Positions 1 to 64,000 of a DNA stretch of 64,000 bases are shown here, piece after piece. The notes beneath the pieces were generated by a model. It made no database searches and had not been told where the DNA came from. It saw only the letters and a program-made list of their open reading frames with translations. The stretch covers positions 1 to 64,000 of the forward strand of contig NZ_BJYS01000012.1 of the NCBI RefSeq assembly GCF_007991635.1, written 5' to 3'. Each line of letters begins with the position of its first letter. Within the stretch, counting starts at the first letter, position 1. This stretch comes from Adhaeribacter aerolatus (GTDB taxonomy: Bacteria > Bacteroidota > Bacteroidia > Cytophagales > Hymenobacteraceae). The translations under genes and the position numbers were made by a program.

Positions 1-49
1 TAAAACTACTTAGCAAAAAAAGGCTGTTAGTTATTTTAATTGAGGTTGG

Positions 50-628
50 TCATTTACTTGAAATCCTCTTCCTGACCCGGCTTAGGGTTTCCGGGGTAAG
101 TCCCATATAAGAGGCAATCATGTGCTGCGGCACCCGCTGCACAATATCCGGATAAAGGGCGGTAAAGCTGGCGTAGCGTTCTTCTAGCGGCAAGCTAATA
201 ATAGAGGTTAGCCTTCGTTGCATGGCGATGTAGGCGCCGGTGAGTTGCAGGCGGGTATAGGTTTCGTATTTTGGTAATCCTTTCAATAGTTCTTCGTGTG
301 CTGGTTTGCTGATTAATACCAGTTCGGAATTTTCCAGCGCTTCAATGTTGTAATTAGCCGGTTCACCAGTTAAAAAGCTATAAAGGTCTGCAATGAGCCA
401 ACCCTCCAGCGCAAACTGAATAATGTGTTCCTCATCTTTATCGTTAATCGAAAAAGACCGTAATGCGCCTTTCTCTACAAAGGCTATGAATTTGCAAACA
501 TCGCCTCCCTGTAAAAGGTATTGCTTTTTGCGTATCTTTTTAGGAGTCAGGTAACTTTTAATAAGGTCCTGCTCTTCCGGCATAAGCGGAACAATCTCGT
601 TAAATTTCTGAAAGAATAGTTCATACAT
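50..628 (-). CDS. Crp/Fnr family transcriptional regulator
   Basis: A 192-residue protein with the Crp/Fnr layout. The first ~130 residues form a cyclic-nucleotide-binding-type beta-barrel (a GD pair near residue 43 and EKGALRSFSI near 52-61). The C-terminal end carries an HTH that reads VPQHMIASYMGLTPETLSRV. This is the short Bacteroidota subtype; no iron-sulfur cysteine cluster of the FNR kind is visible, so the ligand is unknown. The gene starts 6 bp after the stop of the small gene at 635-940 on the same strand, so the two are probably co-transcribed. Family assignment is firm; the target genes are not known. Confidence 0.9.
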   Translation of the reverse strand: MYELFFQKFNEIVPLMPEEQDLIKSYLTPKKIRKKQYLLQGGDVCKFIAFVEKGALRSFSINDKDEEHIIQFALEGWLIADLYSFLTGEPANYNIEALENSELVLISKPAHEELLKGLPKYETYTRLQLTGAYIAMQRRLTSIISLPLEERYASFTALYPDIVQRVPQHMIASYMGLTPETLSRVRKRISSK

Positions 629-634
629 GGCCTT

Positions 635-940
635 TTAGCTTCGTATTTGCAATTTTTCCATCATCTCATCCGCTACCGGCTCGCTGTAAATACCATAAGC
701 ATTCACCAGTACCCCTTTTACCCCATATCGGTCAGAAGAAATTGCGTAAAGTATTGCCGCATCCGAAGGATTGCTTTCTCCTTCAAACCGGTAATAATTA
801 TCTACCTTAAATTCATCTGCAAAAACTTTAAACTGGCCGTCACGACACTCCAGGCAATTCTGACGTAAGTTAAAATCTTCGGTATAACCCTGCTTGCGCA
901 GTTCATTCATGGTTTCGGAAAGCGTTACATATGGTTCCAT
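635..940 (-). CDS. Small conserved protein (often labelled 'phosphoribosylpyrophosphate synthetase' in Bacteroidota)
   Basis: A 101-residue soluble protein with no signal peptide or membrane segment. It resembles a short Bacteroidota family of about 100 residues (pattern TMNELRKQGYTEDFNL near the start, and a SDRYGVKGVLVNAYG stretch near 69-83). Databases often label this family phosphoribosylpyrophosphate synthetase, but I see no PRPP-binding motif and the length is far too short for that enzyme, so the label should not be trusted. It lies just upstream of the Crp/Fnr gene on the same strand. The 58-bp gap before the copper ATPase end may hold a promoter (TAACTTTA on the minus strand). Confidence 0.75.
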   Translation of the reverse strand: MEPYVTLSETMNELRKQGYTEDFNLRQNCLECRDGQFKVFADEFKVDNYYRFEGESNPSDAAILYAISSDRYGVKGVLVNAYGIYSEPVADEMMEKLQIRS

Positions 941-998
941 CGTTTTATTTAGTTGGCTGGTTTAAAGTTAACGTGGATTGATATTAAATATTTAAAAT

Positions 999-3194
999 TT
1001 ATTTTAATGCTTTTTTTAAGGTCTGCGCATTGATGGCTACAATTACGGTACTCAACGACATCAGCACAGCGCCCATAGCCGGGCTAAGCATAAATTTGGG
1101 GTACAACACCCCGGCTGCCAGCGGTATAGCAATAACGTTGTAACCCACAGCCCAAGCCAGGTTCTGAATCATCTTTCGGTAGGTAGCTTTCGCAAAGGCA
1201 ATCATCCCAACCACGTCTCTGGGATCGCTGTTTACTAAAATAATATCGGCGGTCTCGGCGGCGACGTCAGTACCAGAACCTACGGCTATGCCCACATCGG
1301 CCTGTGCCAGTGCCGGGGCATCGTTCACGCCATCTCCCGTCATGGCTACCCGTTCTCCCTTTTGCTGAAAAGATTTTATCTTTTCGAGTTTATCGTGGGG
1401 AAGCACGTTGGCAAAATAGCCATCCATGTGTAACGTATCGGCCACTGCTTTGGCAATATTTTCATTATCACCGGTGAGCAGGTACGATTTTATACCCATT
1501 TTCTTTAAATCATGAATTGCCTCCAACGCCGATTCCCGGATGGCATCGGCCAGGGTAAAAATTCCCACAACCTGGTTATCAATCAGCAAATAATTGATAG
1601 TTTCGGTTGCCTTGTCAATAGAAGCGGGAAGCGGAGGTAAAGAAATGCTATTTTGTGCAAAATAGTTAGGACCGGCAGATACCACTTTTTTCCCGTTTAC
1701 AGTGCCGCTTACGCCCATGCCGGGCATATACTCAAAATTATTAACCGGCCAGGGTTGTTCGGTCTTTTCTTTCAATTTTTTTAATATTCCATGGGCAATA
1801 TGGTGTTCGGAAGCTTGCTGCACCGAAGCGGCATATTTAAGTATATCGTTATCTGTATAATTTTCGTCCAGTGAAATAATCTTTTGTACTTCATGGGTGC
1901 CTTTGGTAAGGGTGCCTGTTTTGTCGAAGATGATGGTATTTAGGTTCCTGGCCGATTCAAAGGCAGTACGGTTGCGGATAAGCAGGCCATGGGTAGCCGA
2001 TAAACTGGTAGAAATGGCAATAACCAGGGGAATGGCCACCCCCAGGGCATGCGGACAGGCCGTAACCATCACCGTTACCATTCGCTCCAAGGCAAAAGCC
2101 ATGTCATGATTGGCATACCAGACAAAAAAGGTGGTAACTCCTGTTACCAGGGCAATAATGGTAAGCCATTTAGCTACGGTATCTGCCAGATTTTGCGTTT
2201 TTGATTTTGACGCCTGGGCCGATGTAACGAGGGTAATAACCCGGTTGAGGTAACTGTCGTTTCCGGTCCCTGTTACTTTTATTTTCAGCGAGCCGTCACC
2301 GTTAATAGAGCCACCAATTACTTTCTGCTCTTTTTCTTTTTTTACGGGTACGCTTTCGCCGGTCAGCATACTTTCGTTTACGTAAGAGCTTCCGTCCACT
2401 ACCATACCATCGGCCGGAATTTTTTCTCCTGGTTTTATTAAGGCTATATCGCCATGATGCAACTCTTGCAGGCTAACCTCCACAAAACCGCCGGATCGTT
2501 CAATGTGTACAGTTGCGGGCAGTAATTCCACTAAACTTTCCAAAGCCCGGGAAGCGGCCATTTGCGAACGCATTTCCAGCCAATGCCCCAGCAGCATAAT
2601 ATCAATTAAAGTAGCCAGTTCCCAGAAAAAATCCATGCCTGCCAAGCCAAACACAACGGCTGCACTGTAGATATAAGCTACGGTAATGGCAACGGCTACC
2701 AGTGTCATCATACCAATGGCCTTTCCCTTTATTTCACCAATCATGCCTTGTAAGAAAGGAGCACCTCCGTATAGATAAACAAACGTACTTAACAAAAGCA
2801 GCACATATTTATCTCCGGCGAACCTAAGTTCAAACCCAAACCAGGTTTGTATCATGTGCGACAACAGCAGAATGGGAACGGTTATAATGAGGCAGACCCA
2901 AAACCGTTTCAGAAAATCATGGGTATGATGACCCGCGTGTTTATCGTAACCACCATGTCCTGCATGTTCTGCATGTGCATGATGCCCGGTCGCGGCGGCA
3001 GCATGCCGGGCATGATGTTCCACCTGACTTTTGTGATTTTCAGCCAATTGTACCGGTACCAGGTCCATTCCGCATTGGGGACATTTGCCCGGCCCCTCCC
3101 GTATTATTTCCGGATGCATGGGACAGGTATAGGTAGTAGATTGATGTTCCATTGAAACTTGATATAGACGAGGTGTAAAAATTTCTTTAGACAA
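999..3194 (-). CDS. copB: Copper-translocating P-type ATPase, CopB type
   Basis: A 731-residue P1B-type ATPase of the inner membrane, probably exporting copper. It begins with a heavy-metal-binding domain containing CPMHPEI (C24) and CPQCGMD (C38, C41), followed by a histidine-rich stretch at about 55-95. The TGES actuator loop, the DKTGT phosphorylation site at about 424, TGDN and TGDGVND all follow in order. The transmembrane metal motif is CPH (TACPHALG, about 379), which marks the CopB/P1B-3 group rather than CPC CopA pumps. The nucleotide-domain 'HP' dipeptide reads HH (SEHHIAHG). It starts 3 bp after the decarboxylase-like gene on the same strand, so they form an operon. An internal Met at residue 15 (position 3152) is an alternative start closer to the usual family N-terminus. 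Confidence 0.93.
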   Translation of the reverse strand: MSKEIFTPRLYQVSMEHQSTTYTCPMHPEIIREGPGKCPQCGMDLVPVQLAENHKSQVEHHARHAAAATGHHAHAEHAGHGGYDKHAGHHTHDFLKRFWVCLIITVPILLLSHMIQTWFGFELRFAGDKYVLLLLSTFVYLYGGAPFLQGMIGEIKGKAIGMMTLVAVAITVAYIYSAAVVFGLAGMDFFWELATLIDIMLLGHWLEMRSQMAASRALESLVELLPATVHIERSGGFVEVSLQELHHGDIALIKPGEKIPADGMVVDGSSYVNESMLTGESVPVKKEKEQKVIGGSINGDGSLKIKVTGTGNDSYLNRVITLVTSAQASKSKTQNLADTVAKWLTIIALVTGVTTFFVWYANHDMAFALERMVTVMVTACPHALGVAIPLVIAISTSLSATHGLLIRNRTAFESARNLNTIIFDKTGTLTKGTHEVQKIISLDENYTDNDILKYAASVQQASEHHIAHGILKKLKEKTEQPWPVNNFEYMPGMGVSGTVNGKKVVSAGPNYFAQNSISLPPLPASIDKATETINYLLIDNQVVGIFTLADAIRESALEAIHDLKKMGIKSYLLTGDNENIAKAVADTLHMDGYFANVLPHDKLEKIKSFQQKGERVAMTGDGVNDAPALAQADVGIAVGSGTDVAAETADIILVNSDPRDVVGMIAFAKATYRKMIQNLAWAVGYNVIAIPLAAGVLYPKFMLSPAMGAVLMSLSTVIVAINAQTLKKALK

Positions 3195-3197
3195 TAT

Positions 3198-3548
3198 TTA
3201 TTTATCTTCCGCTGTCTTCGCATTAAAAGCATCCATCACCCTGGAAGAAAAAATTAAGGCGGCGCCAGCGTTCACCGCAACGGCCACGCTCAATGCTTCT
3301 ACAATTTCTTCTTTAGTTGCGCCTTGTTTTATGGCGGCATCGGTATGGGTGATAATACAACCATCGCACTGCCGGGTAACTGCAACCGCCAAGGCAATCA
3401 GTTCCCGCACCTTCCCACCCAACAAATTGGTGCTTTCCCCCGCTTGGCTCAGGCCACGGTATCCTTTCAGAATTTCATGATTGATTCTGCCGATTTGTGC
3501 ATTGTTAGTGGCTATTTGTTTCTGGTATTCATTCCAATCGAGCATCAT
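3198..3548 (-). CDS. Carboxymuconolactone decarboxylase/AhpD-like protein
   Basis: A 116-residue all-helical protein of the CMD/AhpD family. The redox-type CxxC motif is present as RQCDGCIITHTDAAI (about 59-73), with the downstream His expected in AhpD-like proteins, so a thiol-dependent peroxidase-like role is more likely than lactone decarboxylation. It precedes the CopB-type ATPase by 3 bp on the same strand, which suggests a link between copper export and thiol or peroxide defence. The substrate is unknown. Confidence 0.85.
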   Translation of the reverse strand: MMLDWNEYQKQIATNNAQIGRINHEILKGYRGLSQAGESTNLLGGKVRELIALAVAVTRQCDGCIITHTDAAIKQGATKEEIVEALSVAVAVNAGAALIFSSRVMDAFNAKTAEDK

Positions 3549-3630
3549 GGTACTTTATCTTTATAATTAATGTTTATGAAATCATTTTGGAAGCTTTTGG
3601 TTTTAACCTGCTATTCGCGGTCATGCCCTA

Positions 3631-3889
3631 TTATTCTTTTATTAATAACCGCCGCCCGACTACCTGGGGTCGGGTTTGACCGGTCTAGATCGGAAAAGGA
3701 AACAAACATAGAGTGGGTAAGTGTATGCTTATTTTCATCTACCTGATATGGCCCGGAAAAGGCAATATAAGTAGAGGCTTCCTGTTTATATTCGGCATTG
3801 GTGCCATCATACCAATCCCCTGATTCAAAATTCTTCTGGTCAGGATGCATCAGTTGCGCCGACATTTAGCCATCCGGCGTATACATAAC
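3631..3889 (-). pseudogene. Decayed lipocalin-like (Lipocalin_5-type) gene fragment
   Basis: Read on the minus strand, the sequence gives MYTPDG, a TAA stop (3866-3868), then MSAQLMHPDQ, continuing to TYIAFSGPYQVDENKHTLTH. This matches the middle of lipocalin-like proteins that usually read YTxDGYMSAQLM, so the TAA replaces a Tyr codon. After about 3700 the frame shifts. The neighbouring frame continues the family as FPI, a TAG stop (3685-3687, in place of the usual Trp), then TGQTRPQVV. The first ~30 residues of the family are missing. Two nonsense changes, a frameshift and loss of the N-terminus make this a clear relic. Confidence 0.75.
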
Positions 3890-4083
3890 ATTTCTTCAAC
3901 TTGCTTGCGGTTCAATACATCACAAACTTTAGTAATCAGCCCCGGCACTTCCTTTGCTGCCCTGTCCGGTGCTTCGGCATCAATGTCACAAACAAATACT
4001 TGGGCGCCGTTATTTGCAAAAGCTATTGCTATTTCCCTGCCAATGCCTGTAGCGCCCGCCGTTATTAAAACACGATGTGCCAT
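3850..4083 (-). pseudogene. 5' fragment of a short-chain dehydrogenase (SDR) gene
   Basis: The first ~63 codons encode the Rossmann start of an SDR: ITAGATGIGREIA (the TGxxxGIG nucleotide motif), then the acidic VCDID at the end of the second beta strand, then CDVLNRKQVEEM. After that the frame runs into unrelated residues and a stop, because the DNA joins the lipocalin-like fragment there (around 3887). A full SDR is about 250 residues, so about three quarters, including the Tyr-Lys active site, is gone. The junction looks like a deletion that fused two formerly separate minus-strand genes. Confidence 0.75.
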
Positions 4084-4712
4084 AAAAGGATTTTCAAGTT
4101 CAAAAATGAAATAGTCTTATTAAGATATTGTTTATCAATTACAAAAACAATTAATTACCCGTTCTTCTGTTTCTCTGACCAATGAACCGGCACCACCTGC
4201 AGCGCAGCGGTCTTTTTCCAAAGCTTTTACAGGACGGTTTGCGTAATAGAATTCATCTTTCTATTTTGAGTAGTAACGCGGCTGTATTTTCTAAAGTAGA
4301 GTAAACACGCTGTTCTGACTATTGCGGCAAGCATTCCAATTAAAGAAACTTCAGTCCGGTTAAATTTGAATAACCGTATTTAGACAACGAAGGAAATTTC
4401 AATCTGAAAACAGGGAAATTTGCAGGCTATCCTAAATATACGAGCAAAACAGCATCTATTTGGCGTAATAAATAGTAATTAAAGCTTTATGTAAACGGGA
4501 GCCTGTTATCCCGAAATTCCCAGTACTTTTATTTTTCCGGATCCTGGGCATTATTTATTTATAAATATCCAAACAAAACCTGTTTTATCTAACTTAATTT
4601 ATTTTGATGTTAGGCAGGTAATATTCGCAATGTTTGTTGCGTGGCCAGGTGCATTAGCAGCTTATCGGCCAAACATTAGGTTCTGTTTATAATTGATTTA
4701 ATTAATTAAACC
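4084..4712. other. Gene-poor intergenic stretch
   Basis: About 630 bp between the SDR relic and the calcium-type ATPase. It contains no open reading frame with convincing coding character. The minus strand around 4150-4250 has short open stretches that could be further decay products upstream of the SDR fragment, but I could not tie them to a family. The last ~30 bp before the ATPase are AT-rich (repeated TTAATTAA-like sequence). Confidence 0.4.
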
Positions 4713-7397
4713 ATGGAAAGTTGGTATACCAGTACAATTGATGCGCTTTTAGGCGAGCTTAATTCTTCCGCGAAGGGCCTTTCGGAGGAAGAAGCCAGGC
4801 TTCGTATGCAAAAATACGGGGCCAATAAGCTGGCAGATAAAAAGCGTAGGAGTCCGTTTAAAATACTCCTGCAGCAGTTTACCGAGGTAATGGTACTGAT
4901 ATTAATTGCCGCCGCTGTGCTATCTGCTTTCCTGGGCAAGACTACCGAAGCTATTGCTATTTTAGCTATTGTGCTGTTGTTTGGTTTCCTCGGTTTCTTT
5001 CAGGAATACCGGGCCGAAAATGCCATGGCTGCCCTTAATCAAATGGTGGTGCCAACGGTAAGGGTACGCCGGAACGGGGTGGTAAGAGAACTGCCCGCCA
5101 ATGAGCTGGTACCCGGCGATATAGTTGAGTTTGAAGCCGGGAATGTTATTCCGGCAGATTTACGCCTGCTGGAATCTTTTAATCTGAAAATACAGGAAGC
5201 CGCCTTAACCGGGGAGTCGGAGCCGATAGAGAAAATTACGGAGCCCTTAACGAAAGAAGACCTGCCGCTGGGCGACCGCCTGAATATGGCCTATATGGGT
5301 ACAATTGTTACTTACGGCCGGGGCACCGGCATTACGGTAGCTACTGGCATGGCCACCGAGTTAGGAAAAATTGCGAACCTGATTGGCGCCGTGGGTACTT
5401 CCAAAACACCACTGCAGGAAAAACTGGGCAAACTTGGAAAGCTTTTGGCTTTAGTGGGAATAATTGCTGCGGCCATCATATTTGCGGCCGGGATTATGCA
5501 AGGAAAAGCCTGGACTGATATGTTCCTGACGGCTGTAAGCGTAGCGGTAGCGGTAATTCCGGAAGGATTACCCGCGGTGGTAACCATTACCCTGGCTATT
5601 GGGAGTCAGAGAATGCTGAAACGCAATGCTTTAATTCGAAAACTACCGGCTGTGGAAACACTTGGGTCGGTTACCGTTATCTGCTCCGACAAAACCGGCA
5701 CCCTTACCCAAAATAAAATGACCGTAACGGTCGTAGATTTGCCGGAACACACCGTAGAATTTAAAGAAACTGGTCCGGAAATAGATAATGCGCAAACAGC
5801 TAGCACCCTCGATTTTATACTCGCTGCTTCAGTTTTGTGCAACGATGCTACGCTGGAATTAGACGCAGATAACGCCGGTTCCGAAAAGATTTTGGGCGAC
5901 CCCACCGAAACTGCTTTGTTGGTGGCTGGGGCGCAAAGGAATATTTACAAACAAGACCTGTATCAGACGTTTCCGCGGATTAATGAAATTCCTTTCGACA
6001 GTGATCGAAAAAGAATGTCTACCATTCACCAGGCTACGGGTAATTTGCCCGATTACCTGCGCTTTGTGCAAAACACTTCGCAGGTAGTATTTACCAAAGG
6101 TGCGCCGGATTCGGTTTTTAGCGTGTCAGATTCGGTTTGGGTGAATAATACCCGCGTACCTATGACGGAAGAATGGAAAGAAAGAATTAAACAAGCCAAT
6201 ATCCGTTTAGCGCAGCAGGGAATCCGGGTATTGGGTTTCGCCTTCCGGATACTGAACGAGGATGATAACGATGCAGACCTGGAGAAAGAGTTAACCTTTA
6301 TTGGCCTGACCGGTATGATTGACCCACCCCGGCTGGAGGTAAAAGCTGCCGTTGCCAAATGTAAAGCAGCGGGCATCCGGCCCGTTATGATTACCGGCGA
6401 CCATCCTTTAACGGCCGCAGCCATTGCCGCAGCCCTGGAGTTCGATTCTCAACCCGAGACGGTTTCAGGCACCATGTTGCAGAAAATGGACGAAAACAGT
6501 TTGCAATCACTATCTGCTAAAACGGCCGTTTACGCGCGGGTTTCGCCGGAAGATAAATTGAGAATTGTGGATGCGCTGCAAAAAACCGGCAACGTGGTAG
6601 CCATGACCGGCGATGGGGTAAACGACTCCCCGGCCTTAAAACAAGCCGACATTGGCGTTGCCATGGGAATTACCGGCACCGATGTAGCCAAAGAAGCCGC
6701 CGATATGGTTTTGTTAGACGATAATTTCTCTACGATTGTAGCAGCGGTGGAAGAAGGCCGGGTAATTTTTACCAACCTGCGCCGGTTCATCAAATTTTCG
6801 TTGGCCGGTAACATCGGTAAAGTATTTGTCATGTTGCTCGCTCCTTTTTTCGGTATGACAATCGCCCTGCAGCCTTTGCAACTCTTATGGCTTAATTTGC
6901 TAACCGATGGCTTATTAGGTCTGGGTTTGGGAACTGAACCTGCGGAAGAAGGTATTATGCAACGGCCTCCCCGGGACCCGAAAAAGGAAGCACTCAGCAA
7001 AAAAGATTTCCTGCAGCTTGGTACGGTAGGAATTATTATTGGCGCCATTGCCCTTAGTATGGCCATAATTTATTACGACCCGCAAAACCCGAACGACTTA
7101 ACCTGGCAAACCATGATATTTGCTACTATCGGTTTTGCCCAAGTCTTTCAGGCTACTGCCATGCGTTCTTTTGCCCATTCCCCTTTCTCCTTATTTACCA
7201 ATCCTTTAATGACTATAGTAGTTGCCAGCACGGTTTTATTACAAATAGCGGTAATCTACCTTCCTTTCACGAAGAGCTTTTTTGGTCTGGTACCCTTACC
7301 GGCTAAGGATTTACTCATTTCGCTGGCAGCCGGTAGTATTATCTTTATTATAATTACCCTGGACCGAAGGCGCTACAGACACTCAACTCAAAATTAG
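4713..7397 (+). CDS. Cation-translocating P-type ATPase, P2A (calcium-type)
   Basis: An 894-residue SERCA/PMCA-like pump. In order: a cation-ATPase N-terminal segment ([19 protein letters not shown]), TGES at about 167, the M4 motif VIPEGLPA at about 283, [11 protein letters not shown] with the phosphorylated Asp at about 326, [22 protein letters not shown], and the M6 motif [11 protein letters not shown] at about 729. PEGLP together with N..TDG is the pattern of calcium-binding residues in SERCA, which supports Ca2+ as substrate, although related bacterial pumps may carry other divalent ions. It is the only gene on its strand here, flanked by long non-coding stretches, so it is probably monocistronic. 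Confidence 0.92.
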
Positions 7398-7851
7398 AAA
7401 TACAAACATCCACCGGAAAGCCGGGACTTTATATTTGCTATTTTCAGAATAATATCCTGCTGTTAAAGGCCATACACAAGGTAATTCTGGCTTTGCGGCG
7501 TTTTCCGACTATGATGGTGCAGGGCAAACACTCCCGCAAGGAGCAAACACCACTCCGGAAAATCTGATTTATGCAACTTCTTTATTAATAAACTTCATTT
7601 TCTTCCTAAGGCCCTTTAGAAGAAAATAGTATCAGCTATTGATTCAAAAGCAGAATATTATATTTCATTCTTTAGGAACTCTATTTTATGATATTGATTC
7701 TTTTGCTCTCTATCCTGACCTATTGGCTTAATCTTTGTGCTTGTTTATCCGAAGCAGTAACTTAAGTAGTTTTAGCAGCATCTAGGGTATTTCCTTCCTA
7801 AATCTTTAATTAGTTGGGCGGCTAGTTAATCTTTTTTAAATTTGCAGGCAG
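7398..7851. other. Intergenic stretch with a possible promoter
   Basis: About 450 bp with no supported gene. A perfect Bacteroidota -7 type element (TATATTTG, 7430-7437) lies just after the ATPase stop, but no clear -33 TTG precedes it and no good ORF follows. One plus-strand frame at about 7470-7630 stays open and reads like the edge of a secreted protein (GFAAFSDYDGAGQTLPQG). It is too short to assign and may be decayed coding DNA. Confidence 0.35.
7814..7844 (+). promoter_or_regulatory. Bacteroidota-type promoter at the start codon of the DUF4905-like gene
   Basis: TTG (7814-7816), a 20-bp spacer and TAAATTTG (7837-7844) match the TTTG/TAnnTTTG consensus. The expected transcript start falls at about 7848-7852, on or next to the ATG at 7852, so the message would be leaderless or nearly so. 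Confidence 0.5.
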
Positions 7852-8700
7852 ATGAAGGCGGCAGGAGAAAGCGTAAATACCAACACCGGAAAATTAGTCC
7901 CGGCCTATGAACTTGAATGGGTGTACCCAGTCTGGCAGTTACGATTCGACGAAAAGGCCGGACTCATTGCTGTGGAATGCCGCGAGGCCGATACTTTGCA
8001 GACAGCTTTCAGTGTATTTAGGGCTAAAACCGGGGAATTGCTCCTGCGGGATTACAAACCCGCTAAAGCCTGGTGGCAAAATTTAGCCGCCAATCACAAC
8101 GGTATTTTGTACCTGCAAGGCGTTTCTGCCAAAGGGGTAGGCCGGTCGGTTGGCATAACCGCAGTAAGTATAAACGACGCACAGGTAAAATGGCAGCAGC
8201 CGGAGTTTAGTTTTCATAGTTTAACCGGCAACACTATCCTGGCACTGTCGGCGGCAGGAGAAAGTACAGAGTTAATCTGTTTAAATCCGGAAACCGGGGA
8301 AGAAATGGGCCAAGCCGGCAGTATGGCCGCCTGTCCGGAAAAGGCTGCCTCTTTATCCGCAGAAGAAAGCCGGGCCATAATGGTACCGCAGCACTACCCG
8401 GCCGAAAATAAGTATTTCACTGATTTAAAGTTGTTTGTGCAAAATAAAACTGGCTTTGATGCCCTTTACGCCATTGATTATTTAGAACATAAAAATATGC
8501 TGGCGCTGGGGTTTTACCGGCCACAGGAAAATAAGCTGCAAACTTACCAACTGGCCGTGTTCTCTCTTACCGGCGAACTTTGCCTGCAGGTAGACCTGGG
8601 GAAAGATTTAAGCGGAATCGGTACAGATAATTTTTTTATTTTCCAGGATACATTAATTTTAGTAAAAAATAAAAAAACTTTGTTGGGTTACGAGGTCTAG
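7852..8700 (+). CDS. Uncharacterised beta-rich protein, DUF4905-like
   Basis: A 282-residue soluble protein with no signal peptide. Its sequence has the look of a beta-propeller-type fold with repeated W/G-rich strands (EWVYPVWQLRFDE near the start, GILYLQGV, LLGYEV at the end). It resembles DUF4905 proteins found only in Bacteroidota; I know no function for them. It is followed 13 bp later by the LysM protein gene, so the two are probably one operon ending at the terminator at 9744. The start is placed at the first ATG, which sits right at the predicted transcription start. Confidence 0.65.
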   Translation: MKAAGESVNTNTGKLVPAYELEWVYPVWQLRFDEKAGLIAVECREADTLQTAFSVFRAKTGELLLRDYKPAKAWWQNLAANHNGILYLQGVSAKGVGRSVGITAVSINDAQVKWQQPEFSFHSLTGNTILALSAAGESTELICLNPETGEEMGQAGSMAACPEKAASLSAEESRAIMVPQHYPAENKYFTDLKLFVQNKTGFDALYAIDYLEHKNMLALGFYRPQENKLQTYQLAVFSLTGELCLQVDLGKDLSGIGTDNFFIFQDTLILVKNKKTLLGYEV

Positions 8701-8713
8701 ATTATTTAGAGTT

Positions 8714-9724
8714 ATGTTAAAAAAAGCTTTTTTAGTAGCGGTGCTCTTTACCTTTCTCCAAAAAGGAGCGGCACTGGCTGGCAGTATGCCGGTCGATTCG
8801 GTTGGTTTGGAGAAAAGGAACGGTAAAAACTTTGTGGTTCATAAAGTAGTCCCGAAAGAAACCTTATTTGCTTTATCCCGGAAATACAATGTACCGGTAA
8901 ACCAGATTGTAGACGCCAATCCGAATATTCAGAGTGGTTTAACCATTGGGCAAATTGTGTATATACCCAGTAAAGTCCCTCTAAAAAAGCCGGAGCTTGC
9001 AGCCCCTCCTATTGCCAAAGCTAACACCTCTCCTTCTACGCCTTATACCTATGTAATCGACGCCAAGGGCAACAAGGTACACCAGGTAGTACCCAAGCAA
9101 ACGCTGTACTCCATTGCCCGGATGTATAATATTACCATGGCTGATATCCGGAAATGGAATAATTTAACGTCGGATAACTTAACGGTAGGCGAAGATTTAA
9201 TTGTTGGTATGGGTAATAAACCAACCCCTAATAACAACCCCCAGTATGTAGGCGAAGTAGACGATACCATCGATAAACCCAAAGCTACCGTTACTACGGC
9301 TAAACCGCCGGTAAAGCCGGCCGAGGAGGTGGTAGTTAAAACCAATGAACCGGTCCGGACAGCCGAACCTGTGCGAACGGCGGAGCCCATTGTACGGAGA
9401 GAAACCGAAGAAACCCTGGACCGGGAAGAAAGTACCGGGCCAAGTGAAAGTGTAAGTAAAGTTACCGAAAGCGGCCTGGCCGAAGTGATTGAAGGCAACA
9501 GCAACAACAATAAATACCTGGCCCTGCATAAATCAGCCCCGGTTGGCTCCATCCTGCAGGTTAAAAATATTATGAACGGCCAAAGCGTTTACGTGCGGGT
9601 TATTGGTAAATTACCCGAAACCGGCAACAACGACAGGGTGGTTGTTAAAATATCTAAAAGAGCCTTCCAACGCCTGGCTTCGCTGGATAACCGATTCCGG
9701 GTAGAAGTTTCTTATATGCCTTAA
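8714..9724 (+). CDS. Secreted LysM protein with RlpA-like C-terminal domain
   Basis: A 336-residue exported protein. A signal peptide covers about residues 1-22. Two LysM peptidoglycan-binding domains follow, at about 40-85 (VPKETLFALSRKYNVPVNQI) and 112-158 (VPKQTLYSIARMYNITMADI). Next comes a Pro/Thr/Glu-rich linker (about 160-250) with a short internal duplication (EPVRTAEPVRTAEP). The last ~85 residues look like a double-psi beta-barrel of the RlpA kind (VGSILQVKNIMNGQSVYVRV). The likely site is the periplasm, bound to the cell wall. No catalytic residue of RlpA lytic transglycosylases can be confirmed by eye. Confidence 0.85.
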   Translation: MLKKAFLVAVLFTFLQKGAALAGSMPVDSVGLEKRNGKNFVVHKVVPKETLFALSRKYNVPVNQIVDANPNIQSGLTIGQIVYIPSKVPLKKPELAAPPIAKANTSPSTPYTYVIDAKGNKVHQVVPKQTLYSIARMYNITMADIRKWNNLTSDNLTVGEDLIVGMGNKPTPNNNPQYVGEVDDTIDKPKATVTTAKPPVKPAEEVVVKTNEPVRTAEPVRTAEPIVRRETEETLDREESTGPSESVSKVTESGLAEVIEGNSNNNKYLALHKSAPVGSILQVKNIMNGQSVYVRVIGKLPETGNNDRVVVKISKRAFQRLASLDNRFRVEVSYMP

Positions 9725-9743
9725 GCAAAGGTTAAACAAAAGT

Positions 9744-9791
9744 ACAAAACCCACTTGCCCGATAACGGATGGACAAGTGGGTTTTGTTTTA
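9744..9791 (+). terminator. Rho-independent terminator after the LysM gene
   Basis: A perfect 14-bp stem (ACAAAACCCACTTG at 9744-9757 with its complement at 9774-9787), a 16-nt loop and a T-rich tail. It overlaps a possible TTG start of the next gene at 9755, which argues that the next gene really starts at 9809. Confidence 0.85.
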
Positions 9792-9808
9792 TAAACTATT
9801 TAAAATCA

Positions 9809-10579
9809 ATGGATAATAAAGCAGCCATTAAAATTTTACTAGAAGATAGAGTTATTAAATACAACCAACCGGCCTTTATTCCCCATGACCCCATTGTTAT
9901 TCCGCACAGCTACACCCAAAAGCAGGATATTGAAATTGCCGGCCTTTTTGCGGCCATGCTGGCATGGGGCCAGCGGGTAACCATTATAAAAAAATGCCGG
10001 GAGTTGATGGCCCGCATGGATAATGCGCCTTATAGTTTTATCCGGCAGCACCAGGACGAGGATTTAAAAGCTTTAATGGGTTTCAAGCACCGCACTTTTA
10101 ACGATACCGATTTGCTGTACCTGGTCCATTTTCTCCGGCAGTACTATCAAAGCCACGACACGCTCGAAGATGCCTTCACAGCCCAGGGAACCATTATGGA
10201 TCAGAAGCAACGCCTGGAAAACTTTTTTAATACGGTTTTTAGCCTGCCAGAAGCACCTAATCGTACCCGGAAACATATTTCCACCCCGGCCCGGAAATCG
10301 GCTTGTAAACGCATTAATATGTATTTGCGTTGGATGGTACGGCAGGATGAGCAAGGCGTAGATTTTGGCATCTGGAAAACCATGAAGCCGGCCGATTTAA
10401 TCTGCCCTTGCGATGTGCACGTGGGGCGGGTGGCCCGGAAGCTGGGCTTAATAACCCGCCCCCAAACCGACTGGGAAACGGCTACGGAGCTTACCCAACA
10501 CCTGCAGCAGTTAGATCCGGTGGATCCGGTAAAATATGATTTTGCTTTATTTGGATTGGGAATTGAAGAGAAGTTTTAA
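9809..10579 (+). CDS. TIGR02757 family protein
   Basis: A protein of about 256 residues from the ATG at 9809. A longer frame opens at a TTG at 9755, but that codon lies inside the upstream terminator hairpin, so the ATG is preferred. The sequence is helical and ends with a segment resembling helix-hairpin-helix glycosylase-type folds (CPCDVHVGRVARKLGL, then DPVKYDFALFGLGIE), a pattern I associate with TIGR02757. No biochemical role is established. It contains conserved Cys residues at about 199 and 201 whose role is unknown. It is flanked by a terminator upstream and a 276-bp gap downstream. Confidence 0.75.
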   Translation: MDNKAAIKILLEDRVIKYNQPAFIPHDPIVIPHSYTQKQDIEIAGLFAAMLAWGQRVTIIKKCRELMARMDNAPYSFIRQHQDEDLKALMGFKHRTFNDTDLLYLVHFLRQYYQSHDTLEDAFTAQGTIMDQKQRLENFFNTVFSLPEAPNRTRKHISTPARKSACKRINMYLRWMVRQDEQGVDFGIWKTMKPADLICPCDVHVGRVARKLGLITRPQTDWETATELTQHLQQLDPVDPVKYDFALFGLGIEEKF

Positions 10580-10855
10580 ACTTGCCTCCATTTACCTTCT
10601 ATTTTTTCTTTTTAATATTTAAGCTATTCTACTGATAATCTAGGGAGTAAATAGAATATTGAAAAGGAATAATTTAAATATTAATTTACCCTTAGAAGTA
10701 ATTTCCGGTAAATATTACCAGAAAGTTTCCCCTAAAATATCGAGACATTTTTTCGGAATATTAAATTTATTTTTGTTCCGGATTGTTATACCATACTATT
10801 GGCATTCGTACTAATATTCTACAATTTTTACGCATATTGATTTAAGATTAAGACC

Positions 10856-13243
10856 TTGATATATCCTCAAAACTTTGAAAATAAAATTGGCTTTAACCAA
10901 ATCCGGGAGAGCCTTATTTCGATTTGCCTGAGTCCGCTGGGGCAATATTTTGTAAACCGCATGCAATACCTGACCCGTTACGATTTGGTACAGAAACTCC
11001 TGCATCAAACCCACGAATTTCAGGGCTTAATGGTATCCGGCGCAGATTTCCCAACCCAGCATTACTTTGATGTTACCGAGCACCTGAACCGGGCAGCTAT
11101 TGAAGGGTCTTTTCTGGAAGTTAGGGCCTTCTTTGAAATTAAAATGTCCTTACGCACTATACGGCAGGCACTTACCTTCTTCTCACAGGCCGAAGAAACC
11201 TTGTACCCTAATCTGCGGGCACTAGGCGAATCCATTCAGGTAGACCGGCACTTGCTCGCTGCTATGGATAAGGTAGTAGACGATAACGGAGCCGTACGGG
11301 ATAATGCTTCGCCGGAACTGGCCCGCCTCAAAGCCGACTTAATTCATCAGCAAGCCTTACTACGCAAACAGATTCAGGCGGTACTCCGGCACGCTAAAGC
11401 TTCCGGCTGGACCAACTCCGATGCGGAACCAACGGTGCGGGGCGGCCGCATTGTAATACCTGTACTGGCTGAATATAAACGGCGCTTGAAAGGTTTAATT
11501 CACGATGAATCTACCAGTGGCCAAACAGTTTATATTGAGCCGGATACCGTATTTGAGTTAAACAACGACATTAAAGACCTGGAGAATGCTTATCACCGCG
11601 AATTAATCCGGATTCTGACGACTTTAACCAACCAGTTACGGCCGGCCGTGATAGATTTACGCAAGGCTTACCAATATTTAGGTCTGCTCGATTATATCCG
11701 GGCGAAAGCCATTTATGCCACGCGGATTGAAGCCACCTTACCAACTTTACATAAAACGCCGGCGGTAAAATGGCAGGATGCCCGACACCCGTTGTTGTAC
11801 CTGAACTTTAAAGGCCAGGGCCGGGAAGTAGTACCTTTATCGCTTACCCTGGACAAAGAACAACGGATTTTGTTAATCTCCGGGCCCAACGCCGGCGGTA
11901 AATCGGTTACCTTGAAAACCGTAGGTTTGCTGCAATATATGCTGCAATGCGGTTTGCTTATTCCGGTGGCAGAAGGCTCCGAGGCCGGTATGTTCGAAGA
12001 TATTTTTATTGATATCGGCGACGAGCAATCGCTGGAAAATGACCTGAGTACCTACAGTTCGCACTTACAAAACATGAAGCAATTTGTGGTATTGGCGGGT
12101 AGGAAGAGTTTGGTTTTAATTGATGAGTTTGGTACCGGTACCGAGCCACAACTGGGAGGTGCTATCGCCGAAGCGGTGCTGGATAAACTGAATCAGCAAG
12201 GCGTGTTTGGGGTAATTACTACCCACTATACCAACCTGAAGAATTTTGCCCAACGCACGCCCGGCATTGTAAATGGCGCCATGCGTTACGACCACAAAGA
12301 ACTGAAACCTTTGTACCAGTTGGTGATTGGCAAACCCGGTAGTTCTTTTGCTATTGAGATTGCCCGTAAAATTGGTTTGCCGCAGGACATCGTAAATAAG
12401 GCCAGCAATTTGGCTGGTCGCGATAAAATCCGGTACGATCGCTTACTCGAAGAACTGGAAGCCGAGAAAGTAGAAGTGGAAAAACGCAACCGCGAGTTAG
12501 CCACCCAGGAGCGGAAAATGCGCCAATCGGCCAAAGAATATTCCGATATGAAGCAGCTCTTGGAAGAAAGCAAAGCCGATATTATTTCGGAAGCCAAGCA
12601 AAAAGCCAAGTTACTGCTCCGCGATACGAACCAGCAGATAGAAGCTACGATTCAGCAAATCCGGCAAAGCCAGGCCGATAAAGAGCAAACCAAGCAGGCC
12701 CGGCAAGCTTTGGAAACCTTTACACAGGAAAAAATTAAAGTAGAGCACCGCCCAGCCAAAAAGCTGAGTACGGCTAAAGGCGAACTGGTGCCCGGCGATC
12801 TTGTTTCCATTTTGGGGCAGGATTCAGTGGGGCAAATTGTTTCTTTAAAAGGTAAAACGGCCGAAGTGCTGTTTGGCAATATTAAAACCATTGTAAAAAC
12901 CGAAAACCTGGAGCGGGTAGAAGGCCAATTGCCAAAAGTGAAGAAAGAAGCGCCGGAACCATCCCGCCAGGGCATGAACCTGACCCAGCGCATGGCAGAT
13001 TTTAGCCCGACGCTGGATGTGCGGGGCCAACGTGCCGAAGATGCTTTAACCCAACTCATGGCTTTTGTTGACGATGCGATAATGCTAGGCATTCCGGAAA
13101 TTAAAATTATTCACGGCCGGGGTAACGGTATTCTGAAGCAAGTACTCCGGGATTACCTCCGTAGTGTAAAGGAAGTGGCCAGTATCAGCAACGAGCACGT
13201 AGAACGAGGTGGCGATGGCGCTTCGCTGGTGGTGCTTAAATAG
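10856..13243 (+). CDS. mutS2: MutS2-type ATPase with Smr domain
   Basis: A 795-residue MutS2 homologue. The lever and core region comes first, then the ATPase with Walker A GPNAGGKS (about 345) and Walker B LVLIDEFGTGTEP (about 420). A coiled coil rich in Glu/Lys/Arg spans about 520-630, and the C-terminal Smr domain (about 720-795) contains the HGRGNG motif. In other bacteria MutS2 acts in recombination control or in rescue of collided ribosomes. The only usable start is TTG at 10856; an in-frame stop lies at 10838 and no ATG intervenes. No RBS-like purine tract is visible, which is normal for Bacteroidota. Confidence 0.92.
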   Translation: MIYPQNFENKIGFNQIRESLISICLSPLGQYFVNRMQYLTRYDLVQKLLHQTHEFQGLMVSGADFPTQHYFDVTEHLNRAAIEGSFLEVRAFFEIKMSLRTIRQALTFFSQAEETLYPNLRALGESIQVDRHLLAAMDKVVDDNGAVRDNASPELARLKADLIHQQALLRKQIQAVLRHAKASGWTNSDAEPTVRGGRIVIPVLAEYKRRLKGLIHDESTSGQTVYIEPDTVFELNNDIKDLENAYHRELIRILTTLTNQLRPAVIDLRKAYQYLGLLDYIRAKAIYATRIEATLPTLHKTPAVKWQDARHPLLYLNFKGQGREVVPLSLTLDKEQRILLISGPNAGGKSVTLKTVGLLQYMLQCGLLIPVAEGSEAGMFEDIFIDIGDEQSLENDLSTYSSHLQNMKQFVVLAGRKSLVLIDEFGTGTEPQLGGAIAEAVLDKLNQQGVFGVITTHYTNLKNFAQRTPGIVNGAMRYDHKELKPLYQLVIGKPGSSFAIEIARKIGLPQDIVNKASNLAGRDKIRYDRLLEELEAEKVEVEKRNRELATQERKMRQSAKEYSDMKQLLEESKADIISEAKQKAKLLLRDTNQQIEATIQQIRQSQADKEQTKQARQALETFTQEKIKVEHRPAKKLSTAKGELVPGDLVSILGQDSVGQIVSLKGKTAEVLFGNIKTIVKTENLERVEGQLPKVKKEAPEPSRQGMNLTQRMADFSPTLDVRGQRAEDALTQLMAFVDDAIMLGIPEIKIIHGRGNGILKQVLRDYLRSVKEVASISNEHVERGGDGASLVVLK

Positions 13244-13305
13244 AAATTAGTTTTCGCTGGTTTAATATTCAGATAAAGAAAACTACCTTATTTAACTTAC
13301 TGTTT

Positions 13306-13342
13306 AAATGGCTTTCTCATTTTTGGGGAAGCCATTTTATTT
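13306..13342 (+). terminator. Terminator after mutS2
   Basis: Stem AAATGGCTT (13306-13314) pairs with AAGCCATTT (13329-13337) around a 14-nt loop and is followed by a T-rich tract. Confidence 0.75.
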
Positions 13343-13445
13343 TAATAGCCCCAATAACTCTACATATGAAGTAGCAGGCAGATAAATAACCCTGCTTTGT
13401 ATAAGTTTGCGGCAATATTGGCCTAAACAAAGGTTAAATTTAATT

Positions 13446-13643
13446 ATGCCTTATAACAAAAGCTGGTACTTAATATTACTTTGGCTTGGGCTGCTATTTA
13501 CTTTCCTGCGTAATAATTCTCCGGCCCATCCGGTAATCGGGCACCGTTATTTATGCCCTAAAATAGGTTACCGGCTACCTGGAACCCGCACCGTTAGAGC
13601 ATCTTATATTTCTCACGCTGCTAGTTTTAAAGAAAAGTCATAG
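13446..13643 (+). CDS. Possible small membrane peptide
   Basis: An ORF of 65 codons from the ATG at 13446 (the frame is also open to 13407). One hydrophobic segment (about residues 6-20, SWYLILLWLGLLFTF) is followed by a basic, Arg/His-rich tail. A TAAGTTTG element at 13402-13409 matches the -7 consensus and would give a 5' leader of about 30 nt. No relative is recognised. It is convergent with dnaG. It could be a real small protein or a chance frame. Confidence 0.3.
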   Translation: MPYNKSWYLILLWLGLLFTFLRNNSPAHPVIGHRYLCPKIGYRLPGTRTVRASYISHAASFKEKS

Positions 13644-13662
13644 AAAAATAAAAAAAATGCTT

Positions 13663-15567
13663 TTACCTGACTACCACCACGCCTAACTGGGCGCCAATTT
13701 CCACCTCGTACTGCTGCAGGGTTTTGATTAAGGTCATTATTTTCATTATTTCTGGAAAATCCTTTTCGGTTTTAAGCAGTTCGGCGTTTTCTTTAATCAT
13801 TTGCTGTACATTGCGCCATTTCAGCCGCAATACGGCCGTATCGGCGGCAAACTGCAGCATATCGGTTTCGCGGGGCACAAAAATCTGGTGGGTTTCCCAG
13901 TTTTCGCTCAGCTCAAATTTATCGGTAAGCAAACTGATGGCTTCCTGTCTGATTTCACCATCGGGGTAATTGATAAAGTAATCCGGCGAAACGAGTGAAG
14001 ACTGTTTTACTACCTCCTGAAATAAAGTTATTAAACGGGCATGTATGGGTATTTTGAAGTCAATGTCTTCGAGCTGCGCCAGCAGGTAAGGCAAAAAAGG
14101 CTCGCCTTCGGGTAGTTGGTGCGCCGAATAATTCACCAGCAAGCGTAAAACTTCGCGCTCGTGGTGCAGCAAAATGGCATCGTCGGCGGCTACTTCGTCT
14201 TCGGGCTGGGGTGTAAGTTCAGGCTCGGTGGTCGGGATAGTGGGAGAAGCCGGTTTGGGCCGCTCCTGCTTCATGAGTTTGTTGTACTCGGTAAGCAATA
14301 CCTGCTCTTCGATGCCGAATATGACGCTGCACCGCTGCAAAAACACGGCCCGCTTAATAGAATCCGGAATTTTAGAGATACTGGAAATTATTTCCCGAAT
14401 GGCCTCGGCTTTTTTAACCGGGTTATGCTCGGCCTCCTGGCTTAACAGCTCAGTTTTAAAGGAAATAAAATCTTTAGCGTTGGTGTCAATATATTTCTTG
14501 AAAGCCGTATCGCCTACTTTCCGGATGTAACTGTCCGGGTCTTCTTTATCCGGAAACAACACTACATTTACGTTCAGGCCACCTTCCAGAATTAAATCAA
14601 TACCCCGCAACGAAGCTTTTATACCGGCGGCATCGCCGTCGTAGAGTACCGTAATATTTTTGGTGTACCGCCCAATCAGCTTAATCTGGCCTTCGGTAAG
14701 CGAAGTGCCCGACGAGGCCACCACATTTTCGATGCCGCCCTGACTAAGCGAAAGTACATCCAGATAACCTTCTACCAGGTAACACAAATCCTGGCTCCGG
14801 ATGGCTTGCTTGGCCTGGTACATGCCGTAGAGCACATCGCTCTTGTGGTATATTTCGGACTCCGGCGAGTTAACGTACTTGGGCGTTTTATCATTCGACT
14901 TCAGCGTGCGGCCGCCAAAACCCACTACCCTGCCCGATAAATTATGAATCGGGAACATAACCCGCGCCCGGAACCGGTCGTATTTTTTATCTTCTTTTCT
15001 AATGGTCAGGCCGGTGCTTTCCAGAAACTCCAGTTGAAAGCCTTGCGCCAAAGCTTTAGCGGTAAGGCCGTCCCAGGCTTCGAGGCTGTAGCCCAGTTCA
15101 AACCGCTGGATGGTAGGCATGGCTAAACCACGGTCTTTAAAGTAAGGCAAGCCAATGCTCTTGCCTTGTTCGTGGTTTAGCAGAATATCGTGGAAATAAT
15201 CTTTAGCGAAGTTAGAAAGTATATACTGACTTTCCTTCTCGCTCTGGGCCTGGGTAAGTTCCGGCGTAACTTCTTCTTCAATCGCAATCGCGTATTTCCG
15301 GGCCAGGTATTTCAGGGCATCTACGTAGCCAATGCCCTCAATATCCATAATAAATTGCAACGAATTACCCGCCTTGCCGCAACCAAAGCACTTATAAATG
15401 CCTTTAGCCGGTGACACCGAAAAAGAAGGCGATTTTTCGTGATGAAACGGGCACGGCGCCCACATATTCTGTCCTTTTTTCTTCAGGGTCACAAAATCCC
15501 CTACCACCTCCACAATATCGGCTTGCTGAATAATCTGGTCAACGGTTTCCTGGGGTATGCGGGACAT
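13663..15567 (-). CDS. dnaG: DNA primase
   Basis: A 634-residue DnaG that makes RNA primers at the replication fork. The N-terminal CHC2 zinc finger is complete (CPFHHEKSPSFSV, then CFGCG; Cys/His at about 39-64). The catalytic core and Toprim domain follow with YLVEGYLDVLSL (about 262) and LYDGDAAG (about 308), which supply the acidic metal ligands. The final ~170 residues form the helicase-interaction region, variable in sequence as expected. A TATCTTTG element on the minus strand (15591-15598) lies about 24 bp before the ATG and is a likely -7 promoter box. Confidence 0.95.
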   Translation of the reverse strand: MSRIPQETVDQIIQQADIVEVVGDFVTLKKKGQNMWAPCPFHHEKSPSFSVSPAKGIYKCFGCGKAGNSLQFIMDIEGIGYVDALKYLARKYAIAIEEEVTPELTQAQSEKESQYILSNFAKDYFHDILLNHEQGKSIGLPYFKDRGLAMPTIQRFELGYSLEAWDGLTAKALAQGFQLEFLESTGLTIRKEDKKYDRFRARVMFPIHNLSGRVVGFGGRTLKSNDKTPKYVNSPESEIYHKSDVLYGMYQAKQAIRSQDLCYLVEGYLDVLSLSQGGIENVVASSGTSLTEGQIKLIGRYTKNITVLYDGDAAGIKASLRGIDLILEGGLNVNVVLFPDKEDPDSYIRKVGDTAFKKYIDTNAKDFISFKTELLSQEAEHNPVKKAEAIREIISSISKIPDSIKRAVFLQRCSVIFGIEEQVLLTEYNKLMKQERPKPASPTIPTTEPELTPQPEDEVAADDAILLHHEREVLRLLVNYSAHQLPEGEPFLPYLLAQLEDIDFKIPIHARLITLFQEVVKQSSLVSPDYFINYPDGEIRQEAISLLTDKFELSENWETHQIFVPRETDMLQFAADTAVLRLKWRNVQQMIKENAELLKTEKDFPEIMKIMTLIKTLQQYEVEIGAQLGVVVVR

Positions 15568-15590
15568 AATTTAATATTTGGGTGCTTTTA

Positions 15591-15598
15591 CAAAGATA
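15591..15598 (-). promoter_or_regulatory. -7 element of the dnaG promoter
   Basis: TATCTTTG on the minus strand matches TAnnTTTG. The implied 5' leader is under 25 nt. No clear -33 TTG is seen at the usual distance. Confidence 0.45.
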
Positions 15599-15858
15599 GA
15601 AAACCTGGCAGAAAAAGAAATTTCTTCTGCAACGCTTAATGGCTAAGTTTAATGGTATACATTAATTTTAACCTTCACTCGCATAAGTATTCACCGGCGT
15701 TATAATCAGGTATAATTCCCCGCCGGAACCGGCAAATGCATCTTCGAACAGTAATAACCGGAAACTTTACAGGAAAAATAAAATAAATTAAATATTAATG
15801 TTTTTTAATATTTAAACTTTTATTAATTTAGTGCAGGTCAATAACAAATCACTATTCC

Positions 15859-16005
15859 ATGAAAAAGTTAATACCATTTTCTCTGTTTTTGCTGGCCGGC
15901 CCGTTCGCGCTGGCATTACTAACCGGCAAGAAAGAATCGGCCTTTAATAAAATCAGGATGGGTAAAGTACTAAAGGAAAGTGAAGACCTGTTTATAGGCA
16001 GTTAA
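15859..16005 (+). CDS. Possible 48-residue exported or membrane peptide
   Basis: A short ORF starting MKKLIPFSLFLLAGPFALAL, a good signal peptide or membrane anchor (two Lys, then a hydrophobic run to about residue 21). It is followed by a charged tail with several Lys/Glu and ending LFIGS. It sits alone in a gene-poor region. A weak -7-like TAATTTAG lies about 30 bp upstream. No relatives are recognised. Confidence 0.35.
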   Translation: MKKLIPFSLFLLAGPFALALLTGKKESAFNKIRMGKVLKESEDLFIGS

Positions 16006-16291
16006 CATTAACGAATGTCCAAAACTATAATATTAACCGGAGCAATATTTATAGATGCCGCTACAACATCTTTAATAAATTAAACTTTGCATTTAATATC
16101 CGGCAATTTAGTTCAAGTAGTTACCAGAGCCAATCATCGTTCTTAATAAATATTTTAAGCTGAATAAATGCTTCTTACGATATTTTTCAACCACTCTAAA
16201 TAAGAAATATAAATTTAGCCGAACCCTAAAAATTATCACCAAAAAGTATAAATAAATAACTGTTAAAATTTTTATTAAATATTATTTTCCT

Positions 16292-16299
16292 TAGATTTG
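16292..16299 (+). promoter_or_regulatory. Possible -7 promoter element
   Basis: TAGATTTG fits TAnnTTTG. The -33 region is T-rich but lacks a clear TTG. If used, transcription would start at about 16305 and run to the terminator at 16705. Confidence 0.35.
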
Positions 16300-16347
16300 C
16301 AACACACAACAGATAATTTTTACAGCACATTATAAAAGCTACACCAA

Positions 16348-16437
16348 ATGAAAAGCAAAGAAAATTCAAAAAAATTGGCTACGGTAGGTAGCTGGATTTT
16401 AAAACCTGGTCAGAAAATATCCACCGAAACCCGATAG
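16348..16437 (+). CDS. Possible 29-residue peptide
   Basis: A very short ORF beginning MKSKENSKKLATVGSWILKP and ending in ETR. It lies about 49 bp downstream of a -7-type element. It is rich in Lys and Ser, with one aromatic/hydrophobic patch (GSWIL). No Gly-Gly leader site or modification motif is seen, so a peptide-natural-product precursor is not supported. It may be coding, or chance within a non-coding RNA. Confidence 0.25.
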   Translation: MKSKENSKKLATVGSWILKPGQKISTETR

Positions 16438-16704
16438 CTATAGAGAACTTCTACAAATTAGAACTTAATCCGGTTTAGATTTCGGCAATCAAATTTTGCC
16501 GGATAAAATATACTGCGTCAAATTCCCGGAAAAATACCGCAGCAGTATTTACCAAGGGTAATACCTTGCCATTATTTACCCCTTATTCTTTATTATTTGC
16601 ATCTGAAGGCTCACGCCGGCACCGGTTCTTTCCTGGCCAGTTAAGGTATGTCTTCGCTTCGCTCCTTTTGCCCTGATTCTAAAAACACCTGAAAGTATCA
16701 ACTA

Positions 16705-16735
16705 CCCCGCCTTCTCCGGCGGGGTTTTGTTTTCT
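16705..16735 (+). terminator. Strong Rho-independent terminator without an obvious gene
   Basis: CCCCGCC (16705-16711), loop TTCTCC, GGCGGGG (16718-16724), then TTTTGTTTTC. There is no normal-sized gene for 700 bp upstream on this strand, so it may end a short RNA or small-peptide transcript. Confidence 0.8.
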
Positions 16736-17037
16736 ATTTTCCCAGCCCCCCTGCTTAAACCTATTAGAAAAGATTAGCATTTAGAGACTTTCCGGCAAAG
16801 ACACTGTATTAAACCCTCTTCGCTCCTACGAATAAAAAGTAAAACCTAATTCCCAGGGCTTGACCTACCGCAGGATAAAAATAACTAAATAGGCCGGCCG
16901 GCTTATCCAAATATCTTTGATAATCCGAAGGCAACCTGCTTGTGGTTTTGAAAATAAATCCTTTTATCTGCAACATCGTTTAGCACAAAGTTCTATATTT
17001 TAACTCCAGTAGTTCCTCCATTGTATGAAACCCCTGT

Positions 17038-17748
17038 ATGAACCCAGATTTCGAAGTATTTGACCTCAAACGAATATTTATTGGCGATGCGCCGCTCATC
17101 TTTTTACTGGAGATTGTTTTCCGCACGCTGGTTATGTATAGTTACAGCATTTTTTTGTTGCGGCTGTTGGGTAAAAGAGGAATGGGGCAGCTATCTAACC
17201 TGGAACTGGCCATTATTATTACGTTTGGTTCGGCCATTGGCGACCCCATGATAAACGCCAGCATACCAATATTACACGGCGTGGTAGCCGTTACGGCAGT
17301 TACCATTTTTCAGATTAATCTGGAACGGTTTATAAATAAAAACAAAAAGGTGGAAGCTTTTATGGAGGGCGAGCCCAACCTGGTAGTAGATAAAGGGGTT
17401 ATAAAATGGGACTGCCTGACCAGAGATAATTTATCCAAAGAAGATTTGTTCCGATCGTTACGCAGTAAAGATGTAGAGCACTTAGGTCAGATAGAAAAAG
17501 CATTCTTTGAAACCTCCGGCCAGATATCGGTTATGTTTCGGTCGCAGGAAAATACAAAGCCGGGCTTGAGTTTGATTCCCGAAAATGAAATTGAACCGGA
17601 GGCTATTTTGAAAGCGCCCACACCCGTACCAACCGCCGGCCTGTATTGTTGCCTGGATTGTGGTAACCTAAAATCTTTGGCGGAAGCGCAAAAAGTAAGC
17701 AAATGTGAGTTGTGTGGGGCTAAAGAATGGGTGGTAGCTAAAAAGTAA
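17038..17748 (+). CDS. YetF-like DUF421 membrane protein with C-terminal zinc ribbon
   Basis: A 236-residue protein with the YetF/DUF421 plan. There are three N-terminal membrane helices (about 20-95, including GKRGMGQLSNLELAIIITFG), then a cytoplasmic alpha/beta domain (about 105-185) with LVVDKGVIKWDCL. After residue 200 a tail contains CCLDCG and CELCG, spaced like a zinc ribbon (C-x2-C about 24 residues before C-x2-C). Typical YetF proteins end without such a module. The function of the family is not established. No close neighbour shares its strand and spacing. Confidence 0.85.
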   Translation: MNPDFEVFDLKRIFIGDAPLIFLLEIVFRTLVMYSYSIFLLRLLGKRGMGQLSNLELAIIITFGSAIGDPMINASIPILHGVVAVTAVTIFQINLERFINKNKKVEAFMEGEPNLVVDKGVIKWDCLTRDNLSKEDLFRSLRSKDVEHLGQIEKAFFETSGQISVMFRSQENTKPGLSLIPENEIEPEAILKAPTPVPTAGLYCCLDCGNLKSLAEAQKVSKCELCGAKEWVVAKK

Positions 17749-17979
17749 AATTTATAACCAAAGTATTCCCTTGTTCACTGGCTATAATTTTAACGGTGCA
17801 ATATACCCCCGCTAATTAAGACTTACCTGTTTATTGGCAAATATTAAATTTTTGCTTCTGAACAGCAGATCTGCCTTGTTCAATTTAAGCCGGTTTTAAT
17901 TTGTTATTCCAATAGCTTGTTTACCTGCTTATACCGGCTAATATTCCGCTAAATCAGGGTTAATCTGAACAAAATTTTG

Positions 17980-17987
17980 TACTTTTG
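17980..17987 (+). promoter_or_regulatory. -7 element of the mrp-nifU promoter
   Basis: TACTTTTG fits TAnnTTTG. It lies 28 bp upstream of the ATG at 18016, implying a leader of about 20 nt. No clear -33 element. Confidence 0.45.
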
Positions 17988-18015
17988 TGAATCATTAGAT
18001 TAGCTAAAGAATAAG

Positions 18016-19119
18016 ATGGCTATTACGCAACAAGATATATTAAAAGCCTTAAGTTATGTAGAGGAGCCGGATCTGGGCAAGGATTTGGTAACCCTGAACA
18101 TGATTGAAAATATACAAATCGACGGCAAAAACATTTCTTTTACCGTTATTCTTACTACTCCGGCCTGTCCGCTGAAAGAACTGATTCAAAATGCCTGCAT
18201 CCGGGCCATTCACACCATGGTGGATAAGGAAGCGAACGTAACGGTTAACCTGACCAGCCGGGTTACCACTGCCCGCGATACCAATTCGGCCATTTTGAAA
18301 GATGTTAAAAATATTATTGCCATTGCTTCGGGTAAAGGCGGCGTTGGAAAATCTACCGTTACAGCTAACCTGGCCATTGCTTTGTCGCAGAGCGGCGCCA
18401 AGGTAGGTTTAATCGATGCCGATATTTCGGGCCCGAGTATGCCGCTGATGTTTAACGCCGAAGAAGAACGCCCGCGGGTTTTCCGGACGCCCGAAGGCCG
18501 AAACCTGATTGAACCGATTGAGCGCTACGGTATTAAGCTTATTTCGATCGGCTTCCTGGCACCGGCCGAAAATGCCGTAGTCTGGCGCGGTCCCATGGCC
18601 AGCTCAGCCCTGAAACAATTTATCTCGGACGTGGACTGGGGCGAACTCGACTATTTATTAATTGACTTACCACCCGGCACCAGCGATATTCATTTAACCT
18701 TGGTGCAGACTGTGCCGGTAACCGGCGCTATCATTGTTACCACCCCACAAAAAGTAGCGTTGGCCGATGCTCAGAAAGGTTTGCAGATGTTCCGGCAGCC
18801 GCAGATTAACGTGCCGGTGCTCGGAATTATTGAAAATATGGCTTACTTTACACCCGCCGAGCTGCCTCAGAATAAGTATTTTATCTTTGGCGAGGGCGGT
18901 GGCCAGCAATTGGCAACTAAATGGGGCGTTCCGTTGTTAGGACAGATACCACTGGTACAGAGTATCCGCGAAAGCGGCGACGATGGTATGCCTGAAGTAA
19001 TAAAAGTGGATTCGCCGGCGGGCAAAGTATTTGAAGAAGTAGCCCAGGCCGTAGCCCAGCAGGTTTCGGTGCGCAATGCCGGCCTGGCGAAAACGAAAAT
19101 AGTACCTATTAACACCTGA
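18016..19119 (+). CDS. Mrp/ApbC-type P-loop ATPase, iron-sulfur carrier
   Basis: A 367-residue Mrp/NBP35-family protein. The N-terminal ~85 residues are a MIP18/DUF59 domain (DILKALSYVEEPDLGKDLV). The deviant Walker A ASGKGGVGKST lies at about 109. DADISGPS and DLPPGTSDIHL (about 217) complete the SIMIBI NTPase signature. The CxxC pair near the C-terminus that binds the bridging cluster in many Mrp/NBP35 proteins is absent; the position reads ENMAYFTPAELPQNKY. Relatives in Bacteroidota seem to share this from memory. Its gene is followed 4 bp later by a NifU-type scaffold, which supports a role in Fe-S cluster delivery. Confidence 0.9.
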   Translation: MAITQQDILKALSYVEEPDLGKDLVTLNMIENIQIDGKNISFTVILTTPACPLKELIQNACIRAIHTMVDKEANVTVNLTSRVTTARDTNSAILKDVKNIIAIASGKGGVGKSTVTANLAIALSQSGAKVGLIDADISGPSMPLMFNAEEERPRVFRTPEGRNLIEPIERYGIKLISIGFLAPAENAVVWRGPMASSALKQFISDVDWGELDYLLIDLPPGTSDIHLTLVQTVPVTGAIIVTTPQKVALADAQKGLQMFRQPQINVPVLGIIENMAYFTPAELPQNKYFIFGEGGGQQLATKWGVPLLGQIPLVQSIRESGDDGMPEVIKVDSPAGKVFEEVAQAVAQQVSVRNAGLAKTKIVPINT

Positions 19120-19123
19120 TAAC

Positions 19124-19393
19124 ATGGTAGCGACCAACACAGAAGAATTACTATTTGAGCGAATTGAAAGAGCCTTGGACCAGATAAGACCTTACCTGGA
19201 AGCCGACGGTGGCAACGTAAAAATTTTGGAATTGTCGGACGATATGGTACTGAAACTGGAATTATTAGGTGCTTGCGGCTCCTGTTCCATGTCGTTAATG
19301 ACCATGCGGGCCGGCATTGAACAAACCATTAAACGGGAAGTACCTGAAATACAATCGGTAATAGCCGTAAACCTGACGCCACCCGTGGTTTAA
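19124..19393 (+). CDS. NifU C-terminal-type iron-sulfur scaffold
   Basis: An 89-residue stand-alone Nfu domain. The Fe-S ligating CxxC is present in LLGACGSCSMSLMTM (about 49-63), preceded by RPYLEADGGNVKI. It is 4 bp downstream of the Mrp-type ATPase gene, so the two are translated from one message and probably work together in cluster assembly or transfer. The operon ends at the hairpin at 19415. Confidence 0.92.
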   Translation: MVATNTEELLFERIERALDQIRPYLEADGGNVKILELSDDMVLKLELLGACGSCSMSLMTMRAGIEQTIKREVPEIQSVIAVNLTPPVV

Positions 19394-19414
19394 AATATTT
19401 CCTTTTTTACCTTA

Positions 19415-19457
19415 TAAAACCGGAGCCAGTCTAGTCTGACTCCGGTTTTATTTTTTT
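19415..19457 (+). terminator. Terminator after the mrp-nifU operon
   Basis: Stem TAAAACCGGAG (19415-19425) pairs with CTCCGGTTTTA (19440-19450). The loop contains a further CAGTCTAGTCTG near-palindrome. Seven T residues follow. Confidence 0.85.
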
Positions 19458-19485
19458 GTACCTTTACTTTTAAGGTATAATTTCC
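19455..19485 (+). promoter_or_regulatory. Possible fahA promoter
   Basis: TTTG (19455-19458), 19-bp spacer, TAATTTCC (19478-19485; 6 of 8 match to TAnnTTTG), close to the ATG at 19492. The -33 box overlaps the T-tract of the preceding terminator. Confidence 0.35.
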
Positions 19486-19491
19486 GCTTCT

Positions 19492-20766
19492 ATGATTCGA
19501 GCCAACGACCCGCAACTGCACTCCTGGATCCAGATTTCACCTAACAGTGATTTCCCGATCCAAAACCTACCTTTTGGGATTTTCAGTACATCTACCCGTG
19601 ATCCGCGCGTAGGAGTAGCTATTGGCGATTATATTCTGGATTTATACGCTGTGTGCCAGGAAGGATTGTTTGATTTGTTATCACTGGAAGATCCGACGGT
19701 TTTTCATTCCGAAACCCTGAACCGCTTTATTTCTTTGGGAAAACCCGTTTGGCGGGAGGTCCGGGAACGGGTATCGGAGCTGCTGCGGAACAATAATCCG
19801 GAAATCCGGGATAACCATGAGGTGATGAAGGCCTGCCTCGTTAAATGCCAGGAGGCCACCATGCACCTGCCGGTAAAAATACCGAATTACACCGATTTTT
19901 ATGCCAGCCTGGAACATGCCACGAACGTGGGGCTAATGTTCCGTAATCCCGAAAATCCGTTGTTGCCTAACTGGAAACACCTACCGGTAGGCTACCACGG
20001 CCGCGCTTCTTCCATTGTGGTTTCAGGATATCCTATTTTCCGGCCGCAGGGCCAGACCAAAGCCCCCGATGCCGATCTGCCGGTTTTTGGGCCTACCCGC
20101 GAATTAGATTTTGAACTGGAAGTAGCCTTTATTACCGGCCGCGCCACCGACCTGGGTAGCTTTGTCATGACCGATGAAGCCGAAGACTACATATTTGGTT
20201 TGGTACTGTTTAACGATTGGTCGGCCCGCGATATACAGCGTTGGGAGTACGTGCCGCTGGGGCCATTTTTGGGTAAAAGTTTTGCCTCCTCCATTTCGCC
20301 GTGGGTGGTAACGTTAGATGCCCTGGAACCTTTCCGGGTACCCGGCCCGGTGCAGGAACCCAAAGTATTACCTTACCTGGAATACGAAGGCCATAAACAC
20401 TTAGACATAAACCTTAAAATTTACCTGCAACCAGACCAGGAAGATCCGGCCCTGATTTCCCAATCGAATACCCGCCACTTGTATTGGAACATGAACCAGC
20501 AACTGGCCCACCAAACCAGCAACGGCTGCAACCTGGAAGTAGGCGATTTATATGCTTCCGGTACTATCAGCGGCTCCGAACCGGAATCGTACGGCTCTAT
20601 TTTGGAATTAACCTGGCAAGGCTCTAAACCACTTACGTTACCCAACGGCGCTACCCGCAAGTTTTTGGAAGATGGCGATACTGTAATATTTAAAGGATAT
20701 GCGGAACGCAACGGCCTACGCGTGGGTTTTGGCGAGGTCCGGAATAAAGTTATGCCCACCCTATAG
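19492..20766 (+). CDS. fahA: Fumarylacetoacetase
   Basis: A 424-residue FAH, which splits fumarylacetoacetate to fumarate and acetoacetate in the last step of tyrosine/homogentisate breakdown. The small N-terminal domain is followed by the catalytic barrel. FYASLEHATNVGLMFR holds the catalytic His, LPVGYHGRASS the substrate loop, ELDFELEVAF two acidic metal ligands, and NDWSARDIQRWEYVPLGPF the Asp and Lys region. All correspond to the human enzyme. Length is normal. The other genes of the pathway are not in the window; the next gene, a flavin reductase-type protein, is a plausible neighbour of aromatic degradation. Confidence 0.95.
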   Translation: MIRANDPQLHSWIQISPNSDFPIQNLPFGIFSTSTRDPRVGVAIGDYILDLYAVCQEGLFDLLSLEDPTVFHSETLNRFISLGKPVWREVRERVSELLRNNNPEIRDNHEVMKACLVKCQEATMHLPVKIPNYTDFYASLEHATNVGLMFRNPENPLLPNWKHLPVGYHGRASSIVVSGYPIFRPQGQTKAPDADLPVFGPTRELDFELEVAFITGRATDLGSFVMTDEAEDYIFGLVLFNDWSARDIQRWEYVPLGPFLGKSFASSISPWVVTLDALEPFRVPGPVQEPKVLPYLEYEGHKHLDINLKIYLQPDQEDPALISQSNTRHLYWNMNQQLAHQTSNGCNLEVGDLYASGTISGSEPESYGSILELTWQGSKPLTLPNGATRKFLEDGDTVIFKGYAERNGLRVGFGEVRNKVMPTL

Positions 20767-20881
20767 TGGCGGTACGTGAATGGCTGATTCTATCCTGACA
20801 TTAGGCATGATTAGGCATGAAGCACTTACCCGGTAAAAAACATTTTTTACAATGTTCACAATTGGTAAATTTTAGCGATAC

Positions 20882-21781
20882 ATGTTTAAGTCTTTCGATG
20901 CAAAAGCTTTAAGTCCAGCGCAGCTACAAAATTGGCTGCAAAGTGCTATTGCGCCCCGACCCATTGCTTTTGCCAGTACCCAGGACGCTGCCGGTAACAT
21001 AAACCTAAGCCCTTTTAGTTTTTTTAATGTTTTCGGTACCAACCCACCCATCATAATATTTTCTCCGGCCCGCCGCATTCGCGATAATACCACCAAACAC
21101 ACCCTCCAGAATGTGCAGCAGGTTCCCGAAGTAGTTATTCATATCGGCAATTACCCGCTGGTCGAACAAATGTCATTGGCCAGTACCGAATATCCCGCCG
21201 GGGTAAACGAATTTATAAAAGCGGGCTTAACACCAATTCCTGCGGTATTGGTAAAACCGCCTAGGGTGCAGGAAGCGCCGGTCGCTTTTGAGTGCCGGGT
21301 GATGGAAGTAAAATCAATCGGAGATCAGAATGGCGCCGCCAACCTGGTTATCTGCGAGGTGCTTATGCTACACATCCACGAAGCTATTTTAAACACCGCG
21401 GGCACAGCTATCGACCCACTTAAACTGCAACCGGTAGCCCGCCTGGGTGGCGACTGGTATGGCCAATCCACAGCCGAGAGTTTATTTCGTTTACCTAAAC
21501 CGAATAATAATCTGGGTATGGGATTCGATCAATTGCCACCTGGTATCCGTCAGAATATTTTTTTAGATAGCAGTAACCTGGCCCGGCTAGCTAACCTGGA
21601 AAAATTGCCTACCTACTTCGAACTTCAAAATATTCGCCAGGAGCCTTATGTGCAGTACCTGCTTCAGAAATACGCCCCGGACCCGGCAGCACAATATACT
21701 GCCATGAGTAAGCTGGCTAAAAAGTTAATATTACTGAATCAACCGGAAAAAGCCTTGCAAATTCTTTTAACCCTTCTGTAA
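20882..21781 (+). CDS. Flavin reductase family protein
   Basis: A 299-residue protein with an FMN-binding split-barrel domain over the first ~200 residues (IAPRPIAFASTQDAAGNINL, SPFSFFNVFGTNPPIIIFSP, NTTKHTLQN) and a less conserved helical tail. Such proteins supply reduced flavin or act as flavin oxidoreductases. It lies 115 bp after fahA on the same strand and may be co-regulated with it. The substrate is unknown. Confidence 0.88.
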   Translation: MFKSFDAKALSPAQLQNWLQSAIAPRPIAFASTQDAAGNINLSPFSFFNVFGTNPPIIIFSPARRIRDNTTKHTLQNVQQVPEVVIHIGNYPLVEQMSLASTEYPAGVNEFIKAGLTPIPAVLVKPPRVQEAPVAFECRVMEVKSIGDQNGAANLVICEVLMLHIHEAILNTAGTAIDPLKLQPVARLGGDWYGQSTAESLFRLPKPNNNLGMGFDQLPPGIRQNIFLDSSNLARLANLEKLPTYFELQNIRQEPYVQYLLQKYAPDPAAQYTAMSKLAKKLILLNQPEKALQILLTLL

Positions 21782-21961
21782 TGAAATTGAATATTTAAAA
21801 TTGTATATTTAGTTACCGGAATAGCCCCCCTAAGAACCTGTCTGATAATTATATAAACCTGCAAAATACTTTTTAAAAGAGAACTGAATATTTATTATAA
21901 TTGTACGAACAATACTTTCCCGCTCCTAAACTTCTTTGTCCCAGCCTTTTAAATAACACCA

Positions 21962-22909
21962 ATGGCCAAAACTTTTACCCGATTACCTTTAACTTTTCTC
22001 CTGCTTCTGCTTACGTCGGGTTTCCTGCCAGTTTTTGCCCAGGGTATGGTAGACGGCTTTATGAAAGGCAAAGGCAATAGTTCGGTAGCCTTTTCTTACT
22101 CCTACGAAAGCTACGACACTTATTTTGTGGGTGGTACTTCTACCCAAAACGCCAACCTGGGCACCATTACCACCCGCAGTCTTAGTTTTTACGGGGTTGC
22201 CGGCCTCACAGATAAGTTGGATGCCATTATCGCACTTCCTTATATTAAAGCTACTGCCGACCAGGGTTTTTGGCAGGACCAGAAAGGCTTCCAGGACGGT
22301 GCCTTTTACTTAAAGTATAATGCCTACGAGCAAAAATTAGGTAATCTGGGTAGCTTATCGCTAATGGTGGCCGGCGGTATTTCTACTCCGTTTAGCCCAT
22401 ATATTGCCGATGCCCCGGTAGCTATAGGCCATCACTCCACCAATCTGGATGGGCGTTTAATCACCCAATTTAAAAGTAATTACGGTGTATTCCTTAGTGC
22501 GCAGGCCGGTTACGTTCGCCGGTCCGATGTAAAACTAGATCGTGATGCTGTTCCTTTACCCGAAACTGGCCGCGGCAGCCCCTATTACAACGGCCACACC
22601 AGCCACGTACCCAACTCTTTCGATTATTCCGTGAAGCTGGGGTTTGCCTCGTCGTTGGTTTACGCCGATGCCTGGCTGCATAAACAGGAAGCCGGCAAAG
22701 GAACCAATATTGGTCCGGGCATCCCTTTCCCGAGCAATGCGGTGTCTTATACCCGAACTGGCTTTAACGTGTTTGTGCCATTGCCTTTTTTCCCGGCAAT
22801 CGGATTGGGCGGCGGTACCAGCTTTACCCTGAATGGTAAAAACGTCGGCCAGGCCACCCGTTACTCGGGTAGTTTGGTTTACAACTTACCCAACTGGCAG
22901 CAAAAATAA
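21962..22909 (+). CDS. Outer-membrane channel/transporter-like protein
   Basis: A 315-residue exported protein. Signal peptide about 1-26 (ends PVFAQG), then alternating amphipathic strands typical of a beta-barrel (SVAFSYSYESYDTYF, LDAIIALPYIKATADQ, and similar). It resembles the 'MetA-pathway phenol degradation' transporter family, with an aromatic-ended last strand. It is 38 bp upstream of the haloperoxidase-like lipoprotein gene, so the pair is probably one operon. The promoter region includes an inverted repeat ATTGT-acga-ACAAT at 21900-21913. Confidence 0.75.
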   Translation: MAKTFTRLPLTFLLLLLTSGFLPVFAQGMVDGFMKGKGNSSVAFSYSYESYDTYFVGGTSTQNANLGTITTRSLSFYGVAGLTDKLDAIIALPYIKATADQGFWQDQKGFQDGAFYLKYNAYEQKLGNLGSLSLMVAGGISTPFSPYIADAPVAIGHHSTNLDGRLITQFKSNYGVFLSAQAGYVRRSDVKLDRDAVPLPETGRGSPYYNGHTSHVPNSFDYSVKLGFASSLVYADAWLHKQEAGKGTNIGPGIPFPSNAVSYTRTGFNVFVPLPFFPAIGLGGGTSFTLNGKNVGQATRYSGSLVYNLPNWQQK

Positions 22910-22947
22910 ATTCCTTTTAACAATCTGGTAGTGCAAATACTTTCCCC

Positions 22948-24468
22948 ATGTTACTTTCTAAAATCATCAGGCAAATTACTTCTTTCCGATTTCTTTCGTT
23001 GCTCTTCACCGGACTCCTAATAGCCGGTTTGAGCGGCTGCGAAAAAGCCGATCTCTCTGGTCCGCGTTTCGAAGCGGCTAATCCCCAGGATCAGGATTTA
23101 AGCGGCGGCACCTGGAAAACCATTATCCTGAAAACCAGCGCCACTGTTTCTGTTCCGGTACCGGATGCTGCTACCAGTCCCGCCTACCAGCAGGAGTTAA
23201 GCGAGATTAAACGCTTACAAACGCAACTGAGCGGTTCACAACGCGAAGCTATCCAATATTGGTCTGCGGGTGCAACCCTGCGCTGGAATGAGATTTGTCG
23301 CCAGTTGGTAGCTAAATATAACATAGCCCCCCAGGTAGGTGCTGCGCCGGACCCGCAATCGCCGTTTGCCAACCCGGTTGTAGCGGCCCGCATTTATGCT
23401 TTGTTAAGCGTAGCCCAATACGATGCCCTAGTATCGGCCTGGCACCATAAATTTAAATTTAACCGCGTTGCTCCTGTCCAAACCGACAACCAGATTAAAC
23501 TTTTAGTACCGGCCAGCAGCTTGCCTTCCTACCCATCAGAAGATGCAGTTGTAGCGGCCGCTTCTTTAGAAGTATTAAAATTTATTTTCCCGAAAGAAGC
23601 TGAGTTCTTAAGCAACAAAGCTACCGAGCACCAGGAATCACGGTTATTAGCCGGTGCCAACGTACGCACCGATTTAACTGCCGGCGCGGCCCTGGGTAAA
23701 GAAGTAGCGCTTAAAGTGTTGGATTATGCCCGCAAAGATCGGATGAACCTGGCGGGAGATGCCAAGAACACCTGGGAGCAAGCACTTGTGCCAGTTAAAT
23801 GGAAGAGCCTGGATGTTCCGGTACGTGGCCCTATGTTACCCTTGGCTGGCAATGTAAAAACCTGGTACGACTCCACTGCACTAATGACGGGTTTACCGGG
23901 CCCACCTCCAGCCGTAGGTAGCACCGAATTTAACCAAGCCCTGGCCGAGGTGCGGAAGATTGCCGACAGCCGTACCCGGGAACAATGGCGCATCTCTGAT
24001 TTTTGGGCCGATGGAGGCGGAACTCCTACCCCACCTGGTCACTGGAACCAGATTGCGGCTAGTTTAATCCGGCAAGAACAATGCAGCGAACTGCGCACCG
24101 CCCGTATCCTGGCCTTGCTGAACCGCGCCTTGTTTGATGCGGCTATCTGTTGCTGGCGGACCAAGTATACGTATTATATACCCCGGCCTTCCCAGATGGA
24201 TCCCAAAATTAAAACGGCTACCGGTATTCCTAATTTCCCCTCGTATACTTCCGGACACGCTACCTTTTCAGGCGCAGCGGCCACTGTTTTAACTTACTTA
24301 TTTCCGCAGAATGGCGAAAATCTGAAAAAGCAAGCCGAAGAAGCTGCTCTATCGCGGCTGTACGGCGGTATTCACTACCGCTTCGATAACGAAGCCGGCC
24401 TGGTTTGCGGCCAAAATATTGGCAAAGAAGCTATCAAATGGGGAAGAACCGATGGTTCACCGCAATAA
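22948..24468 (+). CDS. PAP2 / vanadium-dependent haloperoxidase-like lipoprotein
   Basis: A 506-residue lipoprotein (lipobox AGLSGC, Cys at about 31). The C-terminal half has all three vanadate/phosphate pocket motifs of the PAP2-haloperoxidase superfamily: KYTYYIPRP (K-x6-RP), FPSYTSGHATFSGA, and SRLYGGIHYRFD (SR-x5-H-x3-D). The length and long helical N-terminal half fit vanadium haloperoxidases better than small PAP2 phosphatases. Whether it is a haloperoxidase or a phosphatase cannot be told from sequence by eye. It is paired with the outer-membrane channel gene just upstream. Confidence 0.88.
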   Translation: MLLSKIIRQITSFRFLSLLFTGLLIAGLSGCEKADLSGPRFEAANPQDQDLSGGTWKTIILKTSATVSVPVPDAATSPAYQQELSEIKRLQTQLSGSQREAIQYWSAGATLRWNEICRQLVAKYNIAPQVGAAPDPQSPFANPVVAARIYALLSVAQYDALVSAWHHKFKFNRVAPVQTDNQIKLLVPASSLPSYPSEDAVVAAASLEVLKFIFPKEAEFLSNKATEHQESRLLAGANVRTDLTAGAALGKEVALKVLDYARKDRMNLAGDAKNTWEQALVPVKWKSLDVPVRGPMLPLAGNVKTWYDSTALMTGLPGPPPAVGSTEFNQALAEVRKIADSRTREQWRISDFWADGGGTPTPPGHWNQIAASLIRQEQCSELRTARILALLNRALFDAAICCWRTKYTYYIPRPSQMDPKIKTATGIPNFPSYTSGHATFSGAAATVLTYLFPQNGENLKKQAEEAALSRLYGGIHYRFDNEAGLVCGQNIGKEAIKWGRTDGSPQ

Positions 24469-24870
24469 AGTGCAGGTTAAAAGTTACAAACTGAAGGTTA
24501 AAGCTTAATGCAAGTATTTGAATATTATTAACCAGTATTTTTCAGCTTCCATAAAATGGGCTACCTGTTTGTGATGCGATGTTTGCAAAGAAAAGAAAAA
24601 GAGATAAACCAGGGAAAACTCAGAAGTAAAGAGAGAGAGAAGCAAACAATCTATGGGCATTAGACTAACAGCCCGCTCAGGATGCACGTGACTTTCTCTT
24701 TATACAACCAAATCAAGGACAGTTGACTAGGTGAGGGAGCCAGCATACAGGATTGCCAGGTCCGGTTTTTTTCTTTCCTTAACCATTTTCAGGTAGGTAC
24801 CCATTACGGAAATAACTTTCAAAGGCAACATTTGATGCGAGTATTACCACCACTAAAGTTTTGATAATTA

Positions 24871-24901
24871 AAAAGTTCAGCAATTAAAAAACTGAACTTT
24901 T
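24871..24901 (-). terminator. Hairpin terminator, better oriented for the minus strand
   Basis: AAAAGTTCAG (24871-24880) and CTGAACTTTT (24892-24901) form a 10-bp stem. On the minus strand it is followed by TTAATTAT. It would serve a transcript coming from about 25.2 kb. Confidence 0.5.
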
Positions 24902-25193
24902 GTAAGCTGTTGTCGCTCTTACCCACCAATGCCCAGGTGGTGATGAAAGCCTCGGATCCTTACTACTACCGGCGGACATTCTTTCTGCACCGGCATCAGG
25001 TACGCGTATCGGCAATAAACCTACTGATGATTCGGTTTTTGTTATATGCGACTGGTGTGTACCATGACCCATCAGAAAGAGGCAGCCATAATTTGGGAAT
25101 ATAATTCAAAGGAAAATCTGACTTATGACAACCGGATGCGGCGATGATTACCAGGCTCAAACAGCTGCACGCAGGCCTGTATTTACTCAACAA
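24884..25193 (-). pseudogene. Possible frameshifted small lipoprotein gene
   Basis: The upstream frame (25193 to 24996) gives a hydrophobic leader and lipobox ASGCHKSD, then PKLWLPLSDGSWYTPVAYNK, and ends at a stop. The downstream frame (from about 25072) continues to a stop at 24884 inside the terminator loop. A single frameshift near 25040-25070 would join them. No family is recognised, so this rests only on the leader and the terminator placement. Confidence 0.25.
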
Positions 25194-25526
25194 GCACCTT
25201 ACGGCTGTTACTAATCAAAGGGAAGCTTTCCAGTAAATGCCCGGTGCCGATACTTATACCCTAAAGCAGTGAGAAAAATATATTGCCAAAAACAAACCGG
25301 TGTGCCAGCTACCTTTTAGTAGGTAATCTGAATTTTAATATTTATTTTGGGTTTGCACAGGGTATGCAAAAATTGAAAAGACCTGAAGAGATTCGTTGTC
25401 CCGGAAAATATTCCACAAAGGTAAATTTCTGTACCAACCCTTGCTGCCTGTAAGTTAAAATGCTCTTTTTTAAATTTAAAAAGCTATTAGACTCTAACCA
25501 ATCCAGCACCACAAATACCATTAACA

Positions 25527-27359
25527 ATGGGTAAACATCTTTATTTATTTGTTTTAACCTGCTTACAGTTACTTTTTCTGGCCGGCTGTTCTCCCAAACA
25601 AACCCCAACGGTTACTAATTCGGACCCCGCCCCGTCCACGCTGTCCGGGGCTGAACAGTCCAAAGTTGCGGGACAAAAGCCTACGGATTCGGTTCCGGCC
25701 ACTAGTCCGTATGCCTCTAATCCGCAGGTCATTTCCCAGGGCGAGGCTTTATTTCAGAACAACTGCGCCACTTGCCATAATTTCAAACAAAAAGGCATCG
25801 GCCCCAACCTGGCTGGCGTTACCGCAGAGGTTTCGCATGCCTGGATCACCAGCTTCATTCGTAATGCCCCGGCAGTTATTGCGAGTGGTGATGTCCGGGG
25901 AAAACGCCTTTTTGCAGAATTTAACCAATATATGCCGCCTTTTACGGGCTTAAGCAATGCTGATATCCAGGCCCTGGTTTCATTTATAAACACCCATAAA
26001 AAAACGGCGCCCCCCAACGTGAGTAGCGCCCAGTTTGGCGAAGCCATCAAAGACCCTATACCAACTAAAATTCCTAAATCTAACCTGAAATTAATACTGG
26101 ACGAAGTATTAACCGCGCCGGCTACGGCCCAGAAAATACCTTTGGCCCGCATAAACAAAATGCGGGTATTAACCGGCGGTAAAAAAGACCGGCATTTTAT
26201 ACAGGAGCTGCGGGGGCTGATTTATGAAATAGAAGGTAAAAAGCTGAACGTTTTTATGGATATTACCAAAGAACGTCCGGGTTTTATTCCGCAACCAGGC
26301 TTGGCCACTGGCTTCGGGAGTTTTGCTTTTCACCCGGAGTTTTACAAAAATGGTTTATTCTATACCACCCACACCGAGAAAGCCCAGGCCGCCCCGGCTG
26401 ATTTTGCTTTTGCCGACTCCATAAAAGTAACCCTGCAGTGGGTACTAACCGAGTGGAAAATGAAAGATCCCTATGCGGCGACTTTTGCCGGTACGGGCCG
26501 GGAAATGCTGCGGGTTAATATGATGACCCAGGTCCACGGGGTGCAGGAAATTACTTTTAATCCTTTGGCCAAACCAGGTTCGCCGGATTATGGCTTATTG
26601 TACATTGGGGTGGGCGACGGCGGTTCGGCCGAAGGCGGCGCTTACTTTATTTGTAACAGCAATAAAACCATCTGGAGCTCGGTGCTGCGCATCGACCCGA
26701 AAGGTAGAAACAGCCAAAACAAGAAATACGGCATTCCGGCCCAAAACCCCTTTGCCCAAGACAATGATTCCCAAACCTTGGGCGAGGTTTATGTCCGGGG
26801 TTTCCGCAATCCAAACCGCATTACCTGGTCACCGGATGGCAAAATGCTTATCTCGGATATTGGTTTAAATAACATGGAAGAACTAAACCTGGGCCAGGCC
26901 GGTGCCGATTACGGCTGGCCGGCCCGGGAAGGCACTTTCCTGCTGGACTACCGGGGCAAAATGGACCGGGTTTACGCCCTACCGCCGGACGATAATAAAT
27001 TTAACTATACTTACCCGGTAGCGCAGTTCGACCACGACGAAGGCAATGCTTTTTCGGGTGGCTTTGTTTACACCAACCCCAATATTCCGGTTTTAAAAGG
27101 CAAATATATCTTTGGCGATATTGTGAGTGGCCGCGTATTTTTCGTAGAAAACAGCCAACTCAAGCTGGGGCAGCAAGCACCCATTCAGGAAATGGATCTG
27201 CAAATTGCGGGCAAGCGCACTACTTTAAAGGAAATAATGGGCGGCAAAAAAACCGACCTCCGCTTTGGCTTAGGACCAAAACAAGAGCTTTACATTTTTA
27301 CCAAATCAGATGGCCGGATTTATAAAGTAACGGGCTGCTCAACTAAGGAAGAAATATAA
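25527..27359 (+). CDS. Cytochrome c / PQQ-type sugar dehydrogenase fusion lipoprotein
   Basis: A 610-residue lipoprotein (lipobox LAGC at about 21). Residues 65-160 form a class I cytochrome c with the haem site CATCHN (about 79-84) and a likely Met ligand in FNQYMPPF. Residues 190-600 form a six-bladed glucose/sorbosone dehydrogenase-type propeller (LATGFGSFAFHPEF, LLYIGVGDGGSAEGG, EVYVRGFRNPNRITW, GADYGWPAREG). The fused haem domain could take electrons from the quinone-type active site and pass them to the respiratory chain. The exact substrate and whether PQQ is bound are unknown. Confidence 0.88.
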   Translation: MGKHLYLFVLTCLQLLFLAGCSPKQTPTVTNSDPAPSTLSGAEQSKVAGQKPTDSVPATSPYASNPQVISQGEALFQNNCATCHNFKQKGIGPNLAGVTAEVSHAWITSFIRNAPAVIASGDVRGKRLFAEFNQYMPPFTGLSNADIQALVSFINTHKKTAPPNVSSAQFGEAIKDPIPTKIPKSNLKLILDEVLTAPATAQKIPLARINKMRVLTGGKKDRHFIQELRGLIYEIEGKKLNVFMDITKERPGFIPQPGLATGFGSFAFHPEFYKNGLFYTTHTEKAQAAPADFAFADSIKVTLQWVLTEWKMKDPYAATFAGTGREMLRVNMMTQVHGVQEITFNPLAKPGSPDYGLLYIGVGDGGSAEGGAYFICNSNKTIWSSVLRIDPKGRNSQNKKYGIPAQNPFAQDNDSQTLGEVYVRGFRNPNRITWSPDGKMLISDIGLNNMEELNLGQAGADYGWPAREGTFLLDYRGKMDRVYALPPDDNKFNYTYPVAQFDHDEGNAFSGGFVYTNPNIPVLKGKYIFGDIVSGRVFFVENSQLKLGQQAPIQEMDLQIAGKRTTLKEIMGGKKTDLRFGLGPKQELYIFTKSDGRIYKVTGCSTKEEI

Positions 27360-27389
27360 CCCTAAATTCTGAACGCTAGACCAAAGCAT

Positions 27390-27563
27390 AGCCCTGAAAG
27401 GGCGAAATCTCCCAACATAGGGTGCAGCCATGTGCTGATCAAGCACCCGAAAGCCAAAGCCCGGAATGGGCGTAATTATTTCTGGTTAAATTTCGCCTAT
27501 TCAGCGCGCTTAAATTACCGATGGGCTGCACCCATCGCTGACGGATTTCGCCCTTCCGGGGCT
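27390..27563. repeat. 174-bp imperfect palindromic (REP/MITE-like) element
   Basis: Outer arms AGCCCTGAAAGGGCGAAATC (27390-27409) and the complement of AGCCCCGGAAGGGCGAAATC (27544-27563) differ at 2 of 20 positions. Inner arms GGGTGCAGCC (27420-27429) and GGCTGCACCC (27524-27533) are perfectly complementary. It has no ORF and lies between two plus-strand genes. Similar CCCGGAAGGGCGAAAT and GGGTGCAGCCCAT strings recur in Bacteroidota intergenic DNA, as I recall them. Confidence 0.7.
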
Positions 27564-27688
27564 ATTCGGAATATATAAATAGTTTATAAAATATTCGGTC
27601 AAATTTCTGTTCAAAAATATTGCCCCAAAAGTTTTTAACAACCCTTTACGGATTGCCTACTAAATCTGTACTATTCCCAAAAGACTAT

Positions 27689-27696
27689 TATATTTG
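27689..27696 (+). promoter_or_regulatory. -7 element of the icd promoter
   Basis: TATATTTG, a perfect match to TAnnTTTG. The leader to the ATG at 27823 would be about 120 nt and includes a small hairpin (ACTAT-cgtccgg-ATAGT near 27715) flanked by two TAGGTAC copies. Confidence 0.5.
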
Positions 27697-27756
27697 CCGC
27701 TGTAACTATTAGGTACTATCGTCCGGATAGTTAGGTACATCATACTAAAAAAATAA

Positions 27757-30048
<2,292 letters not shown>

Positions 30049-30066
30049 CTGTAATAAACTTACTTC

Positions 30067-30107
30067 AAAAGGCTACTGAATTAATTTTCAGTAGCCTTTT
30101 TTTATTA
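30067..30107 (+). terminator. Terminator after icd
   Basis: A perfect 14-bp stem AAAAGGCTACTGAA (30067-30080) with its complement (30087-30100), 6-nt loop, then a T run. Confidence 0.9.
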
Positions 30108-30270
30108 CTAGGTTTTATTTATTATTAGTGGAAATATACTGATTTGTTGTTAGTAATGCTCTTGTTAGTTTGAAGTTGAAAAAAGCAGTATATACTTATT
30201 ATGAATTCTAAAAGGATTTGTTCCCTTTAGGTACGAGTTAGCAGTAAGGTTAAAAGATTCACATATAATT

Positions 30271-32241
30271 ATGCAAGCAAAAGAAACTAAACTTCAAGAT
30301 ATAATTGAGGGAACAAAACAGTATGTAATCCCCCTTTTTCAACGTACTTATAGTTGGACAAGTAAAGAATGGGAAATATTATGGAAAGACCTTGTGGAAT
30401 TATGTGAAACAGAAAATCCAAGAACACATTTTATAGGATCGATAGTTAATATGCCAACGGTTTCTGTACCAGAAGGAGTTGCGAAGTACCTCCTTATAGA
30501 TGGACAACAACGATTAACTACAATATTTATAATTCTAACACTATTAAGAAATAAAGCAAGAGAGAATCAAAATGAGGAATTTGCAGGAGAGATTAATAAT
30601 ACTCTATTAGTAAACCCTTATAAAAAGGATAATGACTTCTATAAGTTAATGCCAACACAAGTAGACAGAGAAATTTATAAAAATTTTATTAATGGAAGAT
30701 CTAATGAAAAGGAGAGTCAATTAACAAGAGCCTATGATTTTTTTGAGAAAAAATTAAGGCAGTATCAACTAGACCCCGAGAAGCTAAAAAAGATAATTAC
30801 TACATATTTTTCAGTAGTTAGTATACTTTTAGATGCAGATGACAATCCTTATTTAGTATTCGAGAGTTTGAATGCAAAGGGACGACCGCTAACCCAAGCT
30901 GATTTGATAAGGAATTATTTTTTCATGCGCATTCATGTTGATAAACAAGAACAGGTTTATAGCGAATTTTGGCAGCCAATGCAAGATGCATTAGAAGATA
31001 ATTTAACTGAATTTATTCGCCACTTTTTAATGAAAGAAGGTTCTATTATCAAACAAACAGATGTTTATTATGAATTAAAGGATAATGTAAATCCTCAAAA
31101 TTCAATCATATATTTAGAAAACCTACAAAAGCATTCATTATATTATCAAAAAATCCTTTATCCAGATTATGAAAATGATAAAGATTTACAAAAATACTTT
31201 CGCAGACTGAACCGATTTGAAGTAACTACGGCATACCCACTTTTGCTAAAACTTTATAATTATTATGTTTTAGACACCTTGCCCAAAGAAGATTTCATTA
31301 CGGCTTTACAGACAATAGAGAATTATTTAATCCGTAGATTTGTTTGTGGTATACCTACTAATCAATTGAATAAAATTTTCCCCGCGATTATTCCTCAATT
31401 AATATCTAAATATGAATTAAAAATACCTGAAGGACTTCAATATCTTTTGCAGACGAAAGGGTATCCAAAAGATAATGAATTTAGAGTCCGGTTAAAAGAA
31501 GCAAAACTGTATGGAAGCGGCGATAGATATGTAAAAACAAAGCTAATATTAGAAAGCCTGGAGGAATATTTTGGTCATAAGGAGAATGTTCTACTTGAAA
31601 ATTTGACCATTGAACATGTTATGCCTCAAACATTATCTGAAGCATGGCAGAGTCACTTAGGAGAAGAGTGGGAAGAAACCCATGAACTCTATTTGCATAC
31701 AATTGGTAATCTTACCTTAACAGCCTATAATACTGAGTTATCCAATGATGATTTTTCCACTAAGAGAGAGATATTTATTGAGAGTCATTTAGAATTGAAT
31801 AAGTATTTTATTGCATTAACTAAATGGACCAAAGAGGAAATTGATGAGCGTTCTGAATCCCTAGCTAATAAAGCTATCGAAATGTGGCCATATTTTGGTC
31901 ATGATAATTCTTTTAAATCTGAGATTCAAGAAGTCACTGGTACAATTCCAACAGAAGTAAAAATATTAGGTCAGAGCTTTAGTGTAAAATCTTGGAGAGA
32001 TGTCTTAGAATTAACGCTAAATACAGTTGCAGACCTTGAACCTGAGAAGTTTGAAATTATTGCTCATAATTTTCCAAGATATTTAGGGAGAGAAAAAAAT
32101 AAATTTAGAGCAGTCCGAGAATTAGAGAATGGTTATTTTTTGGAGGTAAATTTATCTGCTCAAAATATACAAAGGTTGTGCTATCAAGCTATGGAAACAA
32201 TAGAACTATCATCAGAAGACTGGAAAGTAGCAGTTGAATAA
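30271..32241 (+). CDS. DUF262/DUF1524 (GmrSD-like) putative defence nuclease
   Basis: A 656-residue protein with the GmrSD layout. The N-terminal DUF262 (ParB-like nucleotide-hydrolysing) domain has IPLFQRTYSWTSKEWEILW (about 17-35) and LLIDGQQRLTTIFIILTLL (about 73-91, the DGQQR motif). The C-terminal DUF1524 His-Me nuclease-like domain has TIEHVMPQTLSEAWQSHLG and HTIGNLTLTAYNTELSN (about 450-497). A further ~100-residue tail follows. GmrSD enzymes cut modified (glucosylated) phage DNA; here no partner or methylase is adjacent. The gene is much more AT-rich than its neighbours, with AAA/TTA/ATA codons favoured, which suggests recent transfer. Confidence 0.87.
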   Translation: MQAKETKLQDIIEGTKQYVIPLFQRTYSWTSKEWEILWKDLVELCETENPRTHFIGSIVNMPTVSVPEGVAKYLLIDGQQRLTTIFIILTLLRNKARENQNEEFAGEINNTLLVNPYKKDNDFYKLMPTQVDREIYKNFINGRSNEKESQLTRAYDFFEKKLRQYQLDPEKLKKIITTYFSVVSILLDADDNPYLVFESLNAKGRPLTQADLIRNYFFMRIHVDKQEQVYSEFWQPMQDALEDNLTEFIRHFLMKEGSIIKQTDVYYELKDNVNPQNSIIYLENLQKHSLYYQKILYPDYENDKDLQKYFRRLNRFEVTTAYPLLLKLYNYYVLDTLPKEDFITALQTIENYLIRRFVCGIPTNQLNKIFPAIIPQLISKYELKIPEGLQYLLQTKGYPKDNEFRVRLKEAKLYGSGDRYVKTKLILESLEEYFGHKENVLLENLTIEHVMPQTLSEAWQSHLGEEWEETHELYLHTIGNLTLTAYNTELSNDDFSTKREIFIESHLELNKYFIALTKWTKEEIDERSESLANKAIEMWPYFGHDNSFKSEIQEVTGTIPTEVKILGQSFSVKSWRDVLELTLNTVADLEPEKFEIIAHNFPRYLGREKNKFRAVRELENGYFLEVNLSAQNIQRLCYQAMETIELSSEDWKVAVE

Positions 32242-32293
32242 GAATCATCAGAGGAAACATCTTCCCTTGATCAGCAAAGGGCCTCTTGATAAT

Positions 32294-32407
32294 CTAATTA
32301 TAAAAATATTTTTTAAGCTGAACTGTTAAGTCTTTAGTTACACCAGTATAAAGAACTGTTTTTTTCGGATTTGAATGAATATAAACGAAATAGTTTCCTT
32401 TAAGCAT
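32294..32407 (-). pseudogene. Truncated GIY-YIG endonuclease-like gene
   Basis: A 37-codon ORF that starts MLKGNYFVYIHSNP, then TVLYTGVTKDL, then ends after about ten more residues. This is the N-terminal beta-hairpin (GIY-YIG region) of the small UvrC-like GIY-YIG proteins that usually run about 85-100 residues. Here the text reads Y-V-Y ... Y-T-G with the usual spacing. The helix carrying the catalytic Arg and the later Glu are missing. The RR normally after TNDL reads VQ. It lies between the DUF262 gene and the T9SS gene in the same AT-rich patch. Confidence 0.65.
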
Positions 32408-32477
32408 TGTAGCTAGCGCTTTTGAATAGGCTATACAGTATCTTCTTGAATGACAAAAATAATAAACCAAAAAGAGA

Positions 32478-32528
32478 AATAATAAAAGAAAAAGGGCAAC
32501 ACATCGCTGCCCTTTTTCTTTTATTATT
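32478..32528. terminator. Long perfect hairpin, bidirectional terminator
   Basis: Arms at 32478-32498 and 32508-32528 are perfectly complementary over 21 bp around a 9-nt loop. The core reads AAAGGGCA/TGCCCTTT, with A/T-rich outer parts giving T tracts on both strands. It can end the minus-strand T9SS gene as well as plus-strand transcripts. Confidence 0.85.
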
Positions 32529-32656
32529 AAAATTTCGATACTCTAATTAAATGCTTTTTACAGCTGATATCCAATCAATAGCCAGATAACACTTTTAACA
32601 TCGGTTGTTTTACTTTGCCGGTATTTTCTATCAGGTAACAACACTGGCTCCCGAAT

Positions 32657-35600
32657 TTACCTGGACACCGAAATACGCCTGGTCTCTAACCCTTTATCGG
32701 TCAGGAGTTGGAGCAGGTAGACGCCTTCGGCCAATCCGGCTACGTTTAACTCTAATGTTAAGGCTTTACCCGCTACTGCTTGTCCGGCCGAGATGTTTTT
32801 CACTTTAGCGCCCTTGCTGTCGTAAAGTGCTAACGTGTAATTACCCGTAATTTTCAAAGAAAAGTTTACGGTTGCCTGGTTACGGATGGGGTTCGGATAA
32901 ACCTGCATATTATTTACCAAAGCTTCTTCAACCATAACCGGATTTTTAGTGGCAGTCAGCGCTGTCTGGCCCGGTGCCAGAATCTGCACCGAGATACTAA
33001 CTTTCTGGCCGAATGCATCGGTAACGGTTACGGTGTAAATACCGGCGGCTAATCCGGTTAAGTCTTCGGTCGTAGCGCCGTTGCTCCAGCGGTAAGTAAA
33101 AGGGGCAATCCCTCCTACTACACTTAAATCAACAGAACCATCGCGGCCACCGGTTGCAGATACATTTATTTGTGACGAGGCCAGCTTAATCGGGTCATTT
33201 TTCCGGCCTACGGTTACAGCCGCTCTGGCCACACAGCCTTTGGCATCGGTGAGGGTTACGGTGTAAGTACCCGGGGCAGCGACGGCTACATCCTGGCTGG
33301 TCAGGCCGTTGCTCCACTGATAAGTATACGGAGCGGTACCGCCACTCACGGTTAAGTCGATGGCACCGGCACCGGTAGTTGGTCCCCACATGCCATACCA
33401 GGGTTCGGCTTGCGTAATTTTGCTCGTAAGCGCTACACTGCACGCGGTTGGCTGGGGTTCGGCACTTTTTACCGCAAAGCTCTTCTCGGTTGAAGCGGAA
33501 TTGTAATTAGCATCACCCGCCTGAGCAGCCCGTACGGTTACGGTACCTACTCCGGTTAAAGTAACCACATTCCCCGCGATAGTAGCTGGCCCGGAAACAA
33601 TGCTGTAGCTAAGCGGTAAGCCCGAAGAAGCTGTGGCACTCTGCATAAAAGGTGCTTCACCTAAAGTCTTATCCGGAATAGCCGCTAAGTTAATGGTTTG
33701 GTTCGCTTTAGCTACGGTGAAGCTACGCTGTACCACAGTAGCGTCCGAATAATTGTTATCGCCCGGTTGTTCGGCTTGTACGGTAACGGTACCAGCGCCT
33801 AATAGATATAGCGTATTGCCCAGCAATTTAACTGTTCCCGAAATTACCCGAAAACTTACCGGCAAGCCAGAAGAGGCAGTAGCGGTTAAATTAACGGGAG
33901 CATCACCATAGGTTTTATCGGCCAGCGGTGCGAAGTTAATGGTTTGAGCGGCTTTAACTACTGTAAAGCTCTGGTCAACTGGTTGTGCGGTGTGATAGGT
34001 TCCACTTCCTGCCTGGGAGGCGCGCACCGTTACTATTCCGGCTCCAGTAAGCGTGACAATATTGCCCGAGATAGTAGCCGGCCCCGAAAGAATACTAAAG
34101 CTAACCGGCAGACCGGAGGAGGCGGTTGCACTAACCATAAACGGCGGCTCGCTAAAGGTTACTTTGGGCAGCGGCGGGAAATTAATAGTTTGACTCATCT
34201 TCGGAGGGCCCCACACCCTGAAGGTGCGATCTACATCCGGAGCAGCCAGATAAGTGGCATTGCCTGCTTGCGAAGCCCGAATTGTCACCATGCCTGAGTC
34301 GGTTAGCGTAACTGTATTACCCGAAATAGTAGCGCCGCCGACTACCACGCTAAAGCTCACCGGCAGACCCGAAGAAGCCGTAGCGCTGATGGTAAATGGT
34401 GCATCGCCATATTCCTTGTTGGGTAAACTAGCAAAACTAATGGTTTGGCTCAGCCTCGTAGGACTCAGCACATTAAAACTTACATCTACCGGGGTAGCAG
34501 CCAGGTAACGGTCGTTGCCTGGGTGGTAAGCCCGTACGGTTACTTTACCCACGCCGGTCATGGTCAGGGTTTTACCCGATAGGGTAGCCGGACCCGACAT
34601 AATCCGGTAGTACAAACTTAACCCGGAACTGGAGGTAGCATTCAAAGTAAAAGGGGCATCGCCGTACAACTTATCCGGTATGGGTGGAAAGGTGATGGTT
34701 TGGGTCTGTAAGCCCGAGGTATTTACGGTAATGGTAAGACTGGCTGTTCCGGCACAACCATTGGCATCGGTACCGGTAACGGTATACGTGGTAGTAGCCG
34801 TAGGTTTCGCAATTACGGAACCTCCGGTAGTACTGCTTAAACCCGTAGCCGGCGACCAGGTATAGTTGCCGGCACCGGAAGCGGTTAATGTAGCCGAACC
34901 GCCACTCGTAATGGTGGTGGCATTGGTGGTAACTACTATTTTAGGAAGTGGGTTTACGGTTGCGGTAACCGGCACCCGGGTACTTTCGCAGGAGCCATTC
35001 ACCACCGAAACATAATACGTAGTGGTTGCTGCAAGCACCGGCGTGGTAAAGATTGCAGTGGTTGCAACAGGTGTGCTAGTTGAATTGCTGGTGTACCAGC
35101 GGTAAGAACCCGTGGCAGGTGCGCCGGAAGCAGTTAGTGTAACCGGACCAGGGCCGCAGGTGGCTTTTGAAGTGACTGTTGGGGCATTCGAAATGGCACT
35201 GGCTACCGCCAGGGTTTGCGGAGCACTACTTCCGCAGCTATTTTGAAAATTCACACTAATGGTTCCTGGTGCTGAACCAGCTTTCACGGTAATAATATTT
35301 GTCCACTGACCACTTATAATGATCCAGCCCGAAGGTAGTTGCCAATCATAATACCCGGTTTCGTAGTTATAATTTTGGTCTGCTGGTTTAGCTGTATACA
35401 CGACTAATTCACCCACACAGGGTGTATTGGTATTGGCAGTAATAGGAGTTAATTGGGTTGGTACAACAACAGGCTCTACTGAATTGTACCCCACGTGGCT
35501 ACCACAAAAACTATCACCTGATAAAGTTATGAGACCATTGGTAGTACCGACTTTTACAGTTATACTTGAAGTTCCCTGGCCACTGACAATAGTCCAGCCA

Positions 35601-37450
35601 CTTGGTACATCCCAGCTCAAATTCTTATATAACTCTGGGTCTGAAGCTGTGTAAACAGCTATTGTACCTGAACATGGGTTACTGGGGCCATAAAAAAATG
35701 GCTGGCCTAAAACATTGACAGAAGTACGTAAATCGGTACCGTTATCGGTACCAATTACAGCAGGTGATAAAGTTGAAACAACGCGTAATCTGTAACCTTT
35801 ACCTTCTGGGATATTTGATGAAAAGGGGATATCTGCAAAAATTGGGCTTGCTGTACCTTCTCCTATTGTTATCGGAGATGCGAAAGATCCCGTCGTATCC
35901 GAAAGCTGAACTTTGAATATTTCAGATGGGCTAAATGTACCACTTGTAGTAAAAGAAACTTCGAGAGGCCCGCCGATACAAAAACCTGGCAAAGCTAAAT
36001 TCTTAGTTGTAATAGTTCGCTCAGGTGTATGAGAAGGTGATAATTTTACAACCCAATAATCATTAAGGTAACTATAACCAGTACCTATCCTACTCTCACT
36101 TTTATCCCCGCTTAAATTAGAATGAGAACTTCCTCCCATAAAATACCCCCCATCGTCCGTTTGCTGAATAAAACTTAAGATATCTTCATAATCTCCGCCA
36201 AGGGTTTTATCCCATTCTTTTTTACCAGTAGCGTTTATTTTTACAACCCAGAAATCATTTCCTCCCCTACCATTTTCGCTCTTATCAAAACTCCAACCAG
36301 AATTAGACTTACCACCTAAAATATAACCACCATCGGTTGTAAGTTGCATAGCAGTAACCGCCTGACTTCCTCCCCCACCATAAGTATTATCCCATTCTTT
36401 AAGACCCGAGGCGTTCAACTTCACTACCCAGAAGTCAGCAATTCCTTTATTCTCTATACTTTTATCACCACTTATCCTTGAGATTGACCATCCACCCAGG
36501 ATACAGCCCCCATCAGGCGTTGCTTGTAAAGCTCCAAAAACTTCAAAATCAATTCCTCCCAGCGTATTGTCCCATTCTTTATTGCCCGAGGCATTTAACT
36601 TAACAACCCAATAATCACTATAACCTCCTTTATTTTCACTCTTATCCCCGGAGATATTCGATTCGGAGGTTCCACCCACTATAAAGCCGCCATCTACGGT
36701 TTGCCGAACAGTCTTTAATTCATCCTTAGCATTCCCTCCTACGGTTTTATCCCATTCTTTCGTGCCATTGGCGTTTAGCTTGACAATCCAATAATCGTCA
36801 TAACCTTTAGAATTTTCGGTTTTACCTCCAAGCTGATATGCATTTGAGGTAGAATTCCCACCCAGAATATAACCACCATCCCTTGTTTGTTGAAGACTTA
36901 TTAAATTGTCTTGGCCCGTTCCACCAAATGTTTTATCCCATACTTTATTTCCGGCAGCATCTAATTTTACCACCCAATAATCGCCACCACCAAATGAACT
37001 CTCACTTTTATCACCACTTATATTAGACACGGAAATTCCCCCTAGAATAAACCCCCCATCGGTGGTTTGCTGGATAGAATTTAAATCATCTCCGCTTGTG
37101 CCTCCAATAATCTTATCCCATTCTTTGTTGCCATTGGCATCTAATTTTATTATCCAAAAATCACTTCTCCCCGTACTGTAGCCTACTTGGCTTTTATCAC
37201 TACTTATCCCGTAAGAATACGTAGTTCCTGCTAAAATATAACCACCATCGGTTGTCTGCTGACCAGAATTTAATAATTCATTATCCTCACCTCCCAGCGT
37301 GTTATCCCATTGTTTGGTTGGCTGGGCTATAAGATTAGCAATAGATACACTGTACCATAAGAGAAATACCATTATGGCGAAAGTCGCTCGTGTTATTGAA
37401 TGTAGGCTTGAACCATTAAAGGCTCTCTGTTTTGTAATTTTTTTAATCAT
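32657..37450 (-). CDS. Giant T9SS cargo protein: seven-repeat propeller-like domain, Ig-like and SprB-like repeats
   Basis: A 1597-residue secreted protein. Signal peptide to about residue 42 (ends NLIAQP). Seven tandem repeats follow (about 45-500), each with a W-D-x-T-GG start, a QQTTDGGYILGG strand, SGDKSE and DYWVVKLNA; seven such units suggest a seven-bladed beta-propeller. Several Ig/PKD-like domains come next (about 500-930). Then five ~85-residue repeats starting QTINF and containing ATASSGLPVSFS (about 935-1340). Two SprB-like repeats follow (GGTAPYTYQWSNG, GTYTVTLTDAKGC), and finally a T9SS type A sorting domain (MQVYPNPIRNQATV, last residues RRISVSR). It is probably a surface-anchored adhesin or gliding-type protein. 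It is a paralogue of the gene at 37766. Confidence 0.9.
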   Translation of the reverse strand: MIKKITKQRAFNGSSLHSITRATFAIMVFLLWYSVSIANLIAQPTKQWDNTLGGEDNELLNSGQQTTDGGYILAGTTYSYGISSDKSQVGYSTGRSDFWIIKLDANGNKEWDKIIGGTSGDDLNSIQQTTDGGFILGGISVSNISGDKSESSFGGGDYWVVKLDAAGNKVWDKTFGGTGQDNLISLQQTRDGGYILGGNSTSNAYQLGGKTENSKGYDDYWIVKLNANGTKEWDKTVGGNAKDELKTVRQTVDGGFIVGGTSESNISGDKSENKGGYSDYWVVKLNASGNKEWDNTLGGIDFEVFGALQATPDGGCILGGWSISRISGDKSIENKGIADFWVVKLNASGLKEWDNTYGGGGSQAVTAMQLTTDGGYILGGKSNSGWSFDKSENGRGGNDFWVVKINATGKKEWDKTLGGDYEDILSFIQQTDDGGYFMGGSSHSNLSGDKSESRIGTGYSYLNDYWVVKLSPSHTPERTITTKNLALPGFCIGGPLEVSFTTSGTFSPSEIFKVQLSDTTGSFASPITIGEGTASPIFADIPFSSNIPEGKGYRLRVVSTLSPAVIGTDNGTDLRTSVNVLGQPFFYGPSNPCSGTIAVYTASDPELYKNLSWDVPSGWTIVSGQGTSSITVKVGTTNGLITLSGDSFCGSHVGYNSVEPVVVPTQLTPITANTNTPCVGELVVYTAKPADQNYNYETGYYDWQLPSGWIIISGQWTNIITVKAGSAPGTISVNFQNSCGSSAPQTLAVASAISNAPTVTSKATCGPGPVTLTASGAPATGSYRWYTSNSTSTPVATTAIFTTPVLAATTTYYVSVVNGSCESTRVPVTATVNPLPKIVVTTNATTITSGGSATLTASGAGNYTWSPATGLSSTTGGSVIAKPTATTTYTVTGTDANGCAGTASLTITVNTSGLQTQTITFPPIPDKLYGDAPFTLNATSSSGLSLYYRIMSGPATLSGKTLTMTGVGKVTVRAYHPGNDRYLAATPVDVSFNVLSPTRLSQTISFASLPNKEYGDAPFTISATASSGLPVSFSVVVGGATISGNTVTLTDSGMVTIRASQAGNATYLAAPDVDRTFRVWGPPKMSQTINFPPLPKVTFSEPPFMVSATASSGLPVSFSILSGPATISGNIVTLTGAGIVTVRASQAGSGTYHTAQPVDQSFTVVKAAQTINFAPLADKTYGDAPVNLTATASSGLPVSFRVISGTVKLLGNTLYLLGAGTVTVQAEQPGDNNYSDATVVQRSFTVAKANQTINLAAIPDKTLGEAPFMQSATASSGLPLSYSIVSGPATIAGNVVTLTGVGTVTVRAAQAGDANYNSASTEKSFAVKSAEPQPTACSVALTSKITQAEPWYGMWGPTTGAGAIDLTVSGGTAPYTYQWSNGLTSQDVAVAAPGTYTVTLTDAKGCVARAAVTVGRKNDPIKLASSQINVSATGGRDGSVDLSVVGGIAPFTYRWSNGATTEDLTGLAAGIYTVTVTDAFGQKVSISVQILAPGQTALTATKNPVMVEEALVNNMQVYPNPIRNQATVNFSLKITGNYTLALYDSKGAKVKNISAGQAVAGKALTLELNVAGLAEGVYLLQLLTDKGLETRRISVSR

Positions 37451-37765
37451 AAATATTTTTTAAAATGAGTAAACTGAAGCAGACGCTATTATTAGTATAG
37501 TCTTAAAGGCTCCTTTATAAATAATGGGTACAGCAAACCAAAAAATGAATTTTAACTTAAAAAACTTTATTAAAATATTAGCCTTGCAATATATAAAGAA
37601 CTTTTATTTTTATAATGGAATATTTATAGGTAAATATTAATTAATTAGAATATCTTATTTAATGATATAAATAATCTATTATATTACTTCAAAATAAAAC
37701 TGCCCCACCTTTTAGGCAGGGCAGTGTTCCTTAAGGCATATATTAGCCAATCAGTATAGTAGAAA
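37451..37765. other. Intergenic stretch between the two T9SS genes
   Basis: 315 bp, strongly AT-rich, holding a terminator for the upstream minus-strand gene (37691-37725) and the promoter region of the 1597-residue protein. No ORF. Confidence 0.5.
37691..37725 (-). terminator. Terminator of the 865-residue T9SS gene
   Basis: On the minus strand, ACTGCCC pairs with GGGCAGT (37719-37725 with 37699-37705) and is followed by TTTTATTTT. An alternative CTGCC/GGCAG pairing lies inside. Confidence 0.75.
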
Positions 37766-40363
37766 TTACCTGATTATTGAAATGCGTTTGGTAGCAATTC
37801 CTTCATCTGTTTGGAGTTTGAGCAGGTAAATACCCTCGGCGATGCTATTCAAAGGCACTTCTACATTCAAAGCCTTATTAGCCGGAGCTTGCCCGGTAGC
37901 TAGCGATTTTACTTTAGCCCCTCTGATATCATACAGGTCTAAGGCGTACTTACCGGCAGCCGGCATAGTAAAGCTGATAACAGTTTGGTCTTTTGCCGGA
38001 TTGGGATACACGTTAATGCTGGTTTGTTTACCGGTAAATAGGTCGCTAAAATCCGGGCTTTTAACCGAAGCTATAGCTGTTGTACCTGCTCCCAGTATCT
38101 GCACCGAAATAGTAGCCGTCCGGTTGAAAGCATCGGTAACGATGACCGAATAAGTACCGGCCGCTAGTCCGGTTAAATCTTCGGTAGTGGCGCCGTTGCT
38201 CCAGCGGTATCTGAACGGACCGGTGCCGCCAACTACTGTTAGATCAATGGAGCCGTTAGTGGTACCGCCGGTTGTTACATTGGTATGCGATTCGGTCAAC
38301 GAAAGTGGCCCATTTTTGCGGCTGACTATTACGGTAGTAGTAGTGGTACAAGCCTTGGCATCCGTAATGGTTAGGGTGTATACACCCGGCGCGGCTACAG
38401 CTAAATCTTCGGTGGTGGCCCCAGTGTTCCACTTATAGGTGTAAGGCGCCGTGCCGCCACTGGGCGTTACATCAATAGCCCCGGCCCCGGAAGTAGGCCC
38501 CCACATGCCGTACCAGGACTCGGCCTGGGTTACTTTACTCGTAGCTACCAAATTACATATTACGGGCGTAGGCGTACGGGGATTTACGATGGTGACGGAA
38601 GTAGTTAGCTTCCGGCCGAAGGCATCCGTAACCGTTACAGTATAAGTACCCACACCTAACCCGGTTAAATCTTCGGAAGTAGCGCCATTGCTCCAGAGGT
38701 ATTTATAAGGCCCGGTACCGCCCACTACCGTTAAATCAATGGAGCCAACCGGGTCGCCGGCCGTAGTTACATTGGTGTGGGTAGTACTTAAACGCATGGG
38801 GTCGTTCTTTTTACCTACTTCTATGGTGGCCCGGAGCGTACACCCTTGGGCATCGGTTACTAATACGGTGTGTACACCAGGTGAAACCACCGGAACAGGC
38901 GCATCTTCGGGTGAATTGCGAAAGTTATCCCAAGTGTAGTTATAAGGTGGAGTACCTCCGGTTACAGTTATATCAATACCGCCGCCACCACCCGGATACA
39001 GGCCGTACCAGGGTTCGGCTTGCGTAACTTTACTCGTAAGCGCCAACTTGCAAAGGTTATTGTTTGGGTCGGCGTTGATATTGCTAAGTTTTACCACCCA
39101 ATAGTCTACCGTACCAGAAAATTCTGATTTATTGCTCGGAATATTATTATAGGAGTTATTATTAGAATCAGACTGGCCGCCAATTATAAGCCCGCCATCA
39201 GCGGTTTGCTGCAAAGAGCGAAGCTTTTCATGAAATATTCCGCCTAGGGTTTTATCCCACACCCGGTTACCCGCTGCATCTAATTTTACTATCCAGTAAT
39301 CGGTATAATAGTAATTATTACCAAAATAAAGCGGGCCTTTGTTTAACTCGGTCTTATCACCACCGGCTCCCGAATGTGAATCGCCCCCCAGGATATAACC
39401 ACCATCGGCGGTTTGAATAATAGCCCTCAACCAATCGGTAGATAAACCGCCAATGGTTTTTTCCCATTCTTTTTTCCCGGCAGCATTCAATTTTAATACA
39501 TAATAATCTTCACCCGGTATACCACCCATAATATAGCCCCCATCGGCCGTTTGCCGCACATAAGTAATATTTCCGGTTCCTTCCAGTGGTTGCTGCCATT
39601 GGGTAACACCGGCTGCATTTAACTTAATGGCCAAAGCAGGTCCAATTAAAATAAATCCTTCGTCGGCGGTCTGCTGGATTTCTCCCCCTAAGTTTCTTTC
39701 CCATACAAAATTACCAGAAGCATTCAACTTCAGTATTCTGCCTATTACACCACCACTCAAAATATAACCGCCATCGGGAGTTTGTTCTATTAAAGTGCCC
39801 GCGTTTTCTATTGTTTTATCCCATTCTTTACCGCCGGCAGCATTTAGCTTTACAATCCAGGTGCCGAAGGTATTATCACTTTTATCGCCGCTAGCAGTAG
39901 AACCAGAAGTTCCGGCCACTATTACGCCGCCGTCGGCAGTTGGGTCAACGGAAGTCAGAAAATCGGCGCTATTACCACCCAGGGTTTTATCCCATTGCTG
40001 AACACCGGCAGCGTTTAATTTAACTACCCAATAATCGCCGTCACTACTTCTGGCATTTTCGGTTTTCTCCAGGCCGGCATTAGAAATAGAGGAGCCACCC
40101 AAAATATAGCCGCCATCTTTGGTTTGCCTGGCCATAGTAAATTCTTCTTCACTGTTGCCCAGAATCGTATTCTCCCATTGAATAGTTGGTTGGGCCAGCA
40201 GGTTAGTTAAGGATAAGAAAAATATGAGACTTACAAGGGCTGCTTTTAATGGAACATTTAAAGAATCAGCATTGAAGCGACTAAGATTAGGGAGCAAAAT
40301 ATTAGTACCGGAAGTACCAGGTTCCGGAAAACAGGCAGGTAATAAGCGTACGTTTTTTTTCAT
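37766..40363 (-). CDS. T9SS cargo protein: seven-repeat propeller-like domain and four SprB-like repeats
   Basis: An 865-residue secreted protein with an unusually long N-terminal leader. The hydrophobic signal segment (VSLIFFLSLTNLLAQP) ends at about residue 58. Seven repeats of the same family as in the neighbouring giant protein follow (about 60-430: QWENTILG, QQWDKTLGG, KEWDKTIEN, and so on, ending RVWDKTLGG). The fourth and fifth units are shortened. Four SprB-like repeats (about 440-770; GGTGPYKYLWSNGATSEDL and relatives) and a T9SS type A sorting domain (INVYPNPAKDQTVI, ending KRISIIR) complete it. It is probably exported through the outer membrane and attached to the surface. An internal start nearer the signal peptide cannot be excluded. 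Confidence 0.9.
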   Translation of the reverse strand: MKKNVRLLPACFPEPGTSGTNILLPNLSRFNADSLNVPLKAALVSLIFFLSLTNLLAQPTIQWENTILGNSEEEFTMARQTKDGGYILGGSSISNAGLEKTENARSSDGDYWVVKLNAAGVQQWDKTLGGNSADFLTSVDPTADGGVIVAGTSGSTASGDKSDNTFGTWIVKLNAAGGKEWDKTIENAGTLIEQTPDGGYILSGGVIGRILKLNASGNFVWERNLGGEIQQTADEGFILIGPALAIKLNAAGVTQWQQPLEGTGNITYVRQTADGGYIMGGIPGEDYYVLKLNAAGKKEWEKTIGGLSTDWLRAIIQTADGGYILGGDSHSGAGGDKTELNKGPLYFGNNYYYTDYWIVKLDAAGNRVWDKTLGGIFHEKLRSLQQTADGGLIIGGQSDSNNNSYNNIPSNKSEFSGTVDYWVVKLSNINADPNNNLCKLALTSKVTQAEPWYGLYPGGGGGIDITVTGGTPPYNYTWDNFRNSPEDAPVPVVSPGVHTVLVTDAQGCTLRATIEVGKKNDPMRLSTTHTNVTTAGDPVGSIDLTVVGGTGPYKYLWSNGATSEDLTGLGVGTYTVTVTDAFGRKLTTSVTIVNPRTPTPVICNLVATSKVTQAESWYGMWGPTSGAGAIDVTPSGGTAPYTYKWNTGATTEDLAVAAPGVYTLTITDAKACTTTTTVIVSRKNGPLSLTESHTNVTTGGTTNGSIDLTVVGGTGPFRYRWSNGATTEDLTGLAAGTYSVIVTDAFNRTATISVQILGAGTTAIASVKSPDFSDLFTGKQTSINVYPNPAKDQTVISFTMPAAGKYALDLYDIRGAKVKSLATGQAPANKALNVEVPLNSIAEGIYLLKLQTDEGIATKRISIIR

Positions 40364-41116
40364 GGTAAATAGTTTTCTGATTTAGTTGTGGTTCAGGATA
40401 TATAATATTCGGGGCAGGTAAAAAAAGACAAGTCTACCGCCATTTTTAGCGAGCGGCGAAAGAATTTAAAAAATCTTGTTCGTACAAAGGCTTTTTGGCT
40501 TTAAAGGGTTGTGAATATTTTTAAAGCTGAGCGGATCTATTGGTAAACTTATCCGTATCGGCTAGTGGCGTTAGTTAAACAGAGATTCATCATTCTTTAA
40601 ATTGATATTTATGAAAAAGATTTTCCAGACGAAAGAACAATTAGCCTTTAATACTTCTGTTAGGCTTGTTGTTTCTGCTTATACTGGCGCAGCAAATAAA
40701 TATTTTCGGTAATATTACGGTGCAAAAATCCTTTTTTACAGGTAAAAAAGATAAGATGCTTACCCAATATGTATAAATATAATAATATTTATTTTAATTA
40801 TATTACAAGACAGTACAAAAAAAGTTAACAAAGGAGTCTAAATATTGACTGATTTTCTCTCTTTTAACCTTTACCTACACGTGGTGTCTCTTTTCGCTGG
40901 TTATATGATTTTAATCCAAGTAGATTTATTAGTTAAACATACGACTGTGTTTACAGATGCTTTTTGGAGAGCGCTGAACCTTATTACTCAGAAAAGAGAC
41001 GGGTGAATAAATATTAGTTCGCCTGGTCAGCTACCAGAACTTAAACCCAAAAGCTTTTTTGTTTTTTAGTGAATATGCCGGAAATTTGAAGAACACTGTA
41101 GCCTTCTAACACCCAC
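40364..41116. other. Gene-poor stretch with a frameshifted secreted-protein start
   Basis: About 750 bp. It holds the upstream region of the 865-residue T9SS gene, the short broken ORF at 40610-40773 and otherwise AT-rich sequence without coding character. No promoter of the TAnnTTTG kind stands out before the DUF92 gene. Confidence 0.4.
40610..40773 (+). pseudogene. Frameshifted remnant of a secreted or TonB-receptor-like N-terminus
   Basis: The plus strand reads MKKIFQTKEQLAFNTSVR in one frame. It then appears to shift into LLFLLILAQQINIFGNITVQ in the next, giving a complete signal peptide of the SusC-like style, and stops soon after. The original gene body is gone. The assignment is weak because only the leader survives. 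Confidence 0.3.
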
Positions 41117-41830
41117 ATGCTTCTGCAATATCTTTTTGTAATCTTCGTGCTGGGGTTTGGCATGTATTGGAGTGTAAAGAAAAATAAACTAACCGAAGCC
41201 GGGGCACTGACGGGTGGTTTGCTGGGACTCGCTATTTTTCAGGGAGCGGGTTTTACGGGTTTAACCATGCTGGCTTTGTTTTTCGTGCTTGGTACCGGGG
41301 CCACGGCCTGGCAGCATAACTACAAGGCTCGTTTGGGTTTAGCCGAAGAAAACAAAGGCCGCCGCACGGCCCATCAGGCCTTTGCCAACGCCGGCGTAGC
41401 GGCAATGCTGGGTTTATTAGCCTGTTTATTTCCGGGCCAGGCCGAGCTGTTTTGCTTAATGCTGGCCGCCGCTTTTGCCGCCGCCACCGCCGATACGGTC
41501 TCGTCGGAGTTGGGTAACCTATACGGTAAACGTTTTTACAACATCCTTACATTACAACCCGACCAGCGGGGTTTAAATGGCGTAATTAGCCTGGAAGGCA
41601 CTTTACTTGGTTTAGGTGGTAGCAGCTTAATTGGTTTGCTTTATGCTATGGGTTTTGGCTGGAACGGCAATATTTTTATCGTAATCCTGGCCGGCACCAT
41701 TGGTAACATCACTGATTCTTTATTAGGGGCTACCCTGGAGCGCCGCCACTTGCTTTCAAATAACCAGGTTAATTTCCTGAATACCGCCGCCGGTGCTTTC
41801 GCTGCCTGCATTCTGTATTTGCTAACTTAA
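41117..41830 (+). CDS. DUF92 (TMEM19-like) membrane protein
   Basis: A 237-residue integral membrane protein with about six hydrophobic segments and the DUF92 pattern: GALTGGLLGLAIF near 30-42, the polar stretch GRRTAHQAFANAGVAA (about 81-96), ADTVSSELGNLYGKRFYNI (about 125) and a glycine-rich GLGGSS. The homologous plant protein VTE6 is a phytyl-phosphate kinase, so a role in isoprenoid alcohol phosphorylation is possible but untested here. It stands alone on its strand. Confidence 0.85.
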   Translation: MLLQYLFVIFVLGFGMYWSVKKNKLTEAGALTGGLLGLAIFQGAGFTGLTMLALFFVLGTGATAWQHNYKARLGLAEENKGRRTAHQAFANAGVAAMLGLLACLFPGQAELFCLMLAAAFAAATADTVSSELGNLYGKRFYNILTLQPDQRGLNGVISLEGTLLGLGGSSLIGLLYAMGFGWNGNIFIVILAGTIGNITDSLLGATLERRHLLSNNQVNFLNTAAGAFAACILYLLT

Positions 41831-41985
41831 GTAAGTAATAAATAATAAGCAATAAGTTTTAAGTATATAAACTATTGAAATAGAGCACTCTATTAAAATT
41901 TGTATATTAAAGTAATTTGTTCCCTTACTTAAAATAAGCCCTAGTAAGGATTCACCTATTAAACATTCTTACCGGCATTTAGCGG

Positions 41986-44322
41986 TTACAATGGCTTTAA
42001 GTTGCCGTCCAGGGTGTACGTTTTTCCTTTCTGGGTTTTCAGCGAAATTACCTCGTCGCCGTAACGGATCTGGCAGGTATTGCCCAGCTTCGATAATATT
42101 TTTGCCTGCTTTAATTTGCCGTTCTCCCAATCCAGGTCTAAATCGAAACCGCCGCGGGCGCAGATGCCGTGGATGTAGCCTTTTTGCCAGGCTTTAGGTA
42201 AAGCCGGCAGCAATTGTATTTCGCCGGCGTGGCTTTGCAGCAGCATTTCGGTAATGCCGGCCGTGGCGCCAAAATTTCCGTCTATCTGGAAAGGCGGGTG
42301 CGTATCGAACAGGTTGGGCAAGGTCGATTTGCGGAGTAAGGCCAGTAGGTTTTCGTAGGCGGCTTCACCATCCTGCAACCGGGCAAAGAAATTAATAATC
42401 CAGGCACGGCTCCAGCCAGTATGCCCGCCCCCGTGCGATAAACGGTAGTCGATGGTCTTGCGGGCTGCTGCCAATAATTCCGGATTTTGTTGCTTCGTAA
42501 TCTGGTTGCCGGGGTGCAAGCCAAATAAGTGCGAAATATGCCGGTGACCCGGCTCCGGTTCGGCAAATTCTTCGGTCCATTCCATAATGCGGCCATCGCT
42601 GCCAATTTTGGTCGGCGCCAAACGGCTTAGTACATTTTGTAGCTTTTTCCGGAAAGCCGCATCTTGATTTAAAGCTTTGCCGGCGGCAATGGTATTGGTT
42701 AATAAATCCCGGATAATCATGTGATCCATGGTAGGTCCCATTACCATGGTGGCAACATCACCGCTTTTTGTTTTAAACTGATTTTCCGGCGATATAGAAG
42801 GGCCGGAGACCAGTTGTTTTGTAACCGGGTTCTCGACCAGCCAACCGGTACAAAATTCAGCGGCTTCTTTCATGACCGGGTAAGCCAATTCTTTTAAGTA
42901 TTTTTTATCTTCGGTAAACAAATAATGCTCCCATAAATGCTGCGCGCTCCAGGCCAGGCCCATGGGCCACATGGCCCATTGGGTTTGCCCATAAGGTTCG
43001 GTAAAATGCCAGGCATCAGTGGTAAAATGGGCAACGGTTCCCTTCAGGCCGTACATGTCGCGGGCGGTTTTGCGAGCATCCGGACCCAAAGCTTCCAGAA
43101 ATTTCAAAAAAGGCAGATGCAACTCCGATAAATTCGTCAGCTCGGCGGGCCAGTAGTTCATCTGAATATTGATGTTAATGTGATAATCGGCGCTCCAGGG
43201 CGGGGTTAAACCATCGGCCCAAATGCCCTGCAAATTGGCGGGCAAACCACCGGGCCGCGAACTGCTGATTAACAAATACCGGCCAAACTGGTAATATAGC
43301 TGGAGCAAGTGCGGGTCTACGTTGCCGGCTTGCATGGCTACAATGCGCGCATCGGTGGGGTAATAAGCTGCCTCGGTTATTCCTAAGTTTAAATCAACCC
43401 GCTTAAAGTAATTCTGGTAATCTTTTACGTGGTCGGCTTTTAGCTGGGTGAAAGGTTTGCTGCCGGCGGCCGCTAATTGTTTACCTGTTTGGGCTCCGGG
43501 CTCACTGCCCCAGTAATCGGAGGCCGCGGTTAAGAGTAAGGTTACCGTATTAGCCTCTTTTACCCCAATATTGCCGTTGGTAGCTGTTAAAGCACCACCT
43601 TCATTTAGTACTTTTATGCGGGTTACCATTTTTACGCCCACGCCATTATTTACGTGTTCCTGCATGGTAATTTCGTTGCCAGTGGCAGTAATATTCGCTT
43701 TATCGCCGGGGCGGCTTACTTTAATATTAAATGATAAGGCACCGGGCTTATCGGCGGTAAGCCGCACCACCAGCACCTGGTCGGGAGCACTGGAGAATAT
43801 TTCGCGGGTATATTTTATCCGGTTGGCCACGTAACTGGTCCGGGCCACGGCGTTTTCCAAGTCCAGCTCCCGGCGGTAATCAGTTACGGTAGGTGTATGT
43901 GAGAAATCCAGTTGTAAATCGCCGAGGGTTTGGTAATTACTGCCTACCTTTTTATCACCCATCATCTTTTCCTGGGCAATTTTCTGTGCTTCGGCGTACT
44001 TGCCTGCAAACAATAACTGCCTGACTGGTCCCAGAGCAGCTTTGGCCTGCGGGTTCACGAAATCTTCGGGTTTGCCACTCCAAACAGTTTCTTCGTTTAG
44101 CTGCAACCGTTCCGTTGTAATGCCGCCAAATACCATCGCACCTAACCGGCCGTTGCCCACCGGCAAGGCTTCGTTCCAGTTATTAGCCGGGTGCATAAAC
44201 CAGATTTTAAGATCGGCCGGCGGCGCTGCAGGCGGCAAATTTTGGGCTATCGCAGTCGCAACGAAACTAAAATAAATACTTAGGGTAAGGCTTAAAAAAC
44301 TGAATTTACTTTGGGAATGCAT
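41986..44322 (-). CDS. Glycoside hydrolase family 95 alpha-L-fucosidase-like
   Basis: A 778-residue secreted enzyme (signal peptide to about residue 26, ending AIAQ). The N-terminal beta domain contains EALPVGNGRLGAMVFGG and LQLNEETVWSG, the usual GH95 opening. The (alpha/alpha)6 barrel carries GLPANLQGIWADGLTPPW, NINIQMNYWPAELTNL (the two conserved Asn residues) and, later, GHRHISHLFGLHPG and QIDGNFGATAGITEMLLQS (catalytic Asp region). GH95 enzymes remove alpha-1,2-L-fucose or alpha-L-galactose. No SusC/SusD pair or sulfatase lies nearby, so it is not in a classical polysaccharide-utilisation locus. Confidence 0.93.
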   Translation of the reverse strand: MHSQSKFSFLSLTLSIYFSFVATAIAQNLPPAAPPADLKIWFMHPANNWNEALPVGNGRLGAMVFGGITTERLQLNEETVWSGKPEDFVNPQAKAALGPVRQLLFAGKYAEAQKIAQEKMMGDKKVGSNYQTLGDLQLDFSHTPTVTDYRRELDLENAVARTSYVANRIKYTREIFSSAPDQVLVVRLTADKPGALSFNIKVSRPGDKANITATGNEITMQEHVNNGVGVKMVTRIKVLNEGGALTATNGNIGVKEANTVTLLLTAASDYWGSEPGAQTGKQLAAAGSKPFTQLKADHVKDYQNYFKRVDLNLGITEAAYYPTDARIVAMQAGNVDPHLLQLYYQFGRYLLISSSRPGGLPANLQGIWADGLTPPWSADYHININIQMNYWPAELTNLSELHLPFLKFLEALGPDARKTARDMYGLKGTVAHFTTDAWHFTEPYGQTQWAMWPMGLAWSAQHLWEHYLFTEDKKYLKELAYPVMKEAAEFCTGWLVENPVTKQLVSGPSISPENQFKTKSGDVATMVMGPTMDHMIIRDLLTNTIAAGKALNQDAAFRKKLQNVLSRLAPTKIGSDGRIMEWTEEFAEPEPGHRHISHLFGLHPGNQITKQQNPELLAAARKTIDYRLSHGGGHTGWSRAWIINFFARLQDGEAAYENLLALLRKSTLPNLFDTHPPFQIDGNFGATAGITEMLLQSHAGEIQLLPALPKAWQKGYIHGICARGGFDLDLDWENGKLKQAKILSKLGNTCQIRYGDEVISLKTQKGKTYTLDGNLKPL

Positions 44323-44746
44323 AAAAGCGTTTTCTTAGGTAGGCTAAACGGGCGCTAACTTAGCCAAAAAATCTAAAATATTACCAATGCCATTTAGAAG
44401 CGGGGCTCCTTTAATCGAGGCCTACCGCCTGATTTATAGTTCTTTAACTGGCCAATACTGCTTCCAAAACAATTTAGATTTTTAACAGTTATTCACTCTG
44501 AATTAACATTCTTAATTCTTAGAATCCGAATATTTTGTCCATGGCCATCCGTTTTAATGCCTAAAAGCCAGAAGAGCCGGATACCCGGGAAACATTTCTG
44601 AAATTCAAAATAATCGGCTGGTTTATGCTTGCCGGCAGTAAAGGAAAAGTAGGCTGCCCTGCAGGGCTCTGTAACCCGGCTGCTGATGTAACTAAAACCG
44701 GGCAGAAAAGGTAGTTTAAACGTATTTAAAGTTCGATTTATTTGGC
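44323..44746. other. Intergenic stretch between divergent genes
   Basis: About 420 bp between the GH95 gene (minus) and the DUF2238 gene (plus); it must contain both promoters. No ORF and no perfect TAnnTTTG element were found. Confidence 0.4.
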
Positions 44747-45388
44747 ATGGCTTCCAAAGCAGAAACCCGCACCGGCAACGATTATGTGGCAGCGCCTACC
44801 CTGATTGGCGTTTATGCCTTTTTATTTTCTGCCTTCTGGGCTTACACCGGTTTTACCACCAGTAATTTTACTAACTGGTTACTTGAAAATACCCTTACCA
44901 TTCCGTTTATCATTCTTTTGTACTACCTCAACCGGTGGCATAAATTCTCGACGCTGGCGGTAAGCTTAATTTTTATATTCTTGTTGCTGCACGTGTACGG
45001 CAGCCAGCATACCTACGCCGAAAACCCGTTTGGCGAATGGGTGAAGGAACTGTTAAACCTCCAACGTAACCATTTTGACCGGATGGTGCATTTTGGCTTT
45101 GGTTTTTTGCTCGCGTACCCCATGCATGAAATATTCCGGTATAAACTGCGATTGGCTAATTGGCTGACTTACCTGTTGCCGCTGGAAATCACTTTTTCGC
45201 TGAGCGCCTTATATGAAGTAGTGGAATGGCTGGTAGCCGATATATTTTTTAAAGAAGGCGGTAAAGATTTTCTGGGCATGCAGGGCGATATGTGGGATGC
45301 TCAGAAAGATATTGCCTTGGCCGTATTAGGCACGACAATAATAATGCTGCACGTATTTTTAGTTCGGAAGGGGCTACGCAGGCCTTAA
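44747..45388 (+). CDS. DUF2238 (YjdF-like) membrane protein
   Basis: A 213-residue protein with about six membrane helices. The YjdF pattern is seen in NHFDRMVHFGFGFLLAYPMHE (about 106-126), with conserved His/Asp residues at the membrane face, and ALYEVVEWLVADIFF and GDMWDAQKDIALAVLG later. Function is unknown in all bacteria I know of. It is convergent with the OmpA-family gene and separated from it by a shared terminator. Confidence 0.85.
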   Translation: MASKAETRTGNDYVAAPTLIGVYAFLFSAFWAYTGFTTSNFTNWLLENTLTIPFIILLYYLNRWHKFSTLAVSLIFIFLLLHVYGSQHTYAENPFGEWVKELLNLQRNHFDRMVHFGFGFLLAYPMHEIFRYKLRLANWLTYLLPLEITFSLSALYEVVEWLVADIFFKEGGKDFLGMQGDMWDAQKDIALAVLGTTIIMLHVFLVRKGLRRP

Positions 45389-45486
45389 GACCACCTTCTT
45401 TTTTTTACCCAGATTATTTTAAATTAATCCGGCAGGCAAGCGCACCAATTCCTTTGCCGTTTCTATCGGCTGACTACACGCAAAAA

Positions 45487-45513
45487 AAAGCCAGGCTTGT
45501 TGGGCCTGGCTTT
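45487..45513. terminator. Bidirectional terminator
   Basis: AAAGCCAGGC (45487-45496) pairs with GCCTGGCTTT (45504-45513) around a 7-nt loop. It has A-rich DNA before and T-rich DNA after, between convergent genes. Confidence 0.85.
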
Positions 45514-45532
45514 AAATTTTCATTTAGAATTA

Positions 45533-46264
45533 TTATTTAATATCGCCACGCTCTGCGGCTTTTTTCAGTTTCTCGTTCGCAAAGATAGCAATCTCTACCC
45601 GGCGGTTGGCTTGTTTACCGGCAGCAGTTGAGTTATCAGCAACCGGAACAGAAGCACCAAAGCCTTGGGTGGTAATCCGGGATGATTCTACGCCCTGCGC
45701 TAATAATTGCTGCGCTACCGAACGGGCCCGGTTTTCAGAAAGAGGCTGATTAATCGCATCGTTACCGGTATTATCGGTATGACCTTCCACAATTACGTTG
45801 GTATCGCCGTATTTTTTAAGGGTCTCGGCTAGGGTATTAATATCCGAAACAGAAGTAGGTTGTAACTCGGCGGAGTTGGTATTAAACAGGATACCGGAGG
45901 CAAACGTAATCTTAATTCCTTCCCCAACGCGCTCAATTTTGGCGTTCTTCATATCTTTGCGCAACTCTTCGGCTTGTTTATCCATCCGGCGGCCAATAAC
46001 CGCACCCGTGGTACCTCCTACTGCGGCACCAATAATGGCACCAGCGGCAGTATTACCGGTCATTCGGCCAACTACACCGCCAACTACCGCACCGGCACCA
46101 GCACCAATTAAGCCGCCCCGGCGGGTCCGGTTCTTATACTTGTCTTCCTTCTCGTTTTTGCGGGTAGTATCGTTAGAGGTGCTATATGGGTTAGAAGATT
46201 TACAGGCCGAGAACAAGATAATAAAAGCTAAAAATAGGGGGTAAAAAGCTCTTGTAATTTTCAT
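45533..46264 (-). CDS. OmpA-family lipoprotein with glycine zipper
   Basis: About 243 residues from the ATG at 46264, since the residues encoded upstream do not look like a leader. The signal peptide and lipobox ILFSAC place the mature Cys at about 19. A glycine-zipper segment (GAGAGAVVGGVVGRMTG and GAAVGGTTGAVIGRRM, about 55-95) is followed by an OmpA peptidoglycan-binding domain (about 120-235) with VEGHTDNTGNDAINQPLSEN and NRRVEIAI. It probably tethers the outer membrane to the cell wall. It is a single-gene unit with terminators on both sides. Confidence 0.9.
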   Translation of the reverse strand: MKITRAFYPLFLAFIILFSACKSSNPYSTSNDTTRKNEKEDKYKNRTRRGGLIGAGAGAVVGGVVGRMTGNTAAGAIIGAAVGGTTGAVIGRRMDKQAEELRKDMKNAKIERVGEGIKITFASGILFNTNSAELQPTSVSDINTLAETLKKYGDTNVIVEGHTDNTGNDAINQPLSENRARSVAQQLLAQGVESSRITTQGFGASVPVADNSTAAGKQANRRVEIAIFANEKLKKAAERGDIK

Positions 46265-46503
46265 AGTGTTGATGTTTAAGTTAAATTTTAGAATTAAGAT
46301 TCCGAACAATAATACTCTTAATGGTTAAAAATGTTTATTTTATATAGGTTTAGATTTATATACAGCCTTTTCAAATTCCGGGCCAGAAATAGTTTTTGAA
46401 CGAATACCGGCACCACTAAATTGAATTTGGCGGGCATAAAATTTTCTCGGGCCCCGGGTTAGGGCTTGGTAGAATTTTTTCAACAGCAGCAATCGGGATA
46501 AGC

Positions 46504-47403
46504 TCAGGCTTTAATGGTTTTTTTGCGGGTGGCAGCGGTATTTTTTTCAGCCTCTTCGGGCTGGTGGAGCATAGAAATTAAATCGGTAAGCTTTTGTTTG
46601 AGCTCTTTGCGGTTCACAATAAAATCGAGGAAGCCGTGTTCCAGTACAAATTCGGCACTCTGAAAACCTTTGGGCAACTCTTTGCCAATGGTTTCTTTAA
46701 TTACCCGCGGACCGGCAAATCCAATTAAAGCACCTGGTTCGGCAATATTAAAATCGCCCAGCATGGCAAAAGAGGCAGTAACCCCACCGGTGGTCGGGTC
46801 GGTTAATAAAGAAATATACGGAATGCCTTCTTCGGACAGTAAAGCCAGTTTGGCCGAGGTTTTCGCCATTTGCATCAGGGAATAACCGGCTTCCATCATC
46901 CGGGCGCCGCCCGATTTCGAAATCATCAGGAACGGATATTTGTGCTGCCGGGCAAAATCAATAGCCCGGGCAATCTTTTCGCCAACTACGGAGCCCATCG
47001 ACCCGCCAATAAAATTAAAATCCATACAGGCCACTACCAAAGGCAGACTATTTATTTGGCCATGCGCCGTCCGGACGGCATCGATCAACTGGGTTTTCTC
47101 CTGGGTGGCCTGTATCCGCTTGGGATATGGCTTGGTATCTACAAAGTTCAGGGGGTCCGAAGAACTTAATTTAGCATCGAGTTCTTCAAATTTATTTTCA
47201 TCAAAAACTACTTCAAAATATTCTGCCGAATTAATGCGCTCGTGGTAATCGCACTTGGGGCAGGTATATAAGTTTTTCTTGTGTTCGGTGGTATTGGTTA
47301 CCGCTTTACAACTAGGACATTTATACCAAAGTCCGTCAGGGGTTTCCTTCTTCTGCTCGGTGGGGGTTACAATACCTTTTTCTACTCTTCTAAACCAAGA
47401 CAT
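46504..47403 (-). CDS. accD: Acetyl-CoA carboxylase carboxyltransferase subunit beta
   Basis: A 299-residue AccD, half of the carboxyltransferase that makes malonyl-CoA for fatty acid synthesis. The N-terminal zinc ribbon is complete (CPSCKAVTN, then CPKCDYH; Cys at about 28-51). The crotonase-like fold has [19 protein letters not shown] and [16 protein letters not shown] (about 165-215), the CoA-binding and oxyanion region. A strong promoter lies 124 bp upstream on the minus strand, giving a long leader with a 7-bp hairpin. The accA partner is not in the window. Confidence 0.95.
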
Positions 47404-47456
47404 ACAAACTTTCTTTTACAAACGTAAAGCCAATTTCTAAAAATAAAACGCCTGTT

Positions 47457-47484
47457 ATGCAGCTCCTGTTAAATAAAGCCGGAG
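47457..47484 (-). promoter_or_regulatory. Hairpin in the accD 5' leader
   Basis: On the minus strand CAGCTCC and GGAGCTG form a 7-bp stem around 14 nt, about 55 nt before the start codon. There is no T-tract after it, so it is not a classical terminator; it may be a regulatory or stabilising structure. Confidence 0.35.
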
Positions 47485-47526
47485 CTGATTTCAGGTAAAA
47501 CTTACCCGTTTTCTTTTAGCAGGCCG

Positions 47527-47556
47527 CAAATATACACCAAATTTCGGGAGCGCAAA
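47527..47556 (-). promoter_or_regulatory. accD promoter
   Basis: On the minus strand TTTG (47553-47556), an 18-bp spacer and TATATTTG (47527-47534), a full match to the Bacteroidota housekeeping consensus. The same spacing occurs in the promoter at 47844. Confidence 0.7.
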
Positions 47557-47843
47557 TATTCTCAGGTGGCATATTTTAAAACTATCAAGCGCCTGTCCTT
47601 CTGCTACCGGGGCGCTCCTTTTTACAGTCATCTTTACGTAAAAGCGAATATAAAGCCCTATAAAAATAACGTACTTCTAAAACATTAGTATGTAACTCAC
47701 CTGTCGGTTTTCTTAAATGGAGTAACCCGGACCACCAGCTTCGCTACCACTATTTTAAAATATTAGCTTAATCCTTCACCTGACCTAATAACTAATCGGG
47801 GTTTGGGTTCGGTTAAAAGGATTTTATAAAATAAACTTTACGT

Positions 47844-47873
47844 TTTGGCAGGTGAGGTAGATGCTTATATTTG
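47844..47873 (+). promoter_or_regulatory. Promoter of the coiled-coil OmpA-family gene
   Basis: TTTG (47844-47847), an 18-bp spacer and TATATTTG (47866-47873). It is 25 bp upstream of the ATG at 47898. Confidence 0.7.
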
Positions 47874-47897
47874 TGAAGTTAATTAATTTATTCTGCT

Positions 47898-48869
47898 ATG
47901 TCCTTTTTACCTCTCCGCAAAATTTTCTTATTTCTTTTTTTTACTACCGCTTTAGCTTCCTGTGTTACGAAGAAAAAATTCGACGATCTGAGCGCCCGCA
48001 AAAGCAAGCTGGACCTGGATATTGCCGCCTGCGAAAAAGCCATGGCCCGGGTACAGGCCGAGCGTAAATCGTTGGCCGCAGAATTAGCCGAGTTGCAGTC
48101 TACGAACCAGAAAATGGTGAAGGATTCTACCGAAACCGGCGTTGCCCTGCGCAAAACCCGCAAGCTTTATGCGGAATTAAACGGCACTTATGACAAACTA
48201 ATCAAGAACCACGAAAGATTAATGTCGAACAGTGCCTCCGAATCAACGCGTTTATCGGCTGACCTGGCCCGCCGCGAAGCCGAATTACTGACCAGCAAAA
48301 ACCAGATCGACAAGCTGAGCGCCGACCTGAAAACCCGGGAAGAACGCCTGAACGAAATGGAACGGGTACTGGCCGAAAAAGACAAAGCCGTTGATAACCT
48401 GCGGAACAAAGTAAGCAATGCTTTGCTGGGCTTTAAATCGAACGACTTAACGGTAAATGTAAAAAATGGCAAAGTGTATGTTTCATTGTCGGAGCAGTTG
48501 TTGTTTAAATCGGGCAGTACCAAAGTAGACCCTAAGGGCCAGGAAGCGCTGCAAAAATTAGCCCAGGCCCTCCGCGACCAGCAGGAAGTAAACGTATTGG
48601 TAGAAGGCCACACCGACGATGTACCCGTTTCGAAAGGAACCATGGGCATGAAAGATAACTGGGATTTAAGTGTGCTGCGTGCCACTGAAATTACTCGTAT
48701 TTTAACCAGTGCGGGATTAACTCCCGAGCGCGTTACGCCTTCGGGCCGTTCAAAATACGTGCCCGTGGCCCAAAACACTTCCGCCGACCAGCGCTCCTTA
48801 AACCGCCGGACCGAAATTATCTTAACGCCAAAATTAGACGAACTCTTTCAGATTCTGGAGAAAAATTAG
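47898..48869 (+). CDS. OmpA-family lipoprotein with long coiled coil
   Basis: A 323-residue lipoprotein (lipobox ALASC, Cys at about 22). Residues 25-180 form a long heptad-rich coiled coil (Lys/Glu/Leu-rich, for example ADLKTREERLNEMERVLAEK). Residues 195-315 form an OmpA domain with LLFKSGSTKVDPKG, VEGHTDDVPV and NRRTEIILTP. The coiled coil would span the periplasm from the outer membrane to peptidoglycan. It is preceded by a strong promoter and followed by a repeat-rich gap. Confidence 0.92.
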   Translation: MSFLPLRKIFLFLFFTTALASCVTKKKFDDLSARKSKLDLDIAACEKAMARVQAERKSLAAELAELQSTNQKMVKDSTETGVALRKTRKLYAELNGTYDKLIKNHERLMSNSASESTRLSADLARREAELLTSKNQIDKLSADLKTREERLNEMERVLAEKDKAVDNLRNKVSNALLGFKSNDLTVNVKNGKVYVSLSEQLLFKSGSTKVDPKGQEALQKLAQALRDQQEVNVLVEGHTDDVPVSKGTMGMKDNWDLSVLRATEITRILTSAGLTPERVTPSGRSKYVPVAQNTSADQRSLNRRTEIILTPKLDELFQILEKN

Positions 48870-48871
48870 GC

Positions 48872-49240
48872 ACCTCATCCCCCGGCCCCTTCTCCTCTGG
48901 AAGAAGGGGAGCCGGTCTGACGGTTAAATAATTACAACTCTTTTGGCTAAGTTAGATTATTTAACAGAACAATTTATCAGATTAAATAACTTAAGTCCTT
49001 CGCTTTTAAGAGCTAGGATTAGGTCAAAAAGCATAAACCTAGTCTGTAAGGCTGAAAGCATTTATTGTATAAAAAGTGAAGTAGGTAAAAAAAGCTATTG
49101 CTTCCTAACCTGTAGGACCTTTTAACCGATATTTTTTTTAGAGTTGAGACATTTAAAATTATTTCTATTCGCAATATAGCCTTCATTATCCTGTGTTCGC
49201 ATCGTAGGCCTTTAGGGGGAGGATTTAGGGTGAGGTTAAA
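48872..49240. repeat. Possible repeat element with CCTCAYCC / GGRTGAGG-type ends
   Basis: The left end reads CCTCATCCCCCGGCCCCTTC and the right end GGGGGAGG, then GGGTGAGG. The ends are roughly complementary and enclose about 300 bp of unrelated AT-rich DNA. Similar C-rich strings occur at 50831-50930. They look like dispersed intergenic repeats of this phylum. Confidence 0.4.
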
Positions 49241-49282
49241 AGAGCACTTCATTTTATACTAAAAATTAGTACTTTAACTTAT

Positions 49283-49323
49283 AAACAGAAGGGCCGGTTT
49301 TAGTAAAACCGGCCCTTCTGTTT
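49283..49323. terminator. Very stable bidirectional hairpin terminator
   Basis: Arms 49283-49301 and 49305-49323 are perfectly complementary (19 bp, 20 with the next pair), with only a 3-nt loop AGT. The core is GGGCCGG/CCGGCCC. It can end the minus-strand methionine-pathway gene. Confidence 0.85.
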
Positions 49324-49397
49324 AAATACCCTAAGAAATTTCCTTAATCGAACATCTGATATCGAGAACCGAACATCGAATAACGATTAACGAAAAC

Positions 49398-50537
49398 CTA
49401 TCCTAGCGCCTGCTCCAGGTCGGCGAGTAAATCTTCGATGTCTTCGATGCCGACGCTTAGGCGGATCAGCGAATCACTTAAACCCGCTTTCAGGCGTTCT
49501 GCCTGCGGAATACTGGCGTGGGTCATGGTGGCCGGGTGCCCGCAAAGCGACTCCACGCCACCTAACGATTCGGCCAGGGTAAAATATTTAACTTTCTCCA
49601 ATACCTTTATGGCATCTTCCTGGCGGTCGCCTTTCAGCACAAAAGAAATCATACCACCAAAGTCGCGCATCTGCGCCTGGGCAATCTGGTAGTTCGGGTG
49701 CGTTGGGAAACCGGGCCAATAAACCTTTTCTACCTTCGGATGCTGTTGCAGGTATTCGGCCACGGCCCGCCCATTTTCGCAATGACGCTGCATGCGCACG
49801 TGCAAGGTTTTAAGGCCCCGCAACAACAAAAAGCAATCTTGCGGACCTGGCGTGCCACCGCAGGCATTCTGAATAAAGGCCAAGCGCTGCGCCAAATCTT
49901 CGTCTTTCACGATTAAAGCACCCATCACCACATCGGAGTGGCCGCCCATGTATTTGGTTAGCGAATGCATCACAATGTCGGCTCCTAAATCGAGGGGGGT
50001 TTGCAGGTAAGGCGTGGCAAACGTATTATCAACTACGAGTAAAACATTGTGTTTTTTGGCAATTTCAGCTGCGCCTTTTATGTCAATAATATTTAGTAAT
50101 GGGTTGGTAGGCGTTTCGAGCCACAAAATGCGGGTATTTTGGGTAATGTGCTCTTCTACGGTCGCGATATCGGCCATCGGAATAAAAGTAAACTTAATGC
50201 CGTATTGCTGGAATATTTTTGTAAAAATGCGGTAGCTGCCCCCGTACAAATCGTTCGTCGAGATAACCTCATCGCCGGGCTTAAGTAGTTTTACCACCGC
50301 ATCAATAGCAGCCATCCCCGAGGCAAAACACAAACCAAAGTTCCCGTTCTCCAGGGCAGCCAGAGCGTTTTGTAAAGCGGTACGTGTCGGGTTGTGGGTC
50401 CGGGAATATTCGTAGCCCTGGTGGTCGCCGGGTGACCGCTGGGCATAAGTAGAAGTTTGGTAAATAGGCGTCATGATGGCGCCGGTTGCCGGGTCAGGGT
50501 GTACCCCCGCGTGTATGGTTTTGGTTCCGAATTTCAT
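49398..50537 (-). CDS. Cystathionine gamma-synthase/lyase-type PLP enzyme
   Basis: A 379-residue Cys/Met-metabolism PLP enzyme. Seen are YEYSRTHNPTRTALQNALA (about 42-60, phosphate-binding Tyr/Arg of the partner subunit), FASGMAAIDAV (about 76), VDNTFATPYLQTPLDLGADI (about 169; PLP-binding Asp), and HSLTKYMGGHSDVVMGAL with the Schiff-base Lys at about 194. From sequence alone, gamma-synthase (metB) and gamma-lyase cannot be told apart. The minus-strand promoter candidate (TTTG-N20-TAACTTGC, 50564-50595) is close to the start. No SAM-type riboswitch was recognised in the leader. Confidence 0.9.
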   Translation of the reverse strand: MKFGTKTIHAGVHPDPATGAIMTPIYQTSTYAQRSPGDHQGYEYSRTHNPTRTALQNALAALENGNFGLCFASGMAAIDAVVKLLKPGDEVISTNDLYGGSYRIFTKIFQQYGIKFTFIPMADIATVEEHITQNTRILWLETPTNPLLNIIDIKGAAEIAKKHNVLLVVDNTFATPYLQTPLDLGADIVMHSLTKYMGGHSDVVMGALIVKDEDLAQRLAFIQNACGGTPGPQDCFLLLRGLKTLHVRMQRHCENGRAVAEYLQQHPKVEKVYWPGFPTHPNYQIAQAQMRDFGGMISFVLKGDRQEDAIKVLEKVKYFTLAESLGGVESLCGHPATMTHASIPQAERLKAGLSDSLIRLSVGIEDIEDLLADLEQALG

Positions 50538-50563
50538 AGTTGCTTAAACAGGATTAGTGCGGC

Positions 50564-50595
50564 GCAAGTTACGGGATTGGCCACCTAACTCCAAA
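50564..50595 (-). promoter_or_regulatory. Candidate promoter of the PLP enzyme gene
   Basis: On the minus strand TTTG (50592-50595), 20-bp spacer, TAACTTGC (50564-50571). The -7 box matches TAnnTTTG at 6 of 8 positions. Confidence 0.35.
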
Positions 50596-50830
50596 ACTCC
50601 GACTCAACAGCCCTAAACCAAGCCCCTACTACAACTGTTTCCAAAACTTTGTTAAGGCTAATGTTAGTGCAATAAAATATTATCCCTTCCGCCCTCCGGC
50701 CATCTTCTCTAAATCAGGGCAGGAGTTGCAGATGAGCCAAGGCTAATCTAATCCGTGAGTTATATAATAAATGAATCTTTATTGCACCGTCTACAGCTTA
50801 TCCTTCGGGATAATCGCTGCCTACTGCCGC

Positions 50831-50930
50831 TCCCCTCCTTGGATGAGGGGGCAGGGGTGGTTTGATTCAGAATATTGATGGTTTTTTTCCTCCCCCTACC
50901 CCCTCCAAAGGGGGACTGTTCGTGGACACT
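50831..50930. repeat. C/G-rich palindromic intergenic repeat
   Basis: Contains CCCCTCCTTGGATGAGGGG, GCAGGGGTGGTTTG and then CCTCCCCCTACCCCCTCC with AAAGGGGGA. The two halves are partly complementary. This type is dispersed in many Bacteroidota genomes, as I recall. Confidence 0.45.
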
Positions 50931-51101
50931 GGGGAAGGTAAGACAAGTAAACACCTTGGCATTGAAAGATGGATTCTTGCAAAAGTTGAATGCCAATGTT
51001 TGACAATCCCCCCTTCCTTACCACTTCCTTAAACCCAATACTGCCATAAATAAAATTTTTACGTTTAACTTTCAACCCCAAACGATAAACCTGAACTGCG
51101 C

Positions 51102-51809
51102 GTGCTGAAAGAACTTTTTAGAAAAAATGCCTCTACTTTTATTTCACTGCTGTTACTGGTAGTAGTGCCGGTGCTGGTTAGCTCTACCTTAGCTTATTAC
51201 TTATACCAGTACCAGGAAGTGCTCCAAAGCCTGAGTCCGGCCGAAACCCTGTTGTATTTTGTAGTGGTGGCCTTTACCATGGCTTTTGCCCTCACCCCTA
51301 CCACCTTTGTTGCCTTGGTTACGGGTTATTATTTTGGCTGGCCGGGCTTTATAGGCGTAGTGCTCTCCTACGGGCTGGCGGCTTTAATGGGGTACGGCGT
51401 AGCCCGGTTCATCGACCATGGCAAAATGATGGCTTTTCTGCACCGCTTTAAAAAGGCCGGGGCTGTAATGGACGAACTGCGCGAACAAAGCTGGGGCCTC
51501 ATTATTTTAAGCCGGATTTCGCCGGTGCTGCCTTTTGCCTTCATGACGTTTGTGCTTTCCCTGTTGCGCGTAGACCGGGTTAAATTTTTGGTGGCAAGTA
51601 TGCTGGGCATGTTGCCCCGCACCCTTTTCTTTTTCTGGGTAGGCACACAGGCTCAGAACATTATTACGCTGCTCAACAACCCCGATGCCGGCAACGAAGG
51701 TAAAATTCTGGTTATCGGGTTAATCATTATTTCGCTTTTTGGGTTATATTACATCTTTAACCGGGCGCTCAAGAAAGCCTTACGCCGCAGCGCCGACGTA
51801 AAAAATTAA
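51102..51809 (+). CDS. VTT-domain (TVP38/TMEM64-like) membrane protein
   Basis: A 235-residue inner-membrane protein starting at GTG 51102. It has about five to six hydrophobic segments. The VTT signature region reads PTTFVALVTGYYFGWPGFIG (about 67-86), then GYGVARFID. The second half has SRISPVLPFAFMTFVLSLLRV and FFFWVGTQAQNI. VTT/DedA-type proteins act in lipid scrambling or membrane homeostasis; the role here is unknown. It is followed by the tRNA gene on the same strand. Confidence 0.88.
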   Translation: MLKELFRKNASTFISLLLLVVVPVLVSSTLAYYLYQYQEVLQSLSPAETLLYFVVVAFTMAFALTPTTFVALVTGYYFGWPGFIGVVLSYGLAALMGYGVARFIDHGKMMAFLHRFKKAGAVMDELREQSWGLIILSRISPVLPFAFMTFVLSLLRVDRVKFLVASMLGMLPRTLFFFWVGTQAQNIITLLNNPDAGNEGKILVIGLIIISLFGLYYIFNRALKKALRRSADVKN

Positions 51810-51829
51810 CGAATATATTTTAGGAAGGC

Positions 51830-51861
51830 TTGCTTTTAATAAATTAAAGTATTTATCTTTG
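51830..51861 (+). promoter_or_regulatory. tRNA-Arg promoter
   Basis: TTG (51830-51832), a 21-bp spacer and TATCTTTG (51854-51861), with the -7 box fully matching TAnnTTTG. It lies 21 bp before the tRNA. Confidence 0.55.
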
Positions 51862-51882
51862 TGCTCTCAAAACGAGAAAGCT

Positions 51883-51956
51883 GGTCACGTAGCTCAACTG
51901 GATAGAGCATCTGACTACGAATCAGAAGGTTTGGGGTTCGACTCCCTACGCGACCA
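51883..51956 (+). tRNA. tRNA-Arg (anticodon ACG)
   Basis: A 74-nt cloverleaf. The anticodon stem TCTGA/TCAGA encloses CTACGAA, with ACG at 51917-51919. The T-arm has TTCGACT, and the D-arm contains AGCTCAACTGGATAGAGC. The acceptor stem GGTCACG/CGCGACC has one A-C mismatch at the fifth pair. The 3' CCA is not encoded (CTA follows the discriminator A). A promoter and a terminator flank it. It marks the left edge of the AT-rich block. Confidence 0.95.
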
Positions 51957-51960
51957 CTAG

Positions 51961-51996
51961 AAAGGCTCTTAGAAATACTCTAAGGGCCTTTTTTAT
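51961..51996 (+). terminator. Terminator after tRNA-Arg
   Basis: A 13-pair stem (51961-51973 with 51979-51991, including one G-T pair), 5-nt loop AATAC and a T run. Confidence 0.85.
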
Positions 51997-51998
51997 TT

Positions 51999-52243
51999 AG
52001 TTCGGAAATATATCGGACACCAGTTCTATTATCTAAATTCTTTTAATGCATCATACTGTTTTTCATAATCCTATAAAACAGCTACAATTCCTTAATAGAT
52101 TTTATTGCTAAATAGATACTATTTAATATTAAATTGAATTATCAACTTCTACTAGATTTTATCCTCTGATTTAATAATTCTTCTAATTTTAAGTATAAAG
52201 TAAGTTAAGCGAAAATACTTATTCTAAAACTATAATACCGCTA
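51999..52243. other. AT-rich stretch between the tRNA and the IS3 relic
   Basis: About 245 bp with no gene. No copy of the IS 3' end sequence (TGGACTTGCAAC on the outer side) can be found here, so the left end of the IS seems lost. Confidence 0.4.
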
Positions 52244-52763
52244 ATGAGGAAATTCGACAAAGAATTTAAGCTGATGACCGTTGAGCTCAGTAAGTACGCG
52301 GAGACTTAAATGCGCCAGCCGAAGAATTAGATAATCGGGCACAGCTTATTTATTGCTGACGTAGCGAGTTTTTAGATAAGAATGCAGGCAGCTTTCCAGG
52401 CCATGAAAAACACAAGCATACTCCCGAATATGCGGTGATAGCCAAATTAAAGAAACAACTTCAGGATGTAGGGTTAGAAAGGAATATGGGACCAATGCTG
52501 ACATACATTTGCGGGTCAAAAAAGGCCTTCAGCATCTTCTTCAAGGGAGACGACAAACCTACCGAACTGAAGTGATTAAGGTAACTGGTTTGAAAATCAA
52601 CCAACGGCTACTATTGAGTTCTTTGAGTTAAATAAAATCTGGCACAACCGAGAAAGGCTGTATTCCCGCTTAGCCTAACGTACTCCAGTTCAAATGAAAG
52701 AACTACTAAATCGTCTATCTGAGGCCACTTAATTTTTTGTCGGCTTTTTTGTTGCAAGTCCAG
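52244..52763 (+). mobile_element. Decayed IS3-family insertion sequence
   Basis: Starts with an orfA-like ATG (MRKFDKEFKLMTVELS), then after stops and frame changes gives EFLDKNAGSFPGHEKHKHTP, followed by AKLKKQLQDV, all typical of an IS3 OrfA. Immediately after come RTEV-type N-terminal OrfB remnants (VIKVTGLKINQR). Then, with most of OrfB deleted, the OrfB C-terminus appears as IWHNRERLYSRLA, a stop, then RTPVQMKELLNRLSE. The right end reads TTGTCGGC...GTTGCAAGTCCA, like the inverted repeat of related elements. The catalytic DDE region is gone, so it cannot move by itself. Confidence 0.8.
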
Positions 52764-53180
52764 TATGCAACACATCAAGTTTAGCCGATTTTACTCCTTT
52801 GCTTTCTCAGCAAGAACGTTAGTTATCAACTAGGAGTAAGCACGAACTCACTTGAGCACCGTTATATTACATCGAGCACACGTCCAATAGCTCAAAATGC
52901 CATACTTTATTAAGTATTATTGTAAAGCATGTTGCTTTAGCTCATCGAGTAAACATTTACAGCACTGTAAAAAAAATCTTAACTTTTATATCTTCAACGC
53001 TAATGCCATTATACCAGTCTATTTTAATCATTTTTGCTCAACGGTATAAAACCAAATATGCAAATTCATATATAATTATTAATAATTGTTGTACCTATTT
53101 TTTTTATAAAAATTTAAAGAATTTATAAAATATTTTTAATTATATTAGAGCTTGTTTAAACCCTATATACACTATTAAAT
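52764..53180. other. AT-rich stretch upstream of the LuxR-type gene
   Basis: About 420 bp, strongly A/T-rich toward the right. No ORF, no TAnnTTTG match near the start at 53181. It should hold the promoter of the LuxR-type gene and perhaps of the Bat operon. Confidence 0.4.
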
Positions 53181-53444
53181 ATGGAACAGATTTACCCAAG
53201 CAAAGAGGCATTGGCAACGCCAAAGTATTTGAATGTTAGTACTCAATTGTCGCTAACGAAAAGAGAAACTGAAATTTTAAAGCTTATTACAGATGAATAC
53301 TCAAGCTTAGAAATTGCAGAAACCCTTTCTATTAGTCTCAAAACAGTAGATACACACCGAAAGAGCTTAATTAGGAAAACTGGAGCCCGCAATATAGTTG
53401 GCCTAGTGAAATTTGCCTTGCACTTTAGCATAGCAAAGTGGTAA
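53181..53444 (+). CDS. Stand-alone LuxR-type HTH protein
   Basis: An 87-residue protein that is mostly a single LuxR C-terminal HTH domain: LTKRETEILKLITDEYSSLE (about 26-45), IAETLSISLKTVDTHRKSLI (about 46-65), RKTGARNIVGLVKFAL. The usual receiver or sensor domain is missing; the first ~25 residues are not conserved. It lies 48 bp upstream of the moxR gene in the same direction. It may regulate the Bat operon, perhaps co-transcribed with it, but this is inferred only from position. Confidence 0.85.
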   Translation: MEQIYPSKEALATPKYLNVSTQLSLTKRETEILKLITDEYSSLEIAETLSISLKTVDTHRKSLIRKTGARNIVGLVKFALHFSIAKW

Positions 53445-53492
53445 ATCTAGGGTTTAAATAATTAATTTAAATATTTATAGCTTTTTAACTAT

Positions 53493-54494
53493 ATGCCTCA
53501 AACAGACCTCCTTTCATGCATCTCTTTAAAAGAACGAGTACAGCATGAGAGTATCTTAATAAAACACCTAACAAAAGAAATAAAAAAAACAATTATTGGA
53601 CAGACCTATATGATAGAGCGATTATTAATTGCTGTACTAGGAGGTGGGCACATATTGTTAGAGGGTGTACCTGGCTTAGCAAAGACTTTGGCCGCTAAAA
53701 CTATGGCAACAGCTATAGACGCTACATTTAGCAGAATTCAATTTACTCCCGATTTGCTTCCTTCCGATATCACTGGTACAACCATATTCAGTATGGAAAC
53801 AAATAATTTTATTCCTAAAAAAGGCCCCATCTTTGCAAATTTTGTTTTGGCTGATGAAATTAACAGAGCCCCTGAGAAGGTACAGAGTGCTTTACTTGAA
53901 GCAATGCAAGAAAATCAAGTAACAATTGGTGAATACACATACAAACTGGAATCTCCTTTTACTGTACTAGCTACCCAAAATCCAGTAGAGCAACATGGCA
54001 CCTATACATTACCAGAAGCACAGCTCGACAGGTTTATGCTGAAGATTTTGATAGATTACCCTCAAATTGATGAAGAAAGGCTAATTATGCGAAATAATCT
54101 AAGTACAAGGCCGCATAACAATAATGCAGTTCTTACTAAAGATAAAATTGTAGATCTTTGTAAGTTGGTAAAGGAGATTTATTTGGATGAAAAAATAGAG
54201 AGTTATATCTTAAATATTGTGTTCTCAACTAGGTATCCTGACAAGTTTGGATTTCCTCAACTTCAGAATTTTATAAAAACTGGAGTATCTCCCAGAGGAA
54301 GTATCAACCTTGCAACTGCTGCTAAGGCTTGTGCTTTTCTGAACGAAAGGGATTATGTTATACCTGAAGATGTGAAGGAGGTAGTTGCAGACGTACTTAG
54401 ACACAGAATAAGTCTGACTTACGCTGCTGAGGCCGAAAATTTAACTCAAGACGATATGCTGCATGAAATAATTAATCAAATTCCTATACCTTAA
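53493..54494 (+). CDS. MoxR-family AAA+ ATPase of the Bat operon
   Basis: A 333-residue MoxR protein. Walker A is GVPGLAKT (about 63-70), Walker B ADEINRAP (about 115-122), sensor 1 LATQNPVEQHGTYTLPEAQL (about 152-171), with the C-terminal lid ending in VSPRGSINLATAAKACAFL. MoxR ATPases act as chaperones for von Willebrand A proteins encoded next to them, here DUF58, BatA and BatB. It is the first gene of the operon and is followed 49 bp later by the DUF58 gene. Confidence 0.95.
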   Translation: MPQTDLLSCISLKERVQHESILIKHLTKEIKKTIIGQTYMIERLLIAVLGGGHILLEGVPGLAKTLAAKTMATAIDATFSRIQFTPDLLPSDITGTTIFSMETNNFIPKKGPIFANFVLADEINRAPEKVQSALLEAMQENQVTIGEYTYKLESPFTVLATQNPVEQHGTYTLPEAQLDRFMLKILIDYPQIDEERLIMRNNLSTRPHNNNAVLTKDKIVDLCKLVKEIYLDEKIESYILNIVFSTRYPDKFGFPQLQNFIKTGVSPRGSINLATAAKACAFLNERDYVIPEDVKEVVADVLRHRISLTYAAEAENLTQDDMLHEIINQIPIP

Positions 54495-54543
54495 AAAATG
54501 TGTCCTTTAATATAAATTCTAAACACGTATTTGTAAATGCATA

Positions 54544-55422
54544 ATGGCAAAGACCTGGCATACCTATGCTAAAAGAGCCCAAAAGTTAGATGCTCTTGTT
54601 TTAAAAGCAAAAAGGCTTTCAGATCAACTCCTTACTGGTGGGCAACAAAGTTATTTCAAAGGCAAGGGTATACTTTTTGATGAAGTAAGAAAATACCAAC
54701 CAGGCGACGATGTACGCAGCATCCATTGGAATGTAACTGCCAGATTACGTGAGCCGCATATTAAGCTTTATAAGGAAGAAAAAAATCTCACCCTATTGTT
54801 ACTAGTAGATGTTAGCGGATCTGGAATTTTCGGTACTCGAAAACAAACTAAATTCGATACGATAACAGAACTATGTGCTGTTCTAGCTCTTGCTGCTCAA
54901 AAGAGTAACTTTAGTGTTGGCGCAGTTTTTTTTAGTGATAAGCTAGAGAAAGTCATACATCCTCAGAAAGGTAAATCAAACTTCATTAAAATTCTCCACT
55001 TCTTGGCTTTCCTGGATGTAACAGGTAAACAGACAAGTATTAAAATTGCCCTAAATTATGTACTTAATATAGCCCGGAAAGGAAACTTAGTTGTAGTGCT
55101 CTCTGATTTCATGGACAATAGCTATACTGATGTGCTAAAATTAATGAATCTGAAGCACGAACTTTTAGGAATTAGGGTATATGACAAATCAGAAGCAATG
55201 CTACCTGCTGGCTCGTACATGCAGATATTAGATGCTGAAACGGGAAAATCAGCAATTGCAAATACTTCTTCAAAACGCTTTGGTCAAAGTTATCATGCAT
55301 GGTACCAAGAAAATGAAACCTCCTTCCTAAATGCTTTTACTAAGGCCGGCGCTGGGATAATAAATATTGCTACTGACGAGGCTTATATTGAAAAACTACG
55401 TTATTACTTTCAAAAAAAATGA
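54544..55422 (+). CDS. DUF58 domain protein
   Basis: A 292-residue soluble protein. The DUF58 core has GILFDEVRKYQPGDDVRSIH (about 40-59) and a vWA-like MIDAS motif DVSGSG (about 97). DUF58 proteins are the constant partner of MoxR ATPases in Bat-type operons. It overlaps the next gene by 4 bp (ATGA), so translation is coupled. The role in the complex is unknown. Confidence 0.93.
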   Translation: MAKTWHTYAKRAQKLDALVLKAKRLSDQLLTGGQQSYFKGKGILFDEVRKYQPGDDVRSIHWNVTARLREPHIKLYKEEKNLTLLLLVDVSGSGIFGTRKQTKFDTITELCAVLALAAQKSNFSVGAVFFSDKLEKVIHPQKGKSNFIKILHFLAFLDVTGKQTSIKIALNYVLNIARKGNLVVVLSDFMDNSYTDVLKLMNLKHELLGIRVYDKSEAMLPAGSYMQILDAETGKSAIANTSSKRFGQSYHAWYQENETSFLNAFTKAGAGIINIATDEAYIEKLRYYFQKK

Positions 55423-56327
55423 AATTTTCAATATACTTCATTATAATAAGGATAATAGCTTTAATAAGCCTGTGGCTATATGATACTACAAATGCTTTCG
55501 CAAGTACTCTAAGTCCATCTATAAAAACTACAGTGAACACGCCCCAGATCATGATTGGTGATCGTATGATTGTAACAGTTGAAGTAATTTATCCTGAGGA
55601 GGCTAATGTAGAATGGCCCATATTGAAGGATTCGCTAAATAGTTTTGAGATAATAAAAAAAGAGTTAATTAAAACATTCTTTGAGGAAGGAAGTTCAAAA
55701 CAAAGTCTACAAATAACCTTAACAAACTTTACACCAGGAACTCATATAATCGAACCATTACCAGTTAAAATTTTAACCTCATCAAATGTATACTTACTCC
55801 ATAGTTCCAAATTAAATGTTCTATGTAAGTTGCTATCAGTAGATCTCACCCGTCCTTTTAATGAGATACAGCCCTCAGTTTCGATTGCTTATACCCAAGA
55901 AGAATTATTTCCTTATAAGCTTAGTATTGGCTTTATAATTCTGTTAATAGTTATATTCTTAGTATACACCACAAAGCCACACCTGTGGATAGGTATAAAC
56001 CGGCAGGCACCAAAATTCTATAAACAAACAATTACAGAGTTAAAAAAACTTGAGCGGGCTGAAGATATTCAGAACAGATTACCAAATGTTTTACGGACTT
56101 ATATCAACGAACGTTTTAGTATTCCATCTCACTCGGCAACTACAAGAGAACTCCTGATTCAGTTGCAAATGGCTAGGCTGGAGGGTGACACTTTACAAAA
56201 ATTAAGTACAATCTTGATCACAATAGATAAGTCAAAATTTTCCAGAAATACGATTCAGTTTATGGATGCCCAAATTCTTTTAAATAAAAGCAAAGAATTT
56301 GTTAAAAAAACTAAACCTATAAATTAA
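55419..56327 (+). CDS. BatD-like membrane protein with DUF4381-type tail
   Basis: A 302-residue protein. Signal peptide or anchor about 1-28, one Ig-like periplasmic domain (about 35-145; QIMIGDRMIVTVEVIYPEEA), a membrane helix at about 170-188 (LSIGFIILLIVIFLVYT) and a cytoplasmic helical domain (about 200-300) like DUF4381 (TYINERFSIPSHSATTRELL, LITIDKSKFSRN). This layout is a small version of BatD, which also appears later in the same operon. It sits between DUF58 and BatA; many Bat operons have a gene of unclear function in this position. Confidence 0.75.
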   Translation: MKFSIYFIIIRIIALISLWLYDTTNAFASTLSPSIKTTVNTPQIMIGDRMIVTVEVIYPEEANVEWPILKDSLNSFEIIKKELIKTFFEEGSSKQSLQITLTNFTPGTHIIEPLPVKILTSSNVYLLHSSKLNVLCKLLSVDLTRPFNEIQPSVSIAYTQEELFPYKLSIGFIILLIVIFLVYTTKPHLWIGINRQAPKFYKQTITELKKLERAEDIQNRLPNVLRTYINERFSIPSHSATTRELLIQLQMARLEGDTLQKLSTILITIDKSKFSRNTIQFMDAQILLNKSKEFVKKTKPIN

Positions 56328-56334
56328 AATTGAT

Positions 56335-57330
56335 GTGAACACTTTTACCTTCCAAAGTCCAATATTACTAAATCTACTTCTAGTAATACCATGTATAGTC
56401 CTATGGTATTTAAAAAGAGGTCCACAGGTTCGGTCCGCCAAAATCCTCTTTCCAACCTTAAAACCTGCTATAATTGGAAACAGCTCCCACTCTCCCTTTT
56501 TTATATTTTTTTTGTTAAGGTTATTAACCTTATTCTTAATAATTGTTGCCCTAGCCAGGCCTGTCCGGCTAAAACCCGTGGTAGAAAACATACCTGAAAA
56601 ACAAGTAGCCATAGTTTTAGCGATTGATGTATCAAAAAGCATGTTGGCAGAAGATTTAAAACCAAATCGCTTATTAGCTCTCAAAGCAATTGCTTCAAAC
56701 TTTATAGATAAGCGTCCGAAAGACTTAATAGGTTTAACAATTTACGCGGGTGACAGTTTTACTCAATGTCCCCTCACTAACGACCATTCGCTTTTAAAGT
56801 CACTTCTTTATGATGCCTCCTCCGAATGGCTTGCTGATGGTACTGCAATAGGAATGGGGTTAGCTTCAGCTGTTAACCGCCTGAAAGAGAGCGGAACAGA
56901 AGGCAAAGTAATTGTTCTCATGACAGACGGTGAAAATAATGCTGGCACAATTGATCCCTTCAAAGCTGCCGAGCTGGCCCAAAAGTATAAAATAAAATTG
57001 TATACAATTGGAATAGGAACAGAAGGTATGGCTCCTTTTCCAATTTACGATAATCATGGACAAAAAGAATATTATAATGTACCTGTATCAATTGATGAAC
57101 CATTGTTAAAAAGCATTGCACAAAGAACAAATGGCAATTACTTCAGAGCTAAAAGCAACAAGGACTTAGAGGCCATATACCAGAAAATTGATATCCTGCA
57201 GTCATCGAAGCCACAAGTAAAAAGCTATCTTTCTTTGGAAGATTGGCATTTGCCTTTTACAGTTGCGGCATTTGGCTTGCTACTAACCGAAATTGTTCTA
57301 AAATATACATTATTGAGGAGTTTTACCTAA
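56335..57330 (+). CDS. batA: BatA-type von Willebrand A membrane protein
   Basis: A 331-residue protein starting at GTG 56335 (the ATG two bases earlier is followed at once by a stop). Two N-terminal membrane helices (about 10-25 and 55-75), a vWA domain with MIDAS DVSKSMLAEDLKPNRL (about 101), later TDGENNAG, and a C-terminal membrane helix (about 305-325). The vWA domain lies in the periplasm or cytoplasm depending on topology; metal-dependent binding of a partner is expected. It is 7 bp downstream of the preceding gene. Confidence 0.9.
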   Translation: MNTFTFQSPILLNLLLVIPCIVLWYLKRGPQVRSAKILFPTLKPAIIGNSSHSPFFIFFLLRLLTLFLIIVALARPVRLKPVVENIPEKQVAIVLAIDVSKSMLAEDLKPNRLLALKAIASNFIDKRPKDLIGLTIYAGDSFTQCPLTNDHSLLKSLLYDASSEWLADGTAIGMGLASAVNRLKESGTEGKVIVLMTDGENNAGTIDPFKAAELAQKYKIKLYTIGIGTEGMAPFPIYDNHGQKEYYNVPVSIDEPLLKSIAQRTNGNYFRAKSNKDLEAIYQKIDILQSSKPQVKSYLSLEDWHLPFTVAAFGLLLTEIVLKYTLLRSFT

Positions 57331-57337
57331 AAAGTTG

Positions 57338-58348
57338 ATGATACTTGAAAACCCATGGCTCCTGTTTGGGATGCTGCTTATTCCGGCAATTTATACTCTC
57401 TACGCATATCATTTGGTTTGGAGAAAAAGAATAATGAAAAAATTTGGTGAACCCAATATGGTAAACAATCTCCTAATTGGTTACTCCACTAAAAGGCAAT
57501 TAACAAAACTTCATTTGAAATTAGCGGCGATTGCTTTTCTTTTACTTGCGCTTGCTGGGCCTAAGATCATAGCGTCACAACTAAGAACTGAAACTGTAGG
57601 AGCTAATGTCATTTTTGTATTAGATGTTTCCTTAAGTATGCTCGCGGAGGATATTCCACCCAATAGGTTGGAGAAAGCAAAGTACATTGTTTCCAAAGCT
57701 GTAAATGAACTAACTAAAAGCCAAATAGCCATAGTGGTATATTCTGGTATAGCCTATCCACTGGTTCCCTTTACTTCGGATCATGAAAGCATAAAAAATG
57801 CTTTACACGGTGTTAATACCAATATGTTACCTATACCTGGCTCCTCTTTAAAAGAAGCCATTGAAATGGCTATCCGTTTTAAAGCTAAAAAAAATTTTGG
57901 GAGCAACTATATTTTCCTATTGTCCGATGGTGAAGATCATTTAACTATTCCGAATGCTATTTTGGACAGTACAGTAAACAAGGGTTTCAAAATATTCACA
58001 CTTGGTCTAGGTACACTTTCAGGAAGCCCTATCCCTGTACGTCAGGCAAATGGCAGGTCTGTTTTGAAAAAAGATCAGGATGGAAAAATAGTTTACACTT
58101 CATTAAAAGATCAATCATTAAAACTATTAGCAAGTAAAACCGGGGGGCAATATAAGTCCATACTTCACACCATAGATGGGGTAAATTTTATAACTACTGC
58201 AGTTAAGGAGATTGAAAGTACTTATGCTGCATCAAACACATTCCGGCATTACCAATCACTATTCCAATGGCTTTTGGGTTTAGCATTGGTTTTACTTCTT
58301 ATAGAAATTATAATAAGTGAAGGGAAATATAAATTACACCAATCATAA
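57338..58348 (+). CDS. batB: BatB-type von Willebrand A membrane protein
   Basis: A 336-residue paralogue of BatA. The start is taken as the ATG at 57338, just after a TTG in frame. Membrane helices near 6-22 and 58-75; the MIDAS is DVSLSMLAEDIPPNRL (about 97), and LSDGEDHLT lies further on. A C-terminal helix covers about 308-328. BatA and BatB are thought to form the vWA core of the Bat complex. Its TAA stop overlaps the ATG of batC by one base. Confidence 0.9.
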   Translation: MILENPWLLFGMLLIPAIYTLYAYHLVWRKRIMKKFGEPNMVNNLLIGYSTKRQLTKLHLKLAAIAFLLLALAGPKIIASQLRTETVGANVIFVLDVSLSMLAEDIPPNRLEKAKYIVSKAVNELTKSQIAIVVYSGIAYPLVPFTSDHESIKNALHGVNTNMLPIPGSSLKEAIEMAIRFKAKKNFGSNYIFLLSDGEDHLTIPNAILDSTVNKGFKIFTLGLGTLSGSPIPVRQANGRSVLKKDQDGKIVYTSLKDQSLKLLASKTGGQYKSILHTIDGVNFITTAVKEIESTYAASNTFRHYQSLFQWLLGLALVLLLIEIIISEGKYKLHQS

Positions 58349-59040
58349 TGATAAAATTTCTAATATTCTTTCTAATTATTAACCTTTTTCAACTACCCAC
58401 TACCAATACTGCCAGGGGTCTGGCTAGAAAAGCGCTGCGGCAAGATAAAGATGGACTACTTGATGATGCTGAAGTTAACTATAAGAGAGCGCTGATAAAG
58501 CAACCAACTCTCTATCAGGCCAGATTTAATCTGGCTAACACATTGTATCGCCAAGAGCGGTTTGCAGAAGCATTAAACCAATATCATCGACTCTCCAATC
58601 CTCCTGAAATACCAATCATGCTAAAAGCAAGAACTTTTTACAATATGGGTACCATATATTTAAAAATTGGCAGACTCCCGGAAAGTAAATTTGCATTAAA
58701 AAAGGCTCTAAAATTAAACCCATTCGATAATGCAGCCAGATACAACCTAGCGTATGTAATAAAGTTGTTATCAGAGAAGAACCAGGGAAATCATCCGAAA
58801 GAGAAGGGAACGGCTGGTAAAACTTCGGGTAACCCGGAAGAAGAACTTACTAAAAGCAGTGAAGCCAGAAATGAAGAGAGCACCAAATTAAACCAGGCGC
58901 AACAAGAACAACAGAACCAACAACAAGAAAACATTGAACAAATGCTAAAAGCGCTTGATGCTAATGAGCGGAGTATTCATGATAAAATGAAGCGCAAATA
59001 CAGCACCATGAGTAAAGCAAAAGTAATTAAAGACTGGTAG
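58348..59040 (+). CDS. batC: BatC-type TPR protein
   Basis: A 230-residue exported or anchored protein (signal-like segment 1-20). It has about three tetratricopeptide repeats (about 28-140; TFYNMGTIYLKIGRLPESKF, ALKLNPFDNAARYNLAYVI). After that comes a Glu/Gln/Asn-rich low-complexity stretch (about 150-205) and a basic end. It bridges batB and batD in the operon, 3 bp before batD, and probably binds partner proteins in the periplasm. Confidence 0.87.
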   Translation: MIKFLIFFLIINLFQLPTTNTARGLARKALRQDKDGLLDDAEVNYKRALIKQPTLYQARFNLANTLYRQERFAEALNQYHRLSNPPEIPIMLKARTFYNMGTIYLKIGRLPESKFALKKALKLNPFDNAARYNLAYVIKLLSEKNQGNHPKEKGTAGKTSGNPEEELTKSSEARNEESTKLNQAQQEQQNQQQENIEQMLKALDANERSIHDKMKRKYSTMSKAKVIKDW

Positions 59041-59043
59041 AAA

Positions 59044-60480
59044 ATGAAAATAAGAAATATTGCTCTATTTTCTGGATTTCTCTTACTGCTACAACCATTT
59101 AAGCAATACGCAGGTGTAAATATTGTTAAAGTTAGGGAAGTACAACAGGAGCTTTATAGAGGTAATGATGCATTTTTACTTTGTGTTCCGGCAAAGAAAC
59201 AGGTTTTCGCAGGAGAACCCTTTACGGTTAATTACAAGCTTTTATTAAGTACATCTGTAAAGGATGCTAAAGTCGTTTCTGCCCCATTATTTAGAGGTCT
59301 TAGTGCAGAAGAAATAAATAGACCACTCAACTTTAAACAAGAGCAATTCAGAGGAAGGAATTATAGGGTAAAATTTTTAAAGCAAGTAGTTCTCACAACT
59401 GATAAGCCAGGTAAGCTTATACTTGAGCCATTGACTGTGCTTCTTAACATGGAACTTCCACCCGACCCTGATGATTTTTTTCCAGTGGAGAAGTACCAAG
59501 AATACACTTTATTCTCAGAGCCTGTACAGGTAAATGTCCTACCATTGCCAAATTTAAAGCAAAGTATAGCTAAAGCTATAGGGAAGTTCAACATTAACAC
59601 TTCGGTAGAAAAAAGCCAGGTTGCTTTGGGAAACTCTATTAATTACCAAATAAATATTGCCGGAAGAGGAAACGCCTCTAATATTACTCCACCTGATCTT
59701 GACTTACCTACACAATTAGAAGTTTATCAACCAACCATAACGTTCGACAGAAAATTAACTCCAAAGGGCCCTGCCACAAACCATCTGTTTAAATACAAAC
59801 TCGTACCAAATGACACTGGCAATTTTGTCATTCCTTCTTTACAGTTTACGTATTTTGATAGTGAAGAAGGAAAGTATGTGACGCTTTCTTCTGCTAAACA
59901 TGAAATAAAAGTAAAAGGAAGTAAAAACTCTTTTTCACAAGCCAAAACAACCCTAACTAATAGTATTTACCAGAATACCAAAAATAATACCAGTTTAATA
60001 ATAGAAGGAACAACTCTTTATAAGAGAAAAATCAAATTCTTTGGTTCCTTCTCTTTTTTCATTATAATTTTAATTTCTTTTATTTTCTACGGAACCGCAT
60101 ATGCATATTCAAAATATGTGCAAAGAATAGCAGCTAATCCTCTTCTACAACGAAAAAGAGAAGCCATAAAATTGGCTGGTTATGGATTAAAAAGTATTAA
60201 AAATGACAATAGTGATGTAGCTTATACTCAGCTAAGCATCCTCATCCTGACTTACCTATCTGCTCGGTTAGAAATGGAAAAAGTAATATCAACAACTAAG
60301 GAAGCAAAAACAATGCTGCTGCAACGCAACATTGCCTTACCGGTTGTCAATCAACTTCAAGAAGTACTTTCACGTTGCTACGAAGCTTCATATGCGCAGG
60401 AAGCTAGAAAAGACGACATTAAGCAACTCTGCCACAAAACAGAATTTATTTTAGAATCAATTGAAAAAGTGACTACATGA
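59044..60480 (+). CDS. batD: BatD family protein
   Basis: A 478-residue protein: signal peptide about 1-22, several Ig-like beta domains with the BatD pattern (FAGEPFTVNYKLLLSTSVKD, VALGNSINYQINIAGRGNAS, about 50-300), one membrane helix at about 340-360 (SFFIIILISFIFYGTAYAY) and a cytoplasmic helical tail (about 370-475). It is somewhat shorter than many BatD proteins (often about 580). It overlaps batE by 4 bp (ATGA). Confidence 0.87.
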   Translation: MKIRNIALFSGFLLLLQPFKQYAGVNIVKVREVQQELYRGNDAFLLCVPAKKQVFAGEPFTVNYKLLLSTSVKDAKVVSAPLFRGLSAEEINRPLNFKQEQFRGRNYRVKFLKQVVLTTDKPGKLILEPLTVLLNMELPPDPDDFFPVEKYQEYTLFSEPVQVNVLPLPNLKQSIAKAIGKFNINTSVEKSQVALGNSINYQINIAGRGNASNITPPDLDLPTQLEVYQPTITFDRKLTPKGPATNHLFKYKLVPNDTGNFVIPSLQFTYFDSEEGKYVTLSSAKHEIKVKGSKNSFSQAKTTLTNSIYQNTKNNTSLIIEGTTLYKRKIKFFGSFSFFIIILISFIFYGTAYAYSKYVQRIAANPLLQRKREAIKLAGYGLKSIKNDNSDVAYTQLSILILTYLSARLEMEKVISTTKEAKTMLLQRNIALPVVNQLQEVLSRCYEASYAQEARKDDIKQLCHKTEFILESIEKVTT

Positions 60481-61244
60481 GCCTGCATAATAAAAAAACT
60501 TACTTCTTTGTATTGATAGTAGCTTCCTTTATACCCTTTGCACATGCCCAAGGACAAGAATCCTTATATAATAAGGGAGTTGAGGAGCTAAAAAGAGGAA
60601 GCACTAAAAAGGCTATTAGTATTTTTGAAGAAATCCATGCCCAAGGTTATGAATCTGCAGAACTCTATAACAATCTTGGCACATCTTACATGCAAGAGAA
60701 TAAAATCGGCTTAGCAGTTTTAAACTATGAAACAGCTATTATTCTTAAGACTAATAATCCACAAATTCTAGAAAATTCCACAGCTGTAAAAAATAAAGTC
60801 AAGAAAAGCTCTCAAAATATGCAAGATGATGTTATAACTTTTTTTTTAAAATCACTTTTATTTACTTTTACAATCGATGAATTTGCAATTGTGGGAATAA
60901 ATTTATTAGTGTTTGGTCTATGCTTGATGACTCTTTATTTACGAATTAAGAACTTTCGGATAAAACAAGTTGGTTTTGGATTTTTATTTATATCCATTTT
61001 TGCTCTCACAGCGGCTTGCCTTCAATACTATTTTCGTATTAACATAAACAGAGCAGTGGTAATTGCACCAAAACTAATTGTAAAAAATGCACCAAGTTTC
61101 AATGCAAAAACTATTCTTACCTTAAATGAAGGAGAAACTGTCAAATTACAAGACAATTTTGATGGATGGTACAAGGTAAGTTGGGCAAAAAATAAGAATG
61201 GATGGGTAAAAGAGAGCTCCTTAAAAAAGATAATATTGCTCTAA
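60477..61244 (+). CDS. batE: BatE-type TPR/SH3 protein
   Basis: A 255-residue protein with a signal peptide (1-24), two to three TPR units (about 28-110; ELYNNLGTSYMQENKIGLAV), two membrane helices (about 133-155 and 162-185) and a C-terminal bacterial SH3 domain (about 190-250; VKNAPSFNAKTILTLNEGET, FDGWYKVSW, GWVKESS). This is the usual BatE layout. It is the last gene of the operon. The SH3 domain suggests binding to peptidoglycan or a periplasmic partner. Confidence 0.9.
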   Translation: MSLHNKKTYFFVLIVASFIPFAHAQGQESLYNKGVEELKRGSTKKAISIFEEIHAQGYESAELYNNLGTSYMQENKIGLAVLNYETAIILKTNNPQILENSTAVKNKVKKSSQNMQDDVITFFLKSLLFTFTIDEFAIVGINLLVFGLCLMTLYLRIKNFRIKQVGFGFLFISIFALTAACLQYYFRININRAVVIAPKLIVKNAPSFNAKTILTLNEGETVKLQDNFDGWYKVSWAKNKNGWVKESSLKKIILL

Positions 61245-61386
61245 GTTTTAAATATTCTAATAAATCTTGTAAGTGAAGGAATAAAATAATATCTAGTACT
61301 ATTTTAACAAATACTAACCAAAAATGGTGCAAGTTTCATTGAGCTAAAACATTTTAAAAGGCTGTACTTCTGGACCAAATTAAAAA

Positions 61387-62472
61387 TCACCAATCTTTTC
61401 GCTTACCCATAGCTAGTCCAATACCCACTCTTAAACCAGCATAATAAGTTCCATACTCAGTACCTTCCGTATACAGCCATTGAAAATAAGGGGAAACATC
61501 TAGTACCAGTTTTGTTATTTTTACTTCGGCACCTAAACTTAAAGCCGCGCTAGGCTGAAAAGTATAATCTGAAGTATGTAACTGCCAATTTTTGTTCTTT
61601 AATTCGTTTTCAAATGTTTTGATTGATGTTTTTTGCGCTGCAACTCCACCTTCCAATGTTAGGTAAACTACTCGGTTATAATAATGTTTGATTCCTAACA
61701 TTAATGGCATTGTCCTGAATGTACTAACTGTGGATTGTGTTGGGTTGACACTGTCTTTTCTGCTCCACTGCATATATCCAGAACTCAGTTTTAATCCCAT
61801 CCGATTTGAAACGTTATATTGAAATTGTAGCAAACCACCATAACCTTCATCATAATTACTAATCGTTTCCTCCTCCAATGCCCCGGTAAGCATTTTAGAT
61901 TTTTCAGCTGCTAAACTTAAGATAGCTCGGGGACGATACTTATTCTTCTTCTCTTTAACTTTATGCTTAACTAGTAGCGGCTGCACTGAGTCTGTCTTAG
62001 CAATAATCAGTTGCGGTTTTTTTTCTTCTTTTTCTACTTGTTTACTTAATTGCTCTCCTACCTTTTGGTTGGCTTTAACTATTGATTGCCTTTTACTCCT
62101 GGTTGGCTTTTTAATTTTATTACTAACTACCTTTTTATTTTCACTTGTAATTTCTTTCTGTTTAAGAACTACACTATCTTTATTTTCTTGCGTAATTTTA
62201 TCCACCTTTAGTTTTTCCACTTCTGAAGATGAGAATACTTCTACAACGCCGTTACCATAAACAATTTTAATTATGAGATCCCGATTCAAGCGGTTAACAG
62301 GTGCATTAATTTCTTCTAAAACCTGGTAGAGCACTAAACTATCGGTAACCTCAACTACTTTAACCTCTATTTTAGTCAAGTCCTTTTGATAAATAGTGTC
62401 AGGTCTTATTTCCTGTGCTAGGGCACTTATACTCAAAAGCAGGAAGATAATCAAATGAAAGAAGCGCTTCAT
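61387..62472 (-). CDS. Outer-membrane beta-barrel-like protein
   Basis: A 361-residue exported protein. Signal peptide about 1-20 (ending ALAQE), a short N-terminal domain (about 22-90), a Lys/Glu/Ser-rich linker (about 95-175) and a C-terminal ~180 residues with alternating strands typical of a small barrel (MGLKLSSGYMQWSRKD, VVYLTLEGGVAAQKTS, SAALSLGAEVKITKLVLDVS, GLRVGIGLAM). No family is recognised. It is convergent with the Bat operon and lies 39 bp downstream of the TPR gene on the minus strand, so those two are probably one operon. Confidence 0.7.
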   Translation of the reverse strand: MKRFFHLIIFLLLSISALAQEIRPDTIYQKDLTKIEVKVVEVTDSLVLYQVLEEINAPVNRLNRDLIIKIVYGNGVVEVFSSSEVEKLKVDKITQENKDSVVLKQKEITSENKKVVSNKIKKPTRSKRQSIVKANQKVGEQLSKQVEKEEKKPQLIIAKTDSVQPLLVKHKVKEKKNKYRPRAILSLAAEKSKMLTGALEEETISNYDEGYGGLLQFQYNVSNRMGLKLSSGYMQWSRKDSVNPTQSTVSTFRTMPLMLGIKHYYNRVVYLTLEGGVAAQKTSIKTFENELKNKNWQLHTSDYTFQPSAALSLGAEVKITKLVLDVSPYFQWLYTEGTEYGTYYAGLRVGIGLAMGKRKDW

Positions 62473-62511
62473 AATCGTTAATATTTACAATTAAAATACC
62501 TTAGAATACGA

Positions 62512-64000
62512 CTATTTAGAAGAAGAAACCGGAGGAATTAACCGGGCAGTTTCATCCGGCTCATAGAAGGCTCCGTATGTATTAACGGCAACATTCTTTT
62601 TATCTATACCCTTCAACAAAGACTTGAATCTTTTTTCATTAGCAATAGAGGTAAGTAATACAGGTGTATCTTCCCGAACTCTATCTCTACTTATACTCTT
62701 GCTTTTAAAGGCTCTTTCAAATTCAGGGATAGCTTTTTCTATGTTATTTTCCAGTGCATATAGGCATCCTAATCCATAGATTGCTTCGGCATTTCCGGAG
62801 TCTAACTCTAAAGCCTTTTCTAAATCAGTTTTTGCTCCAGTATAATCTTTTATTTTAAGTCTAATTATTCCCCTATCGGCATAAAAGTTACTATTAAGCT
62901 TATTTGGCTGTACTTTATTCTCATAATTACCAAAATATACAAGTGCTTCCTGGTGCCTATTTAGTTTAGTTAAACTCTTACCACTTAAATAAGTAGCATC
63001 ATGAAGGCTGGAGTCTAACTTGATGGCTTCCCGATAATCCATTATAGCTTCGGTATGTTTATTCGCCATTTGGTAGGTTTGAGCTCTTATAAAATAATCA
63101 ATTGAGCTTTTGTTACCATATTTAAGGTTTGATGAGAAATCATTAATAGCATTTTTATAATCACGAAGATTGTAGTAAACAACGCCCCTATTATAATAGG
63201 CATTACTGTTTCTTTTCTGGTAATCTATTGCCTCATCAAGGTTTTTCGTTGCAAGTTTGTAATTTTTTATTTTATACCTACATCTGCCCGCATTATTATA
63301 TAATTCCGCCATTTTATTTTTTTCATCAAATTGTATAACAGAAATATACGGGGCTTTATTTATACTGGGCGGGGCACTAGTGCCTGGTGTTGAGGATGTT
63401 GTGGTTGACGTAGATGTAGAAGAACTAGTACCATTAGAAATCTTTTTACCCGATTTTTTTACAAGCTTAATGGTATTCTCATTAGTGGCAATAGCTTCAG
63501 AATAATTACCAAGGGCTTGCTGAGATTTGCCTTTACCAATATAAGCATCAATCAGAAGGGAAGCATTAAAAGGAGCTCTCTTAACTGCTTCTTCAAACTT
63601 AATTTTATTAATTACTTCTTCAAACTCAACTAAAGCCTTCTGAAATTCACCTGAATGGTAATAAGCTTCTCCTCGTTTATAAAATGCTAAAAACAATTCC
63701 TTATTTATATTCAAGGCTTCTGTATAGCTAGTAACTGCACCAGCAAAGTCCTTTTGCTCAAATTGAGCCTCGCCTTTCATAAAAAAAGCATCAGAGTTAT
63801 CCGGACTGATGATTGATGCCTCCTCAAATTTCTTAGCAGCATTCGCGTAATTTTTGGTTTTGTATAAAGTTAACCCCTCTTGATAAGCGTTTTTACTTAA
63901 AAAGTCTATTGAATTTTTATGAATCTGATTTAAATTGTGGCTTTTTGCTTTTTTAAAATCATCAGCGGCGTTCGTAATTTTCTTGTAATAAGAATACTCA
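62512..64000 (-). CDS. TPR-repeat protein (5' end beyond the right edge)
   Basis: The frame runs open to the end of the window, so at least 495 codons are present and the start is missing. An ATG at 63780 is internal: upstream codons continue the same repeat pattern (QEGLTLYKTKNYANAAKKFE). Many TPR units are visible (for example AVTSYTEALNINKELFLAFY and ATKNLDEAIDYQKRNSNAYY). A Ser/Thr-rich low-complexity insert lies at about positions 63390-63440. The C-terminal part ends LIPPVSSSK. It probably serves as a protein-binding scaffold. It precedes the barrel-like gene by 39 bp. Confidence 0.85.
   Translation of the reverse strand, partial: EYSYYKKITNAADDFKKAKSHNLNQIHKNSIDFLSKNAYQEGLTLYKTKNYANAAKKFEEASIISPDNSDAFFMKGEAQFEQKDFAGAVTSYTEALNINKELFLAFYKRGEAYYHSGEFQKALVEFEEVINKIKFEEAVKRAPFNASLLIDAYIGKGKSQQALGNYSEAIATNENTIKLVKKSGKKISNGTSSSTSTSTTTSSTPGTSAPPSINKAPYISVIQFDEKNKMAELYNNAGRCRYKIKNYKLATKNLDEAIDYQKRNSNAYYNRGVVYYNLRDYKNAINDFSSNLKYGNKSSIDYFIRAQTYQMANKHTEAIMDYREAIKLDSSLHDATYLSGKSLTKLNRHQEALVYFGNYENKVQPNKLNSNFYADRGIIRLKIKDYTGAKTDLEKALELDSGNAEAIYGLGCLYALENNIEKAIPEFERAFKSKSISRDRVREDTPVLLTSIANEKRFKSLLKGIDKKNVAVNTYGAFYEPDETARLIPPVSSSK

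Follow-up and report, generated by a model that had tools for sequence, protein, structure and literature searches.

A horizontally acquired GmrSD-family nuclease gene of Adhaeribacter aerolatus with a predicted SeqA-fold C-terminal domain

Introduction

GmrSD enzymes are defined by DUF262 at the N-terminus and DUF1524 at the C-terminus, on a single chain or split over two, and by NTP-dependent cutting of modified but not unmodified DNA. Members of the family share a set of motifs listed as QR, (I/V)DGQQR, FxxxN, (E/D)HxxPQ, GN...N, NxxFxxK and W..R..L..W (PMC4619093). A survey of the family published in 2015 could not name the region by which these enzymes recognise their target; it records extra C-terminal domains, DUF4268 among them, and a 2025 review suggests that such fused domains of unknown function serve other modification states. 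The family member BrxU cuts DNA carrying 5mC, 5hmC or glc-5hmC, and recognition has been proposed to lie in its DUF262/DUF1524 core (PMC8565348). In SspE and DndI, by the account in PMC11662687, reading of the mark is placed in the N-terminal domain and the tyrosine that senses phosphorothioate (PT) sits in a PxYQR segment. HEC-06 is described as acting alone and TgvAB as needing two adjacent DUF262 proteins (PMC11411939).

SeqA is described as binding hemimethylated Dam sites (PMC12707154), with contacts to GATC attributed to R116, T117, R118, N150 and N152 (PMC6225831). Here we describe a gene of A. aerolatus whose product joins a GmrSD-type nuclease to a domain with the predicted fold of the SeqA DNA-binding domain. 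The gene lies in a stretch of 64,000 nucleotides (contig NZ_BJYS01000012.1, positions 1 to 64,000), which was analysed as a whole and is referred to below as the window.

Results

A lone AT-rich gene between icd and a T9SS gene

The locus comprises the following features (coordinates, strand, description):

27775..30048, + strand, icd, the left neighbour (named in the original prediction; taken from the ORF list)
30067..30100, + strand, terminator-like stem-loop of icd, a 14-bp perfect stem with a T run after it
30107..30270, + strand, leader of the insert; BLAST homology to sibling genome G005 ends at 30106
30271..32241, + strand, GmrSD-family (DUF262-DUF1524) protein with a predicted SeqA-fold C-terminal domain; single ORF, 656 aa
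32252..32407, - strand, GIY-YIG remnant of a resident gene, not cargo of the insert, first 52 codons with an in-frame TAG; intact copy in G005
about 32478..32528, - strand, terminator-like hairpin of the T9SS gene, 21-bp perfect arms
32657..37450, - strand, T9SS-sorted surface protein, the right neighbour; PF18962 Por_Secre_tail and SprB repeats

The GmrSD-type gene (+) is flanked by icd (+) and the T9SS-sorted gene (-) and lies within the terminator-like hairpins of both; a similar hairpin follows icd in G005, the nearest available relative (icd 96% identical). The terminator search gave five candidate sites (1.5 in shuffles), of which three are registers of a single hairpin. A sigma-70-type promoter scan was uninformative, with 18 sites against 12.3 in shuffles and none on the + strand of the leader; the junction alignment of this leader (30107..30270) to G005 was weak and convincing homology was absent.

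The gene has a GC content of 0.315 and a GC3 of 0.227, compared with 0.487 and 0.534 for icd; among 1971-bp stretches of the window from 1 to 51.8 kb (mean GC 0.449, sd 0.039) the minimum, 0.308, falls at this locus. The composition break is therefore real and strong, in agreement with the original prediction of a sharp shift in base composition and codon use. That prediction had also placed no modification gene nearby, which is true for the genes read at 25.5-44.3 kb.

Two other parts of the window are unusual in composition. About 1.5 kb at 15567-17038 contains no ORF of at least 90 aa and is low in GC (0.33 at 15501-16500). At 51883-64000, a tRNA-Arg (51883-51957) is followed by AT-rich sequence (GC 0.31-0.39) in which a MoxR-Bat-type operon and TPR proteins were recognised by eye; this is either native AT-rich sequence or a tRNA-associated island.

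The nuclease core

The 656-aa protein carries both domains of the predicted DUF262/DUF1524 layout on one chain, each far above cut-off. Its parts are:

30295..30924, + strand, residues 9-218, DUF262 / GmrSD_N (ParB/Srx-like NTPase-sensor); PF03235, 124 bits, E 8e-36; DGQQR at 77-81
31462..31869, + strand, residues 398-533, DUF1524 / GmrSD_C (His-Me finger HNH nuclease); PF07510, 105 bits, E 3e-30; E448-H449, N480, N487
31903..31941, + strand, residues 545-557, predicted flexible linker; residues 547-556 with pLDDT < 50
31960..32235, + strand, residues 564-655, predicted SeqA-fold C-terminal domain, candidate DNA-mark reader (VIA-align to 1lrr; hhalign)

All of the listed GmrSD motifs are present, including DGQQR, FxxxN, EHxxPQ and GN. 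Between GN and the following N there is one residue fewer than in the published motif, so that a strict pattern missed GN...N; N480 and N487, together with DGQQR, E448 and H449, are invariant in 35/35 aligned sequences. The best models in the defence libraries were PADLOC Orf5 (686 bits) and HEC-06 (289 bits), both matching within residues 1-541; we found no tie between the PADLOC name Orf5 and any published system.

A structure model from the 35 sequences had a mean pLDDT of 87.7; an earlier model, from 13 sequences, was poor in the core (pLDDT 66) and good in the tail. By VIA-align the closest folds to the core were the C-terminal domain of SspE (Z 25.8), DndI (24.7) and BrxU (14.6), the 580-residue chain of the latter aligning to residues 1-544 only. 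The viral structure library listed DUF262 proteins and unrelated ones.

A C-terminal domain with a predicted SeqA fold

Standard searches did not reveal the nature of the tail. Residues 541-656 matched no Pfam family above cut-off, PF03925 included (the control, E. coli SeqA itself, matched PF03925 at 170 bits), and SeqA_N is absent from the Pfam result of the 656-aa protein, where the nuclease stands in its place. The tail sequence gave chance-level rows against the PDB, SeqA not among them, and plain Foldseek had no SeqA among the 50 matches listed; SeqA surfaced only in a second look with VIA-align. There, four SeqA entries (1lrr, 3fmt, 1iu3 and 3sk7) aligned with Z of 10.8, 10.7, 10.7 and 10.4 and rmsd of 2.1-2.4 over 91-92 residues (2.1 Å over 92 residues for 1lrr), compared with Z 6.5 for the best row outside DUF262 and SeqA proteins. 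The earlier, weaker model, built from a different alignment, gave SeqA at Z 10.6-10.9 and the next unrelated row at 4.7.

Profile comparison with hhalign of 18 tails against six SeqA sequences gave a probability of 92.8%, E 4.1e-7 and a score of 42.3, the maximum over 60 column-shuffled versions being 18.2; the 18 tails had been picked by eye as SeqA-type once the fold match was known (a further SeqA-like locus, L118, was dropped for stops in frame), and the guards against this bias are the shuffles and control tails of DUF5655 and RAMA type only, which scored 14.3 and 8.4 against SeqA. The score was weak (15.2) against E. coli SeqA singly and strong only with the six SeqA sequences. The 14 closest tails alone scored 13.4, weak though in register, and those of L075, L077, L080 and L021 alone scored 30.3. 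From the structural Z scores and the profile score above shuffles we conclude that the tail and SeqA have a common fold, as modelled, and probably a common ancestry.

In the alignment to SeqA, N627 corresponds to N150, S629 falls on N152 and N600-F601-P602 on R116-T117-R118, i.e. one of the five GATC contacts (N150) is kept. N627 is N in 14/18 tails and H in 4/18. E625 (18/18), the one column of the tail that shows no variation, lies two residues before N627, within the loop that in SeqA contacts the base. The site read by the tail is nevertheless likely to differ from that of SeqA.

In relatives the same nuclease chassis carries DUF5655, RAMA or DUF4268 tails, or none. Examples from virus-collection contigs are L093, L095 and L097 (RAMA), L070-L072 (DUF5655) and L078, L084 and L089 (DUF4268), with tails assigned by Pfam on L093, L070, L078, L084 and L089 and by alignment on the others. 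SeqA homologues were not found in phages or viral contigs. Among open PMC papers we found none naming a SeqA-like domain in GmrSD-type enzymes, nor any that mentions both DUF262 and DUF5655.

The more probable reading, which we favour, is a type IV restriction enzyme that depends on DNA modification and whose tail contributes to recognition of the mark. A weaker contender, which we regard as rather doubtful, is an ordinary GmrSD type IV enzyme directed against phages with hypermodified cytosine, in which recognition would reside in the core, in line with the proposal for BrxU, leaving only non-specific DNA binding or dimerisation to the tail. The core motifs and fold do match GmrSD and BrxU, the whole BrxU chain is accommodated without the tail and some family members lack one; moreover, the tail may be accessory because mark reading in SspE and DndI sits in the N-terminal domain. 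Against this, close homologues conserve the tail to the same degree as the remainder of the protein (63-76% identity compared with 64-74% for the whole), and its SeqA fold belongs to a reader of a specific DNA mark.

Distribution and transfer

icd is present in 8/8 genomes of the genus (83-96% identical in the other seven), but the GmrSD-type gene is absent from 7/7 of the others, contrary to what a native gene sharing place and composition in all relatives would show. Relatives at E <= 1e-20 occur in 22/204 genomes of the taxonomic family, own genome included, the best other being 38% identical. A wider scan, with one genome per species, returned 19 loci, seven of which (L044, L046, L047 and L049-L052) were excluded from the alignment as partial or broken; 12 full-length copies are 64-74% identical along their whole length and come from Nitrospirae, Candidatus Brocadia, Chloroflexi and several Bacteroidetes. 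In 11 of these 12 the AT content of the gene exceeds that of its flanks. A search with the single sequence found no close relatives on plasmids, phages or viral contigs; querying the viral contigs with an alignment instead yielded 39 loci (best identity 66%), 22 of which entered a further alignment.

Neighbours vary by host in the 17 relatives' loci that were read, and only three Brocadia genomes have common flanks. These three (L040, L046 and L050) have the gene at one common site; one of them keeps it intact, and in the other two it is split or shortened. Given that neighbours differ between hosts, the gene travels and, if it works, works as one gene; on these comparisons it is a much-transferred single gene with no common partner. 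Defence genes in the company of relatives include a type ISP R-M gene and, on L073, recombinases and type I R-M genes recognised by eye. On viral-collection contig L068 (4001-9286) a 66% identical copy is followed by a 1048-aa ORF that, by eye, may be a restriction-modification protein. A transfer unit larger than the gene was considered and rejected, since the 13 loci compared had no DNA in common within 300 bp on either side, a weak test that proves little as synonymous sites are saturated. Apart from its SeqA-fold tail, the insert is ordinary horizontally moved defence-type cargo.

In the four pairs tried, dN was 0.18-0.28 and dS >2 or saturated, which indicates a family under purifying selection. 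This bears on a further alternative, that the gene acts mainly as a plasmid barrier or is a decaying selfish remnant of no present benefit. A DUF262/DUF1524 gene of Pseudomonas, PFLU4242, is reported to cause plasmid cost (PMC8544851), and some hosts carry split or shortened copies (L046, L047, L050 and L052); the 656-aa copy, however, is complete and retains every catalytic residue, and its family is under purifying selection, and we consider this explanation unlikely.

A spot where nuclease genes are exchanged

G005 matches the window by BLAST at 26333-30106 and again at 32324-32499. Between these segments it carries a 292-aa HNH gene (PF01844; GC 31.5%), then an intact GIY-YIG gene. The HNH gene (contig C7 15039-15917, L053) is in none of the other genomes of the eight-genome genus set; its PADLOC matches (PDC-M68A, PtuB, ZorE) are weak and at HNH level only. 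As this place is occupied by an AT-rich HNH gene in G005 and by the GmrSD-type gene in the window, the spot beside icd is one at which lone, AT-rich nuclease genes are exchanged.

The same comparison overturns one part of the original prediction, which had counted the truncated GIY-YIG gene as cargo of the insert. The remnant represents the first 52 codons of the gene that is intact in G005, and strong homology to G005 restarts at 32324, within it; by alignment it is a resident gene that became a casualty of the exchange. Three further GIY-YIG genes in the own genome (L060, L061 and L062) are 57-73% identical to the G005 copy. Two of the three were inspected closer and each is single between unrelated genes, for which reason this small gene itself looks mobile.

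Comparison of the icd-T9SS junction, proposed originally as a way to find the empty site, showed other genes occupying the spot in relatives and yielded no true empty site among the genus genomes, with G005 carrying its HNH gene there. In G002, G003, G004 and G007 icd is followed by an opposite-strand ORF, by eye a mannose-1-phosphate guanylyltransferase; the arrangement after icd differs in G001, and G006 is a short contig.

Methylases and the candidate mark

The own genome encodes a Dam-family adenine methylase on another contig (TIGR00571, 287 bits; L112 2679-4289, contig C29). It adjoins a convergent 179-aa ORF with no Pfam or NCBIfam match, which could be its restriction partner. Members of this family above cut-off were found in 6/18 carrier genomes, own included, and not in the other 12/18, in a set of 18 that includes several draft MAGs, which may be incomplete; a Dam-family methylase is thus neither excluded by nor required for carrying the gene. 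Gm6ATC would be a dangerous target for the enzyme in these six carriers, if their Dam-family methylases make GATC marks. The Dam family includes enzymes for other sites. With four of the five SeqA contacts changed and such a methylase in the host, the target need not be GATC. No C5-methylase was found in the own genome. Carriers would be expected to lack C5-methylases if the enzyme cut m5C DNA, but exclusion of these enzymes was dropped as evidence, as they are not depleted in carriers (8/22, compared with 75/182 non-carriers, p 0.82).

These counts also bear on the reverse arrangement, in which the tail would read a host methyl mark as self and the nuclease would attack DNA without it. SspE and DndI are described as using a self mark and the host does have a Dam-family methylase, but the 12/18 carriers in which no such match was found (with the above proviso for MAGs) and the lack of a linked methylase travelling with the gene make this very unlikely. 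Least credible of all is a PT-sensing effector that would be safe only with a host PT system: DndI and SspE are the closest solved relatives, yet a search of the own genome for the PT gene dndC gave no match above cut-off (10 bits at best for TIGR03183, E 0.79), the PT-sensing tyrosine (DndI Y25/SspE Y30) is Phe23 here and Phe in 13/13 close homologues, own included (Phe in 23/35 and Tyr in 12/35 aligned sequences), and no dnd/ssp-like neighbour was recognised by eye in the homologues' loci.

Discussion

With its anatomy, catalytic motifs, lone status and transfer history established and the fold of its tail predicted, the 656-aa protein is best explained as a type IV restriction system of the GmrSD family that consists of one gene and was acquired horizontally. 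If it resembles BrxU, SspE and DndI in its action, its DUF262 domain would bind and hydrolyse NTP and so gate the DUF1524 His-Me finger nuclease. The SeqA-fold domain, on its flexible linker, would bind DNA with a methyl-type mark, for which N6-methyladenine and hemimethylated sites are candidates, and this binding would bring the nuclease to foreign DNA. We infer the cutting, its dependence on a mark and which mark is involved.

The original interpretation of a foreign, AT-rich and lone GmrSD-type gene stands, except for its inclusion of the GIY-YIG gene in the insert. It missed the SeqA-fold tail, the exchange of cargo at the spot and the spread across phyla. It had reasoned, fairly, that such an enzyme, if active, has to distinguish phage from host DNA unaided; the SeqA-like tail is a candidate means of doing so.

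More tentatively, it is possible that one branch of the GmrSD nucleases acquired a SeqA-type methyl-adenine reader and thereby became m6A- or hemimethylation-dependent single-protein restriction enzymes, on a chassis that would exchange SeqA-like, RAMA, DUF5655 and DUF4268 readers. If true, such enzymes would recognise DNA methylated in a different cell, or replicated once after that. For the choice of target by GmrSD enzymes, the SeqA-fold tail is a concrete candidate reader that can be tested, and with it the SeqA fold, familiar from replication control, would enter defence.

Compared with known systems, the protein shares with GmrSD, Eco94GmrSD and BrxU its domain order, DGQQR, FxxxN and EHxxPQ, a single polypeptide and the lack of a partner gene; it differs from them in the extra linker and the predicted SeqA-fold C-terminal domain, and BrxU aligns to it less well than SspE and DndI. 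HEC-06 and PADLOC Orf5 are its best matches in the defence libraries, with the SeqA-like tail lying outside the matched region. In contrast to TgvAB, the locus has a single gene, and the genome gave only one match. SspE and DndI provide the best fold match to the core (Z 24-26), but here no dndC was found, the PT-sensing Tyr is replaced by Phe and the tail is outside the aligned range. With the C-terminal DNA-binding domain of SeqA (PF03925) the tail shares its predicted fold (Z 10.8, 92 residues), profile similarity and an equivalent of N150; it differs from SeqA in the absence of SeqA_N and of a PF03925 match, in the four changed GATC contacts and in its attachment to a nuclease. The closest parallel in concept is with DpnI and DpnI-winged-helix fusions, which are described as m6A-dependent (PMC12707154) and likewise place a methyl-reader domain on a nuclease, although there the reader is a winged helix and the nuclease is of the PD-(D/E)XK type.
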